DNA of 63,686 bases from Synergistes sp. (GCA_017537925.1 JAFYJW010000020.1:1-63686); one strand, 5' to 3'; positions 1 to 63,686 are shown, numbered from the stretch's first letter. Numbers and translations are program-made. The notes: generated by a model from the sequence alone, not told the origin.

Positions 1-16
1 AGACAGTAAGGAAGCA

Positions 17-784
17 ATGCTCCCTGTAATATTCAGCTTCTCTTTTATCGAAGTCCGCAGCTATTATCTGCTGTGGGCTTCGGCTTTATTTATATTCGTA
101 TTCTGGACGCGGCGCCGTGCCGAAAATATTTGGGGCATGGATTACGAAGCCGTAACACAGATCCTTGTGCGCGTATACTGCGCCGGTATTCTGGGCTCAT
201 ACGCGGCTTCCGTCGCCGAGAAGCTGCCGGCGCTCGCTGCCGGAAAGATATCCTTTGCGGAAGCGGCAAGAGGCCTTTCATCATGGGGAGGGATTGCCGC
301 CGGGGTCATAACGGCGTTTGTATCGCTGCGCCGCAGGAATATCAGCGCAGAGGCGTTTGCGGAGAGCGCGTCGCTGCCGGCCGCGGCCATGATGGCGATC
401 GGGCGCATCGGCTGTCTTGCGGAGGGGTGCTGTGCCGGACGCGGAAGATTTTACGCCTCGGCCCCGTGGTGGTCGATACATCTGCTCAGTGACGCGCCCG
501 GTTTTTACCGTTTCCCGTCACAGCTGCTTGAGTCAGCCGTATCGCTTGCCGCTCTTTCTTTCATGTTTGCCGCCGAAAGATACTGGCTTGCCAAAGGGCG
601 CAAGGCGCCTCCCGCGCTCTTCTTCCCGCTGTATGTGCTGATCTACTCCGTCTACCGCCTTGTATTCGATGTTTTTCGTGAAACGATGCCGCATACAGCC
701 CGTTTTCTGTGGGCGTCGGCAGTTGTCTTTGCTCTTTTATGGTTATCTTCCTCGTTTGCAAGAGAGCGCCGCATGTACGGCTGA
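17..784 (+). CDS. Prolipoprotein diacylglyceryl transferase-like membrane protein
   Basis: Multi-pass membrane protein of 255 residues with the layout of the Lgt family, which transfers diacylglycerol from phosphatidylglycerol to the lipobox cysteine of prolipoproteins. The segment IGRIGCLAEGCCAG matches the arginine- and glycine-rich Lgt signature, and FPSQLLES matches the family's HPTQLYE-type motif near the later membrane helices. The protein is slightly short for Lgt, and its signature is cysteine-rich (GC, GCC) where Lgt normally has GNFxN, so it may be a divergent paralogue rather than the housekeeping enzyme. The start ATG follows AAGGA. It is the first gene in the window, so its upstream neighbour is not visible. 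Confidence 0.7.
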   Translation: MLPVIFSFSFIEVRSYYLLWASALFIFVFWTRRRAENIWGMDYEAVTQILVRVYCAGILGSYAASVAEKLPALAAGKISFAEAARGLSSWGGIAAGVITAFVSLRRRNISAEAFAESASLPAAAMMAIGRIGCLAEGCCAGRGRFYASAPWWSIHLLSDAPGFYRFPSQLLESAVSLAALSFMFAAERYWLAKGRKAPPALFFPLYVLIYSVYRLVFDVFRETMPHTARFLWASAVVFALLWLSSSFARERRMYG

Positions 785-878
785 AAAGGCGCATCCCCGC
801 GGCAGTGACAAAGCGTTTGCCGTTACGGTGCCTTTGTCCTCGTCACAAAATCCACATAAAAATCACACATTATCTTTA

Positions 879-907
879 TTGACTTAGTTTGACCATATAT
901 CTATTAT
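879..907 (+). promoter_or_regulatory. Sigma-70-type promoter for the HtrA gene
   Basis: TTGACT at 879-884 and TATTAT at 902-907 are separated by exactly 17 bases. The pair sits in an AT-rich stretch about 45 bases ahead of the htrA start, where the preceding gene has already ended. Confidence 0.7.
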
Positions 908-952
908 TAACGAAACAAAGCAAACAGGCAAAAACTTGGAGGTGTTTTTTCA

Positions 953-2479
953 ATGGGAAAGATCGATTGGTATGAAGGTTTTAAAAAAGTCGGCACAGCC
1001 GCTGCCGCGGCGCTGATACTCTTTTTTGGCGGCGCATGCGGATCATATATCGCAGCAAGATATAATGTGACGGCAGGCGGCATCGAAAAGGCCGAAAACC
1101 CGCAGGAAGCAGGAGCGGCCGTCGCGTCGCAGGGCTTCTCGCAGAAGAATCCGTATGTTGAGATAGTAAAAAAGAGCTCTCCGGCAGTCGTCAACATAGA
1201 CGTCGAGACGACGGTCACACGGCAGCCGATGCCCAACCCCTTCAAGGGCAACCCGTTATTTGAGGAATTCTTCGGAGAAGACTTCTTCGGGCCGCAGAAC
1301 GGAAAGCCGCGCAAGGAGACGCGCCGCGGAAAAGGCTCAGGCTTCATAGTCAGCAAAGAGGGCTATATTCTTACGAACAACCATGTCGTTGAAGACGCCG
1401 ACAAAATAAAGGTCACGCTTCTTGACGGCAGGGTGCTGGAAGCGAAGAAAGTCGGGCAGGATCCGACATTTGACATTGCCGTGATACAGGTGAACGCGAA
1501 GGATCTTCCGGTGCTTCCGCTCGGCGATTCAAACGAAACGCAGGTTGGAGAGCAGGTCGTGGCGATCGGCAACCCGCACGGTTTTGAAAATACCGTTACT
1601 GCCGGCATAATATCGGCCAAAAACAGGACTCTGCAGGCTGCCGACGTGAACTTCCAGGGCTTCCTGCAGACGGACGCGGCGATCAATCCCGGAAACAGCG
1701 GAGGCCCGCTTATCGATCTCGACGGCAATGTTATAGGCATCAACACGGCTATAATCCCGTATGCACAGGGCATAGGCTTTGCCATCCCGATCAATATGGC
1801 AAAACAGATAATGGATGATCTGATAAAACACGGAGAGGTCCGCCGCGGATGGCTCGGCGCCACAGTGCAGCCGCTGACAGCGTCGCTTGTGGAATCCTGG
1901 AAGATACCTGTAAAGGAAGGTTCGATCATAGCAGACGTGCAGAAAAATTCGCCTGCCGAAAAATATGGCCTGCAGCGCGGCGACGTGATAGTCAAAGTCG
2001 GCGACAGCGTGATCAAGAACAGCGAAGACGTCGTATTTGCGGTGCGCAACAGGCTCGCCGGAGACCTTGTCCCGATCGAGATATACCGCGACGGCAAAAA
2101 AATGACGGTCGAAGTCAAACTTGGGGATATCGACAGCGTAAAGGGGGCACGCAGACCTTCCCGCAGCAAACGTCACGGAGGCGAAAGCGCTCCTCAGGAA
2201 GTTTCCAGGATGGGGATCTCGGTCGTACAAAACAGCGAAAGCTTCGCCGAAGAGCATGATCTCGCGGAATCCGGCGGGGTAGTGGTAACAGGGGTCGAAC
2301 CCGGCTCGAAGGGACAGAAGCTTGGTCTGCGCAGAGGAGATATAATACTTGAAGTCAACAGGAAGAAAATAGATTCGATAGAAGACTGGGAGCAGGCCAC
2401 GGCAAACGAAAAAGCGGCTATCGGACTTCTGATATCACGCAAGGGGCAGACGCTCTTTATGTCGGCCGATGACGAATAA
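953..2479 (+). CDS. HtrA/DegP-family serine protease with two PDZ domains
   Basis: Envelope protease/chaperone of 508 residues. An N-terminal membrane anchor (about residues 14-34) leads to a trypsin-like domain with the triad His144 (TNNHVV), Asp174 (DIAV) and Ser249 (GNSGG). Two PDZ domains follow, around residues 300-390 and 425-500, which bind exposed C-termini of misfolded proteins. The start ATG is preceded by GGAGGTG at 938-944. The gene stands alone with its own promoter and ends at a strong hairpin, so it is probably transcribed as a single unit. The spacer between protease and PDZ2 is basic and serine-rich (RRPSRSKR). Confidence 0.95.
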   Translation: MGKIDWYEGFKKVGTAAAAALILFFGGACGSYIAARYNVTAGGIEKAENPQEAGAAVASQGFSQKNPYVEIVKKSSPAVVNIDVETTVTRQPMPNPFKGNPLFEEFFGEDFFGPQNGKPRKETRRGKGSGFIVSKEGYILTNNHVVEDADKIKVTLLDGRVLEAKKVGQDPTFDIAVIQVNAKDLPVLPLGDSNETQVGEQVVAIGNPHGFENTVTAGIISAKNRTLQAADVNFQGFLQTDAAINPGNSGGPLIDLDGNVIGINTAIIPYAQGIGFAIPINMAKQIMDDLIKHGEVRRGWLGATVQPLTASLVESWKIPVKEGSIIADVQKNSPAEKYGLQRGDVIVKVGDSVIKNSEDVVFAVRNRLAGDLVPIEIYRDGKKMTVEVKLGDIDSVKGARRPSRSKRHGGESAPQEVSRMGISVVQNSESFAEEHDLAESGGVVVTGVEPGSKGQKLGLRRGDIILEVNRKKIDSIEDWEQATANEKAAIGLLISRKGQTLFMSADDE

Positions 2480-2523
2480 GAGCAGGAAAGCTCCCGGGCT
2501 TTAAAAGCAGACTAAGCGGCAGC

Positions 2524-2562
2524 AAAGAGGCATGCGGGCAATTCCTTCCCGCATGCCTCTTT
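2524..2562. terminator. Hairpin terminator between convergent genes
   Basis: A 15-bp perfect stem (2524-2538 with 2548-2562) with a 9-base loop starts with AAA and ends with TTT. It lies between htrA and the convergent gene at 2589-3062, so it may serve both strands. The T-run is short. Confidence 0.7.
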
Positions 2563-2588
2563 CAGTCGTGTGTCAGGGCAAAAACAGC

Positions 2589-3062
2589 TCAGCCGTTCTT
2601 TCTGCGGTAGCAGAAATCGCAGCAGTCGCCGCCGTCCATGAGGGTCTTTGTGCGTTTGAACTCTATGTCCCTGTCAAAGCCCTCGATAAAAGCGAAGTCC
2701 CTGGAGCAGGAGATCACGCTGCCCAGATCGCGGCAGCCTAACTTTTCATACAGCTCGGCATACTCGCAGCGGCGGACGTTGAAGGAATATTCATCTTCGC
2801 TGTCGTTTACCGGTTCAAGCTCAAGCTCTCCGCATTTGTTCCATGCCGACAGACAGTTTGTTTTCAGCGATTCAAGCCCGCCGCCGAATTTAGCCGCCGC
2901 GGCCTTTCCCTGGCTGAAAGCGATCTTTTTCAAAGCGTCGCCCGCTATCTGACGCGCGCGCTCCTCTCCTATCTCAGCCGCGAAAGCACGAATCAGAGGG
3001 GCTATAACTTCCGCTTCTATCTCCCTCTGCCGAATCAGAGAGACCCCGCTGCTTTTTTCCAT
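2589..3062 (-). CDS. L-2-amino-thiazoline-4-carboxylic acid hydrolase family protein
   Basis: Protein of 157 residues of the ATC-hydrolase-like family (PF14196), named after an enzyme of L-cysteine formation from aminothiazoline carboxylate. Most members are of unknown substrate. The C-terminal GGDCCDFCYRR matches the conserved Cys-Asp-Phe-Tyr signature of the family, and EYSFNVRRCEYAE is the other typical block. I chose the ATG at 3062 because it has GAGGGAGG at proper spacing; an upstream in-frame start would lack one. No catalytic function can be asserted from the sequence alone. Confidence 0.75.
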   Translation of the reverse strand: MEKSSGVSLIRQREIEAEVIAPLIRAFAAEIGEERARQIAGDALKKIAFSQGKAAAAKFGGGLESLKTNCLSAWNKCGELELEPVNDSEDEYSFNVRRCEYAELYEKLGCRDLGSVISCSRDFAFIEGFDRDIEFKRTKTLMDGGDCCDFCYRRKNG

Positions 3063-3186
3063 CAGAATACCTCCCTCAGAAATCAGAATCAAAATTTTTT
3101 CTTATTTTATCATCGTCATCACGGATTTATGATATATTTTATTCAAGCGATGCACCAAAGATATCTGTTAACGGGAGGCTCCTGAT

Positions 3187-3573
3187 ATGAGCGAAGAAAT
3201 ACTTGAAAACGCGAACGAAGAAATGGAACGCAGCCAGAAGATTGCCGAACTGGAAGCGAAGATAGCCGAACTTGAGGAACAGCTGCACCTTCTCTCGGAA
3301 GACGAGTATGAAGAAGATATCGACGAAGACGACGATGATGAGTACGAAGAAGAGCGGAAGCTGATACACAAACTGAAGCGCGTCGCGTCCAGACTCCAGA
3401 ATGCGGTTTCTCCGCTTGTCGACAAGTGCAGTGAGCAGCGCAGCAGGATAGCGAACAAAACGGCCGAAAGCGTATGCGACCATCCGCTCGCTTTTGTGGC
3501 TCTCGCTTTCGGCGCAGGGTTCCTCGCGGCGAAAGTCCTTGAGGAGAAGATAATATTCAACGACCGCCGCTGA
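3187..3573 (+). CDS. ElaB/YqjD-like membrane-anchored coiled-coil protein
   Basis: Protein of 128 residues: an N-terminal coiled coil (about residues 14-40, IAELEAKIAELEEQ), a very acidic patch (EEDIDEDDDDEYEE), a basic amphipathic region, and a C-terminal glycine/alanine membrane segment (FVALAFGAGFLAAKVL). This is the layout of the DUF883 ElaB/YqjD family, inner-membrane proteins that in E. coli associate with ribosomes in stationary phase. A good ribosome site (GGGAGG) precedes the ATG. It heads a three-gene set with 3616 and 3941 that mirrors yqjD-yqjE-yqjK in gammaproteobacteria. The ribosome role here is inference. Confidence 0.7.
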   Translation: MSEEILENANEEMERSQKIAELEAKIAELEEQLHLLSEDEYEEDIDEDDDDEYEEERKLIHKLKRVASRLQNAVSPLVDKCSEQRSRIANKTAESVCDHPLAFVALAFGAGFLAAKVLEEKIIFNDRR

Positions 3574-3615
3574 CGCGCAGCACCGGCAAAAAGCGCTTGC
3601 ATCTGAAGATATCCG

Positions 3616-3963
3616 ATGAACAGGCTGACGGAACTTGCATTAAGTTTCTTTGAGGTGATAGAGGCGGAGGGAAGGGAATTCGGCCGCGGTGCTGGCAGGC
3701 TTATACGCAGCGCGCTCTTTCTCTTCTTCGGCCTTGCTTTCCTTTTTGCCGCTTCCCTTACGGCGGGCTATGCGCTCTATCTGCTGCTCTCGCTCTTTAT
3801 AGGGGCTCCGTCGGCCGCGTTCGTCGTGGCCCTGATGCTGTGCGCGGCAGGCGCCGTGCTGCTTAAAAGCGCAAGACCCGAGCTGAAAGACAGGGAAGAG
3901 CCCGCTTCTGTCCCGGCGCCGTCCGAAGGAAATGACAGCGATGCAGAAAAACCGGCAGAGTGA
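3616..3963 (+). CDS. YqjE/phage-holin-like two-helix membrane protein
   Basis: Protein of 115 residues with two hydrophobic helices (about 34-58 and 63-87) joined by a short loop, then a charged, proline-rich tail. This matches the YqjE/holin superfamily III (DUF1469) layout. It sits 42 bases after the YqjD-like gene, and its 3' end overlaps the next gene, so the three genes are one operon. The exact role of this family is not settled; an association with envelope stress is only suggested by its neighbours. Confidence 0.65.
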   Translation: MNRLTELALSFFEVIEAEGREFGRGAGRLIRSALFLFFGLAFLFAASLTAGYALYLLLSLFIGAPSAAFVVALMLCAAGAVLLKSARPELKDREEPASVPAPSEGNDSDAEKPAE

Positions 3964-4180
3964 AGAGCTTGCCGCGGCAAAAAAAAGATTTGCCGCGGCC
4001 ATGGAAGAGATATCGCCGAAAGAAGTGATTCGCGCCGCGCCGCTCAAGAGCGCAGGCGTCGCTCTGCTTGCCGGTGCGCTCGCCGCGTTTGCGTCTGGCA
4101 CTATGCGCGCGCTGCCGCTGCCGCTCAGGGATATATATCTGCTCTGCAGCAGATTTTCACGCTGGGTCGATAAGCCCTGA
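3941..4180 (+). CDS. YqjK-like small membrane-associated protein
   Basis: Small protein of 79 residues with a charged N-terminal helix (SEELAAAKKRFAAAMEEI) and one hydrophobic helix (AGVALLAGALAAFASG). It overlaps the end of the YqjE-like gene in another frame. The ATG at 3941 was chosen over that at 3932 because AAGGA (3926-3930) is 10 bases from the former and only one base from the latter. Position after yqjD/yqjE homologues suggests a YqjK counterpart; sequence similarity alone is weak. Confidence 0.6.
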   Translation: MQKNRQSEELAAAKKRFAAAMEEISPKEVIRAAPLKSAGVALLAGALAAFASGTMRALPLPLRDIYLLCSRFSRWVDKP

Positions 4181-4241
4181 TTTTCGCAGGCAGGCCTCCT
4201 GATATCGCCTGCGGCATACTCATATCCATGAAGATAAAAAG

Positions 4242-4290
4242 CTGCGGCACAGCCGGTAATTAACGGCTGTGCCGCAGTATTTGTTTTTTT
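4242..4290 (+). terminator. Rho-independent terminator of the yqjD-like operon
   Basis: A 14-bp perfect stem (4242-4255 with 4264-4277), an 8-base loop, and a T-rich tail ending in seven T at 4284-4290. Confidence 0.85.
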
Positions 4291-4340
4291 ATATGCCGGC
4301 CCGCACCGCCGAGGGAGGCGGCGCATTCGTGTACGGCTTC

Positions 4341-4895
4341 CTAAAAGCTGACCTTCGGAGCTGCCTTCGCTTCTCCTTCAGCCTCAAAATACGGAGCCTC
4401 GGTGAAGCCGAAATGGCGTGCCACCAGCACCGCCGGGAATGTCTGGATCGCTGTGTTCTGATTGCGCGCGGTGCCGTTGTAATAGCGGCGTGACATCTGC
4501 AGCTCATTCTCTATGCTTGAGATCTCTGTCTGGAGGTGCATAAAGTTTTCGTTAGCCTTCAGCTCCGGATAATTCTCGGCCACGGCAAAAAGTGAGCGAA
4601 GGGCACCTGTAAGCACATTCTCAGCTTTCATGCGTGCTTCCGGATCGCTTCCGGCATTGCTTATCATGGATCTCGCTTCCGTTACCTTCTGGAAGGTCTC
4701 CTTTTCATGCGTCGCGTAGCCCTTTACGGTCTCCACCAGATTGGGGATCAGGTCGAACCTTCTCTTGAGCTGGACGTCGATGCCGCTCCATGCTTCGGCC
4801 GTAAGATTCTTGAGCTTTACGAGCCTGTTATAGGTAGACATAAGCCAAAGACCGACAAGCGCGATAAGCGCAACGATAATAATTACTGCAACCAC
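4341..4895 (-). CDS. lemA: LemA family protein
   Basis: Protein of 184 residues with one N-terminal membrane helix followed by the helical LemA domain: the conserved YNRLVKLKN, then EAWSGIDVQLKRRFDLIPNL and VKGYATHEKE blocks. LemA proteins are membrane-anchored with a large soluble helical part; their molecular role is not established. The GTG at 4895 is the likely start because AGGAG lies nine bases ahead; the in-frame TTG nine bases further upstream overlaps that ribosome site. It stands alone and converges on the terminator at 4242-4290. Confidence 0.9.
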   Translation of the reverse strand: MVAVIIIVALIALVGLWLMSTYNRLVKLKNLTAEAWSGIDVQLKRRFDLIPNLVETVKGYATHEKETFQKVTEARSMISNAGSDPEARMKAENVLTGALRSLFAVAENYPELKANENFMHLQTEISSIENELQMSRRYYNGTARNQNTAIQTFPAVLVARHFGFTEAPYFEAEGEAKAAPKVSF

Positions 4896-5174
4896 TTCAG
4901 CCAACTCCTTTAAAGATTATTGTAACTTTTTACAGCCTGAAACAGGGGCGCGGAACGCCGCCTGTTTTATCCGATACCAAATATTACTCTCCGCAGCATA
5001 TGGAATGTTGCGGATATCGGTTATTATGGTTTACTATAGCAGTACAGAGCCGATTTGTCGACGACAACAGGCTCTTGTCCGGCATGAAATATTATTTTGC
5101 CTGTATTGTACGCATTCCGCAGCTCCGGTCTGCACAAACGGCAGCACCGGGGCGCCGGCAGGAGGAAGATGCAT

Positions 5175-5651
5175 ATGAAAGTTTTTTATATCTTATCCGC
5201 GCTTTTCGTTTTTTTGTGCTTCCCTCAGCAGGCCTCTTCCGAGGCGCCGCTCTGGCTTATGATAAACAAGAGCGAACATATGCTTTATGTGATGCGCGGC
5301 GACAAAACGGTCGAGAAGTTCCCTGTGGCCACGGGGAGAGTCTCCGGCAACAAAGAGAAAAGCGGAGACTGCCGCACCCCGGAGGGCACCTTCAGCGTCC
5401 AGCAGATACAGAACGCATCGGCCTGGTCGCATGATTTTCACGACGGCAAGGGCGTGATAGCGGGAGCCTACGGCCCTTGGTTCATCAGGCTCAAGACCGG
5501 ATGGAACGGGATAGGCATCCACGGCACGCACGACCCTTCATCCATAGGCAAAAACGTCACGGAGGGCTGCATACGTCTCCTCAACAAAGACGTCGACAAG
5601 CTGAAAAAGGAGTATGTGACAACGGGGATGAAAGTAGTGATTGTCAAATGA
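5175..5651 (+). CDS. Secreted L,D-transpeptidase (YkuD domain)
   Basis: Protein of 158 residues with a signal peptide (MKVFYILSALFVFLCF, cleavage likely after QQASSEA) and a YkuD catalytic domain. IGIHGTHD and the catalytic block TEGCIRL hold the conserved histidine and cysteine that form 3-3 peptidoglycan cross-links or attach proteins to the wall. The start at 5175 fits GGAGG at 5161-5165 (nine bases); the ATG at 5169 is too close. The protein is only signal peptide plus catalytic domain, without LysM or PG-binding modules. Confidence 0.9.
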   Translation: MKVFYILSALFVFLCFPQQASSEAPLWLMINKSEHMLYVMRGDKTVEKFPVATGRVSGNKEKSGDCRTPEGTFSVQQIQNASAWSHDFHDGKGVIAGAYGPWFIRLKTGWNGIGIHGTHDPSSIGKNVTEGCIRLLNKDVDKLKKEYVTTGMKVVIVK

Positions 5652-5675
5652 CCCGACTGCTCCGAAAATATGCAA

Positions 5676-5722
5676 AAAATGCCGCGTATCTGCACGATGC
5701 GCGGCATTTTCACTTTTTTATA
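5676..5722. terminator. Bidirectional hairpin terminator
   Basis: An 11-bp stem (5676-5686 with 5700-5710) with A-rich left and T-rich right flanks, followed by a six-T run. It separates the L,D-transpeptidase from the convergent purR, and the A-run would supply Us for the minus strand. Confidence 0.8.
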
Positions 5723-5726
5723 TACG

Positions 5727-6527
5727 CTAATGCTTTGTGACCGAGAGCCTGTTTCTGCCTTCCCGGTTGTGGTGCAGCGTAAGCAGGGAATAATATGACG
5801 GCACGGATTTTTCTTTCGGTTCGTCATAGGCTATGAACACCCCTATGCCAGTTATCTCCGCCTCGAACTGCTTTGCCATCAGGAGCATGCCGGACGCCGT
5901 GCTGCCGCCGCGCATGAAATCGTCGACGATAAGCACGCGCGCTCCCTGCTGCAGCTGGCGCGTACCGATGTACATAGTCTTGACGTCTCCGTTTGCGGTG
6001 GGGTAGTGTACGCCTACCGCCGCTCCGTCGCTCGGACGGTTGCGGAAACGGCATACCGCAAGAGGAACGCCAAGAGCATATGCTGCAAACATCGCTATAG
6101 GTATGCCCTTGACCTCTGACGTCATAACGATGTCCGGTTCCGTTTCGGTGAAGAGCGACGCCATGCAGTAGCCTAAAGTCAGAGCCGTCTCGGGGTTGAA
6201 AATAAGATCGCTGTAATATATAAGGTCCCCCGGCAGGTTTCTTTCCGGGTTGGAAAGCTTTTCCGCAATGTCCGAAAGTACGGATTCCCTGTACTGGGGA
6301 GTACAGAGAGGTATAAAACGGGCGCCGCCGCTTCTGCCGCGGTCGACCTGCATCTGTCCGAAGCCCTCGTCTTCCATCGCGGAGTTTATAACTTCAACGT
6401 CATCGCTGATAACGGTCTTCGATACGTTGAATTTATTTGCGAGATCGGTAAGAGATATGAGCTTTGAAGGAGAGAGCATAAATTTTGCCGCTAATCTGAC
6501 TAATCTTTCTGTTCTTTGGCCTCTCAT
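5727..6527 (-). CDS. purR: Purine operon repressor PurR (PRPP-responsive, Bacillus type)
   Basis: Protein of 266 residues: an N-terminal winged helix (RTERLVRLAAKFMLSPSKLI) and a phosphoribosyltransferase-fold effector domain with the PRPP-binding motif VLIVDDFMRGGST. The family represses purine genes and is released by PRPP. The ATG at 6527 has GGAG eight bases ahead; two earlier in-frame starts (GTG 6536, ATG 6533) would overlap it. It follows ispE with the stop of one gene a few bases from the start of the next, giving the order veg-ispE-purR known from Bacillus. Confidence 0.93.
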   Translation of the reverse strand: MRGQRTERLVRLAAKFMLSPSKLISLTDLANKFNVSKTVISDDVEVINSAMEDEGFGQMQVDRGRSGGARFIPLCTPQYRESVLSDIAEKLSNPERNLPGDLIYYSDLIFNPETALTLGYCMASLFTETEPDIVMTSEVKGIPIAMFAAYALGVPLAVCRFRNRPSDGAAVGVHYPTANGDVKTMYIGTRQLQQGARVLIVDDFMRGGSTASGMLLMAKQFEAEITGIGVFIAYDEPKEKSVPSYYSLLTLHHNREGRNRLSVTKH

Positions 6528-6532
6528 TGCCA

Positions 6533-7396
6533 TCACTCCAAGCTGTCTGTTTTAATTACCCAGTTTTCACGTGTAAACCGTTCCGCGGCGGCGCGAAGAG
6601 CTTCTCCGTGATCGGCGTACAGCGCGAAGAAAGCGCTGCCGCTCCCGCAGAGCCCCCAGCCGAGAGCTCCGCTTTCCTCCGCGATTCCTTCGGCCGTGCC
6701 GTATTCATGATGCTTTTCGGCAAGCAGCGGATAGAAATCATTTGGCAGAAGGCCGGCACGCTCTCCTTTGTACAAAAGCGCCGCGCATGCTCCTGCTTCA
6801 TCCGCCGCCTGAGCGCGGGTCAGCGGAAAATATCCCTTTTGCCGCGTTTCGTCGATAGCCGCGTACGCTTCTTTTGTGTCGGAAGCCCATGACGGAAAGA
6901 CCAAAAGCCAGCTCATGCGCGGTACCCGCAAATACGGCGACAGCTGCTCTCCTATGCCTGAAGCTTCGGCCATTTCGTATCTCTGAGCCAGAAACACCAC
7001 GTCCGCACCAAGCCTTCCCGTTTCCTGAGGTGAAAGCGAAACGGAAAAAGTCTCGGAGAGCCACGAAAGAAGCGCTGCCGCATTCCCGCTTCCGGCGCCA
7101 ATTCCGCTGCCGGCCGGGTATTTCTTATCAAGCTCCATCGCAAGCGCCGGAATGCCTGCGACGCTGCGTCTTGCCGCTGCGAGGGCTTTAGTGACCAAAT
7201 TCTCGCCTTTTATCTCAAGCCCTCTGACCTCCAGCAAATCTCCTATAATTTCAGCGTATTTTGGAGAAATTGTCAACCTCTCTTTTGAATATTTCTTCCA
7301 TAAAAGTGAATATAGATCGTGATACCCATCCGCTCTTTTTGCAAGGATGCGCAGAGTCAGGTTGATCTTCACGGGGCATTGCAGGATGACGCTCAT
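6533..7396 (-). CDS. ispE: 4-diphosphocytidyl-2-C-methyl-D-erythritol kinase
   Basis: GHMP kinase of the MEP isoprenoid pathway, 287 residues; it phosphorylates the 2-hydroxyl of CDP-methylerythritol. The N-terminal PVKINLTLRILAKRADGYHD and the ATP-binding glycine loop PAGSGIGAGSGNAAAL are diagnostic. The C-terminal block LCGSGSAFFALY is the third GHMP motif. AAGGAG precedes the ATG. Transcribed with veg upstream and purR downstream. Confidence 0.95.
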   Translation of the reverse strand: MSVILQCPVKINLTLRILAKRADGYHDLYSLLWKKYSKERLTISPKYAEIIGDLLEVRGLEIKGENLVTKALAAARRSVAGIPALAMELDKKYPAGSGIGAGSGNAAALLSWLSETFSVSLSPQETGRLGADVVFLAQRYEMAEASGIGEQLSPYLRVPRMSWLLVFPSWASDTKEAYAAIDETRQKGYFPLTRAQAADEAGACAALLYKGERAGLLPNDFYPLLAEKHHEYGTAEGIAEESGALGWGLCGSGSAFFALYADHGEALRAAAERFTRENWVIKTDSLE

Positions 7397-7427
7397 TTTT
7401 CTCCTTTGACCTGTTTCGGGTAATAAA

Positions 7428-7448
7428 GAACCCCGGCGTCAGCCGGGG
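7428..7448 (-). terminator. Short hairpin between veg and ispE (attenuator or weak terminator)
   Basis: On the minus strand, a 7-bp GC-only stem (7431-7437 with 7442-7448) with a 4-base loop is followed by TTCTTTATT. It lies between the veg stop and the ispE start, so it may reduce read-through from veg. Confidence 0.55.
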
Positions 7449-7464
7449 CTTTCATGATTTTAGT

Positions 7465-7710
7465 TTAAAAGATGCTCTTTCCGCTTGGCTCCAGCTGCAG
7501 CTCCACTTCTTTTGTGAGCAGGTCGGTGTAGCTGAATGAGATTATGCTTTGCTGCGACTCTATATAGACCGTGAAGAGGCTGGGATATGTTTCTTTTATG
7601 ATGCCTGTGCGTTCTTCTATCTTGCGCCGGCCGTTGGCTGCGCGGTAGGAGATCTTGGCGCCCTTATGCTGGGCGACAGTCTCTCTTATAGCTTCTATAG
7701 ACATTGCCAT
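7465..7710 (-). CDS. veg: Veg family protein
   Basis: Small protein of 81 residues that matches Veg of Bacillus: IREXV-type N-terminus, GRRKIEERTGIIKETYPSLF and FSYTDLLTKEVEL. Veg is a highly transcribed small protein linked to biofilm formation and spore outgrowth in Bacillus; its biochemical role is unclear. The ATG at 7710 lies eight bases from GGAGG. Its place in front of ispE and purR is the same as in Bacillus subtilis. Confidence 0.88.
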   Translation of the reverse strand: MAMSIEAIRETVAQHKGAKISYRAANGRRKIEERTGIIKETYPSLFTVYIESQQSIISFSYTDLLTKEVELQLEPSGKSIF

Positions 7711-7809
7711 ACCTACCACCTCCGCCGGTCATTGGTGTATTGTACATCAAAACGGGCAGAAATGCAAATCAGGTTTATCTATGGGCAGTCGTGTTAATTT
7801 TTGAAAATT

Positions 7810-9717
7810 TTATCTTTTGATAATTATCCTTTTATCTCCGACTCTTCTTGTGACCCCTATGCTGTCCAAATATTCCAGCATGGGCAGCATATACTTTCTG
7901 CTGCTTCCGGTAGCGTCTCTGATCGACGCCATCGTAAGGTCGCCCGTTATTTCCGTAAGCTTCTTCCTGAAATACATCTCAACTTCTTTGATGCATATGA
8001 AGCCGCCGTTCAATAGGACTATCTCCTTTTTTTCCCTGAGAGAGGAGATAACGCGCTGCATCGTCTCATCAGAAATGCCTGCGGCGTTCTTTGCCTCTTC
8101 TATCGTAGGCATGCTGCATCCGGCTTTCAGCGCTGAATTTCTGACCGACTCAACGGCGGCTGCAAACTCTTCCTCGTTAAAGGGCTCAAAGCCGGCAAGC
8201 CGCGCGCGTTCGTCCTTATATGATATCGCGCCGTGTCTGTCAAAGAGCGACAAGAGCCCTTTCGCGTATTTAATGTCCGATATGGCAAGTGCTTTTGCGC
8301 ATTCCTCCGCAGGCATGCCCATCCTCTCCGGGTGCTCCGCGTGGAATGATGAGAGGATGTCCGAAAGCTTCTGCTCAAGGAAAGCAAATCTCGATTTTGA
8401 GAGTATGACGGCGTCGCCCTCTCTGACTATGAATATATCTCCGCGCGCTTCGGCTGGCGAGAGCGCGCGCATAAGCTCCGGGAGCGTCGCTTCGTTGAGC
8501 GCGGCCGCCTCCTGTGCCGGTATTTCTCCTTTATAGTCTGCTATGGCGGCAATTCTCTCTTTCAGCGGGGCGTCGTTTTCAAGCCTTTTCAGATAATCGG
8601 AAAGCGCCTTCTGCGCATATTTGTTTTTCGGCCTTTCTCCCGATGCGGAGAGTACAACGCCTCCGGCCGTCGTTACAAGGGGGCTGTAGTTTCGCAGGAT
8701 GAAATGCGCGCCTATATGCGCAGCTGCCGGCGTTTCGGTTATAAGCTGCGCTTCCGCGCTTTCTCCCGGCTGCAGAACGGTGCGGTCGATAAGCGAAAGC
8801 CTTGCTACGCTGTCCGATGTGCCCACATGCAGCCTCATGCGCTGCCAGTGCTTTATCGGTTTTGCGTCAGGGAGCGCTCTTACCGATACGTTTATACAGT
8901 TCGATGAGGTAAAACGCCCTTTTGCCGCGACGACGTCGCCTCTTTTTACGCCGTCCAGCGGGACGCCTGCAAGATTTGCCGCGACGCGCTGTCCGGCGGA
9001 AGCACGTTCCACAGACTCGCCGTGGACCTGCAGCGACCGCACCTTCGAGAAGACGCCCTGCGGCAGTATCTCCACTTCATCGCCTTCGCGGACTTCTCCT
9101 TTTATTGCCGTTCCGGTGACGGTCGTGCCGAAGCCCGATACATGAAACGCCCTGTCCACAGGCATGAAAAAGGGTCCTTTTCTGTCTCGGGGAACCGCGT
9201 TTTCCGTCATCTTCATGAGTTCGTTTTTCAGCTCGGCAATCCCCGCTCCCGTCACGGCGGATACTTTCATGACAGGTTTGTCTTCAAGGAACGTGCCGGA
9301 AATGAGATTTCTGACGTCCTCTGCGGCAAGCTCCAGCATCTCTTCGTCGACCAGGTCTGTCTTGTTGATCACAGTAAGTCCGTTTTCTATTCCAAGAAGA
9401 GAGAGGATAGCAAGGTGTTCGCGCGTCTGCGGCATAACGCCGTCGTCTGCCGCCACGACCAGCATGACGGCGTCTATACCGGCAGCGCCTGCCACCATCT
9501 GCCTGATGAATCTCTCGTGTCCCGGGACGTCTATGATGCTGACCGTGAGCCCCGACGGCAGCTCAAGCGGCGCAAATCCGAGCTCTATCGTCATGCCGCG
9601 CTCTTTCTCTTCGGCGAGACGGTCGCAGTCCACACCGGTAAGAGCGCGCACCAGCGCCGTCTTGCCGTGGTCTATATGCCCTGACGTGCCGATCACGAAA
9701 GGATATTCGTTACGCAT
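7810..9717 (-). CDS. selB: Selenocysteine-specific translation elongation factor SelB
   Basis: GTPase of 635 residues that delivers Sec-tRNA(Sec) to UGA codons by binding the SECIS hairpin. G1 is [15 protein letters not shown]3 is DVPGHE, G4 is NKTD, followed by EF-Tu-like barrels and a C-terminal array of winged helices (the last at about 570-635) that binds the mRNA hairpin. The start overlaps the end of selA by eight bases, so the two are translationally coupled. With selA this shows the organism makes selenoproteins. Confidence 0.96.
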
Positions 9718-11149
9718 CGGAAGCGTCTTCTTTGCCTATGCAGAGTATTTCCGCGAGAGCTTCGATTATCCTCTCTTCGTCTTTCCCGCGGAGCGTCCTC
9801 ATGTGGAAGAGGACCCTGTCGTCTGCCGCGCCTGCTATCACGTGCGCCGAACTCATGCGCAGCCTTTCTGCAAGCCTGCCGGAGTTCCCTAACTCTGGCA
9901 GGCTCAGCGCCACAGCGCATCCGTCGAGCTCAGACTGCGGGAAGCTCCCGCCGCCGACCGCGTCGCGGACCGGAACGACATCGATGAGACAGCGCTGCAC
10001 CTTTGTTTTTTTCAAAAGCGCTTTCAGCTTTCGTGCAAGGCGTCTTGCCGCGGGCAGCAGATCTTCCTTTTTTCTGAATATCATCTCAACTGTGGGCACA
10101 GCTTGTTCTTCACCGCGCAGATAAAGGCGCAGCGTGGCTTCAAAGGCCGCAAGAGTCATCTTGTCGACGCGCAGCGCGCGCAGCAGCTGATGCTTCTTCA
10201 GTTTGTCAATAATGTCCTTTCTGCCTGCTATGACTCCGACCTGCGGCCCGCCTAAAAGTTTGTCTCCCGAGAACGTGACTATATCGCATCCCGCTTTGAG
10301 CGACCGGGCCACGGTAGGGTCGTTTTCGCCCGTAAGCCCTGCCTGCGACATATCTATCAGCATGCCGCTGCCCAGGTCTTCCATAAGGATGAGCCCGCGC
10401 GAATGCGCAAGCGCGGCAAGTTCTTCCCTTGTCACCGCCGAATGGAAGCCCGTGATGCAGTAGTTTGAGGGGTGCACCTTTAAAAGGACGGCGCATTCTT
10501 CCGTTATCGCGTCTTCGTAATCTTTGAGGTATGTCCTGTTGGTGGTCCCGACTTCTATCATTTTTGTGCCGGAAAGTGACATTATCTCCGGTATGCGGAA
10601 GGAGCCGCCTATCTCCACAAGCTCGCCGCGCGAGATTATGGATTCTTTGTCTTTGGCAAGCGCAGACAGCGCAAGAATCACAGCGGCGGCGTTGTTGTTC
10701 ACGGCAAGCGCGGCTTCTGCTCCGGTAAGTCTTTTAAGCAGCCATTCCACATGGTCGTTCCGGCTTCCTCTTGTGCCTTCTTCAAGCGAATATTCGAGAG
10801 TGCTGTAGGAAGCGGCGGCGGCTGTGAGCGCGTCTACCGCCTCTTTTGCGAGCAGCGAGCGCCCGAGGTTGGTGTGTATCACGACCCCTGTCGCGTTTAC
10901 TACGGGCGCAAGCGACGGCGCGGATTTTTTCTCTATCAGCCTGCGCGCGTCTTCAGCTATCGTCTCCGCGTCAAAAGCGGTGTCGGGATCTTTTATTATT
11001 CTTTCGCGCTGACGGGCAAGCAGATCGGTTATCAGCGATTTTATCGTTTCCCGACCGATTTTTTTTTCATATTCTGCCACCCAGGGCAGAGAGAGAAGCC
11101 TGTCCATGGAAGGAATTTGTCTCATTATCTGCTGCAGCCTGACGTCCAA
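9710..11149 (-). CDS. selA: L-seryl-tRNA(Sec) selenium transferase SelA
   Basis: PLP enzyme of 479 residues that converts Ser-tRNA(Sec) to Sec-tRNA(Sec) using selenophosphate. The N-terminal helical region ([10 protein letters not shown]), [16 protein letters not shown] and the PLP-lysine block [11 protein letters not shown] are characteristic. The start is a TTG at 11149 with GGAGG seven bases ahead. It is the first gene of the selAB operon. No tRNA-Sec gene or selD is visible in the window. Confidence 0.96.
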
Positions 11150-11206
11150 GTTAGATCCTCCCGCACTGTATGTTATTTGTTAATTATATATTAAAGCTTT
11201 TGTAAA

Positions 11207-12313
11207 TCATATTATATCGGACCAGATCATATTCGCGACGCGCATGCCCTTTTTCGTGAGCCGTACGCCGCATGCGTCCTTTTCATACAGCTCGTGCGGA
11301 AATTTTTCAACAGCCGCGGATACCGCGCGGTAATTATCCAGCCCCTGTTCTTTTATAAAGTTCTCCGCGCATATGCCGCTGCTCATCCTGAGCGCAAGCA
11401 CGGCTGCCTCACGGGCACGCTTTTCCGGGGCAAGCGTCTCACTTTCCGCTTCCGGCAGAGCGCCGCTTTTTATGCATTCGGCGTAGCGTGCGAGGGAGCC
11501 TATGTTTTTATAGCGCCTGCCTGAGATATAACCTGCGGCGGCAGGGCCCGCTCCTATATATTCACCGTTTTGCCAGTAGTTTATATTGTGGCGGCTCTCA
11601 TGCCCCGGTCTTGCGAAATTGGCGATCTCATACTGAGTATAGCCTTTCTTCGGGAGATACCACTGGGCCCATCTGTAAGGGGCGTATCCGTCCCCTAATT
11701 CTTCGGGACCGAGCGACTCCCACGGGGTGCCTTCCTCCGGCGTCAGCTGATAGAGCGAAATGTGCGCCAGACCGCTGTGCGCCGCTTCTCTCAGCGAAAG
11801 TCCCCAGCTTCTGAAAGTCTGCCCGGGCAGCCCGAAAATAAGATCGGCGTTCACGTCGAAGCCGAAAGAAAGAGCGCGGCTTACCGCGCGCCTTGCTTCA
11901 TCCGCGCAGTGGACTCTCCCCATCAGTGAAAGCTCCGCGTCATTGAAGCTCTGGACGCCGATGCTCACGCGCGTGACGCGCCACTCTTTCCATACTTCAA
12001 GATGCTCACTGGTCATCGAATTCGGATTTGCCTCGACCGTCACTTCTGCGCCGGCCGCAAAGGCAAAGTTTTTTTCGAGAAGCGCGGCAAGAGTCCGCCA
12101 CTGCGAAGGGGTAAGCATCGTTGGCGTGCCTCCGCCTATGTAGCATGTCTCAAGCGGCGCGGTATGTTTTTTTGCCCTCATGGAAAGCTCGGCGGAGAGC
12201 GCCTCAAGATAGAGGGCGCGCTCTCCGCTTTCAGGCACGCTGCTTACGAACGCGCAGTAATTGCATTTGCGCTCGCAGAAAGGTACGTGGATATAAAGCG
12301 ATCTTGCCGGCAT
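11207..12313 (-). CDS. hemW: HemW-like radical SAM protein
   Basis: Protein of 368 residues with the radical SAM motif CERKCNYC near the N-terminus and GGGTPTML, typical of the HemN/HemW family. HemW members bind heme and lack the extra features needed for coproporphyrinogen dehydrogenation, so the annotation as a heme chaperone is preferred to HemN. It lies 13 bases after lepA on the same strand, the common lepA-hemW pairing in bacteria. Confidence 0.9.
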   Translation of the reverse strand: MPARSLYIHVPFCERKCNYCAFVSSVPESGERALYLEALSAELSMRAKKHTAPLETCYIGGGTPTMLTPSQWRTLAALLEKNFAFAAGAEVTVEANPNSMTSEHLEVWKEWRVTRVSIGVQSFNDAELSLMGRVHCADEARRAVSRALSFGFDVNADLIFGLPGQTFRSWGLSLREAAHSGLAHISLYQLTPEEGTPWESLGPEELGDGYAPYRWAQWYLPKKGYTQYEIANFARPGHESRHNINYWQNGEYIGAGPAAAGYISGRRYKNIGSLARYAECIKSGALPEAESETLAPEKRAREAAVLALRMSSGICAENFIKEQGLDNYRAVSAAVEKFPHELYEKDACGVRLTKKGMRVANMIWSDII

Positions 12314-12326
12314 ATCGGTCCGCCGG

Positions 12327-14138
12327 TCAGTTATCTTCCGCTTTTGTTACGTCCATGAAGGCAAGGAACGCTTCCTGCGGTATCGAAACGTGTCCGACCT
12401 GCTTCATGCGCTTTTTGCCTTCCTTCTGCTTTTCGAGCAGTTTGCGCTTGCGCGTGACGTCGCCCCCGTAGCACTTTGCGAGGACGTCCTTGCGCACAGC
12501 CTTGATATTCATGCGTACAATGACTTTTTTGCCTATCGCGGCCTGCACCGGGACTTCGAAAAGCTGGCGCGGTATAAGCTCCTTGAGCCTGCCGACCACG
12601 GCGTGTCCCCTGTGGTACGCCTGATCCGCGTGGCATATAAATGAAAAAGCGTCTACCGGCTCCTCCTGCAGAAGCACGTCGACCTTTACGAGGTTTGCCG
12701 CGCGGAAGCCTATATGCTCGTAATCGAGGGAAGCATAGCCTCTGGTGCATGACTTAAGCCTGTCGTGGAAGTCGAGTATGAATTCCGCAAGCGGCATGTC
12801 GTATGTAAGGCGCACGCGCTCCGGAGCTATATAGTCCATGCCGACATACGTTCCTCGCTTTTCCTGACAGAGCTGCATCGCGGCGCCGACGAAGCGGTCC
12901 GGCATGAATATCGAAAGCTTTATATAAGGCTCCCGGATCTCCGTAATGCTTACCTGTCCCGGGAAATCGGATGGGCGGTGCGCTTCTATTATGCTGCCGT
13001 CGGTCAGCACTATCTGGTATACGACGTTCGGCGCGGTCGCTACGAGGTCTACGCCGAACTCGCGGTTCAGCCTCTCCTTGGCTATCTCCATATGAAGCAG
13101 CCCTAAGAAGCCGCAGCGGAAGCCGAAGCCGAGCGCCGCCGAGTTCTCCGGCTCGAAGCTGATCGCGGAGTCGTTGATCTGCAGCTTTTCAAGAGCTTCA
13201 CGGAGCTGGTTGATATCCTCGCGCTCTATAGGGTAGAAGCCGCAGAAGACGACCGGCTTTACCTTTTTGTATCCGGCAAGAGGCGCTGACGCCGGTTTTG
13301 CGCTGTCAGTCACTGTGTCGCCGACGTGAGCCTCGTCTATCGTCTTGATGCTCGCGCAGATATAGCCGACCTCGCCGGGGCCTAAAGATGCGACCGAGAG
13401 CATGTCCGGCTTGAAGACGCCTACGTCGGTAAGCTCATACTCCTGAGCCGTTGCCATGAAGCGGACGTGCTGCCCGGCGGAAAGCGTGCCGTTTACGACG
13501 CGCACGTAGCATATGACGCCGCGGTAGTTGTCGTATACCGAATCAAAGATAAGAGCCTGCAGCGGCGCTGATGCGTCGCCGGACGGAGCCGGCACGTCGC
13601 GCACGATTCTTTCAAGCAGATCGCTTACGCCTTCTCCCGTCTTTGCGGAGAGCATCACCGCGTCCGAAGCATCTATGCCTATTATCTCCTCTAACTCCTT
13701 CTTTACCTGATCGGGATGGGAGGAGGGGAGGTCGATCTTATTCAGCACCGGGAGCAGCTCAAGGTCAAGGTCGGCAGCCATGTAGCTGTTTGCGACCGTC
13801 TGCGCCTCGACTCCCTGAGACGCGTCCACTACCAGTACAGCTCCCTCGCATGCGGCAAGAGAGCGTGAGACTTCGTATGAAAAATCTACATGCCCCGGAG
13901 TGTCTATCAGATTGAGAATATATTCCCTGCCGTCGGCCGCTTTGTAATCCATGCGCACAGGGACGGATTTTATCGTGATCCCGCGTTCCCGTTCTATCTC
14001 AAGCATATCTAAAAGCTGCGCTTTCATGTTCCGCTTGTCTATCGTTCCGGTAGCTTCGAGCAAACGGTCGGAGAGAGTTGATTTTCCGTGGTCTACGTGG
14101 GCTATGATGCTGAAATTTCTAATATTTTCATATTTCAC
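12327..14138 (-). CDS. lepA: Elongation factor 4 (LepA)
   Basis: Ribosomal back-translocase GTPase of 603 residues. The N-terminal [15 protein letters not shown] (G1), DTPGHVDF (G3) and NKIDLPSS (G4) belong to the LepA group, and the C-terminal SYDYE-like and [10 protein letters not shown] tail is specific to LepA. The start is a GTG at 14138 with AGGAG about 12 bases upstream. It is transcribed with hemW and diverges from rsmA. Confidence 0.96.
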
Positions 14139-14268
14139 TGCGCGAATTCACTCCTTTGGTGCCGCGTTCTATTTTATCCGATAAGGGCGCGCCGCCGCAA
14201 TGATAAAATCCTTCTTCGATGATAAAATAAAAGCATACGGGCGCCGCTGCGCCTGAAACAGAAAGTGC

Positions 14269-15141
14269 GTGTTGCATGTGGCTGTAAGAAAACATTTTAC
14301 GCATAATACGGATATAGGGCAGAATTTCCTGATAGACGGCACGATAGCCGCGTTCATGGCGGAGCGGGCGGAACTCTGCGAAAAGGACGTCGTTCTTGAG
14401 ATAGGCCCGGGGGACGGCGCGCTTACCCGCGCTCTTCTGCGCACGCCCCTTTCAGTGCTGTACGCGCTTGAGGTGGACGAGCGGCTGCGCGGATGCCTTG
14501 AGAATATCGCGTCGCGCGACGGACGCTGCCGCCCAGTATTCTGCGACGCTCTCAGATTCGACTACAAAAGCGGCCTTGACGCTCTCCCCTCAAAAATAAT
14601 AGCGAACCTCCCGTACCATATAACGACGCCGCTCTTATGGACGCTTCTTGAGCAGCTTGCGCCTCTCGGGGCAGAGTATATGCTCCTTATGGTGCAGAAG
14701 GAGGCTGCCGCGCGCATGGCGTCCGCTGCCGGGCATAAGGACCGTTCGCCGCTCGGTATAACGATAGAGGCTATGGGGGAGGCCGAAGTCCTGCGTTTAG
14801 TCCCGCCGTCGGCGTTCCATCCTCAGCCGAAGGTAATGTCGGCAATAATCGAGATTCGAATATCGAAAAACAGAAATATCGCAAACGATAAAAAATGGCG
14901 CCGCCTGCTTGCCGCCTCATTCAGCCAGCGGCGCAAGACGCTCTGCAACAACTGGTGCGCGGGCCTTGGCGCGTCCGGCATGTCGCGCGATAAAGCGCTT
15001 GAGATACTGTCGCGTCACGGCCTTCCCCCGCTTGCGAGGGCGGAGGAACTGCCGCTTGAAAAATGGTTCGGGCTCATGGAAGATCCGGCCTTTGTTTTGA
15101 ACGCTTCCGAAAAAGAGGATAAAAATGTACTGGAATCTTGA
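14269..15141 (+). CDS. rsmA: 16S rRNA dimethyladenosine transferase
   Basis: SAM-dependent RsmA/KsgA of about 290 residues that dimethylates A1518 and A1519 of 16S rRNA. Motifs: GQNFLID, VLEIGPGDGALT (SAM loop) and ANLPYHITTPLL (active site NLPY). The start is uncertain: GTG at 14269, TTG at 14272 and GTG at 14278 are all in frame, and no clear ribosome site lies ahead. The 3' end overlaps trmB by 17 bases. The divergent lepA gene shares the upstream region. Confidence 0.93.
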   Translation: MLHVAVRKHFTHNTDIGQNFLIDGTIAAFMAERAELCEKDVVLEIGPGDGALTRALLRTPLSVLYALEVDERLRGCLENIASRDGRCRPVFCDALRFDYKSGLDALPSKIIANLPYHITTPLLWTLLEQLAPLGAEYMLLMVQKEAAARMASAAGHKDRSPLGITIEAMGEAEVLRLVPPSAFHPQPKVMSAIIEIRISKNRNIANDKKWRRLLAASFSQRRKTLCNNWCAGLGASGMSRDKALEILSRHGLPPLARAEELPLEKWFGLMEDPAFVLNASEKEDKNVLES

Positions 15142-16057
15142 TAAAGTTATCGTTGCTCAGAATGAAGCTCTGCCTATCGACTGGAAGAAAGTATTCAGGC
15201 ATGAGCGCATGCTCGTGGAGATAGGCTTCGGCAACGGGGAATTCCTTGAGTTTCTTGCAAAAAACGATCCCGAAGCTTTAGTGGTGGGGATAGAAGTTTC
15301 GCAGCTCTGCGCGGCAAAGGGCGCGCGCAGGGCAATGTACGCGGGGCTTGAGAACGTGCGCATAATGCACGGGGACGCGCGCTTCCTGCTGCGGCACTGC
15401 TTCGCGCCGCAGAGCGCGGACAGGGTATATATGAACTTCCCCTGCCCGTGGCCGAAGACGCGCCACGCGCAGCGGCGCGTAACGGTGCCCTCATTCTGCG
15501 GCCTTATGGAGCGCCTTATCGCTCCCGGCGGCGCTTTTGAGCTGGCGACTGACGTCGAGTGGTACGCGCGCGAAGCGGCGGAATCCTTTGACGCAGCGCC
15601 ATCTTTTAAGATAGAGACGCTTGAGAAGAACCCGCTGCGCCCCTACCTGACAAAATATGAGCGCAAATGGAAAGCGATGGGCAAGGATACGTGGCGGCTG
15701 GTCGCGCGCAGGGAAGGACCGGCCTTTAAAGAAAGTGAATGCGAAGGGGATTGGCCTATGGAGTACGAAGCTGATGCAAAAAAAAGCGCGGCGGAACTTG
15801 CCGGCGCCTTAAAGGGACGCGAAGGGCGCGCAGCCGACGGAAGCGGACACTGGGTATTCCGCGACGCCTTTGTCTCTGACGACGGAGCGGCGCTCCTGCT
15901 CGTCATAACGGCAGACGAGGGCTTCGAACAGCATTTCTATATAAAACTGCTTGAAAGCCCGCGCGGCATCACCGTGAAGGTCGACTCGGTAGGGCATCCC
16001 TTCCGCACGCCGTCGATGAGGGCCGCACTTATGGCCGCGCTCGACGCGGCAAAATAG
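15125..16057 (+). CDS. trmB: tRNA (guanine-N7-)-methyltransferase with C-terminal extension
   Basis: TrmB forms m7G46 in tRNA. The SAM-binding block MLVEIGFGNGEFLEF, the GIEVSQLCA segment and the FPCPWPKTRH motif (FPDPW-like in most members) mark the family. At 310 residues it is roughly 90 longer than typical TrmB; the extra C-terminal part (from about residue 215) includes a conserved-looking domain ending HPFRTPSMRAALMAALD. ATG follows GAGGATAAA and overlaps rsmA, so the two RNA methyltransferases are coupled. Confidence 0.88.
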   Translation: MYWNLDKVIVAQNEALPIDWKKVFRHERMLVEIGFGNGEFLEFLAKNDPEALVVGIEVSQLCAAKGARRAMYAGLENVRIMHGDARFLLRHCFAPQSADRVYMNFPCPWPKTRHAQRRVTVPSFCGLMERLIAPGGAFELATDVEWYAREAAESFDAAPSFKIETLEKNPLRPYLTKYERKWKAMGKDTWRLVARREGPAFKESECEGDWPMEYEADAKKSAAELAGALKGREGRAADGSGHWVFRDAFVSDDGAALLLVITADEGFEQHFYIKLLESPRGITVKVDSVGHPFRTPSMRAALMAALDAAK

Positions 16058-16060
16058 ACG

Positions 16061-17215
16061 TTATTTTCCCGCGGGGGATATCCTGCGCCAGAAGAGGATA
16101 TAAAGCAGCGAAGCCGCGGCGAAAGCAAATATCCCTATTATGCGGAAAGTGTTTACGGCGCCGCAGAGCGGCGACATCTGACCGAATATCATAGGCGACA
16201 GGAACCAGCCTATGTCGTTGACAAGCAGCACAAGGCCGGTCGCTTTAGGGTAATACTTCGGCGGCAGCAGGTCTCCCGCAAGCGACAGCGAAGTCGGGAA
16301 AGCTATCCCGATTCCAAATCCGAACATAAGACCCCAGAAGGCAAAGAGCAGATAAGATGAGCATGCGGCAGCGCCGGCAAGAGACAGCCCCATAAGCGCC
16401 ACAGCCGGCGCTTCAAGTTTTGTGCGCGGTATTCCGGATATAAGGCGGAAACCGGCCGTGCGTATAAACACTGAAGAAATGCCCTCCGCAGCCATAAAAC
16501 ATGACGCGGGAACCAGAATCTCTTTCGCAAGCGACGCTATCGATACAGTCATTGCGTCTGCTAAAGACAGGACCGATACTGTGACAAGCAGAAGCAGCAG
16601 GCCGCGCGTCCTGAAAAGTTCCGTGTAGCTTCCCCAGCTCTCGATCTTTTTTGCGCTGTACTGCAGATCTTCGGCTGAAAACGACGCCGCGGCGCATAAA
16701 ACGGAAAAGAAGACTGGGGACCACACGAACGCGGCGTCCCAGCCCATTGAGATGAACCATTCGCACAGAGGCACCGCGGTCGCTATCGGAAGCATCGAAC
16801 CGGTAGTGAAAAGAGCGGTCCCGATTCCCCGCGTCGCATCATCAAGAAGCAGCGGCAGAGCGGCCATCGCCGCGACATGCATGACGCTGCATCCCACGCC
16901 CGTCAGCGCGCGCATCAGCATCAGCAGCGGCGTGTTGTGAAGCGATAACGCAACTCCTGCCGCCGCAGCAGCGCTCAGCAGCGCACCAGCAGTCATCGTG
17001 CGCTTAATATTCAGCCTTTCCATCACCGCGCTTCCGACCGGCCTGCACAAGAGGACGACAATGTAATAAACGCTGAAGAAAAGTCCGACCTCGCGCGCCG
17101 TCGCCCCGGCCTTATCCTCGTAGAAAGGGCCGAAGAGGAAGTAGCAGTTCGATACGCAGGTTATGAAAAAGTTCGCTGTAAATATGAGGAATAGCTGGAA
17201 ATGGCTTCTGCGCAT
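16061..17215 (-). CDS. MFS transporter
   Basis: Twelve-helix major facilitator protein of 384 residues. Helices are evident from LFLIFTANFFITCV through LLYILFWRR; the loop between helices 2 and 3 carries RPVGSAVMERL, an MFS motif-A-like segment. It is convergent with trmB with only three bases between stops. Substrate cannot be deduced; the family is mostly proton-linked exporters or sugar/organic-acid importers. Confidence 0.85.
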   Translation of the reverse strand: MRRSHFQLFLIFTANFFITCVSNCYFLFGPFYEDKAGATAREVGLFFSVYYIVVLLCRPVGSAVMERLNIKRTMTAGALLSAAAAAGVALSLHNTPLLMLMRALTGVGCSVMHVAAMAALPLLLDDATRGIGTALFTTGSMLPIATAVPLCEWFISMGWDAAFVWSPVFFSVLCAAASFSAEDLQYSAKKIESWGSYTELFRTRGLLLLLVTVSVLSLADAMTVSIASLAKEILVPASCFMAAEGISSVFIRTAGFRLISGIPRTKLEAPAVALMGLSLAGAAACSSYLLFAFWGLMFGFGIGIAFPTSLSLAGDLLPPKYYPKATGLVLLVNDIGWFLSPMIFGQMSPLCGAVNTFRIIGIFAFAAASLLYILFWRRISPAGK

Positions 17216-17250
17216 ATTATTGCCCCCGGAGTGTGGAAGAACTTAAATTA

Positions 17251-17280
17251 AAAGGGACGCCCCGTTAAAGAGAGCGTCCC
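17251..17280 (-). terminator. Terminator of the EF-G-like gene
   Basis: Minus-strand stem of 7 bp (17274-17280 with 17254-17260), followed by TTTTAATTT. It lies 20 bases after the stop of the EF-G-like gene. Confidence 0.7.
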
Positions 17281-17300
17281 GCGTAGATTCGCCTGAAAGA

Positions 17301-19385
17301 CTATTCTTCCTCTTTGCGCTCCTGAGCGGCCTGTTCGATGACCTTCTTCGCTATTTCGCCGGGAAGCTCTTCGTAATGGCTGTATTCCATCGAGAAGGAG
17401 CCGCGTCCGGACGTCATCGAGCGGAGTATGATCGCGTAGCGGAACATCTCGGAAAGCGGGCACTGCGCCTTTACTATCTGGAGCTTGCCTTCGCTGTCTA
17501 TACCCATTATGCGTCCGCGTCTGCTGTTGAAGTCTCCCATGACGTCGCCGAGGCATTCTTCCGGAACGGTAACTTCGACGTTCATGACAGGCTCCATGAT
17601 CACGGGGTTGGCCTTTTCCATGCAGTTCTTGAAAGCAAGGGAGGCCGCGATCTTGAACGCCATTTCCGATGAGTCGACTTCATGATAGGATCCGTCATAG
17701 ATAGCGCATGAGAAGTCAGTTGCGGGATACCCTGCCAGATATCCGCGGGCGGCTGCTTCGCGCAGGCCCTTTTCAGCGGCCGGGATGTAGTTCTTCGGCA
17801 CCGCGCCGCCAACGACTCTGTCTATGAATTCTATGCCGGAATTCTTTTCGAGAGGAGCAAGCTCAAACCAGACGTCGCCGTACTGACCGCGTCCGCCGGA
17901 CTGCTTCTTGTGCTTGCCCTGGGCGCTTGCCTTCTTCTTGATGGTCTCGCGGTAGGGGACCTTGGGAAGTCTGGTATCGAGATCGACCTTGTATCTCTCT
18001 TTGATCTTTGAAAGCATGATATCGAGGTGCATGTCGCCCATTCCGGAGAGCACCGCGTCGTTCGTTTCGGGGTTCTTGACGAAGGAGAGCGTGCGGTCTT
18101 CTTTCAGCATCTTTGCTATCGCGTTGCCTAACTTATCTTCGTCGGCGCGGCTCTTCGGCATTACCGCAACGCTGTAGACCGGCTTCGGGAACTGTATCGG
18201 ACGGAACTGCAGCGTCTCGCCCTTCATCCCGAGCGTATCTCCGGCTATCGTGCTCTCTAACTTCGGAATGGCTACGATATCGCCGAGTACTATCTCCTTG
18301 CCTTCGGTGCTGTCTTTGCCCTTCATGAAGCGGAAGGAGCTGATGCGCTCTTCCTGCTCTTCGGTGACGTTGTAGATGCTCTGGTCGCTCGTCAGCGAGC
18401 CGGAGAATACCTTTACGAAGGAGAGCTTGCCGACGTACGGGTCGACCATGACCTTAAAGACAAAGCCGAGGAACGGGCCGTTCTCGTCCGGGGCGACGGT
18501 AACTTCCTCTTCGCCTCTGATCGCGATGCGGTTCGTCATATCCTTCGGCGACGGCATATAATCGGCGATAAGGTCCATCAGCTGGACGACGCCGATGTTT
18601 GCTGAACCCGATCCGGGGATGATGGGGAATATCTGGCGCGTGCAGACGGCTTTGCGCAGCACCGCAAGCAGCTCGTCCAAAGAGAGCTCCTCGCCGTCGA
18701 GATAGCGCATCATAAGCTCGTCGTCCGCTTCGACCGCGCGTTCCACAAGGGCTTCGCGCGCGGCGGTCACCGCGTCCGCCATGTCTGCCGGGGTGTCGGT
18801 CTCGGTGAAGTCTTTGCTGCCGTCCCCTTTATAGATGTACGCTTTTCCTGTAAGGACGTTTACGACGCCTTTGAAGTTCAGCTGGCTGCCAACCGGCAGA
18901 TAGAGCGGCATCGCGTTTTTGGAGAGGTTTTCCTGTATATCGGCGACGACGTTGTCGAAGTCGGTATTTTCTCTGTCTATCTTGCTTATGAAGAAGCATG
19001 CCGGGGTCTCGTAATGCTGGGCGAATTCCCATACGCTGTGCGTCTGGACCTCGACTCCGGAAGTCGCGTTCACGAGAACGACGGCCCCGTCCGCGACCCT
19101 CATCGCCGAGCGCTGCTCTCCGACGAAGTCTGCGAAGCCCGGCGTGTCAAGGACATAAAACGTTTTGTTTTTATATGGAATGGTCGAGATCGAGGTGCTG
19201 ATCGAAATGCCGCGCTTCTGCTCTTCGGTATCGAAGTCGGATGAAGTGTTTTTATCCTCGATCTTGCCCATGCGTGTGATCAGTCCGGCGTCAAAAAGGA
19301 AAGCCTCGTTGAGTGTGGTCTTTCCGGCACCTCCGTGTGAAATGAGCGCTATACTGCGAATGTCCTCAGGTCTGCGTGTTCCCAT
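17301..19385 (-). CDS. Elongation factor G-like translational GTPase
   Basis: EF-G-like protein of 694 residues, all five EF-G domains. The G1 loop reads SHGGAGKTTL rather than the GHIDAGKTT of canonical EF-G, and the switch region (SSDFDTEEQKRGISI) is that of the EF-G-like subgroup. C-terminal blocks such as PEECLGDVMGDFNSRRG belong to EF-G domain V. The ATG at 19385 lies eight bases after AGGAG. This subgroup is a paralogue with unknown special role; the canonical fusA is presumably elsewhere in the genome. Confidence 0.88.
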   Translation of the reverse strand: MGTRRPEDIRSIALISHGGAGKTTLNEAFLFDAGLITRMGKIEDKNTSSDFDTEEQKRGISISTSISTIPYKNKTFYVLDTPGFADFVGEQRSAMRVADGAVVLVNATSGVEVQTHSVWEFAQHYETPACFFISKIDRENTDFDNVVADIQENLSKNAMPLYLPVGSQLNFKGVVNVLTGKAYIYKGDGSKDFTETDTPADMADAVTAAREALVERAVEADDELMMRYLDGEELSLDELLAVLRKAVCTRQIFPIIPGSGSANIGVVQLMDLIADYMPSPKDMTNRIAIRGEEEVTVAPDENGPFLGFVFKVMVDPYVGKLSFVKVFSGSLTSDQSIYNVTEEQEERISSFRFMKGKDSTEGKEIVLGDIVAIPKLESTIAGDTLGMKGETLQFRPIQFPKPVYSVAVMPKSRADEDKLGNAIAKMLKEDRTLSFVKNPETNDAVLSGMGDMHLDIMLSKIKERYKVDLDTRLPKVPYRETIKKKASAQGKHKKQSGGRGQYGDVWFELAPLEKNSGIEFIDRVVGGAVPKNYIPAAEKGLREAAARGYLAGYPATDFSCAIYDGSYHEVDSSEMAFKIAASLAFKNCMEKANPVIMEPVMNVEVTVPEECLGDVMGDFNSRRGRIMGIDSEGKLQIVKAQCPLSEMFRYAIILRSMTSGRGSFSMEYSHYEELPGEIAKKVIEQAAQERKEEE

Positions 19386-19892
19386 TACTCTCACTCCTTC
19401 TATGCTGTTGGAGCTTAAATACCCCGATTTGCTTCCAACTGTTTAATGTTACTTGCAATGTATGTTTACGTCAAGGAAAACATGAACGGGGGAACGATTC
19501 GGCAGCGGCAGGTTTTGTGCAGGCAAGCCGCCTGCGCCATGCGCCGCGGCAGTCGTGCCGCCGCACAGTAAAGCCTGTGCGAGAGAGCGGCGCGGATACC
19601 GGCCGAACAGCACGGCGGAGCAGAAGGCGAACGCAGCGCGCTATATTTACAATACGGCGTTTAATGTAAATCATATAAACATCTGAAAAGGAAGCTCATC
19701 TGCGGCGCTTGCTGCAGTGCATACGAACGGTGTGTATGTATGCCGAAGGTTCGTTTTTATTTGCCGCAAGCGGTTGCACGGCATATCCACGCTATTTTTA
19801 TAAGTCAAATTTATAGGTTTTTACAGACAAATTCAAAAATTAAATTCAATTGTTAATACGAAAAATAGATTTAAGTTTTGTTATCTTCGTCG
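19386..19892. other. Intergenic region without a recognised gene
   Basis: Between the divergent EF-G-like and TRAP genes. Positions 19386-19400 hold the EF-G-like ribosome site. The GC-rich 19480-19640 part has several short inverted segments but no family I recognise. From 19780 on it becomes AT-rich and leads into a promoter. Confidence 0.5.
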
Positions 19893-19920
19893 TTGATAAT
19901 ATATATAAAAAGTATATAAT
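19893..19920 (+). promoter_or_regulatory. Promoter of the TRAP transporter operon
   Basis: TTGATA at 19893-19898 and a perfect TATAAT at 19915-19920 with a 16-base spacer, about 80 bases before the start of the permease gene. Confidence 0.75.
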
Positions 19921-19998
19921 ACTGCTGAGACTTTTTTGTTTCGGTTCTGTTTCGTGTGCATCATGATGCGCGGATTTTTTTGTGGGGGGGATTTATCT

Positions 19999-22113
19999 GT
20001 GAGTGACGAGAAAGTAATAAAAGCTGCAGAGCAAGCCGCAGAGCAAGCTGCGGAACAGGTTGCGGAGCAGGCTGCAGAGCAGAAGGAGGACAGCGCTTCA
20101 AAGGTCGATATCGACGAACTGATGCGCAAATACGACACCGAAGCGCGCTTCAGGACGCTCTCCGGCTGGCAGGGGAAGCTTGTCGCTATCTTAGCGATTG
20201 CTATGTCATGCTTCCACTTCTACACCTCGGGCTTCGGACTGCTGCTGGCGCAGAAACAGGGAGCGGTCCATCTTGCTTTCACGCTGGTGCTTGTTTTTCT
20301 TCTTTATCCCATATCGTCGAAGCATTCCAAGACGAAGAGCATCCCTATTTATGACTTTATATTTGCCATATTAGGGGCGGCAAGCGCGCTGTATCTTGTT
20401 GTATTCTTCAATGACCTTGTCACGAGGGCGGGGCTGCCGACCACGACCGACCTTGTTATGGGCTTCATCCTTATCGTGACTCTGCTTGAGGCGACAAGGC
20501 GAATATCGAACCCAATACTTCCATGCATAGCGATAGTATCGCTGCTTTACTGCTATTTCGGCCGTTCGATGCCGACGATGATAGCGCACCGCGGCTTTAA
20601 CGTGTCGCGAATAGTGAACCATATGTATCTCGGAACGGAAGGCATCTTCGGCACGCCGCTCGAAGTGTCGTCGACATTTGTCTTCATGTTCATACTTTTC
20701 GGTTCCGTGCTTGAGAAGACAGGCCTCGGAAAATTCATAATCGACCTTTCGCTTTCACTGGCCGGCTGGTCGACCGGCGGACCGGCGAAGGTCGCGGTCG
20801 TAAGCTCGGGTCTCATGGGCACCGTCTCCGGTTCTTCCGTCGCAAACGTCTGCACGACCGGTATGTTTACGATACCTCTTATGAAGAGCGTCGGATATGA
20901 GCCTCATTTCGCGGGCGCCGTCGAAGCGGTCGCGTCCACCGGAGGTCAGATAATGCCGCCTGTCATGGGTGCGGCTGCATTCATCATGGCCCAGCTGTTG
21001 GGCATTCCCTACATCCATGTCGCGCTCGCGGCGGTTGTTCCCGCGCTGCTTTACTATTTCGCAGTCCTTGTGCAGGTGCATTTTGAAGCCTGCCGCCTCG
21101 GCCTTAAAGGCATACCCTGGGCGCAGCTTCCGCCCCTCTGGCCGCTGCTGCGTGCCAAGGGCTTCCTGCTTATCCCGCTCATCGCGATCATCTACTTCCT
21201 TCTTGCCGGATATACACCGCTTAAAGCGGCGTTCAACGGAATACTCATCAGCTTCGTGCTCTCCTGGCTGAACAAAGAGACCCGCCTGACGCTGCCGAGG
21301 ACGCTCGAAGCCTTCCAGAGCGGCGCGCGCGGCGCTATAGGCGTGGCCTGCGCATGCGGCACGGTCGGCATCGTCGTCGGCATGGGCACGCTTACGGGAC
21401 TTGCGCTGAGAATAGCCGGAGCTATCGTTTCGATGGCAAAGGTCGGTCCGGAAAGCGGTCTTGCGATGGCGTTCTCTTCGGTCGCCTCGATGCTGCCCGG
21501 AGTCGAAATGGCTGCCGAGGCTGCCGCGATTTCGCTGACAAAGATATTCACGCTCATGTTCACGATGCTCGCAAGCCTTATCCTCGGCATGGGACTGCCT
21601 ACCACGGCAAACTTCATCGTTACGAGCACGATGGCGGCTCCCGCGCTCATACAGCTGGGAGTTCCGCAGATGGCGGCCTACATGTTCGTCTTCTACTTCG
21701 GCATAGCGGCCGACCTCACGCCTCCTGTCGCGCTTGCGGCGTACGCAGGCTCCGGTATAGCTGGATCCGACCCGATGAAGACCGGCGTTACCGCGTTCAA
21801 GCTGGCGCTGGCAGGTTTCCTTGTCCCGTACATCTACGTTTACAGCCCGATGCTGCTGTTCATAGACGTGGTGCCGCTTGAGATGGTCCAGGCAATAGGC
21901 ACGGCTCTGGTCGGAGTCTTCCTTCTTGCCATGTTCACTATCGGCTATTTCAAGGCCCCGATGGCATTCTGGCTGCGTCTGATCGCGCTCCTGGGAGCTC
22001 TTGCGCTGATGGTGCCGGGCACAGTCTCCGATATCATAGGGCTGGGCGTGCTGATCGGTATATTCCTGCTCCAGACGGCAAAGGCAAAGCTCGCGAAAAA
22101 AGCCGCGGCTTAG
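19999..22113 (+). CDS. TRAP transporter fused permease (4TM/12TM, TAXI type)
   Basis: Protein of 704 residues in which the small DctQ-like and large DctM-like membrane subunits are fused, as in TAXI-family TRAP carriers that import organic acids with a sodium gradient. SSGLMGTVSGSSVANVCTTG and GGQIMPPVMGAAAFIM are typical DctM motifs. The cytoplasmic N-terminus has five imperfect AAEQ repeats (residues 9-28). I place the start at GTG 19999, preceded by a run of G (19984-19990) at eight bases; an upstream in-frame stretch lacks a ribosome site. The binding protein follows 75 bases later. Confidence 0.92.
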   Translation: MSDEKVIKAAEQAAEQAAEQVAEQAAEQKEDSASKVDIDELMRKYDTEARFRTLSGWQGKLVAILAIAMSCFHFYTSGFGLLLAQKQGAVHLAFTLVLVFLLYPISSKHSKTKSIPIYDFIFAILGAASALYLVVFFNDLVTRAGLPTTTDLVMGFILIVTLLEATRRISNPILPCIAIVSLLYCYFGRSMPTMIAHRGFNVSRIVNHMYLGTEGIFGTPLEVSSTFVFMFILFGSVLEKTGLGKFIIDLSLSLAGWSTGGPAKVAVVSSGLMGTVSGSSVANVCTTGMFTIPLMKSVGYEPHFAGAVEAVASTGGQIMPPVMGAAAFIMAQLLGIPYIHVALAAVVPALLYYFAVLVQVHFEACRLGLKGIPWAQLPPLWPLLRAKGFLLIPLIAIIYFLLAGYTPLKAAFNGILISFVLSWLNKETRLTLPRTLEAFQSGARGAIGVACACGTVGIVVGMGTLTGLALRIAGAIVSMAKVGPESGLAMAFSSVASMLPGVEMAAEAAAISLTKIFTLMFTMLASLILGMGLPTTANFIVTSTMAAPALIQLGVPQMAAYMFVFYFGIAADLTPPVALAAYAGSGIAGSDPMKTGVTAFKLALAGFLVPYIYVYSPMLLFIDVVPLEMVQAIGTALVGVFLLAMFTIGYFKAPMAFWLRLIALLGALALMVPGTVSDIIGLGVLIGIFLLQTAKAKLAKKAAA
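20023..20082 (+). repeat. Five tandem 12-bp repeats coding AAEQ
   Basis: Imperfect tandem copies of a GCNGCNGARCAR unit inside the permease gene give AAEQ-AAEQ-AAEQ-VAEQ-AAEQ. Such a track could change length by slippage without breaking the frame. Confidence 0.8.
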
Positions 22114-22139
22114 AAGGGATAATTAATTAAAGGTTACAG

Positions 22140-22158
22140 ACGGAACAGACCGTTCCGT
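22140..22158 (+). promoter_or_regulatory. Short stem-loop between TRAP permease and binding protein
   Basis: ACGGAAC at 22140-22146 and GTTCCGT at 22152-22158 form a perfect 7-bp stem with a 5-base loop in the leader of the binding-protein gene. It may stabilise the downstream message, as often seen where binding protein must exceed permease. No T-run follows. Confidence 0.4.
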
Positions 22159-22188
22159 ATTCAAACAAAAAACAGGGAGGAAACAGAA

Positions 22189-23139
22189 ATGAAAAAGAGC
22201 ATTATTGCAATCGTTGCAGTGCTGTTGGCGGCGCTTATGATCGCGCCTGCGTCTGCCGCGACATATCTGTCCATCGCAACCGGCGGTACGAGCGGAACCT
22301 ACTACGCGGTCGGCGGAGCTCTTGCGTCGGCAGTCACAAAGGGCGGCAAGATCCAGTGCACCGCTGAGACAGGCAATGCTTCCGTGGCAAACGCGAACCT
22401 GATCGCGACCAACGGCATCGAGATCGCGTTCGTACAGAACGACATCACCTACTGGGCCTACAACGGAGAGCTCATGTTCCAGGGCAAACCCCTCAAGAAC
22501 ATCCGCGCGGTAGCTTCCCTCTATCCCGAGAACGTCCAGGTCGTGCTTGCGAAGGAAGCCGGCATCAAAAAGATCTCTGACATGAAGGGCAAACGCGTCG
22601 GAGTCGGCGCCCCCGGTTCCGGTGTTGAAGGCGACGTCCAGGCAATATTCAAGATCGCCGGCCTCACCTACAAAGATCTTAAAAAGGCAGACTTCCTCGA
22701 CTTCGCTGCGGTAACCAGCCGCTTCAAGGACAACCAGATCGACGCCGGATTCGTCGTTGCCGGTTTCCCGACAGCTTCGATCATGGACCTTACCACAACG
22801 AAAGACGTCGACCTGCTGAGCTTTGACGACGAGTTCCTCGCGAAACTCCACAAAGCATATCCGTTCTTTGTCCCCAGCACGATCCCCGGGAAGACCTACA
22901 AGGGCATCGACAAAGACACAAAGACCCCGGCAGTCATGGCGATCCTTATCAGCAACGAGTCAGTTCCCGCGGACGAGATCTATGACTTCCTGACGGCAAT
23001 GTTTGCCAACCTTAAGGATATAGCCGCCGTCCACGCGAAGGGCAAAGAGATCACCCTTAAGGGAGCTCTCGACGGACTCACAGCCCCGCTGCACCCCGGC
23101 GCAGAGAAGTTCTACAAGGAGAAAGGCCTTATCAAATAA
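22189..23139 (+). CDS. TAXI family TRAP transporter solute-binding protein
   Basis: Periplasmic binding protein of 316 residues with a signal peptide (MKKSIIAIVAVLLAALMIAPASA) followed by the TAXI signature TYLSIATGGTSGTYYAVGG. GAPGSGVEGDVQAI and TIPGKTYKGIDKDT are typical. It captures a substrate for the fused permease upstream; glutamate or 2-oxoglutarate are substrates of studied relatives, but the ligand here is unknown. GGGAGG precedes the ATG. A strong terminator follows. Confidence 0.93.
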   Translation: MKKSIIAIVAVLLAALMIAPASAATYLSIATGGTSGTYYAVGGALASAVTKGGKIQCTAETGNASVANANLIATNGIEIAFVQNDITYWAYNGELMFQGKPLKNIRAVASLYPENVQVVLAKEAGIKKISDMKGKRVGVGAPGSGVEGDVQAIFKIAGLTYKDLKKADFLDFAAVTSRFKDNQIDAGFVVAGFPTASIMDLTTTKDVDLLSFDDEFLAKLHKAYPFFVPSTIPGKTYKGIDKDTKTPAVMAILISNESVPADEIYDFLTAMFANLKDIAAVHAKGKEITLKGALDGLTAPLHPGAEKFYKEKGLIK

Positions 23140-23154
23140 GGCATGATGTAAAAC

Positions 23155-23185
23155 AAAAAGAGCCGCCTTACGGCGGCTCTTTTTT
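23155..23185 (+). terminator. Rho-independent terminator of the TRAP operon
   Basis: A 13-bp stem (23155-23167 with 23172-23184), a 4-base loop and a six-T run, 15 bases after the binding-protein stop. Confidence 0.9.
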
Positions 23186-23236
23186 GCTTTACGTCCCTAT
23201 CCGCATCCGCCCTTTGCGGCGGAAAGCCGCGAAAAA

Positions 23237-24109
23237 GTGTTTATCACACTCTTTTCCGCGTCGGCTTTTGCATATATACTGATTCTGATATCGCTTCTCT
23301 TCGTGCTTTTCGAAGAAGCGGTTTACGGAAGGCCCCTGCGCACGGGAAGCTTTATCGGCGCCGCCGCCGCCGTGTACCCGTACGGCGGGCTCTCATCCTT
23401 TGCGGCTCTTGTTTCCGCAGTACTCTTCTGCATCTCATTTTATTTTATCCCTATGGGCTCGCTTCCTTCATTTGCCCATCCGCGGCACAATATCCTCTTT
23501 TTATACGCGTCTTTATTTGCCGCGCTGCTCTTTACCCGTTTCAGAAGCACAGGCCGGCACAGGAGCGCGCTTTCCGCTTTTCTTTCGTATGACGGCGTAA
23601 TATTTCTCTTTCTTCTTACAGTCGTTTTGCTGTTCTTTGCCCTCTTCGCGTCCAGGTACGGGATACCGGGCGAGCTGCTTTCGCTTGAAACGTATGCGGC
23701 GCCTCTTTTGTTCGGAAGCGCCGGGCCTTTCGGCAAGGCGGCATATGTGCTCTTTGCGCTATGCCTTGCTGCATTTGCTCCCTCCGGAGAAAAAAGAGGC
23801 CCGCTTTTCCTGCGGACCGCGGGCATGTTCGAGGCGCTGGTTTATCCTGCGCTTATCGCTGCGCTTTTCGTTCCGGTAAACGCCGGGCTTTCGCTCGGTC
23901 TTTTCGGGCTGCCCCTCTTTGCCGCAGATCTTCTGCTTTTCTGGGTAAAGGTATTTTTAATAAAAGAAGCGCTGATGCCGTGCATGCGCCGCGTTCTAAG
24001 GCCGGTGCGCGAGACGCTGTATGCTTCGGTGCAGAGCAGCGGAAGAGCGGCGATTCTTTTCTGCATCGCGCTGCTGCTTTTTGCCTGGGATATATACAGG
24101 ATCCTTTAA
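23237..24109 (+). CDS. Multi-pass membrane protein, possibly NuoH/EchB-related
   Basis: Protein of 290 residues with about seven to eight hydrophobic helices. The C-terminal pattern (long helix, then VKVFLIKEALMPCMRRVLRPVRE) and the mid-protein loop SYDGVIFLF faintly recall the membrane subunit of NuoH/EchB/HyfC type, but the family's conserved acidic residues are not evident, so this is a weak inference. Start GTG at 23237 without a strong ribosome site. It is framed by the TRAP terminator and the convergent DUF1850 gene. Confidence 0.5.
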   Translation: MFITLFSASAFAYILILISLLFVLFEEAVYGRPLRTGSFIGAAAAVYPYGGLSSFAALVSAVLFCISFYFIPMGSLPSFAHPRHNILFLYASLFAALLFTRFRSTGRHRSALSAFLSYDGVIFLFLLTVVLLFFALFASRYGIPGELLSLETYAAPLLFGSAGPFGKAAYVLFALCLAAFAPSGEKRGPLFLRTAGMFEALVYPALIAALFVPVNAGLSLGLFGLPLFAADLLLFWVKVFLIKEALMPCMRRVLRPVRETLYASVQSSGRAAILFCIALLLFAWDIYRIL

Positions 24110-24119
24110 CTGCCGCTTC

Positions 24120-24641
24120 TTACTTCGCAAAAAGCTCCGGGGCTTTCGTTATTTTTGAATTGGCGCACAGCTCCTGCGCTGCCACGGCTATGCGCTTTCC
24201 GGGATAGAGCTCAAAAAGAGAAGTCTCGCCAAATGGCGGAATCATAAGCCTGTTGCGCCCGAATTTAGAGTTGCCCACGCGCAGGAAGAACTGCTCCGAG
24301 GCGGTGCGTCCTCCCTGAAATATCAGCCATTCAGGGCTGTTTATATACAGCCCGCGCTCCGGCTTTAAGCTCGGCATGCCGGCGTTTGAGGATTTGACGC
24401 GCTCCTGCCACGGCCATATGCGCCCGTCCGCGGCAGCGTATTCGTCTTCGACCGGCGTAAGCTCGACAGAGTGTATGTATGAGGTAGTGAATCTGAAGCT
24501 GTAAGGTACAGGCGCGCTGAAAAGGACTCTGCCGCCGCTCTCCGTGACGGAGAGCCCGCATACGCGCCAGCCGCCGGCCGCTGCAATGAACGCGGCGGGC
24601 AGAGTGAGTATCATCAGCATCACAAATAATTTCTTCAGCAT
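24120..24641 (-). CDS. DUF1850 protein, TRAP-TAXI partner
   Basis: Protein of 173 residues with an N-terminal signal/anchor (MLKKLFVMLMILTLPAAFIA). The blocks YIHSVELTPVEDEY and GLYINSPEW are those of DUF1850, a family repeatedly found next to TAXI TRAP permeases. Its role is not known; genomic linkage suggests a periplasmic accessory of the transporter. It lies 1 kb from the TAXI binding protein but on the opposite strand and convergent with 23237. Confidence 0.8.
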   Translation of the reverse strand: MLKKLFVMLMILTLPAAFIAAAGGWRVCGLSVTESGGRVLFSAPVPYSFRFTTSYIHSVELTPVEDEYAAADGRIWPWQERVKSSNAGMPSLKPERGLYINSPEWLIFQGGRTASEQFFLRVGNSKFGRNRLMIPPFGETSLFELYPGKRIAVAAQELCANSKITKAPELFAK

Positions 24642-24750
24642 ATCGTTCTCTCCTTCTCTTCAGAATATCATCCGCCGTTTAAATTTTCAATCGCAGGTTA
24701 TTATTTAAAGGCCTGTTGTTGTATACTACTGATGAAAGAGAGGTGTCGGG

Positions 24751-26343
24751 ATGACTGTGGATTTTAGCCGTATCATGGCTGAGCTGACCGAAGAATACGG
24801 AGTAAGCATCCTGGAGGATCCCGACCGCCTGTCGCAGCTTTTGGAGAACCGCTGCTCGCAGGGGGCCGACGAGGTCTTCCATCTTACGTTCGCGCTGAGG
24901 GAGCTTATCAGAGACGGCTGGTCCCCGGCATCACATGATCCGTTCATCGGGAAAAAAGAAAAAAAACGCCTTCGCGAGCTTTTGGGCTTTACCGAAGAAC
25001 AGGCGGAAAAGACCGCTGAGATCATAAACTCCGCCCTTGAGCGGGATAACGGGACGAGATCCGCGCAGGAGCACAAAGACCTGGTCGCGGTGCCCGGCAA
25101 CCTTAAGCCGATAACGGGGGGAGTTTCGAGCCGTCCGCGGCACGCGAGCCGTGAAAGAAAGAATCTAAGCGGCGGCATAATCATAATAGCCGCTGTCTTC
25201 TTCCTGATGATGCTCTTCTTTCAGATCGGCAGACAGAGGACTCCTGTCGGCGACGAGCTCCGCGTCGCGTATTTCGCGCCGATGTCCGGCGCCGAAGCCC
25301 GCAGCGCGCATGTTCGCCTGAGGGCCGCGCAGCTTGCCGTCGAGCGCGTAAATTCCATAGAAGCTATAAAGGGCGGCTACAGGCTGAAGGTGATAGGCTT
25401 TGACCTGCCGAGGGAGCCCGAAGAGGCAGAAAAAGCGGTCGAGACCGCGATGAAAGACAAGAGCTTCCTTGTCATGATGCTGGCTGACGACAACTGCGCG
25501 GAAACGGTAGCAAAAGTTGCCGAGCGTCTTGAAGTGCCGCTTGTCATTGTTTCGGAGAATCCTCCGCTCACGGAAGAGATGCAGGCCGGAGCCTTTCCGC
25601 TGCTTTATTCCTTCAGCCTTGCGAACGACACGTCATACCGCGGCAAGATGCTTTCATACTTCGCGTCGCAGGCCCTTCTGAGCAAAAACGTAGCATACTG
25701 CTACAACATATCCGACCCCGCTTCAAGAGAGATATTCACGTCATCAAGCAAATGGGCGGAAGCCTTCGGCATGACCGTGGCGGCCGAGATCCCCTTTACC
25801 GGAAAAGACGCCAAAAGCCGCGCGCAGGTGGCGAAAGCCGCCGCTGAAAGCAGCGCGGACGTAGTTATAGTGACAGGCCTTGCCGCCGACAAATCCGGCA
25901 TGACCGCGTCGCTCAGGGGCGCGGGTTTCAGCGGCCTGATACTCGGCGAGGGATATACCGAAATGATCTATAAAGAAGCAGGTTCCGCCGCCGCAGGTTC
26001 ATGGTGGATAAACGAAGTTTCTTCGCTTGACCCGGCGATACGCTCCGTGCTCAAGAACTACAAGCGCCTGTACAATGAGGAGTGCCCGCAGGAAGAAGTG
26101 GTCTCCGCGATACTTTCCTACGACGGCGTTATGTGGATAGCGTCCGCGCTCGGCAAAGCCCCCGGCTTCCGCGGTGAAGCGATAAGGCACACTCTTCTTG
26201 CCACGATGAACCTTCCGCTGACGCACGCTACCCTTACGATAGACCCGCGCACGCACACGCCGCTCAACAAAGCGATGGCGCTGGTCCACTGCGCGGACGG
26301 CAGGGGAATCTTCCAGCGCAGGATAAGAATCAGCAAGGAATAA
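24751..26343 (+). CDS. Membrane-anchored periplasmic-binding-protein-fold protein with cytoplasmic N-terminal domain
   Basis: Protein of 530 residues: a soluble N-terminal helical domain (1-100, DPDRLSQLLENRC is like a repeat seen in other bacterial cytoplasmic proteins), a membrane helix (about 143-164) and a type I periplasmic binding fold of the branched-chain-amino-acid-receptor kind (LRVAYFAPMSGAEARS). No catalytic output domain is visible, so it might be a tethered receptor or a ligand scavenger. ATG follows GAGAGGTGTCGGG. It stands alone, divergent from the DUF1850 gene. Confidence 0.75.
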   Translation: MTVDFSRIMAELTEEYGVSILEDPDRLSQLLENRCSQGADEVFHLTFALRELIRDGWSPASHDPFIGKKEKKRLRELLGFTEEQAEKTAEIINSALERDNGTRSAQEHKDLVAVPGNLKPITGGVSSRPRHASRERKNLSGGIIIIAAVFFLMMLFFQIGRQRTPVGDELRVAYFAPMSGAEARSAHVRLRAAQLAVERVNSIEAIKGGYRLKVIGFDLPREPEEAEKAVETAMKDKSFLVMMLADDNCAETVAKVAERLEVPLVIVSENPPLTEEMQAGAFPLLYSFSLANDTSYRGKMLSYFASQALLSKNVAYCYNISDPASREIFTSSSKWAEAFGMTVAAEIPFTGKDAKSRAQVAKAAAESSADVVIVTGLAADKSGMTASLRGAGFSGLILGEGYTEMIYKEAGSAAAGSWWINEVSSLDPAIRSVLKNYKRLYNEECPQEEVVSAILSYDGVMWIASALGKAPGFRGEAIRHTLLATMNLPLTHATLTIDPRTHTPLNKAMALVHCADGRGIFQRRIRISKE

Positions 26344-26440
26344 AAACTGCGTTGTTTATTTTTATATGCCTTAAAGTGTATAATATCTACTTAATATAGT
26401 GATAATTATGATAATAATGCTGCAGAGGGGTTAATTGCCG

Positions 26441-27949
26441 ATGTTCACAACGAAATTCAACGCGGATCGCCTGGAAAAAGTAATAGCGGAAACATGGCGC
26501 GGCAGGGAAGATCAGGACTGCCTGTGGTTTCAGGGAGAATGGTGGAGCGCCGGCCGTCTTCTCACTCTTGCCGACGACTGCGAGAAAAAGCTTAAAGCTT
26601 CCGGCTTCGGAAAGGGGCAGCGCATCGCGGTCCTGCTTCCGAACTCGCCGCTTTTGCACGCTCTTTCGATAGCGTGCTGGAGACTGGGCGGGGCGATAGC
26701 GCCCCTTAACGCGCGCACCGGCGTCGCCAATCTGCTGAGCACGATAAAAATGCTTGACGTGAGCGCTACGGTAGTCACGGAGGAAGGCTGCCTTAAGGCT
26801 GAAGGAGTCGTTACCGACGCGCCCCTCGTGGCCGTCACGGCGGAAGGGACCCTTCCTTCATGGAAGGGAAGGATCGGCACCCCGGAAGATGAAAAGACAG
26901 CCGTCATATTTTCCACGTCCGGCACGGCCGGGCTGCCCAAAGCCGTTATCTGCCTGCATTCGAACATAATCGGCAACCTCACGCCTATTTCCGATCATAT
27001 CCCCGGCCTTATAGCGCCGCAGTCCATATTCCTTAACGTGCTGCCGAACTTCCACACATTCGGCTTTATCATATCCGGGCTGCTTCCGCTTACATCCGGC
27101 ATCAGGCAGGCGCTCGTCCCGAGCTTTGTCCCGGTCGACAACACGATAGCCGCGATAAAAGAAGCCGGCGTCAACAAGATAATAGCGGTGCCCACGATAA
27201 TGTCCTTCCTGCTCGGCGTCCTTGCGAAAAAGGGTGAGCACTTAAGCGGCATAGAGCACGTGGTCACAGGCGGCGACAGGCTCAACATACAGCTTGACGC
27301 CCGCTGCAAAGAGTATCTGGGCGTTGGCATAATAGAAGGCTACGGCCTCACGGAATGCTCGCCGGTCGTTGCCGCCAACCACAGCGACGAAACAAAAAAG
27401 TTAGGCACCGTCGGGCTGCCCTTTGACGACTACGAGATTCAGGTGCGCGACCGCAAAGACAACATCATCGGCCTCCACGACGAAGGCGTGCTTTGGGTAA
27501 AAGGCCCGTCGGTCGTTCCCGGCTACTTCCGCGACGAGGTCAACACGAAAGACAGATTCCATGACGGCTGGTTCAACACCGGCGACGTCGTCCGCATCGA
27601 CGAGGACGGCTACATAAAGATCGTAGACCGCGCGACGGACATAATCATAGTAAGCGGCTTCAACGTATATCCGCAGGAAGTGGAAGCCGTGCTCTGCGCT
27701 CATCCTGCCGTGCACGCGGCAGTCGCCGTAGGCGAGAAGAACAACGTCGCAGGCGAAGTAGTCAAGGCCTTCATCATACTGAACGAAGGCGCGCAAGTTA
27801 CGCCGAAAGAGCTGATGGACTACTGCAAGGGGCGCCTTGCCCACTACAAGGTCCCGCGCAAGATAGGCTTCGTCACCGAATATCCGCTTTCGCCGACCGG
27901 CAAGATACTGCGCCGCGAGCTGCGCAAAATGAAAATAGAAAAACAGTAA
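26441..27949 (+). CDS. AMP-dependent acyl-CoA synthetase/ligase
   Basis: ANL-superfamily enzyme of 502 residues that activates a carboxylic acid via an acyl-adenylate, then CoA. Motifs: FSTSGTAGLPKAV (P-loop), IEGYGLTECSP, DGWFNTGDVVR and the C-terminal lysine PTGKILRRELRK. The most likely substrates are medium or long-chain fatty acids by family resemblance. ATG at 26441 is ten bases from GAGGGG; a TTG at 26435 is an alternative. Confidence 0.88.
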   Translation: MFTTKFNADRLEKVIAETWRGREDQDCLWFQGEWWSAGRLLTLADDCEKKLKASGFGKGQRIAVLLPNSPLLHALSIACWRLGGAIAPLNARTGVANLLSTIKMLDVSATVVTEEGCLKAEGVVTDAPLVAVTAEGTLPSWKGRIGTPEDEKTAVIFSTSGTAGLPKAVICLHSNIIGNLTPISDHIPGLIAPQSIFLNVLPNFHTFGFIISGLLPLTSGIRQALVPSFVPVDNTIAAIKEAGVNKIIAVPTIMSFLLGVLAKKGEHLSGIEHVVTGGDRLNIQLDARCKEYLGVGIIEGYGLTECSPVVAANHSDETKKLGTVGLPFDDYEIQVRDRKDNIIGLHDEGVLWVKGPSVVPGYFRDEVNTKDRFHDGWFNTGDVVRIDEDGYIKIVDRATDIIIVSGFNVYPQEVEAVLCAHPAVHAAVAVGEKNNVAGEVVKAFIILNEGAQVTPKELMDYCKGRLAHYKVPRKIGFVTEYPLSPTGKILRRELRKMKIEKQ

Positions 27950-27968
27950 GCACCTAAGCATAAAAAAA

Positions 27969-28008
27969 CGCGGACCCCGCAAAAGCAGGGCCCGCATTTT
28001 TATTTCTT
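27969..28008 (+). terminator. Terminator of the acyl-CoA synthetase gene
   Basis: An 11-bp GC-rich stem (27969-27979 region with 27984-27994) with two mismatches and an AAAA loop, followed by TTTTTATTTCTT. Confidence 0.75.
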
Positions 28009-28022
28009 AAAAAAGGGACGGA

Positions 28023-29285
28023 TTATTCGTCGTGATCCTTACCGTCGTTCCCGCCTTTGCCGGGAGCGTTCTCCTTAGTGTAGTTCTTTCTTTCGGTGAG
28101 CACCTTGCGGTCAGGCGACGCGTTGTGGTCGACGCGCTTTGCCATGATCTCAGCTACCGCGTCAGCGCTTCCTTCGGCTCCGAATGCCTTGATGAAGCGC
28201 TCCGCCCAGTACTGCATCTCGTCGACGATTCTGTCGATTATCGGCTGCGGCTCGGCAAGGATCATGTCGCAGAACGGCAGGTTCAGCTTCTTGTAGTCTC
28301 CGCTCTTTCTGCTGTATCCTTTTTCGTCTCCGGCCGCCACGATCTTGTCCCACAGCTCCCTTGAGATGCCGCGGTCGTTTTCCTTCGTGTAGGTGCCGCC
28401 CTCGGTGATCGCGTTGCCCGTGTCCGGATCCATCTTGATGCCGAAATAGACGTTCTGGAAGAGGGTAGCGACGTTGCCCTTGCGGATGCCGTACTTGCGG
28501 AAGGTCGAGACCTTGTCGAGCGGCGTGCCTGAAATGCCGTGCTGCGCGATAGCCACGCCGAAGGGCGCGATGGCGTCCGCTATTTCCTTCGTGCGCTTAA
28601 GGTCGATGCCTTCCATCTGTCCGACCGCCGGGTCATATGTGCCGTGGAGGCTGCCGTTGGAGATCGCAAGATAATCCGGGAATACGTTCCATGCGTTCAG
28701 CCCGCCGATATAGTACAGCGCTTCTTCGACTGTCGAAAGCTCGCCGGGACCCTTTATCTCGCCGACCTCGACCTCGAGCCCGAGCTCTGTCGGAAGCCAC
28801 CCAGCTAAAGCGCGGGTAGCCGCGAAGTTCTCATAGTCCTGAAGATGCGAGGCGTCGAGAGCAACGGATGTAAAGCCGTTTGCAGTTACCTTTGTGAGCT
28901 GTCCTACCGCCTTTAATACGTCGGCATCTCCCTTTATCGCATAGTGGTCGACATGGAGTCCGAAAACGGCTCCGTGCCCGATCTCTTCCGAATACTTCAG
29001 CGCGTAATCCGGCATATTATCGAAATTTGTGCCGCAGTATGTTGACTCGGACTTCGCAAGTTCGATAAGGATAGCCGCATTAAGCTTTTTAGCAGCGCGA
29101 AGAACCGCCTTTATAACGAGCGGGTGACGCGCGTTTGCCGCGAGGCAGATGGAATCGACTTCCCTGGCCGCTGCCGCTATATCACGCCCGCTGACCAAGC
29201 CCATTTCCGTGTTGCCAAAGCGTGCCTGCACGTTCAGCGGACGCTTTTTCAGCAGTTCCTGATAAGCCTTGCTCTTTACATCCAT
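28023..29285 (-). CDS. Class II fructose-bisphosphate/ketose-bisphosphate aldolase family protein
   Basis: Metal-dependent aldolase fold of 420 residues, longer than the usual 280-350. GLHVDHY matches the zinc-binding HxDH of class II aldolases, and AISNGSLHGTYD and AQHGISG carry further zinc/phosphate ligands. The C-terminal 60 residues are charged and glycine-rich (KENAPGKGGNDGKDHDE). The product could be FBP or a related ketose phosphate. GGGAGGAG precedes the ATG. Convergent with the acyl-CoA ligase. Confidence 0.85.
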   Translation of the reverse strand: MDVKSKAYQELLKKRPLNVQARFGNTEMGLVSGRDIAAAAREVDSICLAANARHPLVIKAVLRAAKKLNAAILIELAKSESTYCGTNFDNMPDYALKYSEEIGHGAVFGLHVDHYAIKGDADVLKAVGQLTKVTANGFTSVALDASHLQDYENFAATRALAGWLPTELGLEVEVGEIKGPGELSTVEEALYYIGGLNAWNVFPDYLAISNGSLHGTYDPAVGQMEGIDLKRTKEIADAIAPFGVAIAQHGISGTPLDKVSTFRKYGIRKGNVATLFQNVYFGIKMDPDTGNAITEGGTYTKENDRGISRELWDKIVAAGDEKGYSRKSGDYKKLNLPFCDMILAEPQPIIDRIVDEMQYWAERFIKAFGAEGSADAVAEIMAKRVDHNASPDRKVLTERKNYTKENAPGKGGNDGKDHDE

Positions 29286-29838
29286 TGGAATCTCCTCCCG
29301 AGATTTTTATAATAGATTGCCTTAGTTCATTGTAGCCCTTTTCCTTCAATATTGCAAAAAAATGTAGGGTAATAATTAAGTGAAATATTTATCTTTCTTT
29401 CTGTTTCAGGCATGCGGCAAAACGGAGCCGAAGCGGCGCGGATGATAATATAAGCAGCCGTGCCGCGGCGCGTATCATACGACGCTTTTTAAATATGCCG
29501 CGGTAATGTGATAAAATCTGTAGAGGCAGCGGATGCTGCCGTATTACGTCCGTCTGCGGAGGTGAGTCCATGTTTTCCGTTTCGTGAGGCGCTGGGAAAA
29601 ATGCTGTACACGTGATGCATGGCGCACATATGGACTCATGCTCCGGCTCTTCGTCATAAGACCCGCAGCATAAAGTCCCGGAATGTATAAGACCCGCCCG
29701 GCAGCAGGCGGACGCCGCAGATCCGATGCGGGCGCCGCCGTGCTTTTTGTGTGTATCTGAAAGCAGCGCATATCATGCGAAGATACGCGCTGCATGATGC
29801 GGCGGCACCATGGCCGGGAACTAAAGGAGGAGATTACC
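29286..29838. other. Intergenic leader with a possible UGA-containing mini-ORF
   Basis: 550 bases between divergent genes. The first half is AT-rich. From 29557 a very strong ribosome site (GGAGGTGA) precedes ATG at 29570, opening a 29-codon frame with a UGA at codon 6. See findings. No known riboswitch was recognised. Confidence 0.4.
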
Positions 29839-30999
29839 ATTAGAAACTGTGTGGAAAAAATAGATGAGCTGTTCGAAAAAATGCGCGAAGGAGTGCGGAA
29901 CGCGCCTGTAGCGGTCAAGGAGCTGAAAGAAGCGGGACGCCCGATCGTAGGCATATACTGCACCTTCACGCCCTGGGAACTGATAAACGCGGCAGGAGGC
30001 ATTCCGGTCTCTTTATGCAGCACGAGCGAAAAGCCGATAGCGGCAGCGGAGCAGCACCTTCCGCGCAACCTCTGCCCGCTGATAAAGTCAAGCTACGGCT
30101 TTGCGCTGACCGACACCTGCCCGTACTTCCACTTCTGCGACATAGTGATAGGCGAGACCACCTGCGACGGCAAGAAAAAAATGTACGAGCTGCTCAACGC
30201 GCTGCGCCCCACGCATGTGATGCAGCTGCCGCAGACGACGGAACATGCGAAGAGCCTCGAACTCTGGAAGCACGAGGTCATAAAGCTCAAAGAAGTTCTG
30301 GAAGAGCGCTTCGGCGCGTCGATAACCGACGAAAAGCTCACGTCCGCGATAAAGCTGAAAAACTCGATAAACGCGGCCGCACTGCGCTTCTACGACCTTG
30401 CAGCGCTTCCTGATCCCGTCGTATCCGGCAAGGAGATAATGCTCGTATCCGACTATATCAAATTTACCTTTGATTACGAAGAAGCTATAGCAAACGTAAA
30501 CGCGCTCACCGACAGCCTGCTTGACGCATACAAAAGCGGGCTCCGCCGCGTCTCCGCCTCTAAGCGAATACTTATCACCGGATGCCCGATGGGCAAGTCC
30601 CTCGAAAAAGTCGTGGACGCGATAGAAGCGCCGGAGAACTCCGCCGTAGTCGTCGGCTTTGAGAACTGCGGCAACCTCAAATGCACCCATTACAAAGTGC
30701 GCGAGGATATAGCGCCTCTTGACGCGATCACGGAGAAGTACCTTTCGATACCCTGCTCCGTGATGTCCCCGAACAATGAAAGGATAGAGCTTATCAGGCA
30801 CTACATCAAAAAATACCGTGCGGACGGCGTGGCGGACGTGATACTTCAGGCCTGTCATACCTACAACGTAGAGTCGCATTCGGTCCGCACCGCGCTTGCG
30901 TCGGACGGCATACCCTATATCGCGGTGGAGACCGACTATTCGCAGGGAGACGTGGGGCAGTTAGCTACAAGGTTCGGCGCATTTGCGGAGATGCTGTGA
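29839..30999 (+). CDS. DccP/YjiM-like 2-hydroxyacyl-CoA-dehydratase family protein
   Basis: Protein of about 386 residues of the HgdB/BcrB-like iron-sulfur family, closest in pattern to the double-cubane-cluster proteins (YjiM, DccP): IYCTFTPWELINAAGG, LPRNLCPLIKSSYGF and TDTCPYFHFCD hold cysteines for clusters. Double-cubane proteins catalyse low-potential reductions of small substrates. The start is unusual: AAAGGAGGAG ends six bases before ATT 29839, whereas the nearest GTG is at 29851 and the upstream ATG at 29794 has no ribosome site. It is followed immediately by its reductase. Confidence 0.85.
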   Translation: MRNCVEKIDELFEKMREGVRNAPVAVKELKEAGRPIVGIYCTFTPWELINAAGGIPVSLCSTSEKPIAAAEQHLPRNLCPLIKSSYGFALTDTCPYFHFCDIVIGETTCDGKKKMYELLNALRPTHVMQLPQTTEHAKSLELWKHEVIKLKEVLEERFGASITDEKLTSAIKLKNSINAAALRFYDLAALPDPVVSGKEIMLVSDYIKFTFDYEEAIANVNALTDSLLDAYKSGLRRVSASKRILITGCPMGKSLEKVVDAIEAPENSAVVVGFENCGNLKCTHYKVREDIAPLDAITEKYLSIPCSVMSPNNERIELIRHYIKKYRADGVADVILQACHTYNVESHSVRTALASDGIPYIAVETDYSQGDVGQLATRFGAFAEML

Positions 31000-31000
31000 G

Positions 31001-31759
31001 ATGCGCAGCATCGGCGTGGATATCGGTTCCGCCGCGACAAAGTGCGCGCTCTGGGACGGAAACGATATCATCTGCTGCATAACGCCTACCGGCTGGACCC
31101 CGAAAGAAAGCGCGGAAGCAGCCGTTGTTATGATAAAAGAAAAAGCAGGCATTGCGCCTGATGCTCCCGGGATATCAGTCACCGCCACCGGCTACGGCAG
31201 AAATGTATTTCCTGCAGACAAGCGCGTCACGGAGATAAGCTGCCACGCCGCAGGCGCCCGCTTTTTAGTGCCGGAAGTCGGCATGGTGCTCGATATCGGG
31301 GGGCAGGATTCGAAAGTCATATCGCTGCATCCGGACGGCAGAGTAGCCGACTTCATAATGAACGACAAATGCGCCGCAGGCACAGGCCGCTTCCTGCAGA
31401 ACATGGCCGTGCATTTAGGCTGTACGCTCTCCGACTTCTGCAGCATACCGGAAGGCACGGTGATGCAGCCGATAAACAGTATGTGCACGGTATTTGCCGA
31501 ATCGGAAGTGATAGGCCTTCTTGCGCACGGCATTGCAAAAGAACCGATATGCGCCGGCCTGCTTGACTCCGTCGCGCAGAAAGCAGTGACGATGATATCC
31601 CGCGCCGGCGGAAGCGGCGACATATGCTTCACCGGCGGCTGCGCTCAGAACGGAATGCTCCGGGCTCTCATCGAAGAAAAAACCGGGCGCAGAGTGATCT
31701 CTCACGCACTTTCCCAGTACGCGGGCGCAATAGGGGCCGCGCTCATCGGAGCTAAATAA
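31001..31759 (+). CDS. DccR/YjiL-like activator ATPase (BadF/BadG/HgdC family)
   Basis: ASKHA-fold ATPase of 252 residues that passes electrons to the partner component by ATP-driven conformational change. VDIGSAATKC (phosphate loop 1), LDIGGQDSKV and MNDKCAAGTGRF carry the ATP- and [4Fe-4S]-binding residues. Start ATG at 31001 lies one base after the dccP-like stop, so the pair is translationally linked. Functions as the archerase of the preceding gene. Confidence 0.9.
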   Translation: MRSIGVDIGSAATKCALWDGNDIICCITPTGWTPKESAEAAVVMIKEKAGIAPDAPGISVTATGYGRNVFPADKRVTEISCHAAGARFLVPEVGMVLDIGGQDSKVISLHPDGRVADFIMNDKCAAGTGRFLQNMAVHLGCTLSDFCSIPEGTVMQPINSMCTVFAESEVIGLLAHGIAKEPICAGLLDSVAQKAVTMISRAGGSGDICFTGGCAQNGMLRALIEEKTGRRVISHALSQYAGAIGAALIGAK

Positions 31760-31813
31760 CACGCCGCCCGAAAGGGTTTTGCTTCCATAAATTTAATCTT
31801 GCAAGCTTAATTC

Positions 31814-31848
31814 ATGCGGGGACTGTTCTCAGACAACAGCCCCCGCAT
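31814..31848 (+). terminator. Hairpin terminator after the DccP/DccR pair
   Basis: Stem of 8 plus 5 bp (31814-31821/31841-31848 and 31823-31827/31835-31839) with one A-C mismatch; only TT follows, so termination strength is uncertain. Its right arm is part of a 17-bp sequence repeated at 49770. Confidence 0.55.
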
Positions 31849-31857
31849 TTCTGTCGG
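31841..31857 (+). repeat. Left copy of 17-bp direct repeat bracketing the defence island
   Basis: CCCCGCATTTCTGTCGG occurs here and at 49770-49786 in the same orientation; AGACAA lies just ahead of both copies. See findings. Confidence 0.6.
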
Positions 31858-32043
31858 CGCTCCCTGCGCAGCGAACTTTTCCGGGACGTCGTTCCAGCTA
31901 TTTATTTGACAAATAGGATTCTGTGACAAAAGCTTTATCTTTCATATTTACTCTAATCAATATTTAATGCAAAATAGTATTAAATCCAATGTGAACGCGC
32001 CATACGGCGAAAGCCGCGGCAGAACAGCGGGGAGCGGATATCC

Positions 32044-32964
32044 ATGAGCATCTTTTTAACATTATTTGCGCTTCAAAAAATAAAAGGAGTAGGCCCTCAG
32101 ACGATATGCAGACTGGAGAGGGAAAGGATAAGCGGCATTGAGACCCCGAGGCAGATCCATGAACTGCTGGCAGAGATCGCAAAGAGCAGCGTCCGGATAA
32201 AGACTGTTTCTGTCGAAGAGATAGAGCGCCTGACGGACGAAGGAAAAAGAATCACCGAAGCTCATGACAGGCTGTCCGTCAAAGCCGTCAATTACTTTGA
32301 CGCCGCCTATCCGGAAAACCTGCGGAGGATACCTCAGCCGCCAGCTATCCTCTACTACAAGGGAAACGCCGCCTCTATGCAGCAGCGGGGGATAGCAGTT
32401 ATCGGGGCGCGCAGCGCTTCCTCTTACGGGCAGACAGTAGGCCGGCGGATAGGCGGGCTCGTCGCAGGGCACGGCTATACCGTCATCAGCGGTCTTGCTG
32501 CGGGATGCGACACTGCAGGACACACCGGATGCCTTGCTGCCGGAGGAATAACTGTTGCCTTTGTCGCTACGCTTCTTGACCAGACCTATCCGAAAAAGAA
32601 TACCCGCCTTGCGGAGGAGATAGTCGAAAAGAACGGCTGTGTCGCAAGCGAATACCCGGTCGGCACTCCCTGCAGCCAGTATTTCTTCTTCCAGAGGGAC
32701 CGCCTGCAGTGCGGGCTGGCAGAGAGCGTCATCGTAGTCGAATGCGGACCGGAAGGCGGAACATGGCATACTATCGACGGCTGCCTGCAGCTGAACAAGC
32801 CCCTCGGCTGCTTTGCCTACGAAGCGGAGCATTACTCTCGCTTCCCGAACGCGCTCGGCAACAAAAAACTGCTTGACAGCGGCAAAGCCACGGCTCTGCA
32901 CGACGATGCGGAAGTTGAGAAGTTTATCGAAAGATCCGGCGCCGTGCAGACATCGCTCTTTTAA
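32044..32964 (+). CDS. DNA-processing protein DprA-like
   Basis: Protein of 306 residues with the Rossmann-like DprA/Smf fold: GVGPQTICRLER at the N-terminus, then VIGARSASSYG and VISGLAAGCDTAGH, the nucleotide-binding blocks. DprA loads RecA on ssDNA during transformation. It is a little short and lacks the C-terminal winged helix of many DprA proteins. It sits just before the AT-rich defence operon, with base composition like the backbone, so it may be an ordinary chromosomal dprA or a defence-associated one. Confidence 0.87.
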   Translation: MSIFLTLFALQKIKGVGPQTICRLERERISGIETPRQIHELLAEIAKSSVRIKTVSVEEIERLTDEGKRITEAHDRLSVKAVNYFDAAYPENLRRIPQPPAILYYKGNAASMQQRGIAVIGARSASSYGQTVGRRIGGLVAGHGYTVISGLAAGCDTAGHTGCLAAGGITVAFVATLLDQTYPKKNTRLAEEIVEKNGCVASEYPVGTPCSQYFFFQRDRLQCGLAESVIVVECGPEGGTWHTIDGCLQLNKPLGCFAYEAEHYSRFPNALGNKKLLDSGKATALHDDAEVEKFIERSGAVQTSLF

Positions 32965-33476
32965 TAAGACAATTCAGCCGCGCAGAATCGGCGAGCTAAA
33001 TTCTGCCGTCAGTTTCTATAGTTATATCAGACCGATTCCTGATACAAAATACTATTTTAATCCTGTCCCGGGATATTCAGTTCCGGGATGTCTTTTTTCC
33101 CCCGTGTTTATGGCGATACTGCTGTCCGGTATGTGTAAGGATTGTTCTTGGCTTTATGTCGCATAGTTTTGTGCGAAACTGCATTCTTCCAAAGTAAAAC
33201 TCCTGATTGCAAATATCTGAATGAAACCCTACAAGCCTGTAATTTGAGCTGCGGAACAGGTAGGATAAACCATTTATAACTCTTTTATTAAAATTGCAAT
33301 TTAAATAATTACATAATTGTGCAATAATAAAATAAGCTGTCTAAACATGGAATTATCTGACTGTTTATGGTTGTTTGTCTGGATACGGAAACACAGTTCT
33401 TGTCACTGTAAATACTATTATTCATGCGATTATGGGTAATTTTACAGTCTGGTTCTAGAAATAGTATCTGGCAAGG
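32965..33476. other. AT-rich junction region at the start of the defence island
   Basis: No gene recognised. The composition falls sharply from about 33000. A hairpin terminator is at 33066-33098; the rest to 33476 is low-complexity AT-rich DNA with scattered stop codons in all frames. Confidence 0.5.
33066..33098 (+). terminator. Probable terminator after dprA
   Basis: TCCCGG (33066-33071) pairs with CCGGGA (33083-33088), with two further wobble pairs, an 11-base loop and a TCTTTTTT tail. Confidence 0.6.
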
Positions 33477-33710
33477 ATGGCAAGTGAGAAATTTGGAAAA
33501 CACCTTTTTAAAACAAAAATATATATCTATAGCGATCCATCATGCAAAACACGGAGTAAAGCTGACGTGCTTAGGTTTCATGGGGTTATAGAAAAAATAT
33601 GTTAGGTACTAGATACCACAGCAGATGATATCTTGGAATTTTGGATAAATGACAGAAGGCCAAGAATTAAATTTTTAAGAGAGGACTGCGGTTATGGAAG
33701 CCTATATTGA
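33477..33710 (+). pseudogene. Small ORF interrupted by an amber codon ahead of the defence operon
   Basis: A frame opening with ATG at 33477 runs 42 codons to a TAG (33603-33605) and then continues another 34 codons to a TGA at 33708-33710, overlapping the start of the next gene. The post-stop part includes DILEFWINDRRPRIKFL, which looks like real protein. No ribosome site of good spacing is present. Either the remains of a small upstream gene or chance; identity unknown. Confidence 0.35.
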
Positions 33711-34953
33711 AAAGCTTAATCAGCTGATTGCCATTAAGAAGAACAAAGGGAATAAGATAACGAAAAAAGAAAGAGAAGAATTTCTTTCCGCTTGGGGTGA
33801 ACTGATAGTAGCTGAAAATGGCTTCAGCGAAACGGTAGAGCGATACTTTTATGAGGGATTTGTTTTCGCGGGGGCAAAACCATTTGTCCAATGGGTCCTG
33901 TTATCTGAAGATAAATTTTCCGCTATTAATTCTTTGTTTAAAGGGCATTTTTTTGGAAAAGATACCCCTACATCTTTTAGAGTTCTGGTTAGTACATTGG
34001 CTCAGCTGATTATTTCGAATCCTACAGAGAAAAATCTGATTTGCCCAGTGATAGAGAATATACCCTCAGTTAGCAAGACAAAAGAAAACAAAACCCTTGT
34101 GGATGGACATAAGGTTATACTTAAATATTTTATCAGTGAGTTAAATAGTTCTTCTTTATTTCCTGTCCTATCTGAACTTAATATTAAACCTACTGTTATC
34201 AGGTCGTTTGTTGAAGTATTCGAAGTAATGATTAACAGGCTTGATTTGACAAGTCTATCAACAAAAGATGCTCAGAAGGTTGTTGCCATTAACAAATGGC
34301 TTCATCCCGATAATGAAGTTGAAAAGGCTGAGAAAGCGGAATTAATAGTCTCACAAGATTCCCAAAACGTTGTTAAAGAAAGATCTGAAGAGGTATTAAA
34401 TCAGGTAGAGCAGAATCCCCCACGGCACTTTTATAATCCATATGATCAGTTGATTAGTATGCTTAATGAAACAATATCTCTTTCCAGAGGTCTACGAGAC
34501 GAGTCAAAAAGCACAGAAAAGAAATGTACTGTCCTCCAAGAGGCAGTCAGCAATTTCCAGCGCGAAATAGAAGTCTTAAACAATCAGCTTAAAACTTCCA
34601 AACAAAGAGAAGCTTCCTTGGAAAAACAGCTGATTGATCGGGGTACCCAAATCTCTGGTCTGAGCTTACAGGTTAAAAGTTTAGAAGACGAAATACAAAA
34701 ACTGACCGAGGTGCTTGAGGCAAAAGACCAAGAGATAGATCAACGGACTCAGATGATGGATGCCTTAAGCAGGGATCGTACAAAGCAGGCTGATGAACAA
34801 ATGCATCGGTTGGCTTCTGATCTGAAAGTGGAGTATAGAGACTTTCATGATGCAGAAACACTTACTATGGACTGTGATTTAGGTGAAAACATGCGAGAAC
34901 AGTTGAAAAATGTGTTTTCAATTCTGAGCAAAGTAGGGATTAGTTTAGATTGA
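33694..34953 (+). CDS. Coiled-coil protein, first gene of the Hsp70/DrmAB operon
   Basis: Unrecognised protein of 419 residues. The N-terminal 220 residues look helical and globular (EFLSAWGELIVAENG); residues 270-375 form a long coiled coil with heptad leucines (LEKQLIDRGTQISGLSLQ); a short C-terminal domain (KVEYRDFHDAETLTMDCDL) ends NVFSILSKVGISLD. It is followed 12 bases later by the Hsp70-like gene. Coiled-coil partners of Hsp70-like proteins can act as co-chaperones or exchange factors; that role here is inference from context and architecture only. GAGAGG precedes the ATG. Confidence 0.75.
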   Translation: MEAYIEKLNQLIAIKKNKGNKITKKEREEFLSAWGELIVAENGFSETVERYFYEGFVFAGAKPFVQWVLLSEDKFSAINSLFKGHFFGKDTPTSFRVLVSTLAQLIISNPTEKNLICPVIENIPSVSKTKENKTLVDGHKVILKYFISELNSSSLFPVLSELNIKPTVIRSFVEVFEVMINRLDLTSLSTKDAQKVVAINKWLHPDNEVEKAEKAELIVSQDSQNVVKERSEEVLNQVEQNPPRHFYNPYDQLISMLNETISLSRGLRDESKSTEKKCTVLQEAVSNFQREIEVLNNQLKTSKQREASLEKQLIDRGTQISGLSLQVKSLEDEIQKLTEVLEAKDQEIDQRTQMMDALSRDRTKQADEQMHRLASDLKVEYRDFHDAETLTMDCDLGENMREQLKNVFSILSKVGISLD

Positions 34954-34965
34954 GGTGTGTAGTCA

Positions 34966-36426
34966 ATGCCTGCCAACTTAAATAATTACTATGGCATAGA
35001 TTTTGGAACAACCACTAGTGCAGTTGTTGGATATATGGTCATGGATCATAAGCCCGAGCAGTTTTTCTATGGTGATGATGAGGGGCGTCCGCTTCCTTCT
35101 GTTGTAGCGATTAATAAGACAACCGGAGAAATTACTACCGGAAGAGAAGCATGGAATAAGAAAATGGAGTTAAGTGAAACCTGTGAGTATTTCTCTTCGG
35201 TAAAAAGTGTTTTAGATCGTGATACCAGAACAACAATTGCCGGTCGGGAGTGGACACCGGTCGATATTGCAGCAGAACTGTTTAAAACATTAAAGACAAG
35301 TGTAAAAGAGAGAACTGGAAACGACTTGTCAATTGCAACTGTTGCTATTCCAATCGGGTTCAGTCCTGAGAAAAGGGATAAGTTGCGGAGTGCTGCAGCG
35401 AAGGCAGGTATCACTATAAGTTCATTTGTCAGTGAACCGACTGCTGCATTCTTTGCCAATTATGAAGAGTTGAGAAGTTCGCCAATTGTTGCGGTCTTTG
35501 ACTGGGGTGGCGGGACACTGGATGTCTCTATCCTGAAGAACGAAAACGGAAGGATATCAGAACTTGCAACTGCAGGTTCTAATATTGCCGGCGATTATAT
35601 CGATAACAAGATTGCTCAGAGAATTCATGCAAAAATAGCCAGAAAAAAAGGGATAGAACTTGCTTTCTCGGATATGCCTTCAAGTGCGCAGGATTTGATG
35701 CTTGTTCGTTCTGAACGTGCAAAAAGAGCTTTGGGCGATGATGATACAGCCACTATTTCTATAAACAACTATGGGCCATTTGGCGCATGTCGTGAATTAC
35801 TCGACTACGACTGGTTTGCAGATATTGTCGAACCAGAGGTCTCTATGGCTGTGGATTGCCTAAAAAAAGCTATTGAGCAGTCAGGGGTAGGCTTAGCAAA
35901 CATCGATAGAATAGTCATGGTTGGTGGTAGCAGCAATCTCCGGCCATTAATCGAACGAATGGATTCAATTTACGGAGAAAAACTGTTTTTCCCAGATGAA
36001 ACCATGTGGAATGTAGGTCAGGGGGCTGCCAGACTTGCTATGACCCCTGGCGACTATTACTCAAATCAATCAATTGGAATAATACTAAGCGATAATAGTT
36101 TCTTTGCTTTACTGTCACCAGATACTCCCTTGACGAACTGGAACATGGAGTGCCATTTTGGAATCGTTGATACAAATGAAGAAGCAAGATTTGTTTTTGG
36201 TGGCAGTTCGGATATTGAGGAATCACCTGCACGCTTTAAATCGCTTTCTGTCCCGGCATATCGGTTTTTACAGGAACAGATTATTCTCAGGGCTTTTGTA
36301 GATGAGAATATGGTATTTAAGGTTATTGCAGGGAGCACAATGAGACCTCGCGAGTACAGAAGGGTTTGGGACTATTCTCAGTTAAAATGCTACTATAAAC
36401 TGCCGGAAATGCGGGTTGAGTTATGA
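34966..36426 (+). CDS. Hsp70-family (DnaK-like) ATPase
   Basis: Protein of 486 residues with a complete ASKHA nucleotide-binding domain: YGIDFGTTTSAVVGY (phosphate 1), VAVFDWGGGTLDVSIL (phosphate 2), MVGGSSNLRPLIERM (adenosine motif). The substrate-binding region after about residue 375 is short and unlike DnaK, with no EEVD or lid helices. It lies between a coiled-coil protein and a helicase, overlapping the next start by four bases. Housekeeping DnaK is about 600 residues, so this is a specialised Hsp70. Confidence 0.9.
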   Translation: MPANLNNYYGIDFGTTTSAVVGYMVMDHKPEQFFYGDDEGRPLPSVVAINKTTGEITTGREAWNKKMELSETCEYFSSVKSVLDRDTRTTIAGREWTPVDIAAELFKTLKTSVKERTGNDLSIATVAIPIGFSPEKRDKLRSAAAKAGITISSFVSEPTAAFFANYEELRSSPIVAVFDWGGGTLDVSILKNENGRISELATAGSNIAGDYIDNKIAQRIHAKIARKKGIELAFSDMPSSAQDLMLVRSERAKRALGDDDTATISINNYGPFGACRELLDYDWFADIVEPEVSMAVDCLKKAIEQSGVGLANIDRIVMVGGSSNLRPLIERMDSIYGEKLFFPDETMWNVGQGAARLAMTPGDYYSNQSIGIILSDNSFFALLSPDTPLTNWNMECHFGIVDTNEEARFVFGGSSDIEESPARFKSLSVPAYRFLQEQIILRAFVDENMVFKVIAGSTMRPREYRRVWDYSQLKCYYKLPEMRVEL

Positions 36427-38897
36427 GTGAGACCATTTCCAGTACAGTTGCATTTAAAAGTAATCTGCAGCCGGTACGAGGGTCGTGTCGGGAGGATCAG
36501 CAGTTTCTCAAGTCCGTTCATGATATTTTTGCCTTGGAAAAGCTTAAAAATGCAGGATTAAACCTTACTCCTTTGCAAATACGGGAGTACGAAGCTGCTT
36601 CACTTCATTGTCATTTTGCAGATGAAGGCGATTATCCGTATGGAACTGTCTTTAGTGAAACTGGCGAACGGCAGGTTATATGCAAATGTACCAAAATTTC
36701 CTGCAGACTTTTTAAAGAATGCAGATCTGATTTTGATCCAAATGAACTCCATGTCAAAGATGAAAACAATGTATATCGTCCTAAAACTGCCGAGATAGAT
36801 GCCTCTCTGTCTGACAGGAGAGAAACCGAAGGTATTCCAAAACAAGGAGACATGGTCGCTGCGACCGAAGTACTCAAAGCAAAAACATACATCAGGGTTG
36901 ATCTTGAGCCAGACACTATTTTAGAAGGTCCGTCTAATGGTGAGCCGGAGGATAAACCTATTTCAATGCCAGAAGTGGCGGATAGAAATACTCCGTTTGA
37001 ACAACATGATGCAACATTTAGCTCTTTTGTGGATATAGAACAAGAAGAAACTATTCATCTTCCTGTTAAAGAGCGGACTATTGTTAATGCTGGCCCGGGA
37101 ACCGGAAAAACCTATACTCTCATAGAAAAACTCAAGTATATGTTGTCAGATTTGGAGACAGAGCCATCGAACATACTTGTTCTATGCTTTTCCAAGGTAG
37201 CTGTCGAAGTTATTAAAAGTCGGCTGGAGGACGCAGCAAACCACGAAGAACTGCCCCTGAACTGGCATCAGGTAGATGTCAGGACTTTTGATTCATTTGC
37301 TACTTACTTGCTTGCCTGGGTTCAGGAAAATATTCCAAGCCTCCTGCCAGAGCATTATACCCTTGAATGCCAGAACTATGATGAACGTATTCGCATGGCT
37401 GCCAGAATTTTGGTTACTCAGAAGGATCTGCTTGACATGTATGAACATATCATTGTTGATGAGGTCCAAGACTTGGTCGGTGTTAGAGCTGAGCTGGTTT
37501 TGTCCCTCCTTCACGGGCTTTCAGAGCGTTGTGGGTTTACTTTATTGGGGGATTCCTGTCAGTCACTCTACGATTACCTTGCTGTTAATGACAGTTCTGT
37601 GATGAGTTCGGATCAGTTCTACAAGAAACTGTTCCATGAGTACCGTGACGCTAACTTTTTCTCATTGAGCCATAATTATAGACAGGGTGATGAGTTAGGA
37701 GAACTGTCAGTTCCATACCGTAAAGCAATCCTCAGTGGAGATGTCGCTTCGAGAACAACAGAAGCAAAAAAACTGGATGCAGTCCTTGCTACTTCTGACA
37801 TCAATCTAAAGAATATAACTACAAAGGAAGTTATCACTTTCCTTAAAGAGGGCACATTAGGAATACTGAGTCGTACTAACGGGCAGGCATTACAGATCTC
37901 TTCATGGCTAAGGGCACAAGGTATCCGGCATACTTTTCAAAGGTCTGCTCAATCCCATGATTTGGCTGTTTGGATTGCAAGAACTCTTGTAAATGCTGAG
38001 ACAGATGTCATTGACAAATCTGAATTTGGTAATCTGTTTGCTAGGTATTATCCTGCTAAGGCCGAATTTGCCGGAAAATATTGGGATGCCCTGATAAGCA
38101 CGCAAAGATATCAGTCCAAGAACCATTACGAAATAGAAGATCTTCTTCGTGGCGTTTTTCAGAATGCGAGAAACCCTCTGCTGTTTGAAGAACCGGATAA
38201 TGTGCCAACTACTGTTACTGTTAGCAACATACACAGGGCTAAAGGCAGAGAATTTGATTCTGTCCTCATTCTTCAAGACGTGCTTGAAAACATGACTGAT
38301 GAAGAAAAGTGTGATTTGCTTGAGCATAAGGTGTGTTATGTCGCGCTTACTAGGCCAAAGAAAAAGGTCGAGAAGATTTTGCTGAAGCCTCAGTATATTT
38401 ATATTTCCAAAGATGAGGCGAGAAGATGTTTTAAAGCAGGAGGCTTTAGATCAAAGAAGTATTTGTCTCATTTTGAGGTAGGAGAAGGTTCTGACTTTGA
38501 CACAAGGTCATTTGCCAGATCGCCCGAGATTCAAGAGTATATACAATCCATGAAACCGGGCACTCGTCTAAAATTGTTAAAATGCCCGGAAGAGACTAAA
38601 TCCTATGTGTTATACAGCGTAGCCCCTGAAGATGACGATCGCACAATATTGTGTTATACAACCCCCACATTTGCTAAAAGCATGGAAAGGGCTATTCAGA
38701 GGATATTCTCAAATTCCCATTCCATAGCATACAAGTATTATCCCAATGTGTTTGGAGAAATATATATTGATGGATTAACCACTTGCATTTCGTCATCGGA
38801 TATAGGTGTTGATGGCGCAAAGATGTATGGTGGTATGTATATATGGTATGGCCTGTCTATTAGCGGCTTTGCACAGATGGAGAAGGATCGCTATTAA
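36423..38897 (+). CDS. UvrD/Rep-family superfamily 1 helicase with N-terminal cysteine cluster
   Basis: Protein of 824 residues. Helicase motifs: Walker A GPGTGKT at 224-230, DEVQD at 346-350, SHNYRQGDE, and VALTRPKK near residue 645. The 220-residue N-terminal region has C87, C89, C94 and C100 (CKCTKISCRLFKEC), a spacing suited to a zinc or iron-sulfur site. A C-terminal domain of about 175 residues follows the helicase core. Starts with ATGA overlap on the Hsp70 stop. Confidence 0.9.
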   Translation: MSETISSTVAFKSNLQPVRGSCREDQQFLKSVHDIFALEKLKNAGLNLTPLQIREYEAASLHCHFADEGDYPYGTVFSETGERQVICKCTKISCRLFKECRSDFDPNELHVKDENNVYRPKTAEIDASLSDRRETEGIPKQGDMVAATEVLKAKTYIRVDLEPDTILEGPSNGEPEDKPISMPEVADRNTPFEQHDATFSSFVDIEQEETIHLPVKERTIVNAGPGTGKTYTLIEKLKYMLSDLETEPSNILVLCFSKVAVEVIKSRLEDAANHEELPLNWHQVDVRTFDSFATYLLAWVQENIPSLLPEHYTLECQNYDERIRMAARILVTQKDLLDMYEHIIVDEVQDLVGVRAELVLSLLHGLSERCGFTLLGDSCQSLYDYLAVNDSSVMSSDQFYKKLFHEYRDANFFSLSHNYRQGDELGELSVPYRKAILSGDVASRTTEAKKLDAVLATSDINLKNITTKEVITFLKEGTLGILSRTNGQALQISSWLRAQGIRHTFQRSAQSHDLAVWIARTLVNAETDVIDKSEFGNLFARYYPAKAEFAGKYWDALISTQRYQSKNHYEIEDLLRGVFQNARNPLLFEEPDNVPTTVTVSNIHRAKGREFDSVLILQDVLENMTDEEKCDLLEHKVCYVALTRPKKKVEKILLKPQYIYISKDEARRCFKAGGFRSKKYLSHFEVGEGSDFDTRSFARSPEIQEYIQSMKPGTRLKLLKCPEETKSYVLYSVAPEDDDRTILCYTTPTFAKSMERAIQRIFSNSHSIAYKYYPNVFGEIYIDGLTTCISSSDIGVDGAKMYGGMYIWYGLSISGFAQMEKDRY

Positions 38898-38912
38898 TCT
38901 AGGAGGACTGTT

Positions 38913-41900
38913 ATGCCTGATTATTCCGAGTTTTATGATGCACGAAAAATAATCACAGACATTCTTCATGATGATCTCATTGGCCCTGTAAAAAAGAATG
39001 AGATTTTGCCTGAATTACCTACCCAATACTATATTATGGGCAAACTCTATCCTCAAAATGATGAGGGTGAGGTTGTTGATCTGGTAAGGAACCCTTTATT
39101 GGAGAATGCTGCTGAAACCTATGATGCATCAATATCCTTAAGCAACCAAAAGAACCCGTCTTCGTTTGGGATTACCTGTATTCTAAAGCCGGGAATTAAT
39201 TCCATACGGCTTTCTGGTTCTTACGCTTTCTACACTCTCATTCAGTATGAAGATGCCATAAAAAGAGGAATGGATCTTTCAAAATGGGAAGCATTGGAAA
39301 AAAAACCGAAAGACCTCTGGATTCGAAACGAATATGGGTTTGATAAGGTTGTCAGATTAAGTGCCGAAAAGGTCGAAAAACCAGTATCTCTGGATAATGG
39401 GATCCAATTACAGATTTACACTCATACAGTGTTAGATTCCGGTGAGCGAGTCAATACGGTTACTATGATTAACACTCAACAGGCAGGAAAAGACGCGGTG
39501 GAGAGAGCACAAAAATGTGCATTTCAGCCTAAGCTGATGATTTCCGGAGAGTATCCCTGCCCCATCTTTTCCAAATCCAATCGTCAGGAGCAATTTACCG
39601 AGGATGTAGAATTGCTTGAGCTCGATCTCCTTTATTCCGATGCAAACTGTTTCGGGCAAGGGCACGGCTGTTCTGTCGAATGGGATGTTGAAAATGAGGA
39701 TCCTCTTTGGGTTTCTACCGCATGGTTTCCATCGTACAACCTGCATCAGATGATGGCAGCTGATATTGAAGATAAAAAAGTGCTCTCCATGCACTATCTT
39801 TCTGATGGATTTCCGAAAGAAATATTGGTTTCCTTACGTCATTTTGCTAATTCTTATAATGAATGGATTAAAAAGATTGAATACGCATCAAAACTGCTTG
39901 GTGAAAAACAGCAAAACACCGCATTGAACAATGTTCAAAAATGCAAAGCGGCGTTTTCTAGAATCATGCATTCGATTGATTTGCTGGAAAAGAGCCTCTC
40001 CAGTAACGCTGATGCTATGAAAGCATTCCAGATAGCTAACGAGGCAATGCTGTTGCAGAGGAAGCAATCCTTATTAAAAGCCGGAAAAGAGTATGACCCG
40101 GAAAAAGTAACATGGTATCCTTTTCAACTTGCATTTATTCTTCATGAGCTGTCTTCCTTTATCGAACCCACGGGAAAAGAAAGAGACACAGTTGACCTTC
40201 TCTGGTTTCCTACCGGAGGCGGGAAAACAGAGGCGTATCTGGGCATTGCAGCATTTGTGATTTTCCTTCGGAGACTGCGCAACAGTTCAGACGACGGTGT
40301 AACTGTAATTATGCGATATACCCTCAGATTATTAACATTACAGCAGTTCGAACGAGCCAGCATGCTCATTTTTGCATGTGAACTGCTCCGGAAAGAATAC
40401 CATCTTGGAGGTACTGAAATATCTATTGGCCTTTGGGTCGGCGGCAAACTGACTCCTAATCTCCTAGAGGAAGCCCGTGCAAGCATTAACAAACGACAAC
40501 TTGGAGCAGTCGTCTCGCCAGAAGTAGCAAATCCATGTCAGATACAGGTATGTCCGTGGTGCGGTAAACCACTGACTGCAAAGAATTACTCCATTCGTAT
40601 TGCAGAAAAAAGGATGTTAATTCATTGCAATAATGAGGAGTGTGCTTTCCATGGTACAGACAATGGCCTGCCGTTACATATTATTGACGATGCAATATAT
40701 GAGCACCTTCCGACTTTTATAGTTGCAACTGTCGACAAATTTGCACAGATACCCCTCAGCGATAAGCCTGCTGCATTATTTGGTATCTCGAGCAATAAAA
40801 AGCCACCGGAACTTATTATCCAAGATGAGCTTCATCTTATCTCAGGTCCGTTAGGTACTATGACCGGACTGTATGAAGCTGCAATCACAAAGCTGTGTGA
40901 AAAGGATGGAATTGGGGCAAAAGTAATTGCTTCAACGGCAACTATAAGGAATGCTAGAAACCAGATAATGGCATTGTACGGGAGGGACTATTCCCAGTTC
41001 CCGCCTCAGGGAATTTCCGCAAAGGATTCCTATTTTGCTGTGGAGTCCACACCGACAGACCGCCCTGCAAGGCAGTATTTTGGCGTGATGGGGATTGGTG
41101 TTACGGCAACGACAACCCTGATACGTGTAAATGCAGCGCTTCTCTTTGCTTCAAGGTATCTTGCAGGACTTGGATATGAGGACGGTATAATAGATAATTT
41201 CTGGACTATTACAGGTTATTTCAACAGTTTAAGAGAATTGGGCGGAGCAAGCACACAGATTTTGGATGACGTTCAGAGCCGATTCAGTTACCTTGCAAAA
41301 ACCAAGTTTGGCCATCTGGTACCACAGGTTGATCTTTCTGTCAGTTATGACCATCTGGTAGAATTGACCAGCCGTATGGACAATTCTGAGATTACAAAAA
41401 TAATCCAAGACCGCCTGAAACGGAGTTACCGTGCAGGACAGCATAAAGATGTATATGATTATGTCCTGGCTTCAAATATGATATCTGTAGGGGTTGACGT
41501 AGGACGTCTGGGTGTGATGGTCGTAGCTGGGCAGCCCAAAACAAATGCTGAATATATTCAGGCAACCAGCCGGGTAGGCCGGGATAATCCCGGACTGGTT
41601 GTTGCCGTATATAATCCGACAAGATCCCGCGATCGTTCGCATTATGAACAGTTTTTAAAATATCATTCGGCTTTGTATCGTTATGTTGAAGCTACCAGCC
41701 TGACACCATTTGCGGACAGGGCCCGGGACAGAGGCCTGCATGCCCTTTATGTGTCATTATGCAGGTATCTTGTCCCCGGCTTGCTGAGCAATAACGCTGC
41801 TGTTTTATATGATTCTTCTAATCCGGAAGTTGAGGAAATTCGTAACCTGATTCTTGATTATATTGAGAAAGTTGATCCGGGAGAAAAATACGCAGCAATG

Positions 41901-42080
41901 GAAGAACTGCAGGATATCGAGGACGCATGGGATATTGCTGCGACAGGGACGCTTGTTTACAGGAGTTTTAAAAATGAGAAAAAACTTCTGAAGGGTGATA
42001 CCGAGAACGACAGGTTCAGAACCATGAACAGCATGAGAAGCGTGGATGCGCAGGCAGGCATCTATCTTCTGGGGAGGTAA
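38913..42080 (+). CDS. DrmA-like superfamily 2 helicase (DISARM-related)
   Basis: Large helicase of 1055 residues. Walker A FPTGGGKTEA is near residue 431, a DELHL Walker B at about 637 and TSRVGRD (motif VI) near 880; a zinc ribbon (CPWCGKPL and CNNEEC) lies between, around 546-575. The combination of PTGGGKTEAYLG and QDELHLISGPLGT matches DrmA of DISARM, a restriction-type phage defence. AGGAGG lies six bases ahead of ATG. The N-terminal 400 residues are unassigned. Confidence 0.88.
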   Translation: MPDYSEFYDARKIITDILHDDLIGPVKKNEILPELPTQYYIMGKLYPQNDEGEVVDLVRNPLLENAAETYDASISLSNQKNPSSFGITCILKPGINSIRLSGSYAFYTLIQYEDAIKRGMDLSKWEALEKKPKDLWIRNEYGFDKVVRLSAEKVEKPVSLDNGIQLQIYTHTVLDSGERVNTVTMINTQQAGKDAVERAQKCAFQPKLMISGEYPCPIFSKSNRQEQFTEDVELLELDLLYSDANCFGQGHGCSVEWDVENEDPLWVSTAWFPSYNLHQMMAADIEDKKVLSMHYLSDGFPKEILVSLRHFANSYNEWIKKIEYASKLLGEKQQNTALNNVQKCKAAFSRIMHSIDLLEKSLSSNADAMKAFQIANEAMLLQRKQSLLKAGKEYDPEKVTWYPFQLAFILHELSSFIEPTGKERDTVDLLWFPTGGGKTEAYLGIAAFVIFLRRLRNSSDDGVTVIMRYTLRLLTLQQFERASMLIFACELLRKEYHLGGTEISIGLWVGGKLTPNLLEEARASINKRQLGAVVSPEVANPCQIQVCPWCGKPLTAKNYSIRIAEKRMLIHCNNEECAFHGTDNGLPLHIIDDAIYEHLPTFIVATVDKFAQIPLSDKPAALFGISSNKKPPELIIQDELHLISGPLGTMTGLYEAAITKLCEKDGIGAKVIASTATIRNARNQIMALYGRDYSQFPPQGISAKDSYFAVESTPTDRPARQYFGVMGIGVTATTTLIRVNAALLFASRYLAGLGYEDGIIDNFWTITGYFNSLRELGGASTQILDDVQSRFSYLAKTKFGHLVPQVDLSVSYDHLVELTSRMDNSEITKIIQDRLKRSYRAGQHKDVYDYVLASNMISVGVDVGRLGVMVVAGQPKTNAEYIQATSRVGRDNPGLVVAVYNPTRSRDRSHYEQFLKYHSALYRYVEATSLTPFADRARDRGLHALYVSLCRYLVPGLLSNNAAVLYDSSNPEVEEIRNLILDYIEKVDPGEKYAAMEELQDIEDAWDIAATGTLVYRSFKNEKKLLKGDTENDRFRTMNSMRSVDAQAGIYLLGR

Positions 42081-42082
42081 AT

Positions 42083-43915
42083 ATGGCTCTTCATTTTGGG
42101 AAAAAGAGTGAAAACGAAAAGACGAAGGTAGTAGGGGAACTGAGAAGAACCCAACTGATAACCACATTTGGCAGTGGTGCGATAGTGGATATGCCGGATT
42201 ACTCTGTTGTTATTGCGGCAACTAATTACTGGAAATCCAATAGTCCTGTATTACATGAGCCGAATCTTGAAAAACTGCTGAAGGTATCCCATTTTAAACA
42301 GCCCTACGTAACTGAAGACACAGGAGATAAATCTTCACCTGATATTCCTGCTTTCAGGTTCCCCATCATACATTTCTGCCCTGATTGTGGGAGACTGATG
42401 CCGTACTGGGGATTTGGCGATGATACCGGAAAGATTTGCTTACATTGTAAGAAAAACATAGTACCATCAAGGTTTATAGCTACCTGCATCAATGGGCATA
42501 TGGAAGACTTCCCGTATAAATGGTGGGTTCATGGCGGAGATTATTCAAAGTGTCCTGCTGCAGACAAAGATGATAAACTGACAATTACCTTTTCAGATGA
42601 AACGGGCGGTCTTGACAGTATTGTAATTACCTGTACAGCCTGCGGTAAAAAAAGAAGTATGGCTGGATGCCTTGGTAAAGATGCGTTACGTGGTTACACT
42701 TGTAAAGGGAGCAGGCCCTGGATCGGATTGAAAGCAGACAAAAGAGATCCCATTCCGTGCACAGCACCTATGCGGGGGTTGCAACGCGGAGCATCCAATG
42801 TTTATTTTTCCCAGACGGCAAGCGCTTTGACAATACCTCCGTGGAGCAGCAGATTGCATCAGGAGATAGAACTGTACTGGGACAGGCTTTCATCTTTTCT
42901 TGATGGAAACCCAACAGAAGAGAATCTGCGTGGGGTGGTCGAAGTTCAGTTTTATAATCTGCTCACACTGGAACTTTATTCCGTAGACGATATCATCAGG
43001 GAAATCAAAAAAAGAAAGAATATAGAAGGTGTATCTGAAGAGTATACCAAGCAGAACCTGTATGAAGATGAGTATCAGGTGTTCTGTCTGGGCGATTATG
43101 AACAATCGGACGACTATCAGTTTAGAATAGAAAGCGTAGATATACCGGAGTTTCTGAAAGACTACATTGACGATGTTGTTATGGTAAAACGGCTGAGGGA
43201 GGTTCTAGCGTTACGGGGATTCCGCAGAATATCCCCTGAAAAACCCTCGGCAGACGATGAAAGGTTTAATGGATATCATTATGATGGAGACTGTGTTCCT
43301 CTCTCTGAAGCTCCATTAAACTGGTACCCCGGGATTGAAATGCTTGGGGAAGGAGTTTTTATCCGTCTCAACGAGGACGCCCTTTCGGCATGGGAAGACA
43401 GGAATACCGGATACTATGAGGCTATGAAAAGTCAGTTAGAAGCAAGTACTATAGAGTGCGGGAACTTTTCTCCCAGATACGTACTGTTGCATACCTTGTC
43501 GCATCTGCTGATCAGGCAGCTCTCGGTTGAATGCGGTTATTCAGGCGCATCTATCAAAGAACGAATTTACAGCACATTCCCTGAATCCACACACCATATG
43601 GCAGGGATCCTGCTGTATACATCATCTTCGGACTCGGACGGAAGCCTTGGCGGTCTTGCCAGAAATGCCCTTCCGGAACAGTTTGAACTGATTTTCAGGA
43701 ATATGCTGCAGGAGGCGTCGTGGTGTTCTTCGGATCCGATTTGCATTGAGTCCAAAGCGCAAGGATACGATTCCCTGAACTACGCTGCCTGTCATGCATG
43801 TACCCTGTTGCCTGAGACAAGCTGTGTAATGCGCAATTGTCTGTTAGATCGCGGTGCAGTTGTAGGCTCTCTTTTAAACCGTAGAAGCGGCTTTTTTGGT
43901 GATTTGTTTGATTGA
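42083..43915 (+). CDS. DrmB-like DUF1998 protein (DISARM-related)
   Basis: Protein of 610 residues. The N-terminal RRTQLITTFGSGAIVDMPDY is the signature of DrmB; a four-cysteine zinc site (CPDCGRL, CLHCKK) follows near residues 100-124; the C-terminal DUF1998 part holds LLHTLSHLLIRQLSVECGY and CHACTLLPETSC. In DISARM DrmB pairs with DrmA. It starts two bases after drmA-like stops, indicating a coupled pair. Confidence 0.9.
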   Translation: MALHFGKKSENEKTKVVGELRRTQLITTFGSGAIVDMPDYSVVIAATNYWKSNSPVLHEPNLEKLLKVSHFKQPYVTEDTGDKSSPDIPAFRFPIIHFCPDCGRLMPYWGFGDDTGKICLHCKKNIVPSRFIATCINGHMEDFPYKWWVHGGDYSKCPAADKDDKLTITFSDETGGLDSIVITCTACGKKRSMAGCLGKDALRGYTCKGSRPWIGLKADKRDPIPCTAPMRGLQRGASNVYFSQTASALTIPPWSSRLHQEIELYWDRLSSFLDGNPTEENLRGVVEVQFYNLLTLELYSVDDIIREIKKRKNIEGVSEEYTKQNLYEDEYQVFCLGDYEQSDDYQFRIESVDIPEFLKDYIDDVVMVKRLREVLALRGFRRISPEKPSADDERFNGYHYDGDCVPLSEAPLNWYPGIEMLGEGVFIRLNEDALSAWEDRNTGYYEAMKSQLEASTIECGNFSPRYVLLHTLSHLLIRQLSVECGYSGASIKERIYSTFPESTHHMAGILLYTSSSDSDGSLGGLARNALPEQFELIFRNMLQEASWCSSDPICIESKAQGYDSLNYAACHACTLLPETSCVMRNCLLDRGAVVGSLLNRRSGFFGDLFD

Positions 43916-43926
43916 GAGATTTTGTT

Positions 43927-45633
43927 ATGATTGAAATGATTCCAGACTTGTTATCTCCTGAAATCAAGAGTCAGGCTGAAAAAAGCCTTTTTAACGAATT
44001 CAGAGATTGCAAAACAGAAGAGCATTATATAATTCTCCATTCTTTAGGGCTATCCGATCATGTCAACAACATATTCGGTGAAATTGACTTTGTGGTTATA
44101 TGCCATCAGGGGGTTCTCTGTGTTGAAGTTAAAGGCGGCGATGTGAGCTGTAACAAAGGGGTCTGGAAGTTTACCAATCGATATGGCAAGGTAAACGAGA
44201 AGACAGAAGGTCCTTTCCAGCAGGTCCAGGGAAATATGCAATCATTGAGAGGTCATCTTATGAAGCGGTTGGGGAAATGGGACCCTCTGGTTTCCTGCCA
44301 GTATGCTTCATGCGTGATAATGCCAGATTGTGAATTCAAATATGAAGGTATAGAAATAATACCTGAAATCCTGTTTGACAAAAGATATTACCGAAATCTG
44401 CCGGAAACGATTGAATTCAGTTTTAGTTATTGGCGAAATAAACTGTTAAGTCAGCACGGTTTTGAGGGAAATTATCTATCAGAAAACGAGATGAAACGTC
44501 TTGCGGATATTCTTCGCGGTGATTTTCATTTCGTCCCATCAATGAAAGATACGATTGATTTAACTGTAAAAGCCCTGTGCGCATTAACGGATGAACAATA
44601 TGACATTTTAGAGTCTCTGGATGATAACGACCGTGTTCTTGTTTCAGGTGTTGCCGGTGCAGGGAAAACATTACTGGCAATGGAACAGGCGAGGCGGGTT
44701 TACTGGTCTGGCCGTGATGTTCTGTTCGTTTGCTTTAACAGAAGTATATCGTCCTATGTTCAATACCAGTTTGAAAAAGACGGCGTTGAGATTAAGGCCT
44801 GTACTTTCCATTCCCTACTTGGAGAAGCACCAGGAGATCAATTTCCACCAGATTATTTTGGAAGAGTTCTCCCAGAACAGTTCTTAAAGCAAAATAATGT
44901 TAAAGAATACGATTATCTGATTATTGATGAGGGACAGGATTTATTCAAAGAAGCATACCTTCCTTGCTTGGGACGTCTTGTAAAAGGTGGCCTAAATGAT
45001 GGTAACTGGCTGATTTTCTATGACCAGAATCAAAATCTCTTCAACAACGATAATCAGTTTGATTCATGTATTGGGTACCTAAAGAGATGTGGTGCTGCTT
45101 CATTTAAACTTACTGTTAACTGTCGCAATACAAGACAAATTGTGGATGCCAATACTTTAACAACAGGCATTACTAATATTGGCCGTCCAAAAGTTAATGG
45201 GTTGAGCGTTCAGTACCTCCCATATAACAGCAAGGCGGACGAGCGGAAAATACTTGAAAATGTACTTCAGGAACTAAAAGATGATGGGGTGAACGGGGGA
45301 GATTTGATTATACTGTCTCGTTATTCACTTACGAATCCTGCAAACTGCCTCTGTGGAAACCCTAAACTAACGTCGATTGGCAAAATTAAGTCAACCGGGC
45401 AAATGTGGAGAGCTGGAAAGACAGAGGTGCGCTTTTCAACTGTTTCAGCATTTAAAGGCCTTGAAGCTAAGGTCGTTATCCTGACTGATGTTGACAGTTT
45501 TTCTGATCAAGCTGTTCGTTTGCTGAATTATGTTGCTATATCCCGTGCGAGTTCTTTGCTGTATGTCCTGTACGATTCATCCAAAGAACAAGAGCGTCAG
45601 GATATGCTGATAAGCGGATATTTTAAGATCTAA
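43927..45633 (+). CDS. NERD-domain nuclease fused to a UvrD-like helicase
   Basis: Protein of 568 residues. The N-terminal NERD domain (PD-(D/E)XK nuclease-related) shows GEIDFVVI and VLCVEVKGG near residue 50; the helicase half has Walker A VAGAGKTLLA near 240 and DEGQD at about 333, and AISRAS towards the C-terminus. The ATG at 43927 is chosen; a TTG at 43912 overlaps the drmB-like stop. It takes the position where DISARM operons have the PLD nuclease DrmC. Last gene of the six-gene operon. Confidence 0.85.
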   Translation: MIEMIPDLLSPEIKSQAEKSLFNEFRDCKTEEHYIILHSLGLSDHVNNIFGEIDFVVICHQGVLCVEVKGGDVSCNKGVWKFTNRYGKVNEKTEGPFQQVQGNMQSLRGHLMKRLGKWDPLVSCQYASCVIMPDCEFKYEGIEIIPEILFDKRYYRNLPETIEFSFSYWRNKLLSQHGFEGNYLSENEMKRLADILRGDFHFVPSMKDTIDLTVKALCALTDEQYDILESLDDNDRVLVSGVAGAGKTLLAMEQARRVYWSGRDVLFVCFNRSISSYVQYQFEKDGVEIKACTFHSLLGEAPGDQFPPDYFGRVLPEQFLKQNNVKEYDYLIIDEGQDLFKEAYLPCLGRLVKGGLNDGNWLIFYDQNQNLFNNDNQFDSCIGYLKRCGAASFKLTVNCRNTRQIVDANTLTTGITNIGRPKVNGLSVQYLPYNSKADERKILENVLQELKDDGVNGGDLIILSRYSLTNPANCLCGNPKLTSIGKIKSTGQMWRAGKTEVRFSTVSAFKGLEAKVVILTDVDSFSDQAVRLLNYVAISRASSLLYVLYDSSKEQERQDMLISGYFKI

Positions 45634-45650
45634 ATATGGGTAATATATTA

Positions 45651-45713
45651 TACCAAATCTTACCCTATGTATATTAAAGATAAACCTGTGCTATTATAGG
45701 GAATGATTTGGTA
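45651..45713. promoter_or_regulatory. 18-bp inverted repeat ahead of the methyltransferase gene (probable operator)
   Basis: TACCAAATCTTACCCTAT (45651-45668) and ATAGGGAATGATTTGGTA (45696-45713) are inverted copies with 16 of 18 bases matching, separated by 27 bases. A -10-like TACAAT starts at the edge of the right arm (45712-45717); a similar TATAAT is formed on the minus strand at the left arm. The position just before a ribbon-helix-helix-fused methyltransferase suggests self-regulation. Confidence 0.6.
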
Positions 45714-45741
45714 CAATAAAATTCCCAAGAAGGTTTGAACG

Positions 45742-46863
45742 ATGTTAAAACAGATTCATATCAGAGTGGATGACAGCCTGTTTCAGGCACTTTCAAAGTA
45801 TACAGATAAGGCTGGTTTGTCTGTAAATGACTTCATCGTGAGTTCCATCATGCAAGCTCTAAGTAATCAGACTCAAAATTCAGCCGATACAACCGCGCCC
45901 TTTACATTTATAGATTTATTTGCCGGCATTGGCGGAATGCGAATTGCCTTTGAGTCGAATGGTGGTATTTGCGTTTATTCGAATGAGTGGAATAAATACT
46001 GTCAACAGACGTATTTTGCCAACTTCGGAGAGCAGCCTGACGGTGATATAACGAAGGTAGATGCAAAGATAATTCCTGGTCATGATATTTTGGTAGCCGG
46101 TTTCCCCTGCCAGCCGTTCAGCATTGCAGGTGTATCAAAAAAGCAAAGCCTTGGAAGAGCAACGGGATTTGAAGATAAGACCCAAGGCACACTTTTTTTT
46201 GATGTATGCAGAGTTATCAAAGCAAAACGGCCAAAGGCATTTATGCTTGAAAATGTTAAAAATCTGAAAAGCCATGACAAGGGCAATACATTTAAAATCA
46301 TCATGGAATCTTTGGAAGAGCTTAATTATGAAGTTTTTTATGCTGTTATTGATGGACAGAACTATGTCCCACAACATAGAGAACGTATTCTGATAGTTGG
46401 CTTTGACAGGAAGCGGTATGGGAATAATATAAACTTTTCTTTTGATATAAGTCCTGTTGAACCACGGCCGGTAATGCGAGACATTCTGGAGGCTGATGTT
46501 GATGAGAGATATACTCTGTCGGATAAACTTTGGACCTACCTTCAGGGTTATGCAAAAAAACATAAAGTGGCCGGAAACGGGTTTGGTTTCGGAATAGCTA
46601 ATCCTGACGGAGTGGCGAGAACTCTAAGTGCCAGATATTATAAAGATGGCTCCGAAATACTTGTTGCACAGGAAGGTCGCAACCCAAGAAGACTGACACC
46701 AAGGGAATGTGCAAGACTACAAGGTTTTCCGGATTCTTTTAAAATTGTTGTTTCTGATACACAAGCTTATAAACAGTTTGGCAATTCTGTTGTTGTACCG
46801 CTTATGAAGGATGTTGCCAGACTTATCGCCGCTAAACTAAAAAGGTTGGATGAGCAACAATGA
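45742..46863 (+). CDS. DNA (cytosine-5-)-methyltransferase with N-terminal ribbon-helix-helix domain
   Basis: Protein of 373 residues. Residues 1-45 form a probable ribbon-helix-helix DNA-binding fold ([18 protein letters not shown], then [15 protein letters not shown]). The methyltransferase motifs follow: DLFAGIGGM (I, ~54), [11 protein letters not shown] with catalytic Cys (IV, ~120), ENVKNL (VI), QHRERI (VIII) and QFGNSV (X). Together with the EcoRII-like nuclease the predicted target is CCWGG. AAGAAGG precedes ATG. It may auto-repress from the inverted repeat upstream. Confidence 0.93.
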
Positions 46864-48032
46864 GCAATGAAATAGTTTCATTGGCAATTGAAAAAACGCT
46901 GGCAGGGCAACAGGCCTTTTGTAAGTTGCTTTCTCCAAATGACAGTGGTGAGACTGGCGGACATCAGTCAGGCTTCTTAATTTCAAAAACAGCAAAAGAT
47001 ATGCTGTTTTCTGAAGCCGACCTATTGAATCACATTGCAAAGAAAGACATACGGATCAAGTGGCAGGAAGATTTTTACACTGATGCCTGTTTCACATGGT
47101 ATGAAAGTAAGAACGAGCTTAGGATAACAAGGTTTACACGAGGATTCCCTTTTAAAGGGCCTGATTATACTGGGGCGCTGTTTATTCTCATAAAAAATAC
47201 TGACGAGGATTATGCTGGTTTTATTTTCAACACGGAAGATGAAATCATCGAGTTCTTTAATGCTTTTGGTTTGACTCCGGCTGAGACAAACCGACCGTTA
47301 TCTTTTAACCGTACGAAAGCAAGCCTCATAGAGCAACAAAGCATAAATGAGTTCATTGAGGGGCTTACAGTTGAGTTCCCTTCTTCTGAAGTAATGTCTT
47401 CTGCTGCAAGAATGATATGTAATGCTGCTTTTCTGAGCAAATCAGTAACTGTGACAAACCCAGACAAAGCTCTTTTAGCTTGGACTGATGAAGAGTACAA
47501 ACTATTTAAGGCTTTGGAGCACGCTCGGTATAGTGATTCTCTAGGAAAAGGTTTTACTTCTGTTGATGAATTTGTTTCTATGGCTAACCAGGTCTTGAAC
47601 AGGAGGAAAAGCCGTGCTGGAAAAAGCTTGGAACATCACTTAGCAGCAGTATTTGACGAGAATGGTATTTCATACACAGCTCAGGCAATTACTGAGGGCA
47701 ACAAGCGTCCTGATTTCATATTTCCTTCAGAAGTTGCATACCACGACCTTAGTTTCCCTGTCCATAAACTTATCTCTCTTGCAGCTAAAACCACATGTAA
47801 AGACCGTTGGCGTCAGATACTAAATGAGGCCGATCGTCTCAGAGGTGTGAAAAAGTATCTCTGTACCCTTCAACAGGGAGTATCAGCGATGCAGTTAGAT
47901 GAGATGGAGGCTGAGGGCGTAATTCTTGTTGTGCCAAGGCCCTATATTCTTACTTATCCCAGAGAAAAACAGGGTAATATATGGACGCTATCTAAATTTG
48001 TAAGCTATGTAAAGGAAGTTGAACATGGCTGA
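46860..48032 (+). CDS. EcoRII-family type IIE restriction endonuclease
   Basis: Protein of 390 residues with the two EcoRII domains. The N-terminal effector-binding half has [16 protein letters not shown], closely matching EcoRII; the C-terminal catalytic half has [27 protein letters not shown] and [14 protein letters not shown], the PD-(D/E)XK active site. EcoRII cuts before CCWGG and needs a second site as allosteric effector. It starts with ATGA overlap on the methyltransferase stop. Confidence 0.94.
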
Positions 48033-48477
48033 TATTAAGTCACCAGAGGCGCGAAGCAAAAACATGGCAGCAATAAAGAACAGAAACACCGAGCCAGAAG
48101 TGTTTTTCAGGAGGAAGTTGTTTTCTATCGGGTTGCGTTATCGGATTAACTCCAAAAAAGTAATAGGGCATCCGGATCTTTGGCTGAAAAAATACAATAC
48201 AGCTGTTTTTATACATGGTTGCTTTTGGCATCGACATAATGGATGTAAGTATTCAACAACACCAGAAACGCGGAAAGATTTCTGGCTTCAAAAATTTGGT
48301 AACAACATTAGAAGAGACAAGTATGTTAAAGAAGAGCTTAAACGCAGGGGGATAAAAACCCTTATTGTATGGGAATGTACAGTGAAAAAAATGAAAGAGA
48401 CACCCTCTGTTGAAAACAGTGTTCTTAATAAAATATACGGGTTCATAAACTCCGAAGACTTATACTTGGAGTTGTAA
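48025..48477 (+). CDS. vsr: Very short patch repair endonuclease Vsr
   Basis: Protein of 150 residues that nicks 5' of the T in T:G mismatches left by deamination of 5-methylcytosine, here presumably at CTWGG/CCWGG. GHPDLWLKKYNTAVFIHGCF and CFWHRHNGC hold the catalytic Asp, His and zinc ligands. AAAGGAAG (48011-48018) supports ATG 48025, and the gene overlaps the endonuclease by eight bases. Companion of C5 methyltransferases. Confidence 0.94.
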   Translation: MADIKSPEARSKNMAAIKNRNTEPEVFFRRKLFSIGLRYRINSKKVIGHPDLWLKKYNTAVFIHGCFWHRHNGCKYSTTPETRKDFWLQKFGNNIRRDKYVKEELKRRGIKTLIVWECTVKKMKETPSVENSVLNKIYGFINSEDLYLEL

Positions 48478-48488
48478 TACTGCGTATT

Positions 48489-49056
48489 CCGGCCGACTGG
48501 TGCAATCAGACCACTGGTGGTGGCGCATCGGTACCGTTGGAAATGGTGCATGGAGACCGCGCGAATGGTGCGCGGTCTTTGCGCCGATTTTTACTCAATA
48601 ATGCCTTTGCGTTTTCGCATGAACTCGCCATGGATCTGGATCACATAGGAATCGTTGAGTATTCCGGCTGTTAGGGGCGGGGTGAAAATCGCCACATAGT
48701 GTCGGGCGAAAATAACCAATTTTGAGTCGGGAGAGAATCGCCACACCCGGTTGGAGGAAAATCGCCAAGCATAAAAGCAACGGCTCAGCTATAGATCGAT
48801 TAGGACAGCATCTGTCAGATGGTGGACTGGTCCTGGCCTCTTGTGCCTGCCATGCGCCCTGCCTGAATGGAATAGGTTTCAAGTTTCTTCCAGCGGAAGC
48901 TCTCGCCACGGATGTTGAAGACCGCTGCATCATCAAAGATGCGGTCAAGAGAGCAGAGAAGTGAATACGCCGGCGAGGATGGTGCATCTTGACCGCGTGC
49001 GTGGTGCATGAAGGCCGGCGGGGATGGTGCATGGTCACCGCGCTCATGGTGCATAG
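48489..49056 (+). repeat. Two tandem pairs of a ~43-bp GGTGCAT repeat (IS21-type binding sites)
   Basis: Related units start near 48489, 48531, 48970 and 49015 and share a CCGG...GGTGCAT...ACCGCG...GGTGCAT pattern. All four are in the same orientation. Such clustered repeats are seen at ends of IS21-family elements where transposase binds. They flank an istB remnant. Confidence 0.5.
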
Positions 49057-49323
49057 TGAACGGCCTCAATATAATGGGCCGCCATCTTCGGGGTCTAATT
49101 CGGCATATGCCGTGGATTCATTGTAAAAGGCGGCTCTATACATCGGAACACATGCCGTTTCCGACCGGCTCTGCCAGCCGGAACGGATTGCTCTGACGAG
49201 CGGATTTACTGGCTCTCTGTCAGCGCCGGGAGAAAAGGGCCAATTGGTCCAATAATGAGTCCAATCATTCCAATTGGCTATTTTCGCCAGACACTATGTG
49301 GCTATTATCACTCGACCCTAACA
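48669..49323. mobile_element. 655-bp IS21-family remnant with terminal inverted repeats
   Basis: Ends TGTTAGGG at 48669 and CCCTAACA at 49323 open into long imperfect inverted repeats; the inner parts, 48692-48721 and 49272-49301, match at 27 of 30 bases. The TG...CA ends fit the IS21 family. The interior has only a fragment of the helper gene istB and sequences that seem to come from another insertion sequence, so it cannot move by itself. Confidence 0.6.
48821..48964 (-). pseudogene. istB 3' fragment (IS21-family helper ATPase)
   Basis: The minus strand encodes LDRIFDDAAVFNIRGESFRW, matching the C-terminal end of IstB helper proteins (LDRLLHHxxVFNIRGESYR). The N-terminal AAA+ part is absent; the upstream side is fused to GGTGCAT repeats. 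Confidence 0.65.
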
Positions 49324-49929
49324 CAATTGACACTAACAGAAAAACTGACTGAATGACTATCGGAAAAATGCTCCTTGAACTGGCAGAAAAACCGAACTTA
49401 TTCGATAACGCGGGGGATGCCCGCAGCGCATCATTGCGCGGTCTTTCGTGTACACGTTTGTTTTTATAAATGACAACTTACCACTAAAAATATGCCAAAC
49501 TTGGACTATAAGGCCGTAAAATAAGGGGTGTTTTGGCAAGGTTGGGGGTATTTACACCCTAAACCTGATTAATCAGGGATAAACAATAATCGACATATTC
49601 CAGAAGATTTGTTTCCTTCACATTGCGGAGTTTCTTTGAAAGAATTTTTTCCGTCGCTTAAATGTTTTTGCCTTCTGTTTGCGGGTGAAGCGCCGCTTTT
49701 TCACTGTTCAGTCAAATAGTGAGAGCATTGCCCGCGGCTTTAAATATCATGGAGGCCTGTCAAGACAATCCCCGCATTTCTGTCGGTATTTTTCCCGCAG
49801 GTATGGTAGATTTAGACGCATTCGATTCAGTATAATGTGACGTGGAAATCGGTATTTATATAGGCTGATACGGGGCTTGAAAAAGCCAGCTGGGAAAATA
49901 CGCGTATTCGCATGAGGAGTTGCAGAAAA
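49324..49929. other. Region between IS remnant and GATase gene
   Basis: About 600 bases with no recognised gene. Right copy of the 17-bp direct repeat is at 49770-49786. A TATAAT at 49831-49836 lies about 95 bases before the next gene but its -35 is poor. An EcoRII-island side remnant may be present around 49350-49470 but nothing can be identified. Confidence 0.4.
49770..49786 (+). repeat. Right copy of 17-bp direct repeat
   Basis: Same sequence and orientation as 31841-31857, with AGACAA upstream in both. Confidence 0.6.
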
Positions 49930-50634
49930 TTGAAGAAACCGATCGTGGGCGTAATGCCATTATGGGATGATGAAAAAGAGAGCATCTGGATGCTGCCGGG
50001 GTATATGGACGGGCTGAGTCAGGCAGGCGCGCTTCCGATCATCTTTCCCTTTTCGGCGGATGAGGGGGAGCTGGCGCAGCTGATGGAATTATGCGACGGA
50101 TTCCTTTTTACCGGCGGTCATGACATATCACCGCAGCTTTATAAAGAAAAGCCGCTGGAGGGGCTTGTTGTCACCTGCGAAAAGCGGGACAGCATGGAGA
50201 CCGTCGTACTGAGGAGTGCCATCGAAGCAGACAAGCCGGTGCTCGGCATATGCCGCGGCCTCCAGTTCATAAATGCCGCTCTCGGCGGCACGCTCTATCA
50301 GGATCTTCCGCTGCAGCATCCCTCTGAGATAGATCATCACGGTCATGCGCCTTACGACAGGCCTGTTCATGACGTAAAGATCAACAGGGATTCTCCGCTG
50401 TTTGAATGTCTTGAGAAGGAGATGCTGCCGGTCAACAGCTATCATCATCAGGGCGTGAAAGACGTCGCCGAAGGGCTTGTATTGATGGCATCCGCGACTG
50501 ACGGGCTTGCGGAAGCCGTTTACAAGCCGGATCAGCGTTTCCTGTGGGCTGTCCAGTGGCATCCGGAGTTTTCATACAAGGTGGACGAGAGCAGCCGGAG
50601 GATATTTAAGGCGTTTGTGGAAGCAATGAAATGA
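49930..50634 (+). CDS. Gamma-glutamyl-gamma-aminobutyrate hydrolase family protein (class I GATase)
   Basis: Peptidase C26-type hydrolase of 234 residues. Catalytic Cys in LGICRGLQ, His/Glu in VQWHPEFS; FTGGHDISP is the oxyanion-side block. Relatives (PuuD) cleave gamma-glutamyl-GABA, but substrate is open. I place the start at TTG 49930 (MKKPIVGVMP) ten bases after AGGAG; ATG 49912 gives six more residues but overlaps that ribosome site. Linked by a four-base overlap to acylphosphatase. Confidence 0.85.
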   Translation: MKKPIVGVMPLWDDEKESIWMLPGYMDGLSQAGALPIIFPFSADEGELAQLMELCDGFLFTGGHDISPQLYKEKPLEGLVVTCEKRDSMETVVLRSAIEADKPVLGICRGLQFINAALGGTLYQDLPLQHPSEIDHHGHAPYDRPVHDVKINRDSPLFECLEKEMLPVNSYHHQGVKDVAEGLVLMASATDGLAEAVYKPDQRFLWAVQWHPEFSYKVDESSRRIFKAFVEAMK

Positions 50635-50897
50635 TCCGCAGGCACATCACCTTCTATGGCCGGGTCCAGGGCGTCGGCTTCCGTTACCGCGCACGGCATG
50701 CCGCTGAGATGTACGGCTGTACAGGCTGGGTGCATAATGACAGCGGCGGCTCCGTGACTATGGAGATCCAGGGCGAGGAGCAGTACATTGACGCGGTGAT
50801 AGCTGCGATAGAACGCGGGGCCTTTGTGTGGATCGAGAGCATGGACGTCAAAACGATCCCTCTAATTGAGGGGGAATACGGCTTCAGGACGAGATGA
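50631..50897 (+). CDS. acyP: Acylphosphatase
   Basis: Complete small enzyme of 88 residues that hydrolyses acyl phosphates. FYGRVQGVGFRYRARHAAE holds the phosphate-binding loop and arginine, GWVHNDSGGSVTMEIQG the catalytic asparagine. ATGA overlaps the GATase stop. Confidence 0.93.
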   Translation: MIRRHITFYGRVQGVGFRYRARHAAEMYGCTGWVHNDSGGSVTMEIQGEEQYIDAVIAAIERGAFVWIESMDVKTIPLIEGEYGFRTR

Positions 50898-50939
50898 GAT
50901 GCGCCTTTTGATCGTTTCGGTATTTGTGAGGAAGCAGAT

Positions 50940-51827
50940 ATGACGGAAAAGGCGAACGACTGCAAGTCGTTGTGTATGCTTATTGCATCGATGCTGATAT
51001 ATGGGACGGTCGGAGTGCTGAGGCGGCAGATTCCGCTGCCCTCCGCGTTTCTGTCTTTCTCGCGCGGTGTGATCGGCGGGCTGTTTCTTTTGATTTTAGC
51101 CAAGGTGATGAAGAAGGATTCGGGGGGCAAACTGCCGCTGAATACTTTCCTGCTTCTTGCGTTTACAGGGGCTCTGATCGGAGTCAACTGGATGCTGCTT
51201 TTTGAGGCATATAACCACACGACGGTCGCTGTGGCCGTGCTGTGCTATTATATGGAGCCCACGATCGTCATGATGTTGTCGCCGGTAATCTTTAAAGAAC
51301 GTCTGACGGTAAAGAAAGCTCTGTGCGCCGCTGTATCCATAATCGGAATGGTTTTTGTCTCCGGTGTGTTAGGTGACAGCGGGGGAGAAAGCGGCGATAT
51401 CCTGGGCGTATTGCTGGCGCTCTCCGCCGCGTTCCTTTATTCCGCCGTTGTCATCATGAACAAGAAGATCGTCGGGGTGGACGCGTATCAGAGAGTGACC
51501 ATTCAGTTATTCTCGACCGGCATCGTTATGCTTCCCTATCTGCTTTTGACGAAGGGATTTGGCAGCCTGGAGTTCAGCGCATCCGCCGTTATCCTGATTT
51601 TCATTTTGGGGATAGTACACACGGGCATCGCCTACGCGCTGTACTTTGGAAGCATGGACGGATTAAGGGTGCAGACGATCGCCGTTTTCAGTTATATAGA
51701 TCCTGTTTCCGCGCTGCTGTTCTCGGCGCTCCTGCTCAGAGAACCGCTGAGCATGCTGAATATAGCGGGCGCTGTCATGATCATCGGCTCGGCATTGATT
51801 AGCGAGCTGCAGACGTCGAAAAAATAA
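50940..51827 (+). CDS. EamA-family (drug/metabolite) transporter
   Basis: Ten-helix membrane protein of 295 residues with two EamA repeats (helices 1-5 and 6-10). ASMLIYGTVGVLRR and ILFIL-type segments and the conserved LREPL before the last helix fit the family. Substrate unknown; relatives export amino acids or metabolites. Lies 42 bases after acylphosphatase, on the same strand. Confidence 0.87.
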   Translation: MTEKANDCKSLCMLIASMLIYGTVGVLRRQIPLPSAFLSFSRGVIGGLFLLILAKVMKKDSGGKLPLNTFLLLAFTGALIGVNWMLLFEAYNHTTVAVAVLCYYMEPTIVMMLSPVIFKERLTVKKALCAAVSIIGMVFVSGVLGDSGGESGDILGVLLALSAAFLYSAVVIMNKKIVGVDAYQRVTIQLFSTGIVMLPYLLLTKGFGSLEFSASAVILIFILGIVHTGIAYALYFGSMDGLRVQTIAVFSYIDPVSALLFSALLLREPLSMLNIAGAVMIIGSALISELQTSKK

Positions 51828-52063
51828 ACTGCTTCTCTCTTAATGATATGACATGGGCTTATGTAACGGGGGAGTCACGCTCCTGACTGCAGACGGGCAT
51901 GGGGCTGCCTGCTGTTTTAACGCAAATAGGTACGCCGCCGCGCCGGACATGGTAAAATTTCTGTATACGACCGGATAAATTGCGGCCGAAGCGGCAGCCG
52001 GAGCTGTCTTTTGATGCAGAATCACAGGGGTAAGCTGCCGGCGTTTGAGGAGATGGAAACGGC

Positions 52064-52939
52064 ATGAGCAATACTTCGATACGTTTTTTCAACGACCGTG
52101 ATGTTCGTGTCGTTTGGGACGATGAGAACTCCAAATGGTGGTTCTCTGTCCCTGACGTCATAGGTGTGATGAACAACGAAACCGACCACGCCAAAAACCG
52201 CAATTATTGGAAGTATTTAAAAGGCAGACTGAGAAGAGAAAACAGCGAGTTGGTTAGTGTCACTAACCAACTGAAACTGACTGCTGCAGATGGAAAACAG
52301 TACAATACCGATGTGCTTGACAGCGCCGGTATCATACTCCTTGCCCAAAATATGCCCAACTCAAAATCAGCCTGTTTTATCGAATGGTTCGCAGCTCCCG
52401 GCGAAAGCACAGACGGCAGAAGCCGGGCAAAAGCCTATGCTCTCTTTGAGAGCGGCGCAGCGGAATCAATAGAGATCGGCACGGTGAAAGGTCTGCGGCA
52501 GATCCACGCATGGCTTTTCAGCGGGTCATACGATTTCGCCGGGCAGATACGCACAAAGAATATCGCCAAACGCGGCTTTCAGTTTGCTGCGGCGCGGTAT
52601 CTCCCTCAGACGCTCAGACAGATAGAATCGATGCCGGACGGTACTTTTGACGAGATCGTGACCAAATATGCCGAGATGAACGTCGCTCACCCGTTTATGG
52701 AGGGCAACGGCCGCAGCGCCCGCATATGGCTTGATATGCTTCTGAAAAAGCGGCTCGGCAAATGCGTGGACTGGAGCAGAATAAGCAAAGGCGACTATCT
52801 TAACGCGATGAAAAAAAGCGTTGCCGACGACTCTGAGATCCGCGCGCTGCTGAAAGGCGCGCTCACCGATAAGACAGGCGACCGCGAGACTTTTATGAAA
52901 GGCATAGACCGTTCGTATCAGTACGAAGAGGAAGAGTAA
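52064..52939 (+). CDS. Bro-N-like domain fused to a Fic domain
   Basis: Protein of 291 residues. Residues 1-110 resemble the Bro-N/phage antirepressor domain (RVVWDDENSKWWFSVPDV, then QLKLTAADGKQYNTDVLD); the C-terminal half is Fic (HPFMEGNGRSAR, the AMP-transfer motif HxFx[DE]GNGRxxR). The last residues SYQYEEEE resemble the C-terminal inhibitory helix of class III Fic proteins, with the usual glycine after glutamate missing. AGGAGATGG precedes ATG. The fusion suggests a phage- or plasmid-derived toxin with a DNA-binding arm. Confidence 0.85.
   Translation: MSNTSIRFFNDRDVRVVWDDENSKWWFSVPDVIGVMNNETDHAKNRNYWKYLKGRLRRENSELVSVTNQLKLTAADGKQYNTDVLDSAGIILLAQNMPNSKSACFIEWFAAPGESTDGRSRAKAYALFESGAAESIEIGTVKGLRQIHAWLFSGSYDFAGQIRTKNIAKRGFQFAAARYLPQTLRQIESMPDGTFDEIVTKYAEMNVAHPFMEGNGRSARIWLDMLLKKRLGKCVDWSRISKGDYLNAMKKSVADDSEIRALLKGALTDKTGDRETFMKGIDRSYQYEEEE
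52248..52272 (+). repeat. 25-bp perfect palindrome inside the Bro-N-Fic gene
   Basis: Two 12-base arms, AGTTGGTTAGTG (52248-52259) and CACTAACCAACT (52261-52272), around a single T at 52260. It codes part of LVSVTNQL. A degenerate version recurs at 54064-54088. Confidence 0.6.
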
Positions 52940-53006
52940 CGCGCCGGTGCGGAATAATCCTGCCGCCTGAAGGTTATAATAGCAGGCAGGCAACGGGGGG
53001 ATAGGG

Positions 53007-53984
53007 ATGAGTGAGAGATACCAGCCGCCGTTTCACATGACGGAAGAGATCACAAATTTGATCGTGGAGATCGGGGAATATGTAGGCTTTATCACGACAT
53101 ATGAAGCCATGCGGCAGAATCCGGTACTGCGAAGAGCAAGTCGGATCAAATCTGTTTATTCATCGCTTGCGATCGAGCAGAATTCCTTGTCTCTGAACCA
53201 GGTAACAGATGTTATCGAAGGGAAAAGAGTGCTCGGATCTCCGCAGGATATAAAAGAGGTCAAAAATGCCTATGAGGCTTATGAACGTTTGTCATCACTT
53301 GAACCGTATAATGTAAAGAACCTGCTTTTGGCACACAGGATTCTTATGGACGGACTCGTGAAGGAAGCAGGAGTCTTCAGGAGCGGAAACGTCGGCGTAT
53401 ATGCCGGGAATCAATTGATTCACGTCGGCACGCCGGCAAAATATGTGCCTCAGCTTATGGAACAGCTTATGGCGTGGCTGAAGGAGTCAAAATACCATCC
53501 TTTGGTCAAAAGCTGCATTTTTCACTATGAATTCGAGTTCATCCATCCGTTTTCAGACGGAAACGGACGGATCGGCAGGCTTTGGCAGTCTTTGATCCTT
53601 CAAAAATGGAAAGATATCTTTGCATGGCTTCCGGTCGAGACATTGGTACATGAGCATCAGGAAGAATACTACGATGTTCTCAGACGGTCGGATAAAACAG
53701 GAGATTCAACGGAATTTGCAGCGTTTATGCTGCGAATGATTCGTGACGCGCTTAAAGAAGCGGCCGGGAACCAAAACGCAAATGTCGTAACAAATGTCGT
53801 AACAAATGAAGAAAGAATCCTTGAACTGCTGAGACAGGACGGGAAACTAACGGCAAAAGAGCTGGCTTCCTCATTGGGCCTGACACAACGTCAGGTGCAG
53901 AGGATCCTCGCAGATCTGAAAGCAGAAAAAAAGATCGTTCGCCACGGTGCGAGCAAAAACGGATATTGGGAAGTCGCAGAATAA
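53007..53984 (+). CDS. Fic family protein with N-terminal inhibitory motif and C-terminal HTH
   Basis: Protein of 325 residues: N-terminal helix with SSLAIEQN (class II inhibitory motif), Fic motif HPFSDGNGRIGRLW, and a C-terminal winged-helix (LTAKELASSLGLTQRQVQRI). A linker repeats NVVTNVVTN. Such proteins AMPylate targets and are commonly self-controlled; the HTH may let it regulate its own gene. It follows the Bro-N-Fic gene after 67 bases. Confidence 0.9.
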   Translation: MSERYQPPFHMTEEITNLIVEIGEYVGFITTYEAMRQNPVLRRASRIKSVYSSLAIEQNSLSLNQVTDVIEGKRVLGSPQDIKEVKNAYEAYERLSSLEPYNVKNLLLAHRILMDGLVKEAGVFRSGNVGVYAGNQLIHVGTPAKYVPQLMEQLMAWLKESKYHPLVKSCIFHYEFEFIHPFSDGNGRIGRLWQSLILQKWKDIFAWLPVETLVHEHQEEYYDVLRRSDKTGDSTEFAAFMLRMIRDALKEAAGNQNANVVTNVVTNEERILELLRQDGKLTAKELASSLGLTQRQVQRILADLKAEKKIVRHGASKNGYWEVAE

Positions 53985-54316
53985 CGGTGACAGTTTACAG
54001 TGCCATTGGCGGCATCCAAACCGGCGCCATTGATACCGGTCGGCCAATATCGGGGGAAAAACGAGTCGGTTAGTATCGCTGACCAACTGAGCTTTGCCCC
54101 GGCGCTTTTCTGAAAATAATAACCCTCTGAGAGATACTGCGGCGGGTCTTCCGTCATCTTCAAGAGTGAGAAGATGTCCATCTTATTCTGACGGAATTGG
54201 CTTAAACCAATGCCTGCCTGCATTGCCGGAAGCTGTTTACAGATATCTTTTACCGAGGGGTAGCGATTGACAAAAACAGCGTTGTGTACTACTCTGTATT
54301 ACATAGAGGTGATTAT
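53985..54316. other. Region with decayed fragments
   Basis: No intact gene. 54064-54088 is a degenerate copy of the Bro-N palindrome segment (codes SRLVSIADQLSFA), so a second Bro-N-like gene has decayed here. On the minus strand 54134-54223 codes a short unrecognised piece (AGIGLSQFRQNKMDIFSLLK). Promoter of the TA pair is at 54267-54295. Confidence 0.5.
54267..54295 (+). promoter_or_regulatory. Promoter candidate of the relBE-type pair
   Basis: Consensus TTGACA at 54267-54272 with a poor -10 (TACTCT at 54290-54295) after 17 bases. A TGTA...TACA dyad around 54284-54304 is a possible antitoxin operator. Confidence 0.5.
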
Positions 54317-54538
54317 ATGGTTTTTTCCATAAGGTTGACCGATGAAGAAAGAAAGCTTGCGGAAAGTTATGCCAGTCTCCACTCATTTTCCCTGGCGGAG
54401 GCATTCAAAAAAGCACTGTTTGAAAAAATCGAAGATGAATATGATGTTACCGTTGCGCAGGAAGCATATAACGAATATGCCGCAGACGGAAGAAAGAGCC
54501 GTCCTGTTGATGAACTCTGGAAGGAATGCGGTTTATGA
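54317..54538 (+). CDS. RelB-like antitoxin (DUF6290)
   Basis: Antitoxin of 73 residues with a ribbon-helix-helix N-terminus (VFSIRLTDEERKLAESYASL) and an acidic C-terminal tail that would wrap the toxin. ATG 54317 has GAGGTG ahead. Overlaps the toxin start by four bases (ATGA). Confidence 0.85.
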   Translation: MVFSIRLTDEERKLAESYASLHSFSLAEAFKKALFEKIEDEYDVTVAQEAYNEYAADGRKSRPVDELWKECGL

Positions 54539-54804
54539 GTTTCAGTGTAGAAACGACCGCACGATTTGACAGGGAATTTAAAAAACTTGACAGGTATACG
54601 CAGAAGATAATCAAAGCATGGATAGAAAAGCATCTTGTCGGCTGCGCTAATCCCAGGACGCACGGCAAGGGGCTGACGGCTGACCGCAGTGGACAATGGC
54701 GGTATCGGATAGGCGATTACCGCCTTATATGTTTGATCGAGGACAACAGATTGGTGATTCTTGCATTGTCTGTCGGGCACAGGAGCGATATATACAAGGC
54801 ATAG
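54535..54804 (+). CDS. RelE/ParE-family toxin
   Basis: Toxin of 89 residues: TARFDREFKKLDRYTQKII, RYRIGDYRLICLIEDNRLVI and the terminal VGHRSDIYK typical of RelE-type ribosome-dependent mRNA interferases. Gene pair is complete. Followed by a bidirectional terminator. Confidence 0.9.
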   Translation: MSFSVETTARFDREFKKLDRYTQKIIKAWIEKHLVGCANPRTHGKGLTADRSGQWRYRIGDYRLICLIEDNRLVILALSVGHRSDIYKA

Positions 54805-54824
54805 ACGATATACTGCACATACAT

Positions 54825-54853
54825 AAAGGGAGTCGGCAATTCCGGCTCCCTTT
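54825..54853. terminator. Bidirectional terminator
   Basis: Stem of 12 bp (54825-54836 with 54842-54853) with one G-T wobble and a 5-base loop. It sits between relE and the convergent yafQ remnant. Confidence 0.7.
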
Positions 54854-54934
54854 ACAGTGTCTGTGAAAGAACCTCTGTAAATAGCTTTCCTGCAGTACCG
54901 ATTTTGCTCGTCAGCGGCATAGAAGCTAAACGGT

Positions 54935-55205
54935 TTATCTGCCGAACAAATCTGCGTGTGTGCCGGTGCGGGCAAAGACCCAAAGTGTTGTCTTTGATTT
55001 CATAAATCAGGATCCAGTCGGTTTCAATATGCAAATCGCGGCATCCTTCCCAATTGCCTTTCAACGCATGGTCTTTTAATGCTGGAGGAATATTTGCTCA
55101 CGAAGCAAGCATGAGAATAACGGCTCGAAGTTTTGTCATATCGCAGCCGCGTTTTTCCATGCGTTTCTTGTCCCTTTTAAATTGGGCTGTAACCTCAACG
55201 GCCAA
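54935..55205 (-). pseudogene. yafQ-type toxin, broken by UGA and frameshift
   Basis: Start TTG at 55205 codes AVEVTAQFKRDKKRMEKRGC and continues to a UGA at 55098-55100 within the sequence RAVILMLAS*ANIPPALKD. After that the YafQ core is clear (KDHALKGNWEGCRDLHIE, IYEIKDNTL), then a one-base shift is needed to recover the C-terminal ARTGTHADLFG, ending at TAA 54935-54937. At the stop codon, relatives have Gly or Asn, so a GGA-to-TGA change explains it. It is the dead partner of the intact dinJ antitoxin. Confidence 0.8.
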
Positions 55206-55208
55206 CCA

Positions 55209-55472
55209 TCAGAGGCCTAAATCTTTCAGAGCGTCTTCTGCGGTTTCATAGCGCGTTGTCCGCCCTTCGCGCATATCATGTATCGCCTGGCGGGTGCGTG
55301 CATTCGGAATTTCCATATCAAAAGGCAGGCGGCCTTCTTCGGCTATTCTGCGCAGCGTTATTCGCAGTGCATCGGAGATAGTGAGCCCCATGCAGTCTAA
55401 AGCCTCGGCTGCTTTTGCTTTTGTTTCCGAATCTATCCTGAAACGAACCACGTTATCACATACTGTACCCAT
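55209..55472 (-). CDS. RelB/DinJ-family antitoxin
   Basis: Antitoxin of 87 residues: VVRFRIDSETKAKAAEAL (ribbon-helix-helix), MGLTISDALRITLRRIAEEG and an acidic tail (YETAEDALKDLGL). Probably still binds its operator; its toxin gene downstream on the same strand is disrupted. GGAGG lies before the start. Confidence 0.88.
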   Translation of the reverse strand: MGTVCDNVVRFRIDSETKAKAAEALDCMGLTISDALRITLRRIAEEGRLPFDMEIPNARTRQAIHDMREGRTTRYETAEDALKDLGL

Positions 55473-55646
55473 ATTTTGCGCCTCCTTTTGTTCTTATGTG
55501 TCTATATTGCAGCTACAAAAATAATAAAGTCAATGCCTTGCAAAAACGATCATATCGTTTTCACCGCTATCACAGACTCAGCTTATCATCGAGGGGCATC
55601 AATATACTGTCATAGACAGAAATAACGAGTGACCGGTGAGCACCAT
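55473..55646. other. Intergenic DNA upstream of dinJ
   Basis: AT-rich. Contains the left copy of a 14-bp repeat GAGTGACCGGTGAG (55627-55640). A -10-like sequence on the minus strand around 55520 could be the dinJ promoter. No gene seen. Confidence 0.4.
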
Positions 55647-55673
55647 AAAAAAACCGCCCCCGTAAGGGAGCGA
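55647..55673 (-). terminator. Old terminator of the tRNA-Val gene
   Basis: On the minus strand, a 7-bp stem CGCTCCC-TTAC-GGGGGCG is followed by seven T. It sits just downstream of the 3' end of the tRNA fragment, i.e. it belongs to the chromosome side of the attachment site. Confidence 0.65.
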
Positions 55674-55688
55674 TTTATTCGGTCATAA

Positions 55689-55733
55689 TGGTGGGCGATA
55701 GAAGAATTGAACTTCTGACCTCTTCCGTGTCAA
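55689..55733 (-). other. 45-nt 3' fragment of tRNA-Val(GAC), att site
   Basis: The minus strand reads TTGACAC (anticodon loop, GAC) through the T arm AGAAG-TTCAATT-CTTCT to the acceptor end ATCGCCCACCA. The D arm and 5' half are missing. Such a duplication arises when an element inserts at the 3' end of a tRNA gene; the element side is to the right, where the integrase lies. Confidence 0.8.
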
Positions 55734-55900
55734 GATAATTTTTATACTTTTGGGGCAATATATAAACGATTGTTTTTAGTGTGTTTTATGTTGCTGTTAC
55801 TGTAAAAACCCCTCTTTTAATATTTATTTTATCTGCTATAATACAGCCTGAATAATATAGCTCTTGAGTGACCGGTGAGTGATGAGGGGTGATTTTTACT

Positions 55901-57094
55901 ATGGCAAACGTTAATCTGACTGCAAATTTCGTTGATAAGCTCAAGCCGACAGGCAAACGAGTCAATATCCACGATAAGATCATTAATGAACTTATACTAT
56001 ATATGTCTCCAAAAGGCAACAAGACATATTATCTCGACATTAAGCTCCCGAATGGTAAACGGACCTCAAAGAAGATCGGAGACGCTATGCTCCTGGCTCC
56101 GCAGGCGGCGCGGCAGAAGGCAAAAGAAATGCTGTTGCGGATACAGGAGGGCGAGACGTTCCTGAGGAAGCTCACGTTTGGTGAGCTAATAGACGACTAT
56201 TACGAAGAGTATGCTCTGGAAAATCTGCGGACGGGGGCCGCAGCCGTGAAGTATCTGCGTAAATATTTCTCCTGGCTGAATAACAAGCCAGCCGAACATA
56301 TTTCCATGGTAGAGATAGAGCGGTGGAGAGCCGATATGCGGAAAACAACGGCGGCGACCTCGGTCAACCGGTATATAACGTGGCTTCGTGGTGCGCTGTC
56401 ATATGCCTATAAAAGAAAGCTGATATCCACAAATCCGCTCAAGGAGCTGTCGGCCTTACCGGAATCGGATAAGGCGCAGAAGGTCCGGTATCTGACCGAC
56501 GAGGAGAGGGCCGCATTGATGGCCGCGCTTGACGAACGCGAAAAGGAAATGAGGGAGAAGCGCATCAGGACACGTCAGCACGCGAAAGGTCAGCATTTGC
56601 TCGATACGAGGCAAACGGTTTACGCAGATTTTTTTAAGCCAACGATCCTGACAGCACTGGGCACCGGCATCCGGCGCAACGCCCTGTTTCACCTGCGCTG
56701 GGAAGATATAGATTTTCGCAACAGCACGATTACACTGAAGGGGATATGGGCTAAGAACAAAAAGACGGCCATTATTCCCATGAGCGAGAAGGTCAAGGCC
56801 GTGCTTGTTGCGTGGCAGAAGGAGTGCCCTTCGCAGGAGATAGTTTTCCCATCGCCGAAGGATGGCGGATATATGGATAACGCGAATAAGACTTTTGCTT
56901 ATGTGCTGGATAAGGCTGGGATAAAGAATTTCAGGTGGCATGACATGCGGCATGACTTTGCCTCGCGGCTTGCCATGGCCGGAGTGGATCTGAACACGAT
57001 AAGGGAATTAATGACGCACAGCGATATCTCCACGACGATGATATATGCTCATCTTTCACCGAATATCAAGAAGAAAGCGGTAGATTTAATATGA
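55901..57094 (+). CDS. Tyrosine-type site-specific integrase (P4-like)
   Basis: Recombinase of 397 residues. N-terminal DUF4102-like arm-binding domain (LKPTGKRVNIHDKIINELIL, YYLDIKLPNGKRTSKKIG), then SAM-like core-binding and catalytic domain: GTGIRRNALFHLRW (Arg), WHDMRHDFASRLA (His-x-x-Arg), HSDISTTMIYAHL (Tyr). The ATG 55901 follows GAGGGGTG. It lies 170 bases from a tRNA fragment in the expected orientation for the left end of an element. Confidence 0.94.
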   Translation: MANVNLTANFVDKLKPTGKRVNIHDKIINELILYMSPKGNKTYYLDIKLPNGKRTSKKIGDAMLLAPQAARQKAKEMLLRIQEGETFLRKLTFGELIDDYYEEYALENLRTGAAAVKYLRKYFSWLNNKPAEHISMVEIERWRADMRKTTAATSVNRYITWLRGALSYAYKRKLISTNPLKELSALPESDKAQKVRYLTDEERAALMAALDEREKEMREKRIRTRQHAKGQHLLDTRQTVYADFFKPTILTALGTGIRRNALFHLRWEDIDFRNSTITLKGIWAKNKKTAIIPMSEKVKAVLVAWQKECPSQEIVFPSPKDGGYMDNANKTFAYVLDKAGIKNFRWHDMRHDFASRLAMAGVDLNTIRELMTHSDISTTMIYAHLSPNIKKKAVDLI

Positions 57095-57919
57095 ATACTG
57101 CCGACTGTAATCATTTTTATGGTAAACAGATATCATTTTGTTTTCACGCTGTACGGTGATTTTTAAAGAGAAGTCTAATCTGTTTTTAATATAACTTGCG
57201 AGCCATTTATTAAGATTAGTTTCGGTCACGGGAATATCTCTAATAGTTAAAATAACGTCTCCTGCTTTTAATCCGGCACGTTCGGCAAAGTAATAATCAT
57301 ATATTCTCTCGATAACATAATGCTCAGATTCTTTGCGCAGCCTTGCTCCTAAATAGTATTCAAGAAATTCTTTCGGTGTCTTTGCCGTGGCCATGTCTGG
57401 AAGAGGCAGCGTGTAAACGACAAACGATTCAGCCTTAAGCTCAATCGGATATATCCCATCACATGCGTTCAGCCCGATAGTTATATGCCCTTCGATGAAA
57501 CTTTGACATTGTCCGGAATACGAATCAATTTGATATGTTTTTATTATGAAATACTCTATCCCATCAGATTTATCATAGCCTTTTTCATATTTCATGCTTC
57601 GAAATCCATTAAATACTTCCATGCGCGGCTCGGCCTTTTCCGCCGAAATTATATGTTTCTCTATTTCTTTCCACATATCGCGTTCCCGATCTGCTTCCAT
57701 CATGGATTTCATATAGACAACATCTTCGGAAGCAATACGCTGCAGATCTGCTTCTATCTTTTTTTTCGCATTCTCCAGCAGCGTTTTCTGTTTTATAAAT
57801 TTTTCATATTCCGGAGAAGAAGGAGCCGGAGAGCCCAAAGGCTGCCCCACTTCATACGCTGGCGCCCCGGAAACAAAAACGGTAAGCATAAGAAACATAA
57901 TAATCAACAGCTTCCTCAT
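57086..57919 (-). CDS. Secreted protein with C-terminal PDZ-like domain
   Basis: Protein of 277 residues with a signal peptide (MRKLLIIMFLMLTVFVSGAPA), a coiled region (residues 30-90), then a unique central part and a PDZ-like segment (AERAGLKAGDVILTIRD) near residues 210-260. No protease motifs. Start at ATG 57919 is nine bases from AAGGAG. It overlaps the integrase 3' end by nine bases on the other strand. Role unknown. Confidence 0.65.
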   Translation of the reverse strand: MRKLLIIMFLMLTVFVSGAPAYEVGQPLGSPAPSSPEYEKFIKQKTLLENAKKKIEADLQRIASEDVVYMKSMMEADRERDMWKEIEKHIISAEKAEPRMEVFNGFRSMKYEKGYDKSDGIEYFIIKTYQIDSYSGQCQSFIEGHITIGLNACDGIYPIELKAESFVVYTLPLPDMATAKTPKEFLEYYLGARLRKESEHYVIERIYDYYFAERAGLKAGDVILTIRDIPVTETNLNKWLASYIKNRLDFSLKITVQRENKMISVYHKNDYSRQYSY

Positions 57920-58009
57920 CCTGATCAACTCCTTCGTATAAAAATACTATCAGAGCCATATGTAAAAAGTATGGCGATATTATGTGGTGTTTATATACTA
58001 TGAATTTTA

Positions 58010-58107
58010 AGAAGTGCCATAGTGCCCTATGTGCCCTGAGCGTTGGTGTTACTATGTTTTTCAGGGCACTTTGAAAAATGAAAGTGCCCTGAAAAGTGCC
58101 ATAGATA
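58010..58107. repeat. Cluster of AGTGCC(CT) repeats with a 15-bp hairpin
   Basis: Several direct and inverted copies of GTGCCCT lie within 100 bases. 58058-58072 and 58081-58095 form a perfect 15-bp stem (CAGGGCACTTT core) with an 8-base loop; no T-run follows on either strand. Could be protein-binding sites rather than a terminator. Confidence 0.5.
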
Positions 58108-58112
58108 ATTTG

Positions 58113-58706
58113 TCAGTTTGATATCATAGACAGGATCACGCCTATGACAAAAAGTAAAAATATAACCCCTGCGACACACTTCCAATATAGACTCATCTTT
58201 TCAGGCTTAAAGCGCTTAACAAGGCAATATCCAAGGAATACTATAAATAAAATACTCCCGATCGGACTACCGCTTGATGCCCAAAAGAACAGTAATAGTC
58301 CGATTGCAATCTTACCGAAGTGTAAGGCGGGATAGTTGTCCCATTTTGAATTAGGATCTTTTACTTGCCCGCCAATGACCTTTATGCCTCTTATTGCCAG
58401 ATCTATAATGCAGCCGTAAGGGCGCATAAAACCACCGCCGATTATTTGATCCAGATCAGCCGTAATGCGTTCTCCATCATCCATATATTGCGCAAATTCT
58501 TCTGCCGTCTCTCTGTTGATATAGCCAAGCTGTTCACCATCTTTGTTAAAAACTGCGATGGCGTTTTTATCATGGGGATTATCAGGCTCCCGACGCAGCT
58601 CGATGCGGTCTCCCTTTTGCGCCGTTTCCTTCATTCGTTTTAAAATAGCTTGCCGGCTTGTCCGATCATAATTTTTATAAGTAACTCCAACAACTTTTGT
58701 GTACAC
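58113..58706 (-). CDS. HIRAN domain protein with C-terminal membrane helices
   Basis: Protein of 197 residues. N-terminal HIRAN domain (DRIELRREPDNPHDKNAIAV and LGYINRETAEEFA), a domain that binds DNA 3' ends in helicases, then three hydrophobic helices (IGLLLFFWASSG, ILFIVFLGYCLV, AGVIFLLFVIGVI). The start is GTG 58706 preceded by a run of ten G. HIRAN in a membrane protein is unusual. Confidence 0.75.
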   Translation of the reverse strand: MYTKVVGVTYKNYDRTSRQAILKRMKETAQKGDRIELRREPDNPHDKNAIAVFNKDGEQLGYINRETAEEFAQYMDDGERITADLDQIIGGGFMRPYGCIIDLAIRGIKVIGGQVKDPNSKWDNYPALHFGKIAIGLLLFFWASSGSPIGSILFIVFLGYCLVKRFKPEKMSLYWKCVAGVIFLLFVIGVILSMISN

Positions 58707-59107
58707 GCAGCATCCCCCCCCCCTTAGATAGATCTAATTTATTATACCCCGTTACCCCGTACTTGCCAGAATACCACGAGGCGCAATGCTTTGGGCACGC
58801 CGATAAAATATCTATTCAGGAATGATTAAAACGAATAAGGAGGTCTGACGGTAAAGGACCCCTGATGGGGACTATATGTCTACGGGCCATACAGAATTGC
58901 GAAAAGAGTGATGCAAAATTGGATTGCAGAAAGGATTGCTTTATTTTCTCCGTTATGTAAAAATACATGTTAGAAAATGTGTATATATAGATATAAAGTG
59001 TCAGTTATCTCTTGTTACGCAGTTTGATAATGTATAGAAATATGAAAATATAAAGGTTGCCTGACGCAGTCTTTATATTTTTTCTCAATCGCAGGAGGAA
59101 ATAATTA
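58707..59107. other. Intergenic region with terminator-like hairpin in the leader of gene 59108
   Basis: Holds a ten-C tract (58717-58726) that serves as the ribosome site of the HIRAN gene. 58858-58880 has a GC-rich dyad with no T-run. ATATAAAG (59048-59055) pairs with CTTTATAT (59071-59078), followed by TTTTTCTC, a terminator-like element just before the next start. Confidence 0.5.
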
Positions 59108-59851
59108 ATGAAAGTATTAACATCTACATACACTATATTTTTTCCTCAAATACTTAATATCCGAGAGCACTTTTTCGAGTTTGAAAAGGCCTTATCGGAC
59201 AGTTTCATAAAACCTTTTATGCTGGAACCGCTACCAGACGATGCTCCTGTCGAGATTCCAAGAATTAGGGCTGGCTCCGCAGACGGCAACCGCGCATTAA
59301 ATATTACGCCGCAAAGCGCCCAGATAATTTTTAATAACGCAAAAAATGAGAGCATAAACCAGCTTTTGGATGGTATAAAGAAGATACGCGGAAGCATTAA
59401 CAATACTATCGCAGATGTTATTGGCGAAGGTAATTTTCTGTTTTCTGGGCTGAGCACAGTTGTCGAGATTTCTGTTCCAGATCCTGTCAGCTTGCTGAGA
59501 GAGAAGTTTGTGGCCGCAAAAATTAATTCTGATACCCCGTGTAAACTGTACGATGCGCTTTTTCGCATATCAGTAGTGTATGAGAGTGATTATTTTATCA
59601 ATATAGAAATGAGCAACAGACGTTATTATATGGGGGTCCCATCAGGTTTGTCCATTGTGGGACTTAAGGAGCAGCCTCAGCAACTCGGAGTAATGATCGA
59701 CATAAATGACAGAAGAGCTTTCAATATAAAGAAAGATTACCGCACAGATGTAATGCATATGGATAAAATCATTTCCATATCTGCGTTAATGGTCAATGAG
59801 AAGATAGAAAAGTTTATGAACAGCGGGGAGCTTGAATTAAAACATGAATAA
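59108..59851 (+). CDS. Uncharacterised protein, first of a three-gene set with a HicA-like toxin
   Basis: Protein of 247 residues that I do not recognise. It seems an all-alpha/beta cytoplasmic protein with no signal or membrane segment; blocks FPQILNIREHFFEFEKALSD and MVNEKIEKFMNSGELELKHE stand out. AGGAGG precedes ATG. The next gene overlaps it by eight bases and a HicA-like toxin follows, so it may be part of a toxin-antitoxin operon. Confidence 0.55.
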   Translation: MKVLTSTYTIFFPQILNIREHFFEFEKALSDSFIKPFMLEPLPDDAPVEIPRIRAGSADGNRALNITPQSAQIIFNNAKNESINQLLDGIKKIRGSINNTIADVIGEGNFLFSGLSTVVEISVPDPVSLLREKFVAAKINSDTPCKLYDALFRISVVYESDYFINIEMSNRRYYMGVPSGLSIVGLKEQPQQLGVMIDINDRRAFNIKKDYRTDVMHMDKIISISALMVNEKIEKFMNSGELELKHE

Positions 59852-60356
59852 CTCTGCCGCAATATCTTCGTCCATTTTTAGGAGCATAGCCCCTTTAATA
59901 GTTATGGGGGTCTGCTATGTTGCGAATACTTCATCTGCGGATATTTCGCAAGTTTTTATGACTCCTACATATAGGCCTCATACTGCCATTATGCAGCAAG
60001 ATGCACCGACTGATTGCGGCAAGCAGCTTGCTATGAATTTTAATTCTTCAACTTTTTCTGCTGTAGAAATGCCCAAACAAATTGCTTTAGAGAAAATAGA
60101 GCACGACGGCTTTTGTCTGGATTTAAATTCTCAATTGGTACTGGATATATATTCGGACGGGGAAAATTTCTATGTAGATTATCCTGATATGAATATCTAT
60201 GCTGTTGGCAAAGACATCAATTCCTTGATCGAAGATTTTAATGAGGACTTTAAATTTATATGGGAGAATTATGCCCTGGAAGAAGACAGATCTTTGACAA
60301 AAGATGCACAGGAATTGAAAACCCGGATTTTGGCTATGATAAAGACAGGAGAATGA
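59844..60356 (+). CDS. Uncharacterised protein, probable antitoxin of the HicA-like toxin
   Basis: Protein of 170 residues, overlapping gene 59108 by eight bases. A hydrophobic N-terminal stretch (SIAPLIVMGVCYV) and an acidic C-terminal half (LVLDIYSDGENFYVDYPDM, then IEDFNEDFKFIWENY). Position just ahead of a HicA-like gene suggests an antitoxin; sequence does not identify a known one. Confidence 0.55.
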   Translation: MNNSAAISSSIFRSIAPLIVMGVCYVANTSSADISQVFMTPTYRPHTAIMQQDAPTDCGKQLAMNFNSSTFSAVEMPKQIALEKIEHDGFCLDLNSQLVLDIYSDGENFYVDYPDMNIYAVGKDINSLIEDFNEDFKFIWENYALEEDRSLTKDAQELKTRILAMIKTGE

Positions 60357-60359
60357 CAA

Positions 60360-60641
60360 GTGTCTTCTTTAAAAGTGAGAGACATAAGTTCATCACTGCT
60401 TAAAAAGGGTTTTGTCCGGCATGAGAGCGACCATACTCGCTATACTTTTTATAAAGATAATCAAAAGACCAGCGTTTGGACAAAAATAAGCCACGGAGAA
60501 AGAGACATAGGCGACACGTTAATAAATATAATGCAGAAACAGTTGAAGCTCACAAAAAAACAATTTTTAGATTTTGTAAATTGTCCTCTTTCCAAAGAAG
60601 AGTATCGAAAAATTCTGTTGGACAGCAATTCTATAAAATAA
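60360..60641 (+). CDS. HicA/YcfA-like mRNA interferase
   Basis: Protein of 93 residues. GFVRHESDHTRYTFYKD and WTKISHGERDIGDTLIN match the dsRBD-like HicA toxins, with QLKLTKKQFLDFVNCPLSKE a family-specific tail. Start GTG 60360, nine bases from AGGAG, three bases after its partner's stop. Ends at a strong terminator. Confidence 0.75.
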   Translation: MSSLKVRDISSSLLKKGFVRHESDHTRYTFYKDNQKTSVWTKISHGERDIGDTLINIMQKQLKLTKKQFLDFVNCPLSKEEYRKILLDSNSIK

Positions 60642-60708
60642 CAATAAGGTTTTGTCATTCCGTCGGCGTCAACGAAATGATTCATGCATTGTTCAGGTTC
60701 AGTTAATG

Positions 60709-60734
60709 AAAAGAGCCCCTTGCGGGGCTCTTTT
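60709..60734. terminator. Strong hairpin terminator
   Basis: 11-bp perfect stem AAAAGAGCCCC/GGGGCTCTTTT, 4-base loop; works for both the HicA set and the convergent SecB-like gene. Confidence 0.85.
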
Positions 60735-60741
60735 GTTGCAG

Positions 60742-61191
60742 TTATTGCGGGCTCTTATTGCCTTCAACAACCCTGCTCACGCTTAACGCGGGGAGAATAT
60801 ATTTCCCATACGGTGATCCGGCTGTCAGGACGGACAGGCGTTCCCGTATGGCGCTGACCAATATCGCCGCTGCGTTGATCTCAACGATGTCTTTGACTTC
60901 GGCAAGCTTTTCATTTTGGCTCATATTTTCGAAGAGCCCTACAACGTCGATATTAAAATATAAATTGAATAGCTCCCCCTCCGGAGGGTTGTTCGGTAAT
61001 GTGATACAAACACGGACCCGCGCTATTTCCTCTGAATTTGGGACGACATCAAAATTTGTCGATATGCTGAACTCTTTTGATATTTTATATTGGGTATCGT
61101 CCTCTTTTTCCGGAGGTATCACGGTAACGCTGCATTCGGAAAAATGATAATCCAGTATTCTAAGCGGCAAGAGATTGAATTGAACTGCCAT
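60742..61191 (-). CDS. SecB-like chaperone of a toxin-antitoxin-chaperone system
   Basis: Protein of 149 residues. The N-terminal part has beta-strand pattern (VQFNLLPLRILDYHFSEC) and EINAAAILVSAIRERLSVLT near the C-terminus, like SecB and TAC chaperones. ATG 61191 selected because it starts the SecB-like fold; it overlaps the antitoxin gene by 32 bases. Adjacent to a HigA-like antitoxin with a C-terminal extension, as in Mycobacterium TAC loci. Confidence 0.75.
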   Translation of the reverse strand: MAVQFNLLPLRILDYHFSECSVTVIPPEKEDDTQYKISKEFSISTNFDVVPNSEEIARVRVCITLPNNPPEGELFNLYFNIDVVGLFENMSQNEKLAEVKDIVEINAAAILVSAIRERLSVLTAGSPYGKYILPALSVSRVVEGNKSPQ

Positions 61192-61594
61192 CAGTATACT
61201 CTCCCGATTTTGTGATGTTCTCTTTAAAAACCTTGTCTTCATGTATGCCATGCATAGAACCGTAGCCAATGATCCTGCTGCCTGGCATCCCGTGGATCGA
61301 TTTTATCGATACGGCGTTCTTCTCCGCAGCTATCGGCTTTGCGGATATCTCGATCCTTGCGCCCAGCGCAAAAGCAAATTTTGACATGCTCTCTATGGAA
61401 AGATTCATGTCCCCGCCAAGCACTCTTGATACATAAGCGTTGGATACTCCGACTTTCTGGGCGAGCTCCTTCTGATTGATATTTTTCTCGCCCATTACCC
61501 GCAGCAGTTCGTTTACAAAATTGTCCTTTGCAGCAGCAGCATAATATCCAGCGGTATTTTTTAACTGATTCAGATAATCGTTAAAGCTGCCCAT
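61160..61594 (-). CDS. HigA-like antitoxin with C-terminal extension (putative chaperone-addiction region)
   Basis: Protein of 144 residues. HTH (INQKELAQKVGVSNAYVSRV) of the Xre/HigA kind, then a C-terminal tail of about 45 residues. In TAC systems such a tail is recognised by the SecB-like chaperone; here it is present and the chaperone is the next gene. AAAGGAGGG precedes the start; overlaps the toxin stop by one base. Confidence 0.85.
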   Translation of the reverse strand: MGSFNDYLNQLKNTAGYYAAAAKDNFVNELLRVMGEKNINQKELAQKVGVSNAYVSRVLGGDMNLSIESMSKFAFALGARIEISAKPIAAEKNAVSIKSIHGMPGSRIIGYGSMHGIHEDKVFKENITKSGEYTDGSSIQSLAA

Positions 61595-62034
61595 TATAAA
61601 CCCTCCTTTGATTCTTCATCCATACACTGCATCCGGTTGTTCCAATATTTCATCCGCGCCGCGTCCATCCATTTAAGTTCTTTTCTCGTGTAGTCGTCCC
61701 GCCGCTTTCGTGCGCAGCACACTATAATAACCGCATCTCTAAAGGCGCCGCCTAAAAATACCCTGTCATAAAGCAGAAAAAAGCGGTGCGCTTTGATCTT
61801 GAGCACGTACAGATCCGGAGCTTTGAATTGCGAGAATGCGTGATATTTTTTAGCGTTGCCTTTATTGAGAGTACCGTTGCTAAGGGCCGTAAGCGAATAT
61901 GCGATACTGGAACAGTCGCCCTCATCGGTTATTTTCTTGAAGTAATCATAAAATTCGCTCTCTCCGCCATCCCACGAGGCAGAGCATACAAGATATTCTT
62001 TACCGCTAAATGCCGGATAATATATTCTTTTCAT
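61594..62034 (-). CDS. HigB-like toxin of the TAC operon
   Basis: Protein of 146 residues upstream of and overlapping by one base the antitoxin start; toxin-first order is usual for HigBA. RVFLGGAFRDAVIIVCCARKRR is the likely RNase-fold core. Not closely like characterised HigB, so the toxin assignment is partly by position. Confidence 0.7.
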   Translation of the reverse strand: MKRIYYPAFSGKEYLVCSASWDGGESEFYDYFKKITDEGDCSSIAYSLTALSNGTLNKGNAKKYHAFSQFKAPDLYVLKIKAHRFFLLYDRVFLGGAFRDAVIIVCCARKRRDDYTRKELKWMDAARMKYWNNRMQCMDEESKEGL

Positions 62035-62050
62035 AGTTCGTCTGTCCAAA

Positions 62051-62066
62051 TTAACATATATGTTAA
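62051..62066. promoter_or_regulatory. Perfect 16-bp palindromic operator of the TAC operon
   Basis: TTAACATATATGTTAA lies between the promoter and the toxin start, the usual position for autorepression by a HigA-type antitoxin. Confidence 0.7.
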
Positions 62067-62077
62067 TAAGTGTGTAT

Positions 62078-62105
62078 ATTTTATACCGGACATTGAATTT
62101 GTCAA
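62078..62105 (-). promoter_or_regulatory. Promoter of the TAC operon
   Basis: Minus-strand TTGACA (62105-62100) and TAAAAT (62083-62078) with 16 bases between. Confidence 0.7.
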
Positions 62106-62164
62106 CCTCATATGTCTTTATATTATCTGCTACGATACCCTCAATACAACGATATATAAAACGT

Positions 62165-62596
62165 CTATTTTTGTATCATCGTATAAACAGCCTTGAATTT
62201 TCTCTCAAGTTCTTTGTCGTTCGTGTCATCGCCATTTCCGCGCATGCCGTGGGTATATATCTCGAGTGGGACGACATAGCCGTCTTTCATTACAACGGCG
62301 GCGCTCAATCTGCCTCCTGCACTTATTCCCCTGTTTGGGAATCTGATCCTGAACTTGATCAGCATTGCTTCATCGATACAAAAAGATCTTCTGATCACAG
62401 AAAAGGCGCTGATCAATGGATATTCTTCACGATATTTTGCCATCTGCAATATTTCAGTTTTCAGACAATACAACAAAAAAGGAACAACCTCAGCTTCATA
62501 AATGCTTTTTATCTTATGTTGTTCCTTTTTTGCAAATTTTTTAAGATCGTTCTCAAAAGACGGGTTTTCCGGCGCCCGATCATAAATTTTCGGCAC
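62165..62596 (-). CDS. Uncharacterised protein paired with 62606 (possible toxin)
   Basis: Protein of 143 residues. RFPNRGISAGGRLSAAVVMKDGYVVPLEIYTHG has a RelE-toxin-like beta-sheet ring but no motif I can name. Nine bases after gene 62606, so the two form a pair. Could be a toxin-antitoxin cassette, but this is conjecture. Confidence 0.5.
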   Translation of the reverse strand: MPKIYDRAPENPSFENDLKKFAKKEQHKIKSIYEAEVVPFLLYCLKTEILQMAKYREEYPLISAFSVIRRSFCIDEAMLIKFRIRFPNRGISAGGRLSAAVVMKDGYVVPLEIYTHGMRGNGDDTNDKELERKFKAVYTMIQK

Positions 62597-62605
62597 GGTT
62601 TACAA

Positions 62606-63094
62606 CTACCCTTTTGCCTTGAGCGCTGCAATATATTCTTCTGTCACAAACTCGATCTCATCCAGCGAATCAAGTATTTCATTATACTTTTTTGCAAGGA
62701 CACGCAATATCCAAGCAGCCGCACGATTGCCGTCATTGTCACACTGTACTGCACCATTTATCAAACTCTGCAAACATTTCTGGCCGTATTCTGTCGTTTC
62801 ATTCGATATTTTATTCCACGGGCTCCACAGAGCCAATGCTTCAGCGCGTTCTTTGCTGTTTAAGCGATCCGCGCAGGCGCAAATGTCATAAACCTCGCAG
62901 TTTGCATTGCCTGATATTTGCTTTCTCAGAGTGCGAAGTGCTTTTTTTATTACCCTGTGGACGCTGAATATTTTAAAAACCATCTGAGTCAGCTGCCAGA
63001 GGCCGGTTTTTGACGCGGGCTCGCCGGCTTCCCTGTCCGTTGTTATTTTTGTAAAACTCGAATTAAGCATTTCAACCGATGCGCACCCGTTCAT
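62606..63094 (-). CDS. Uncharacterised protein, partner of 62165
   Basis: Mostly helical protein of 162 residues. ATG 63094 has GGAGG seven bases ahead; a longer frame to 63181 lacks one. C-terminal segment DSLDEIEFVTEEYIAALKAKG. Not recognised. Confidence 0.55.
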   Translation of the reverse strand: MNGCASVEMLNSSFTKITTDREAGEPASKTGLWQLTQMVFKIFSVHRVIKKALRTLRKQISGNANCEVYDICACADRLNSKERAEALALWSPWNKISNETTEYGQKCLQSLINGAVQCDNDGNRAAAWILRVLAKKYNEILDSLDEIEFVTEEYIAALKAKG

Positions 63095-63204
63095 CTTTAC
63101 GACCTCCTTCGTGCGGATTCTATATGTATCATATGTCAAACGGTTAAGCCGTGCAATAGCCATCACAGCTTGGCAAAACAAAGTATACTATTAAGTAATT
63201 GGGG

Positions 63205-63258
63205 TATGTGTTTGCGGACACATACTTAAAGGGGGTCGGCGTACGCCAGTCCCCTTTT
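63205..63258. terminator. Two adjacent hairpins between 63094 and 63273
   Basis: TATGTGT (63205-63211) pairs with ACACATA (63218-63224); AAAGGGG (63228 on) pairs with CCCCTTT (to 63258) with an inner GGCG-TA-CGCC stem. They separate the truncated gene at the window edge from the 62606 gene. Confidence 0.55.
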
Positions 63259-63272
63259 ACATTTACAGTCAA

Positions 63273-63686
63273 TCACTTTATCAATGTGGAAATGGGCATT
63301 TCATATATAAACAAAAGCATATAGTATGTGAAGGTCAATATCCCTTTTGCTTCTGACGCTGATATAGGCTCGATCTCGTGGGTTGCTTCGTTGCCTTTTT
63401 CCCGTATTGGGTCTATCCACGAATCACTGTTTGGCGGGACAAAATGATTTCTCTTTATGTAATCGACGTAATATGCAAAATTTTTGTTGTGGTCAGCGCC
63501 CTTATCTACAGCAACGTACATAATGATTTTTCTGCACAGCATCGCCGTTGATGTATAGCATTCCTGGCTTATGCAGGTTCTTGCTTCGTTGTATACTTCA
63601 TTGATTTGCTCAGGAAGGCAGCGCACTCCGGGAACCGGGAATATTCCGGGAATCTGTATAAAGTGGCGGTTTGAAGTTGAAATAAT
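63273..63686 (-). CDS. DUF4145 domain protein (5' end beyond the window)
   Basis: Visible part of 137 residues. The frame stays open to the right edge of the window, so the start is missing; GTG 63626 is not the true start. The core is DUF4145, a helical domain (NEARTCISQECYTSTAMLCR, HKNFAYYVDYIK-like) found in restriction and defence-linked proteins. Function unknown. Confidence 0.75.
   Translation of the reverse strand: MISTSNRHFIQIPGIFPVPGVRCLPEQINEVYNEARTCISQECYTSTAMLCRKIIMYVAVDKGADHNKNFAYYVDYIKRNHFVPPNSDSWIDPIREKGNEATHEIEPISASEAKGILTFTYYMLLFIYEMPISTLIK

What the first reader, a model, noticed from the sequence alone, without database searches (positions are those of the whole stretch)
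33694..45633. Six-gene operon joining Hsp70 and coiled-coil proteins to a DrmA-DrmB core without DrmC
The sequence shows six co-directional, nearly touching genes: coiled-coil (33694), Hsp70-like (34966), UvrD helicase with Cys cluster (36423), DrmA-like helicase (38913), DrmB-like DUF1998 (42083), NERD-helicase (43927). Known DISARM (class 1 and 2) has DrmA, DrmB and the PLD nuclease DrmC plus a methylase. Here there is no PLD gene; a NERD nuclease-helicase takes its place and an Hsp70 with a coiled-coil partner is added. I know of no named system with exactly this set. Inference: a DISARM-like restriction or abortive defence in which an Hsp70 pair senses or remodels a complex at foreign DNA.
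Basis: partly seen in the sequence, partly recalled or inferred. Interest (0 to 1): 0.92.

Follow-up and report, generated by a model that had tools for sequence, protein, structure and literature searches.

The report
Hsp70-gated DISARM-like defence operon
A rare, mobile gene cluster found in distantly related anaerobic bacteria joins a dedicated Hsp70 chaperone and a fast-changing coiled-coil partner to the DNA-unwinding core of the known antiviral system DISARM; it is probably an unnamed defence system in which the chaperone pair decides when the helicases attack.

Summary
Six co-directional, nearly touching genes lie at 33694-45633: coiled-coil, Hsp70, UvrD, DrmA, DrmB, NERD-helicase. DrmA and DrmB pass NCBIfam's DISARM cut-offs. 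It is not chance: in 11 of 11 loci carrying the pair (window, nine genome contigs, one IMG/VR contig) the order coiled-coil, Hsp70, UvrD, DrmA is the same. The DrmAs lie in one supported clade; the Hsp70s form one clade apart from the hosts' DnaK; Hsp70 and DrmA distances correlate at r=0.93. The invariant core is five genes; NERD occurs in 6 of 9 readable loci. The operon has no DrmC, DrmD or DrmE, so it fails the published definitions of DISARM types I and II. No paper found names this set. In one sister operon ZorA-ZorB-ZorC replaces the coiled-coil/Hsp70 pair, and in Actinobacteria a Tiamat-like ATPase-helicase fills that slot, suggesting an exchangeable trigger feeding a UvrD-DrmAB executor. 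Function is untested. New variant of a known kind.

The parts
33694..34953 (+). Coiled-coil protein, 419 aa: fast-evolving helical N-domain, long coiled coil, conserved C-terminal 49 residues; proposed variable half of the trigger
   Evidence: Profile finds the family only in the Hsp70-bearing DrmA loci; AF2 model pLDDT 83.1; regional identities
34966..36426 (+). Dedicated Hsp70, 486 aa: nucleotide-binding domain plus SBD-beta, no alpha-helical lid, ATP-site residues kept; proposed ATP-driven latch
   Evidence: PF00012; alignment A5; AF2 pLDDT 87.7; DnaK matches with VIA Z about 41; own clade apart from host DnaK
36423..38897 (+). UvrD-family SF1 helicase, 824 aa, with N-terminal Cys cluster (C63, CKCTKISCRLFKEC at 87-100)
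   Evidence: PF00580, PF13361; Cys cluster shared by Hsp70 operons and absent from L038, L045, L030
38913..42080 (+). DrmA, YprA-family SF2 helicase of DISARM, short form, 1055 aa
   Evidence: NCBIfam DISARM_DrmAS 971 bits, cut-off 950; PADLOC DrmA 778 bits; PDB DrmA E 1.6e-255
42083..43915 (+). DrmB, DUF1998/MZB protein, 610 aa
   Evidence: NCBIfam DrmB_fam 498 bits, cut-off 240; PDB DrmB E 5.9e-126
43912..45633 (+). NERD nuclease fused to a UvrD-type helicase (TTG start 43912 or ATG 43927); optional part of the system
   Evidence: PF08378; D54, E67, K69, Q99 invariant in 12 relatives; follows DrmB in 6 of 9 readable Hsp70 operons
45742..48477 (+). Neighbouring cassette: C5-methyltransferase (45742-46863), EcoRII endonuclease (46860-48032), Vsr (48019-48477); same low-GC block, not a constant partner
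   Evidence: PF00145, PF09019, PF03852; GC 38-41%; methylase plus Vsr also follow NERD in L126
55688..57094 (.). 47-bp copy of the 3' end of tRNA-Val and an integrase gene: integration hotspot bordering the region
   Evidence: Exact match to the tRNA-Val of congeneric genome G166; PF00589 integrase

Best explanation
The operon is a DISARM-like antiviral system made of an executor and an exchangeable trigger. Executor: UvrD plus the DrmA-DrmB complex load on foreign DNA with single-stranded ends, translocate and unwind it; where NERD is present its nuclease cuts that DNA. Trigger: the coiled-coil protein and Hsp70. The fast-evolving N-terminal domain of the coiled-coil protein meets a phage product; its conserved C-terminal 49 residues dock on an invariant partner, probably Hsp70 or the Cys-rich N-terminal domain of UvrD. 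Hsp70, with an apparently intact ATP site and a lidless substrate-binding domain, is an ATP-driven latch that holds or releases UvrD-DrmAB. Shown here: gene content, order, conservation, co-inheritance, intact active-site residues, module exchange in relatives. Taken from published DISARM work: DrmAB loading on single-stranded DNA ends and its need for ATP hydrolysis. Inferred: the defence function of this operon, that the pair is the trigger, the docking sites, and the direction of regulation.
For: Order cc-Hsp70-UvrD-DrmA in 11 of 11 loci with gaps of -77 to 96 bp. One DrmA clade: Hsp70 in 10 of 12 untruncated members against 0 of 77 outside. Hsp70s form one clade (100/99) apart from host DnaK. 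Distances: Hsp70-DrmA r 0.93, DrmA-DrmB 0.93, DrmA-cc 0.78. Module exchange: in L038 ZorA-ZorB-ZorC ends 2 bp before UvrD in the cc-Hsp70 slot, and its UvrD lacks the Cys cluster of its sisters; Tiamat-like ATPase-helicase in that slot in L045 and L042. The cc protein diverges fastest (34% to L126, where Hsp70 is 73% and DrmA 68%) with a conserved C-terminus, as the likely sensor of Druantia III diverges faster than its helicase (PMC13192584). Active sites of DrmA, UvrD and NERD are invariant. DrmAB mechanism: PMC9142583.
Against: No phage assay exists for any member. Coiled-coil regions diverge fast without being sensors. ZorABC exchange rests on a single MAG contig, and the Tiamat-like module is fused to a helicase of its own, so it may be more than a trigger. 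No J-domain protein was seen in the operon, and no GrpE relationship of the coiled-coil protein was found.
Confidence: 0.5

Rival explanations
1. Hsp70 with its coiled-coil co-factor is an assembly or maintenance chaperone for the large UvrD-DrmAB-NERD complex. Recognition of foreign DNA rests on DrmAB alone, as in DISARM.
For: Hsp70 keeps DnaK-like ATP-site residues and an SBD-beta, which suits a working chaperone; the partners are large multi-domain helicases.
Against: Close UvrD-DrmA-DrmB relatives do without any Hsp70; the slot is taken by ZorABC in L038; the coiled-coil protein evolves far faster than the supposed clients.
Confidence: 0.25
2. Hsp70 acts as an RNA- or ribosome-binding module, as proposed for CnuD of CoCoNuTs, and the system senses or attacks phage RNA or translation.
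For: Hsp70 with coiled-coil partners in CoCoNuT type III systems is predicted to bind RNA (PMC11090510).
Against: CnuD proteins have degenerate ATP motifs by that paper, whereas the residues are kept here. The operon has no HEPN, CSD, YTH or McrBC part; the effectors are DNA helicases and a PD-(D/E)xK nuclease.
Confidence: 0.08
3. It is a methylation-guided DISARM variant: the adjacent C5-methylase marks self DNA and the UvrD-DrmAB-NERD set restricts unmarked DNA; Hsp70 is accessory.
For: The methylase cassette shares the low-GC block and strand; in L126 a lone C5-methylase and Vsr directly follow NERD.
Against: A C5-methylase is visible in only 4 of 11 loci (window, L126, L036, L039), in different places; in the window and in L036 it comes with its own restriction enzyme, EcoRII or HpaII, a complete system by itself.
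Confidence: 0.12
4. The six genes are unrelated neighbours gathered in a defence island.
For: The region is a mosaic beside a tRNA-Val integration site.
Against: Fixed order and touching genes in 11 loci from Bacillota, Synergistota and Gastranaerophilales; matched Hsp70 and DrmA trees and distances.
Confidence: 0.02

Closest known systems
DISARM class 1 and class 2 (DrmA-DrmB-DrmC with DrmD/DrmMI or DrmE/DrmMII)
   Same: DrmA and DrmB above curated thresholds, adjacent and in the same order; separate DrmA and DrmB genes; a C5-methylase nearby in the window.
   Different: No DrmC, DrmD or DrmE; UvrD, Hsp70 and a coiled-coil protein are constant parts; NERD-helicase at the position of DrmC; the methylase is not constant and belongs to an EcoRII cassette.
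ARMADA, BRIGADE and TALON (YprA-family systems, PMC12458937)
   Same: YprA-family helicase core; ARMADA type II has a GajB/UvrD-like helicase; TALON has a NERD nuclease.
   Different: The window's DrmA matches DISARM DrmA, with DrmB as a separate gene; none of their listed genes (PglX, BrxHII, TPR-CSD, TBP, 7-deazaguanine genes) is in the operon; no Hsp70 is mentioned for them.
CoCoNuT type III (CnuD Hsp70-like proteins, PMC11090510)
   Same: Hsp70-like protein together with a coiled-coil protein in a prokaryotic defence operon.
   Different: No McrB/McrC GTPase-nuclease and no HEPN; Hsp70 ATP-site residues are kept here; helicases are the core.
Zorya (ZorAB with ZorC/D or ZorE, PMC11890865)
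   Same: In sister operon L038 ZorA-ZorB-ZorC stands before UvrD-DrmA-DrmB, in the place of cc-Hsp70.
   Different: The window has no Zor genes; Zorya has no DrmA-DrmB.
Tiamat (TmtA in PADLOC)
   Same: A Tiamat-like ATPase domain precedes UvrD-DrmA-DrmB in actinobacterial and Dehalococcoidia relatives.
   Different: Absent from the window.
NERD-helicase associated with defence reverse transcriptases (PADLOC RTasNERD-Hel)
   Same: Best PADLOC match of the window's NERD-helicase (171 bits).
   Different: No reverse transcriptase in the window; relative L040 has a UG19 reverse transcriptase in the NERD position.

Membership tests
DISARM (either class) | DrmA helicase | tested here: met
   971 bits against cut-off 950; PDB DrmA is the only sequence match
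DISARM (either class) | DrmB, DUF1998 protein encoded next to DrmA | tested here: met
   498 bits against cut-off 240
DISARM (either class) | DrmC, PLD nuclease (required by PADLOC for both types, PMC9252829; dispensable in experiments, PMC9142583) | tested here: not met
   No DrmC in PADLOC scan of the nine genes; no DrmC profile hit in the window or in any Hsp70 operon
DISARM class 1 | DrmD (SNF2-like helicase) and DrmMI (adenine methylase) | tested here: not met
   Neither among the nine genes in Pfam, PADLOC or NCBIfam
DISARM class 2 | DrmE | tested here: not met
   No DrmE match among the nine genes
DISARM class 2 | DrmMII cytosine methylase in the operon | tested here: inconclusive
   A C5-methylase scoring 481 bits to DrmMII lies 108 bp downstream, but it scores higher as a type II methylase, comes with EcoRII, and is seen in only 4 of 11 relatives
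DISARM (either class) | Broad antiphage activity | not testable with these tools
   Needs plaque assays
CoCoNuT type III | McrB-type GTPase and McrC homologue | tested here: not met
   No such domain among the nine genes
TALON | ARMADA-like YprA helicase with TPR-CSD and TBP genes | tested here: not met
   DrmA is the DISARM type with separate DrmB, and no TPR-CSD or TBP gene is in the operon
[quoted passage not shown]
   Neither found among the nine genes
GrpE (Hsp70 nucleotide exchange factor), considered for the coiled-coil protein | GrpE sequence or fold | tested here: inconclusive
   No GrpE hit in Pfam, nor among the PDB sequence rows or fold rows shown; coiled-coil matches crowd the lists

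The most novel reading that the evidence does not exclude
A dedicated Hsp70 with a rapidly diversifying partner is an ATP-driven immune switch that reads phage proteins and licenses a helicase machine, and evolution swaps it for the Zorya motor or a Tiamat-like ATPase: a plug-in logic in which different sensors share one UvrD-DrmAB executor.
Probability: 0.35. Interest if true: 0.85.

Novelty: new variant of a known kind. Interest (0 to 1): 0.66.

Why it matters
How DISARM-type systems decide when to attack is unsettled. Here relatives keep the same executor but exchange the module before it (Hsp70/coiled-coil, ZorABC, Tiamat-like ATPase), which makes the sensing question testable by swapping modules. 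It also gives Hsp70 a second antiviral context besides CoCoNuTs, this time with an apparently working ATP site. Two carriers are named strains: Eubacterium coprostanoligenes ATCC 51222 (L036) and Anaerosalibacter bizertensis Med78-601-WT-4W-RMD-3 (L040).

Tried and rejected
Chance neighbours: rejected by order, trees and distances. A stray copy of the host DnaK: rejected; the host DnaK is on contig C24 and the trees separate. A conserved methylase as a further core part: rejected, 4 of 11 loci. Strict exclusion of UvrD and DrmC: 0 of 56 genome and plasmid loci with UvrD directly before DrmA have DrmC, but viral contig L130 has UvrD-DrmA-DrmB-DrmC, so it is only a tendency. Loss of the DrmA trigger loop as the reason for an Hsp70 gate: the loop-equivalent is short here (34 residues) but about as short in many other short DrmAs; dropped. 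GrpE identity of the coiled-coil protein: not found, inconclusive. Fold of its N-domain: only weak helical-repeat resemblances, many to designed proteins. Plasmid search with Hsp70: best hits about 29% identical; the one opened (Paenarthrobacter) is not a DISARM context. Coiled-coil profile in 391 genomes of the class of L034: only L034's own genome matches clearly, so the system is rare. The supplement of PMC12458937 could not be read; it may list this association among its 'uncharacterized DISARM-like' classes.

Full report
Observation. DrmA (971 bits, cut-off 950) and DrmB (498, cut-off 240) pass NCBIfam's curated thresholds. In the PDB the only sequence match for either profile is the solved DrmAB: E 1.6e-255 for DrmA and 5.9e-126 for DrmB. 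There is no DrmC, DrmD or DrmE. A dcm-type methylase, an EcoRII endonuclease and Vsr follow on the same strand to 48477.

Island. The block from about 33.1 to 48.5 kb has 38-45% GC, while dprA on its left and the activase and dehydratase genes beyond it have 55-58%. Terminator-like sites lie at 33064 and 48566; such sites are only slightly more frequent here than in shuffled sequence. In congeneric genome G166 the activase gene is followed at once by a tRNA-Val(GAC); in the window a 47-bp copy of that tRNA's 3' end appears at 55688-55734, next to an integrase at 55889. In G167 the same place holds a different small cassette. The operon therefore sits in an integration hotspot and was probably acquired horizontally together with the R-M-Vsr cassette (inference).

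Conservation. A scan of about 85,000 genomes with a DrmA alignment kept the 80 best loci. Together with the window, one genome search locus and annotated plasmid loci, 89 loci with DrmA were annotated by profile. Ten carry the coiled-coil family, and the same ten carry Hsp70 in the operon, always as cc-Hsp70-UvrD-DrmA: the window, Lachnospiraceae L034, Eubacterium coprostanoligenes L036, Gastranaerophilales L037, a Bacillota MAG L039, Anaerosalibacter L040, Peptococcaceae L041, Oscillospiraceae L043, Ruminococcaceae L044 and Synergistaceae L055. IMG/VR contig L126 adds an eleventh with all six genes. DrmB follows in ten; the L055 contig ends after DrmA. NERD follows in six of nine loci with readable sequence there; in L040 a UG19 reverse transcriptase stands in that place. 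In the 91-row DrmA tree the Hsp70 operons fall in one clade of 14 rows (SH-aLRT 100, quick tree): 10 of 12 untruncated members have Hsp70 against 0 of 77 elsewhere (Fisher p 1.3e-11, which ignores relatedness; three state changes on the tree). The eleven Hsp70s form one clade (100/99) apart from the hosts' DnaK, with a similar branching order. Pairwise distances of Hsp70 and DrmA correlate at 0.93. The system is rare: in 183 genomes of the window's class strong DrmA matches occur in four.

Exceptions inside the clade are informative. L038 has ZorA, ZorB and an EH-signature ZorC-like protein that ends 2 bp before UvrD, and its UvrD lacks the N-terminal Cys cluster of its Hsp70-bearing sisters. 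L026 has no cc or Hsp70 and an N-truncated UvrD beside a gene like the one upstream of cc in L043, which looks like a deletion or an assembly fault. UvrD directly precedes DrmA in 56 of the 89 loci. In the actinobacterial locus L045 and the Dehalococcoidia locus L042 a Tiamat-like HATPase fused to a helicase precedes UvrD. Alphaproteobacterial loci have UvrD-DrmA-DrmB-NERD without Hsp70. So UvrD-DrmAB is a common executor and the Hsp70 pair is one of several modules found before it.

Molecular features. Hsp70: AF2 pLDDT 87.7, a nucleotide-binding domain and SBD-beta without lid, VIA Z about 41 to DnaK. Positions K80, E157, D179 and T184, which I equate with DnaK K70, E171, D194 and T199 from general knowledge, are kept in the alignment (E157, D179, T184 and K80 invariant). 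Coiled-coil protein: helical N-domain, 140-residue helix, short C-terminal helix. Its last 49 residues are 55-63% identical to the nearest two relatives, while the N-domain is 18-32%. NERD: the PD-(D/E)xK residues are invariant in 12 relatives. DrmA motifs GGGKT and DELH are invariant in the clade. All helicase and nuclease active sites look functional.

Mechanism. Published work shows that DrmAB is activated by DNA with a 5' single-stranded overhang and needs ATP hydrolysis, and that DrmC is dispensable and often missing (PMC9142583). I infer that cc-Hsp70 is the trigger. It occupies the slot of exchangeable modules, one of which (ZorABC) comes from a system whose ZorAB is the proposed sensor (PMC11890865). 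Its variable component diverges fastest, as does the likely sensor DruH of Druantia III relative to DruE (PMC13192584). Which protein the pair holds, and whether ATP hydrolysis arms or releases it, is not known. Confidence 0.5; the main rival is an assembly chaperone (0.25).

Known or new. PADLOC requires DrmA-B-C-D-MI for type I and DrmA-B-C-E-MII for type II DISARM (PMC9252829); this operon meets neither. Full-text searches found no paper with DrmA, DrmB and Hsp70 together, and only PMC12458937 with DrmA, DrmB and UvrD or with DISARM, DrmA and NERD. That paper states that the DISARM-like clade holds many uncharacterized classes; its supplement was not readable here, so prior notice of this association cannot be excluded. 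Verdict: a new variant of the DISARM-like kind. It works like DISARM in its core but is not a member of either defined class.

Noticed in passing
L038:3613-14869: ZorA-ZorB-ZorC(EH signature) directly before UvrD-DrmA-DrmB in an Acetatifactor MAG: a Zorya/DISARM-like hybrid operon.
   Followed up: partly
L045:3064-15078; L042:2051-16671: Tiamat-like HATPase fused to a ResIII/DEAD helicase (about 1670-1835 aa) before UvrD-DrmA-DrmB; many other actinobacterial loci have UvrD-DrmA-DrmB at the same spacing.
   Followed up: partly
L080:8265-15295; also L087, L090, L092, L095, L107: NERD-helicase directly before DrmA-DrmB, without UvrD or DrmC: another DISARM-like arrangement.
   Followed up: no
L027:863-18034: HATPase, Z1-domain and DUF4420 genes followed by a DrmE-like gene and UvrD-DrmA-DrmB-NERD in a genome of the window's order.
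   Followed up: no
L040:15014-17125: UG19-type defence reverse transcriptase directly after DrmB, in the place of NERD.
   Followed up: no
L039:1828-4878; L040:2874-4796: Genes directly upstream of the coiled-coil gene share a 220-residue N-terminal region (36% identity) with no Pfam or PADLOC match and different C-terminal parts.
   Followed up: partly
L037:1830-4175: Operon Hsp70 with a tetratricopeptide-like N-terminal extension of about 290 residues.
   Followed up: no
L029:7744-9138: RelA/SpoT-domain protein directly before UvrD-DrmA-DrmB on a Tsukamurella plasmid.
   Followed up: no
window 52064-53984: Two adjacent Fic-domain genes, the first with a Bro-N domain, between the operon and the integrase.
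   Followed up: no
window 55688-57094: tRNA-Val 3'-end fragment and integrase: an integrative element lies at the right end of the window.
   Followed up: partly
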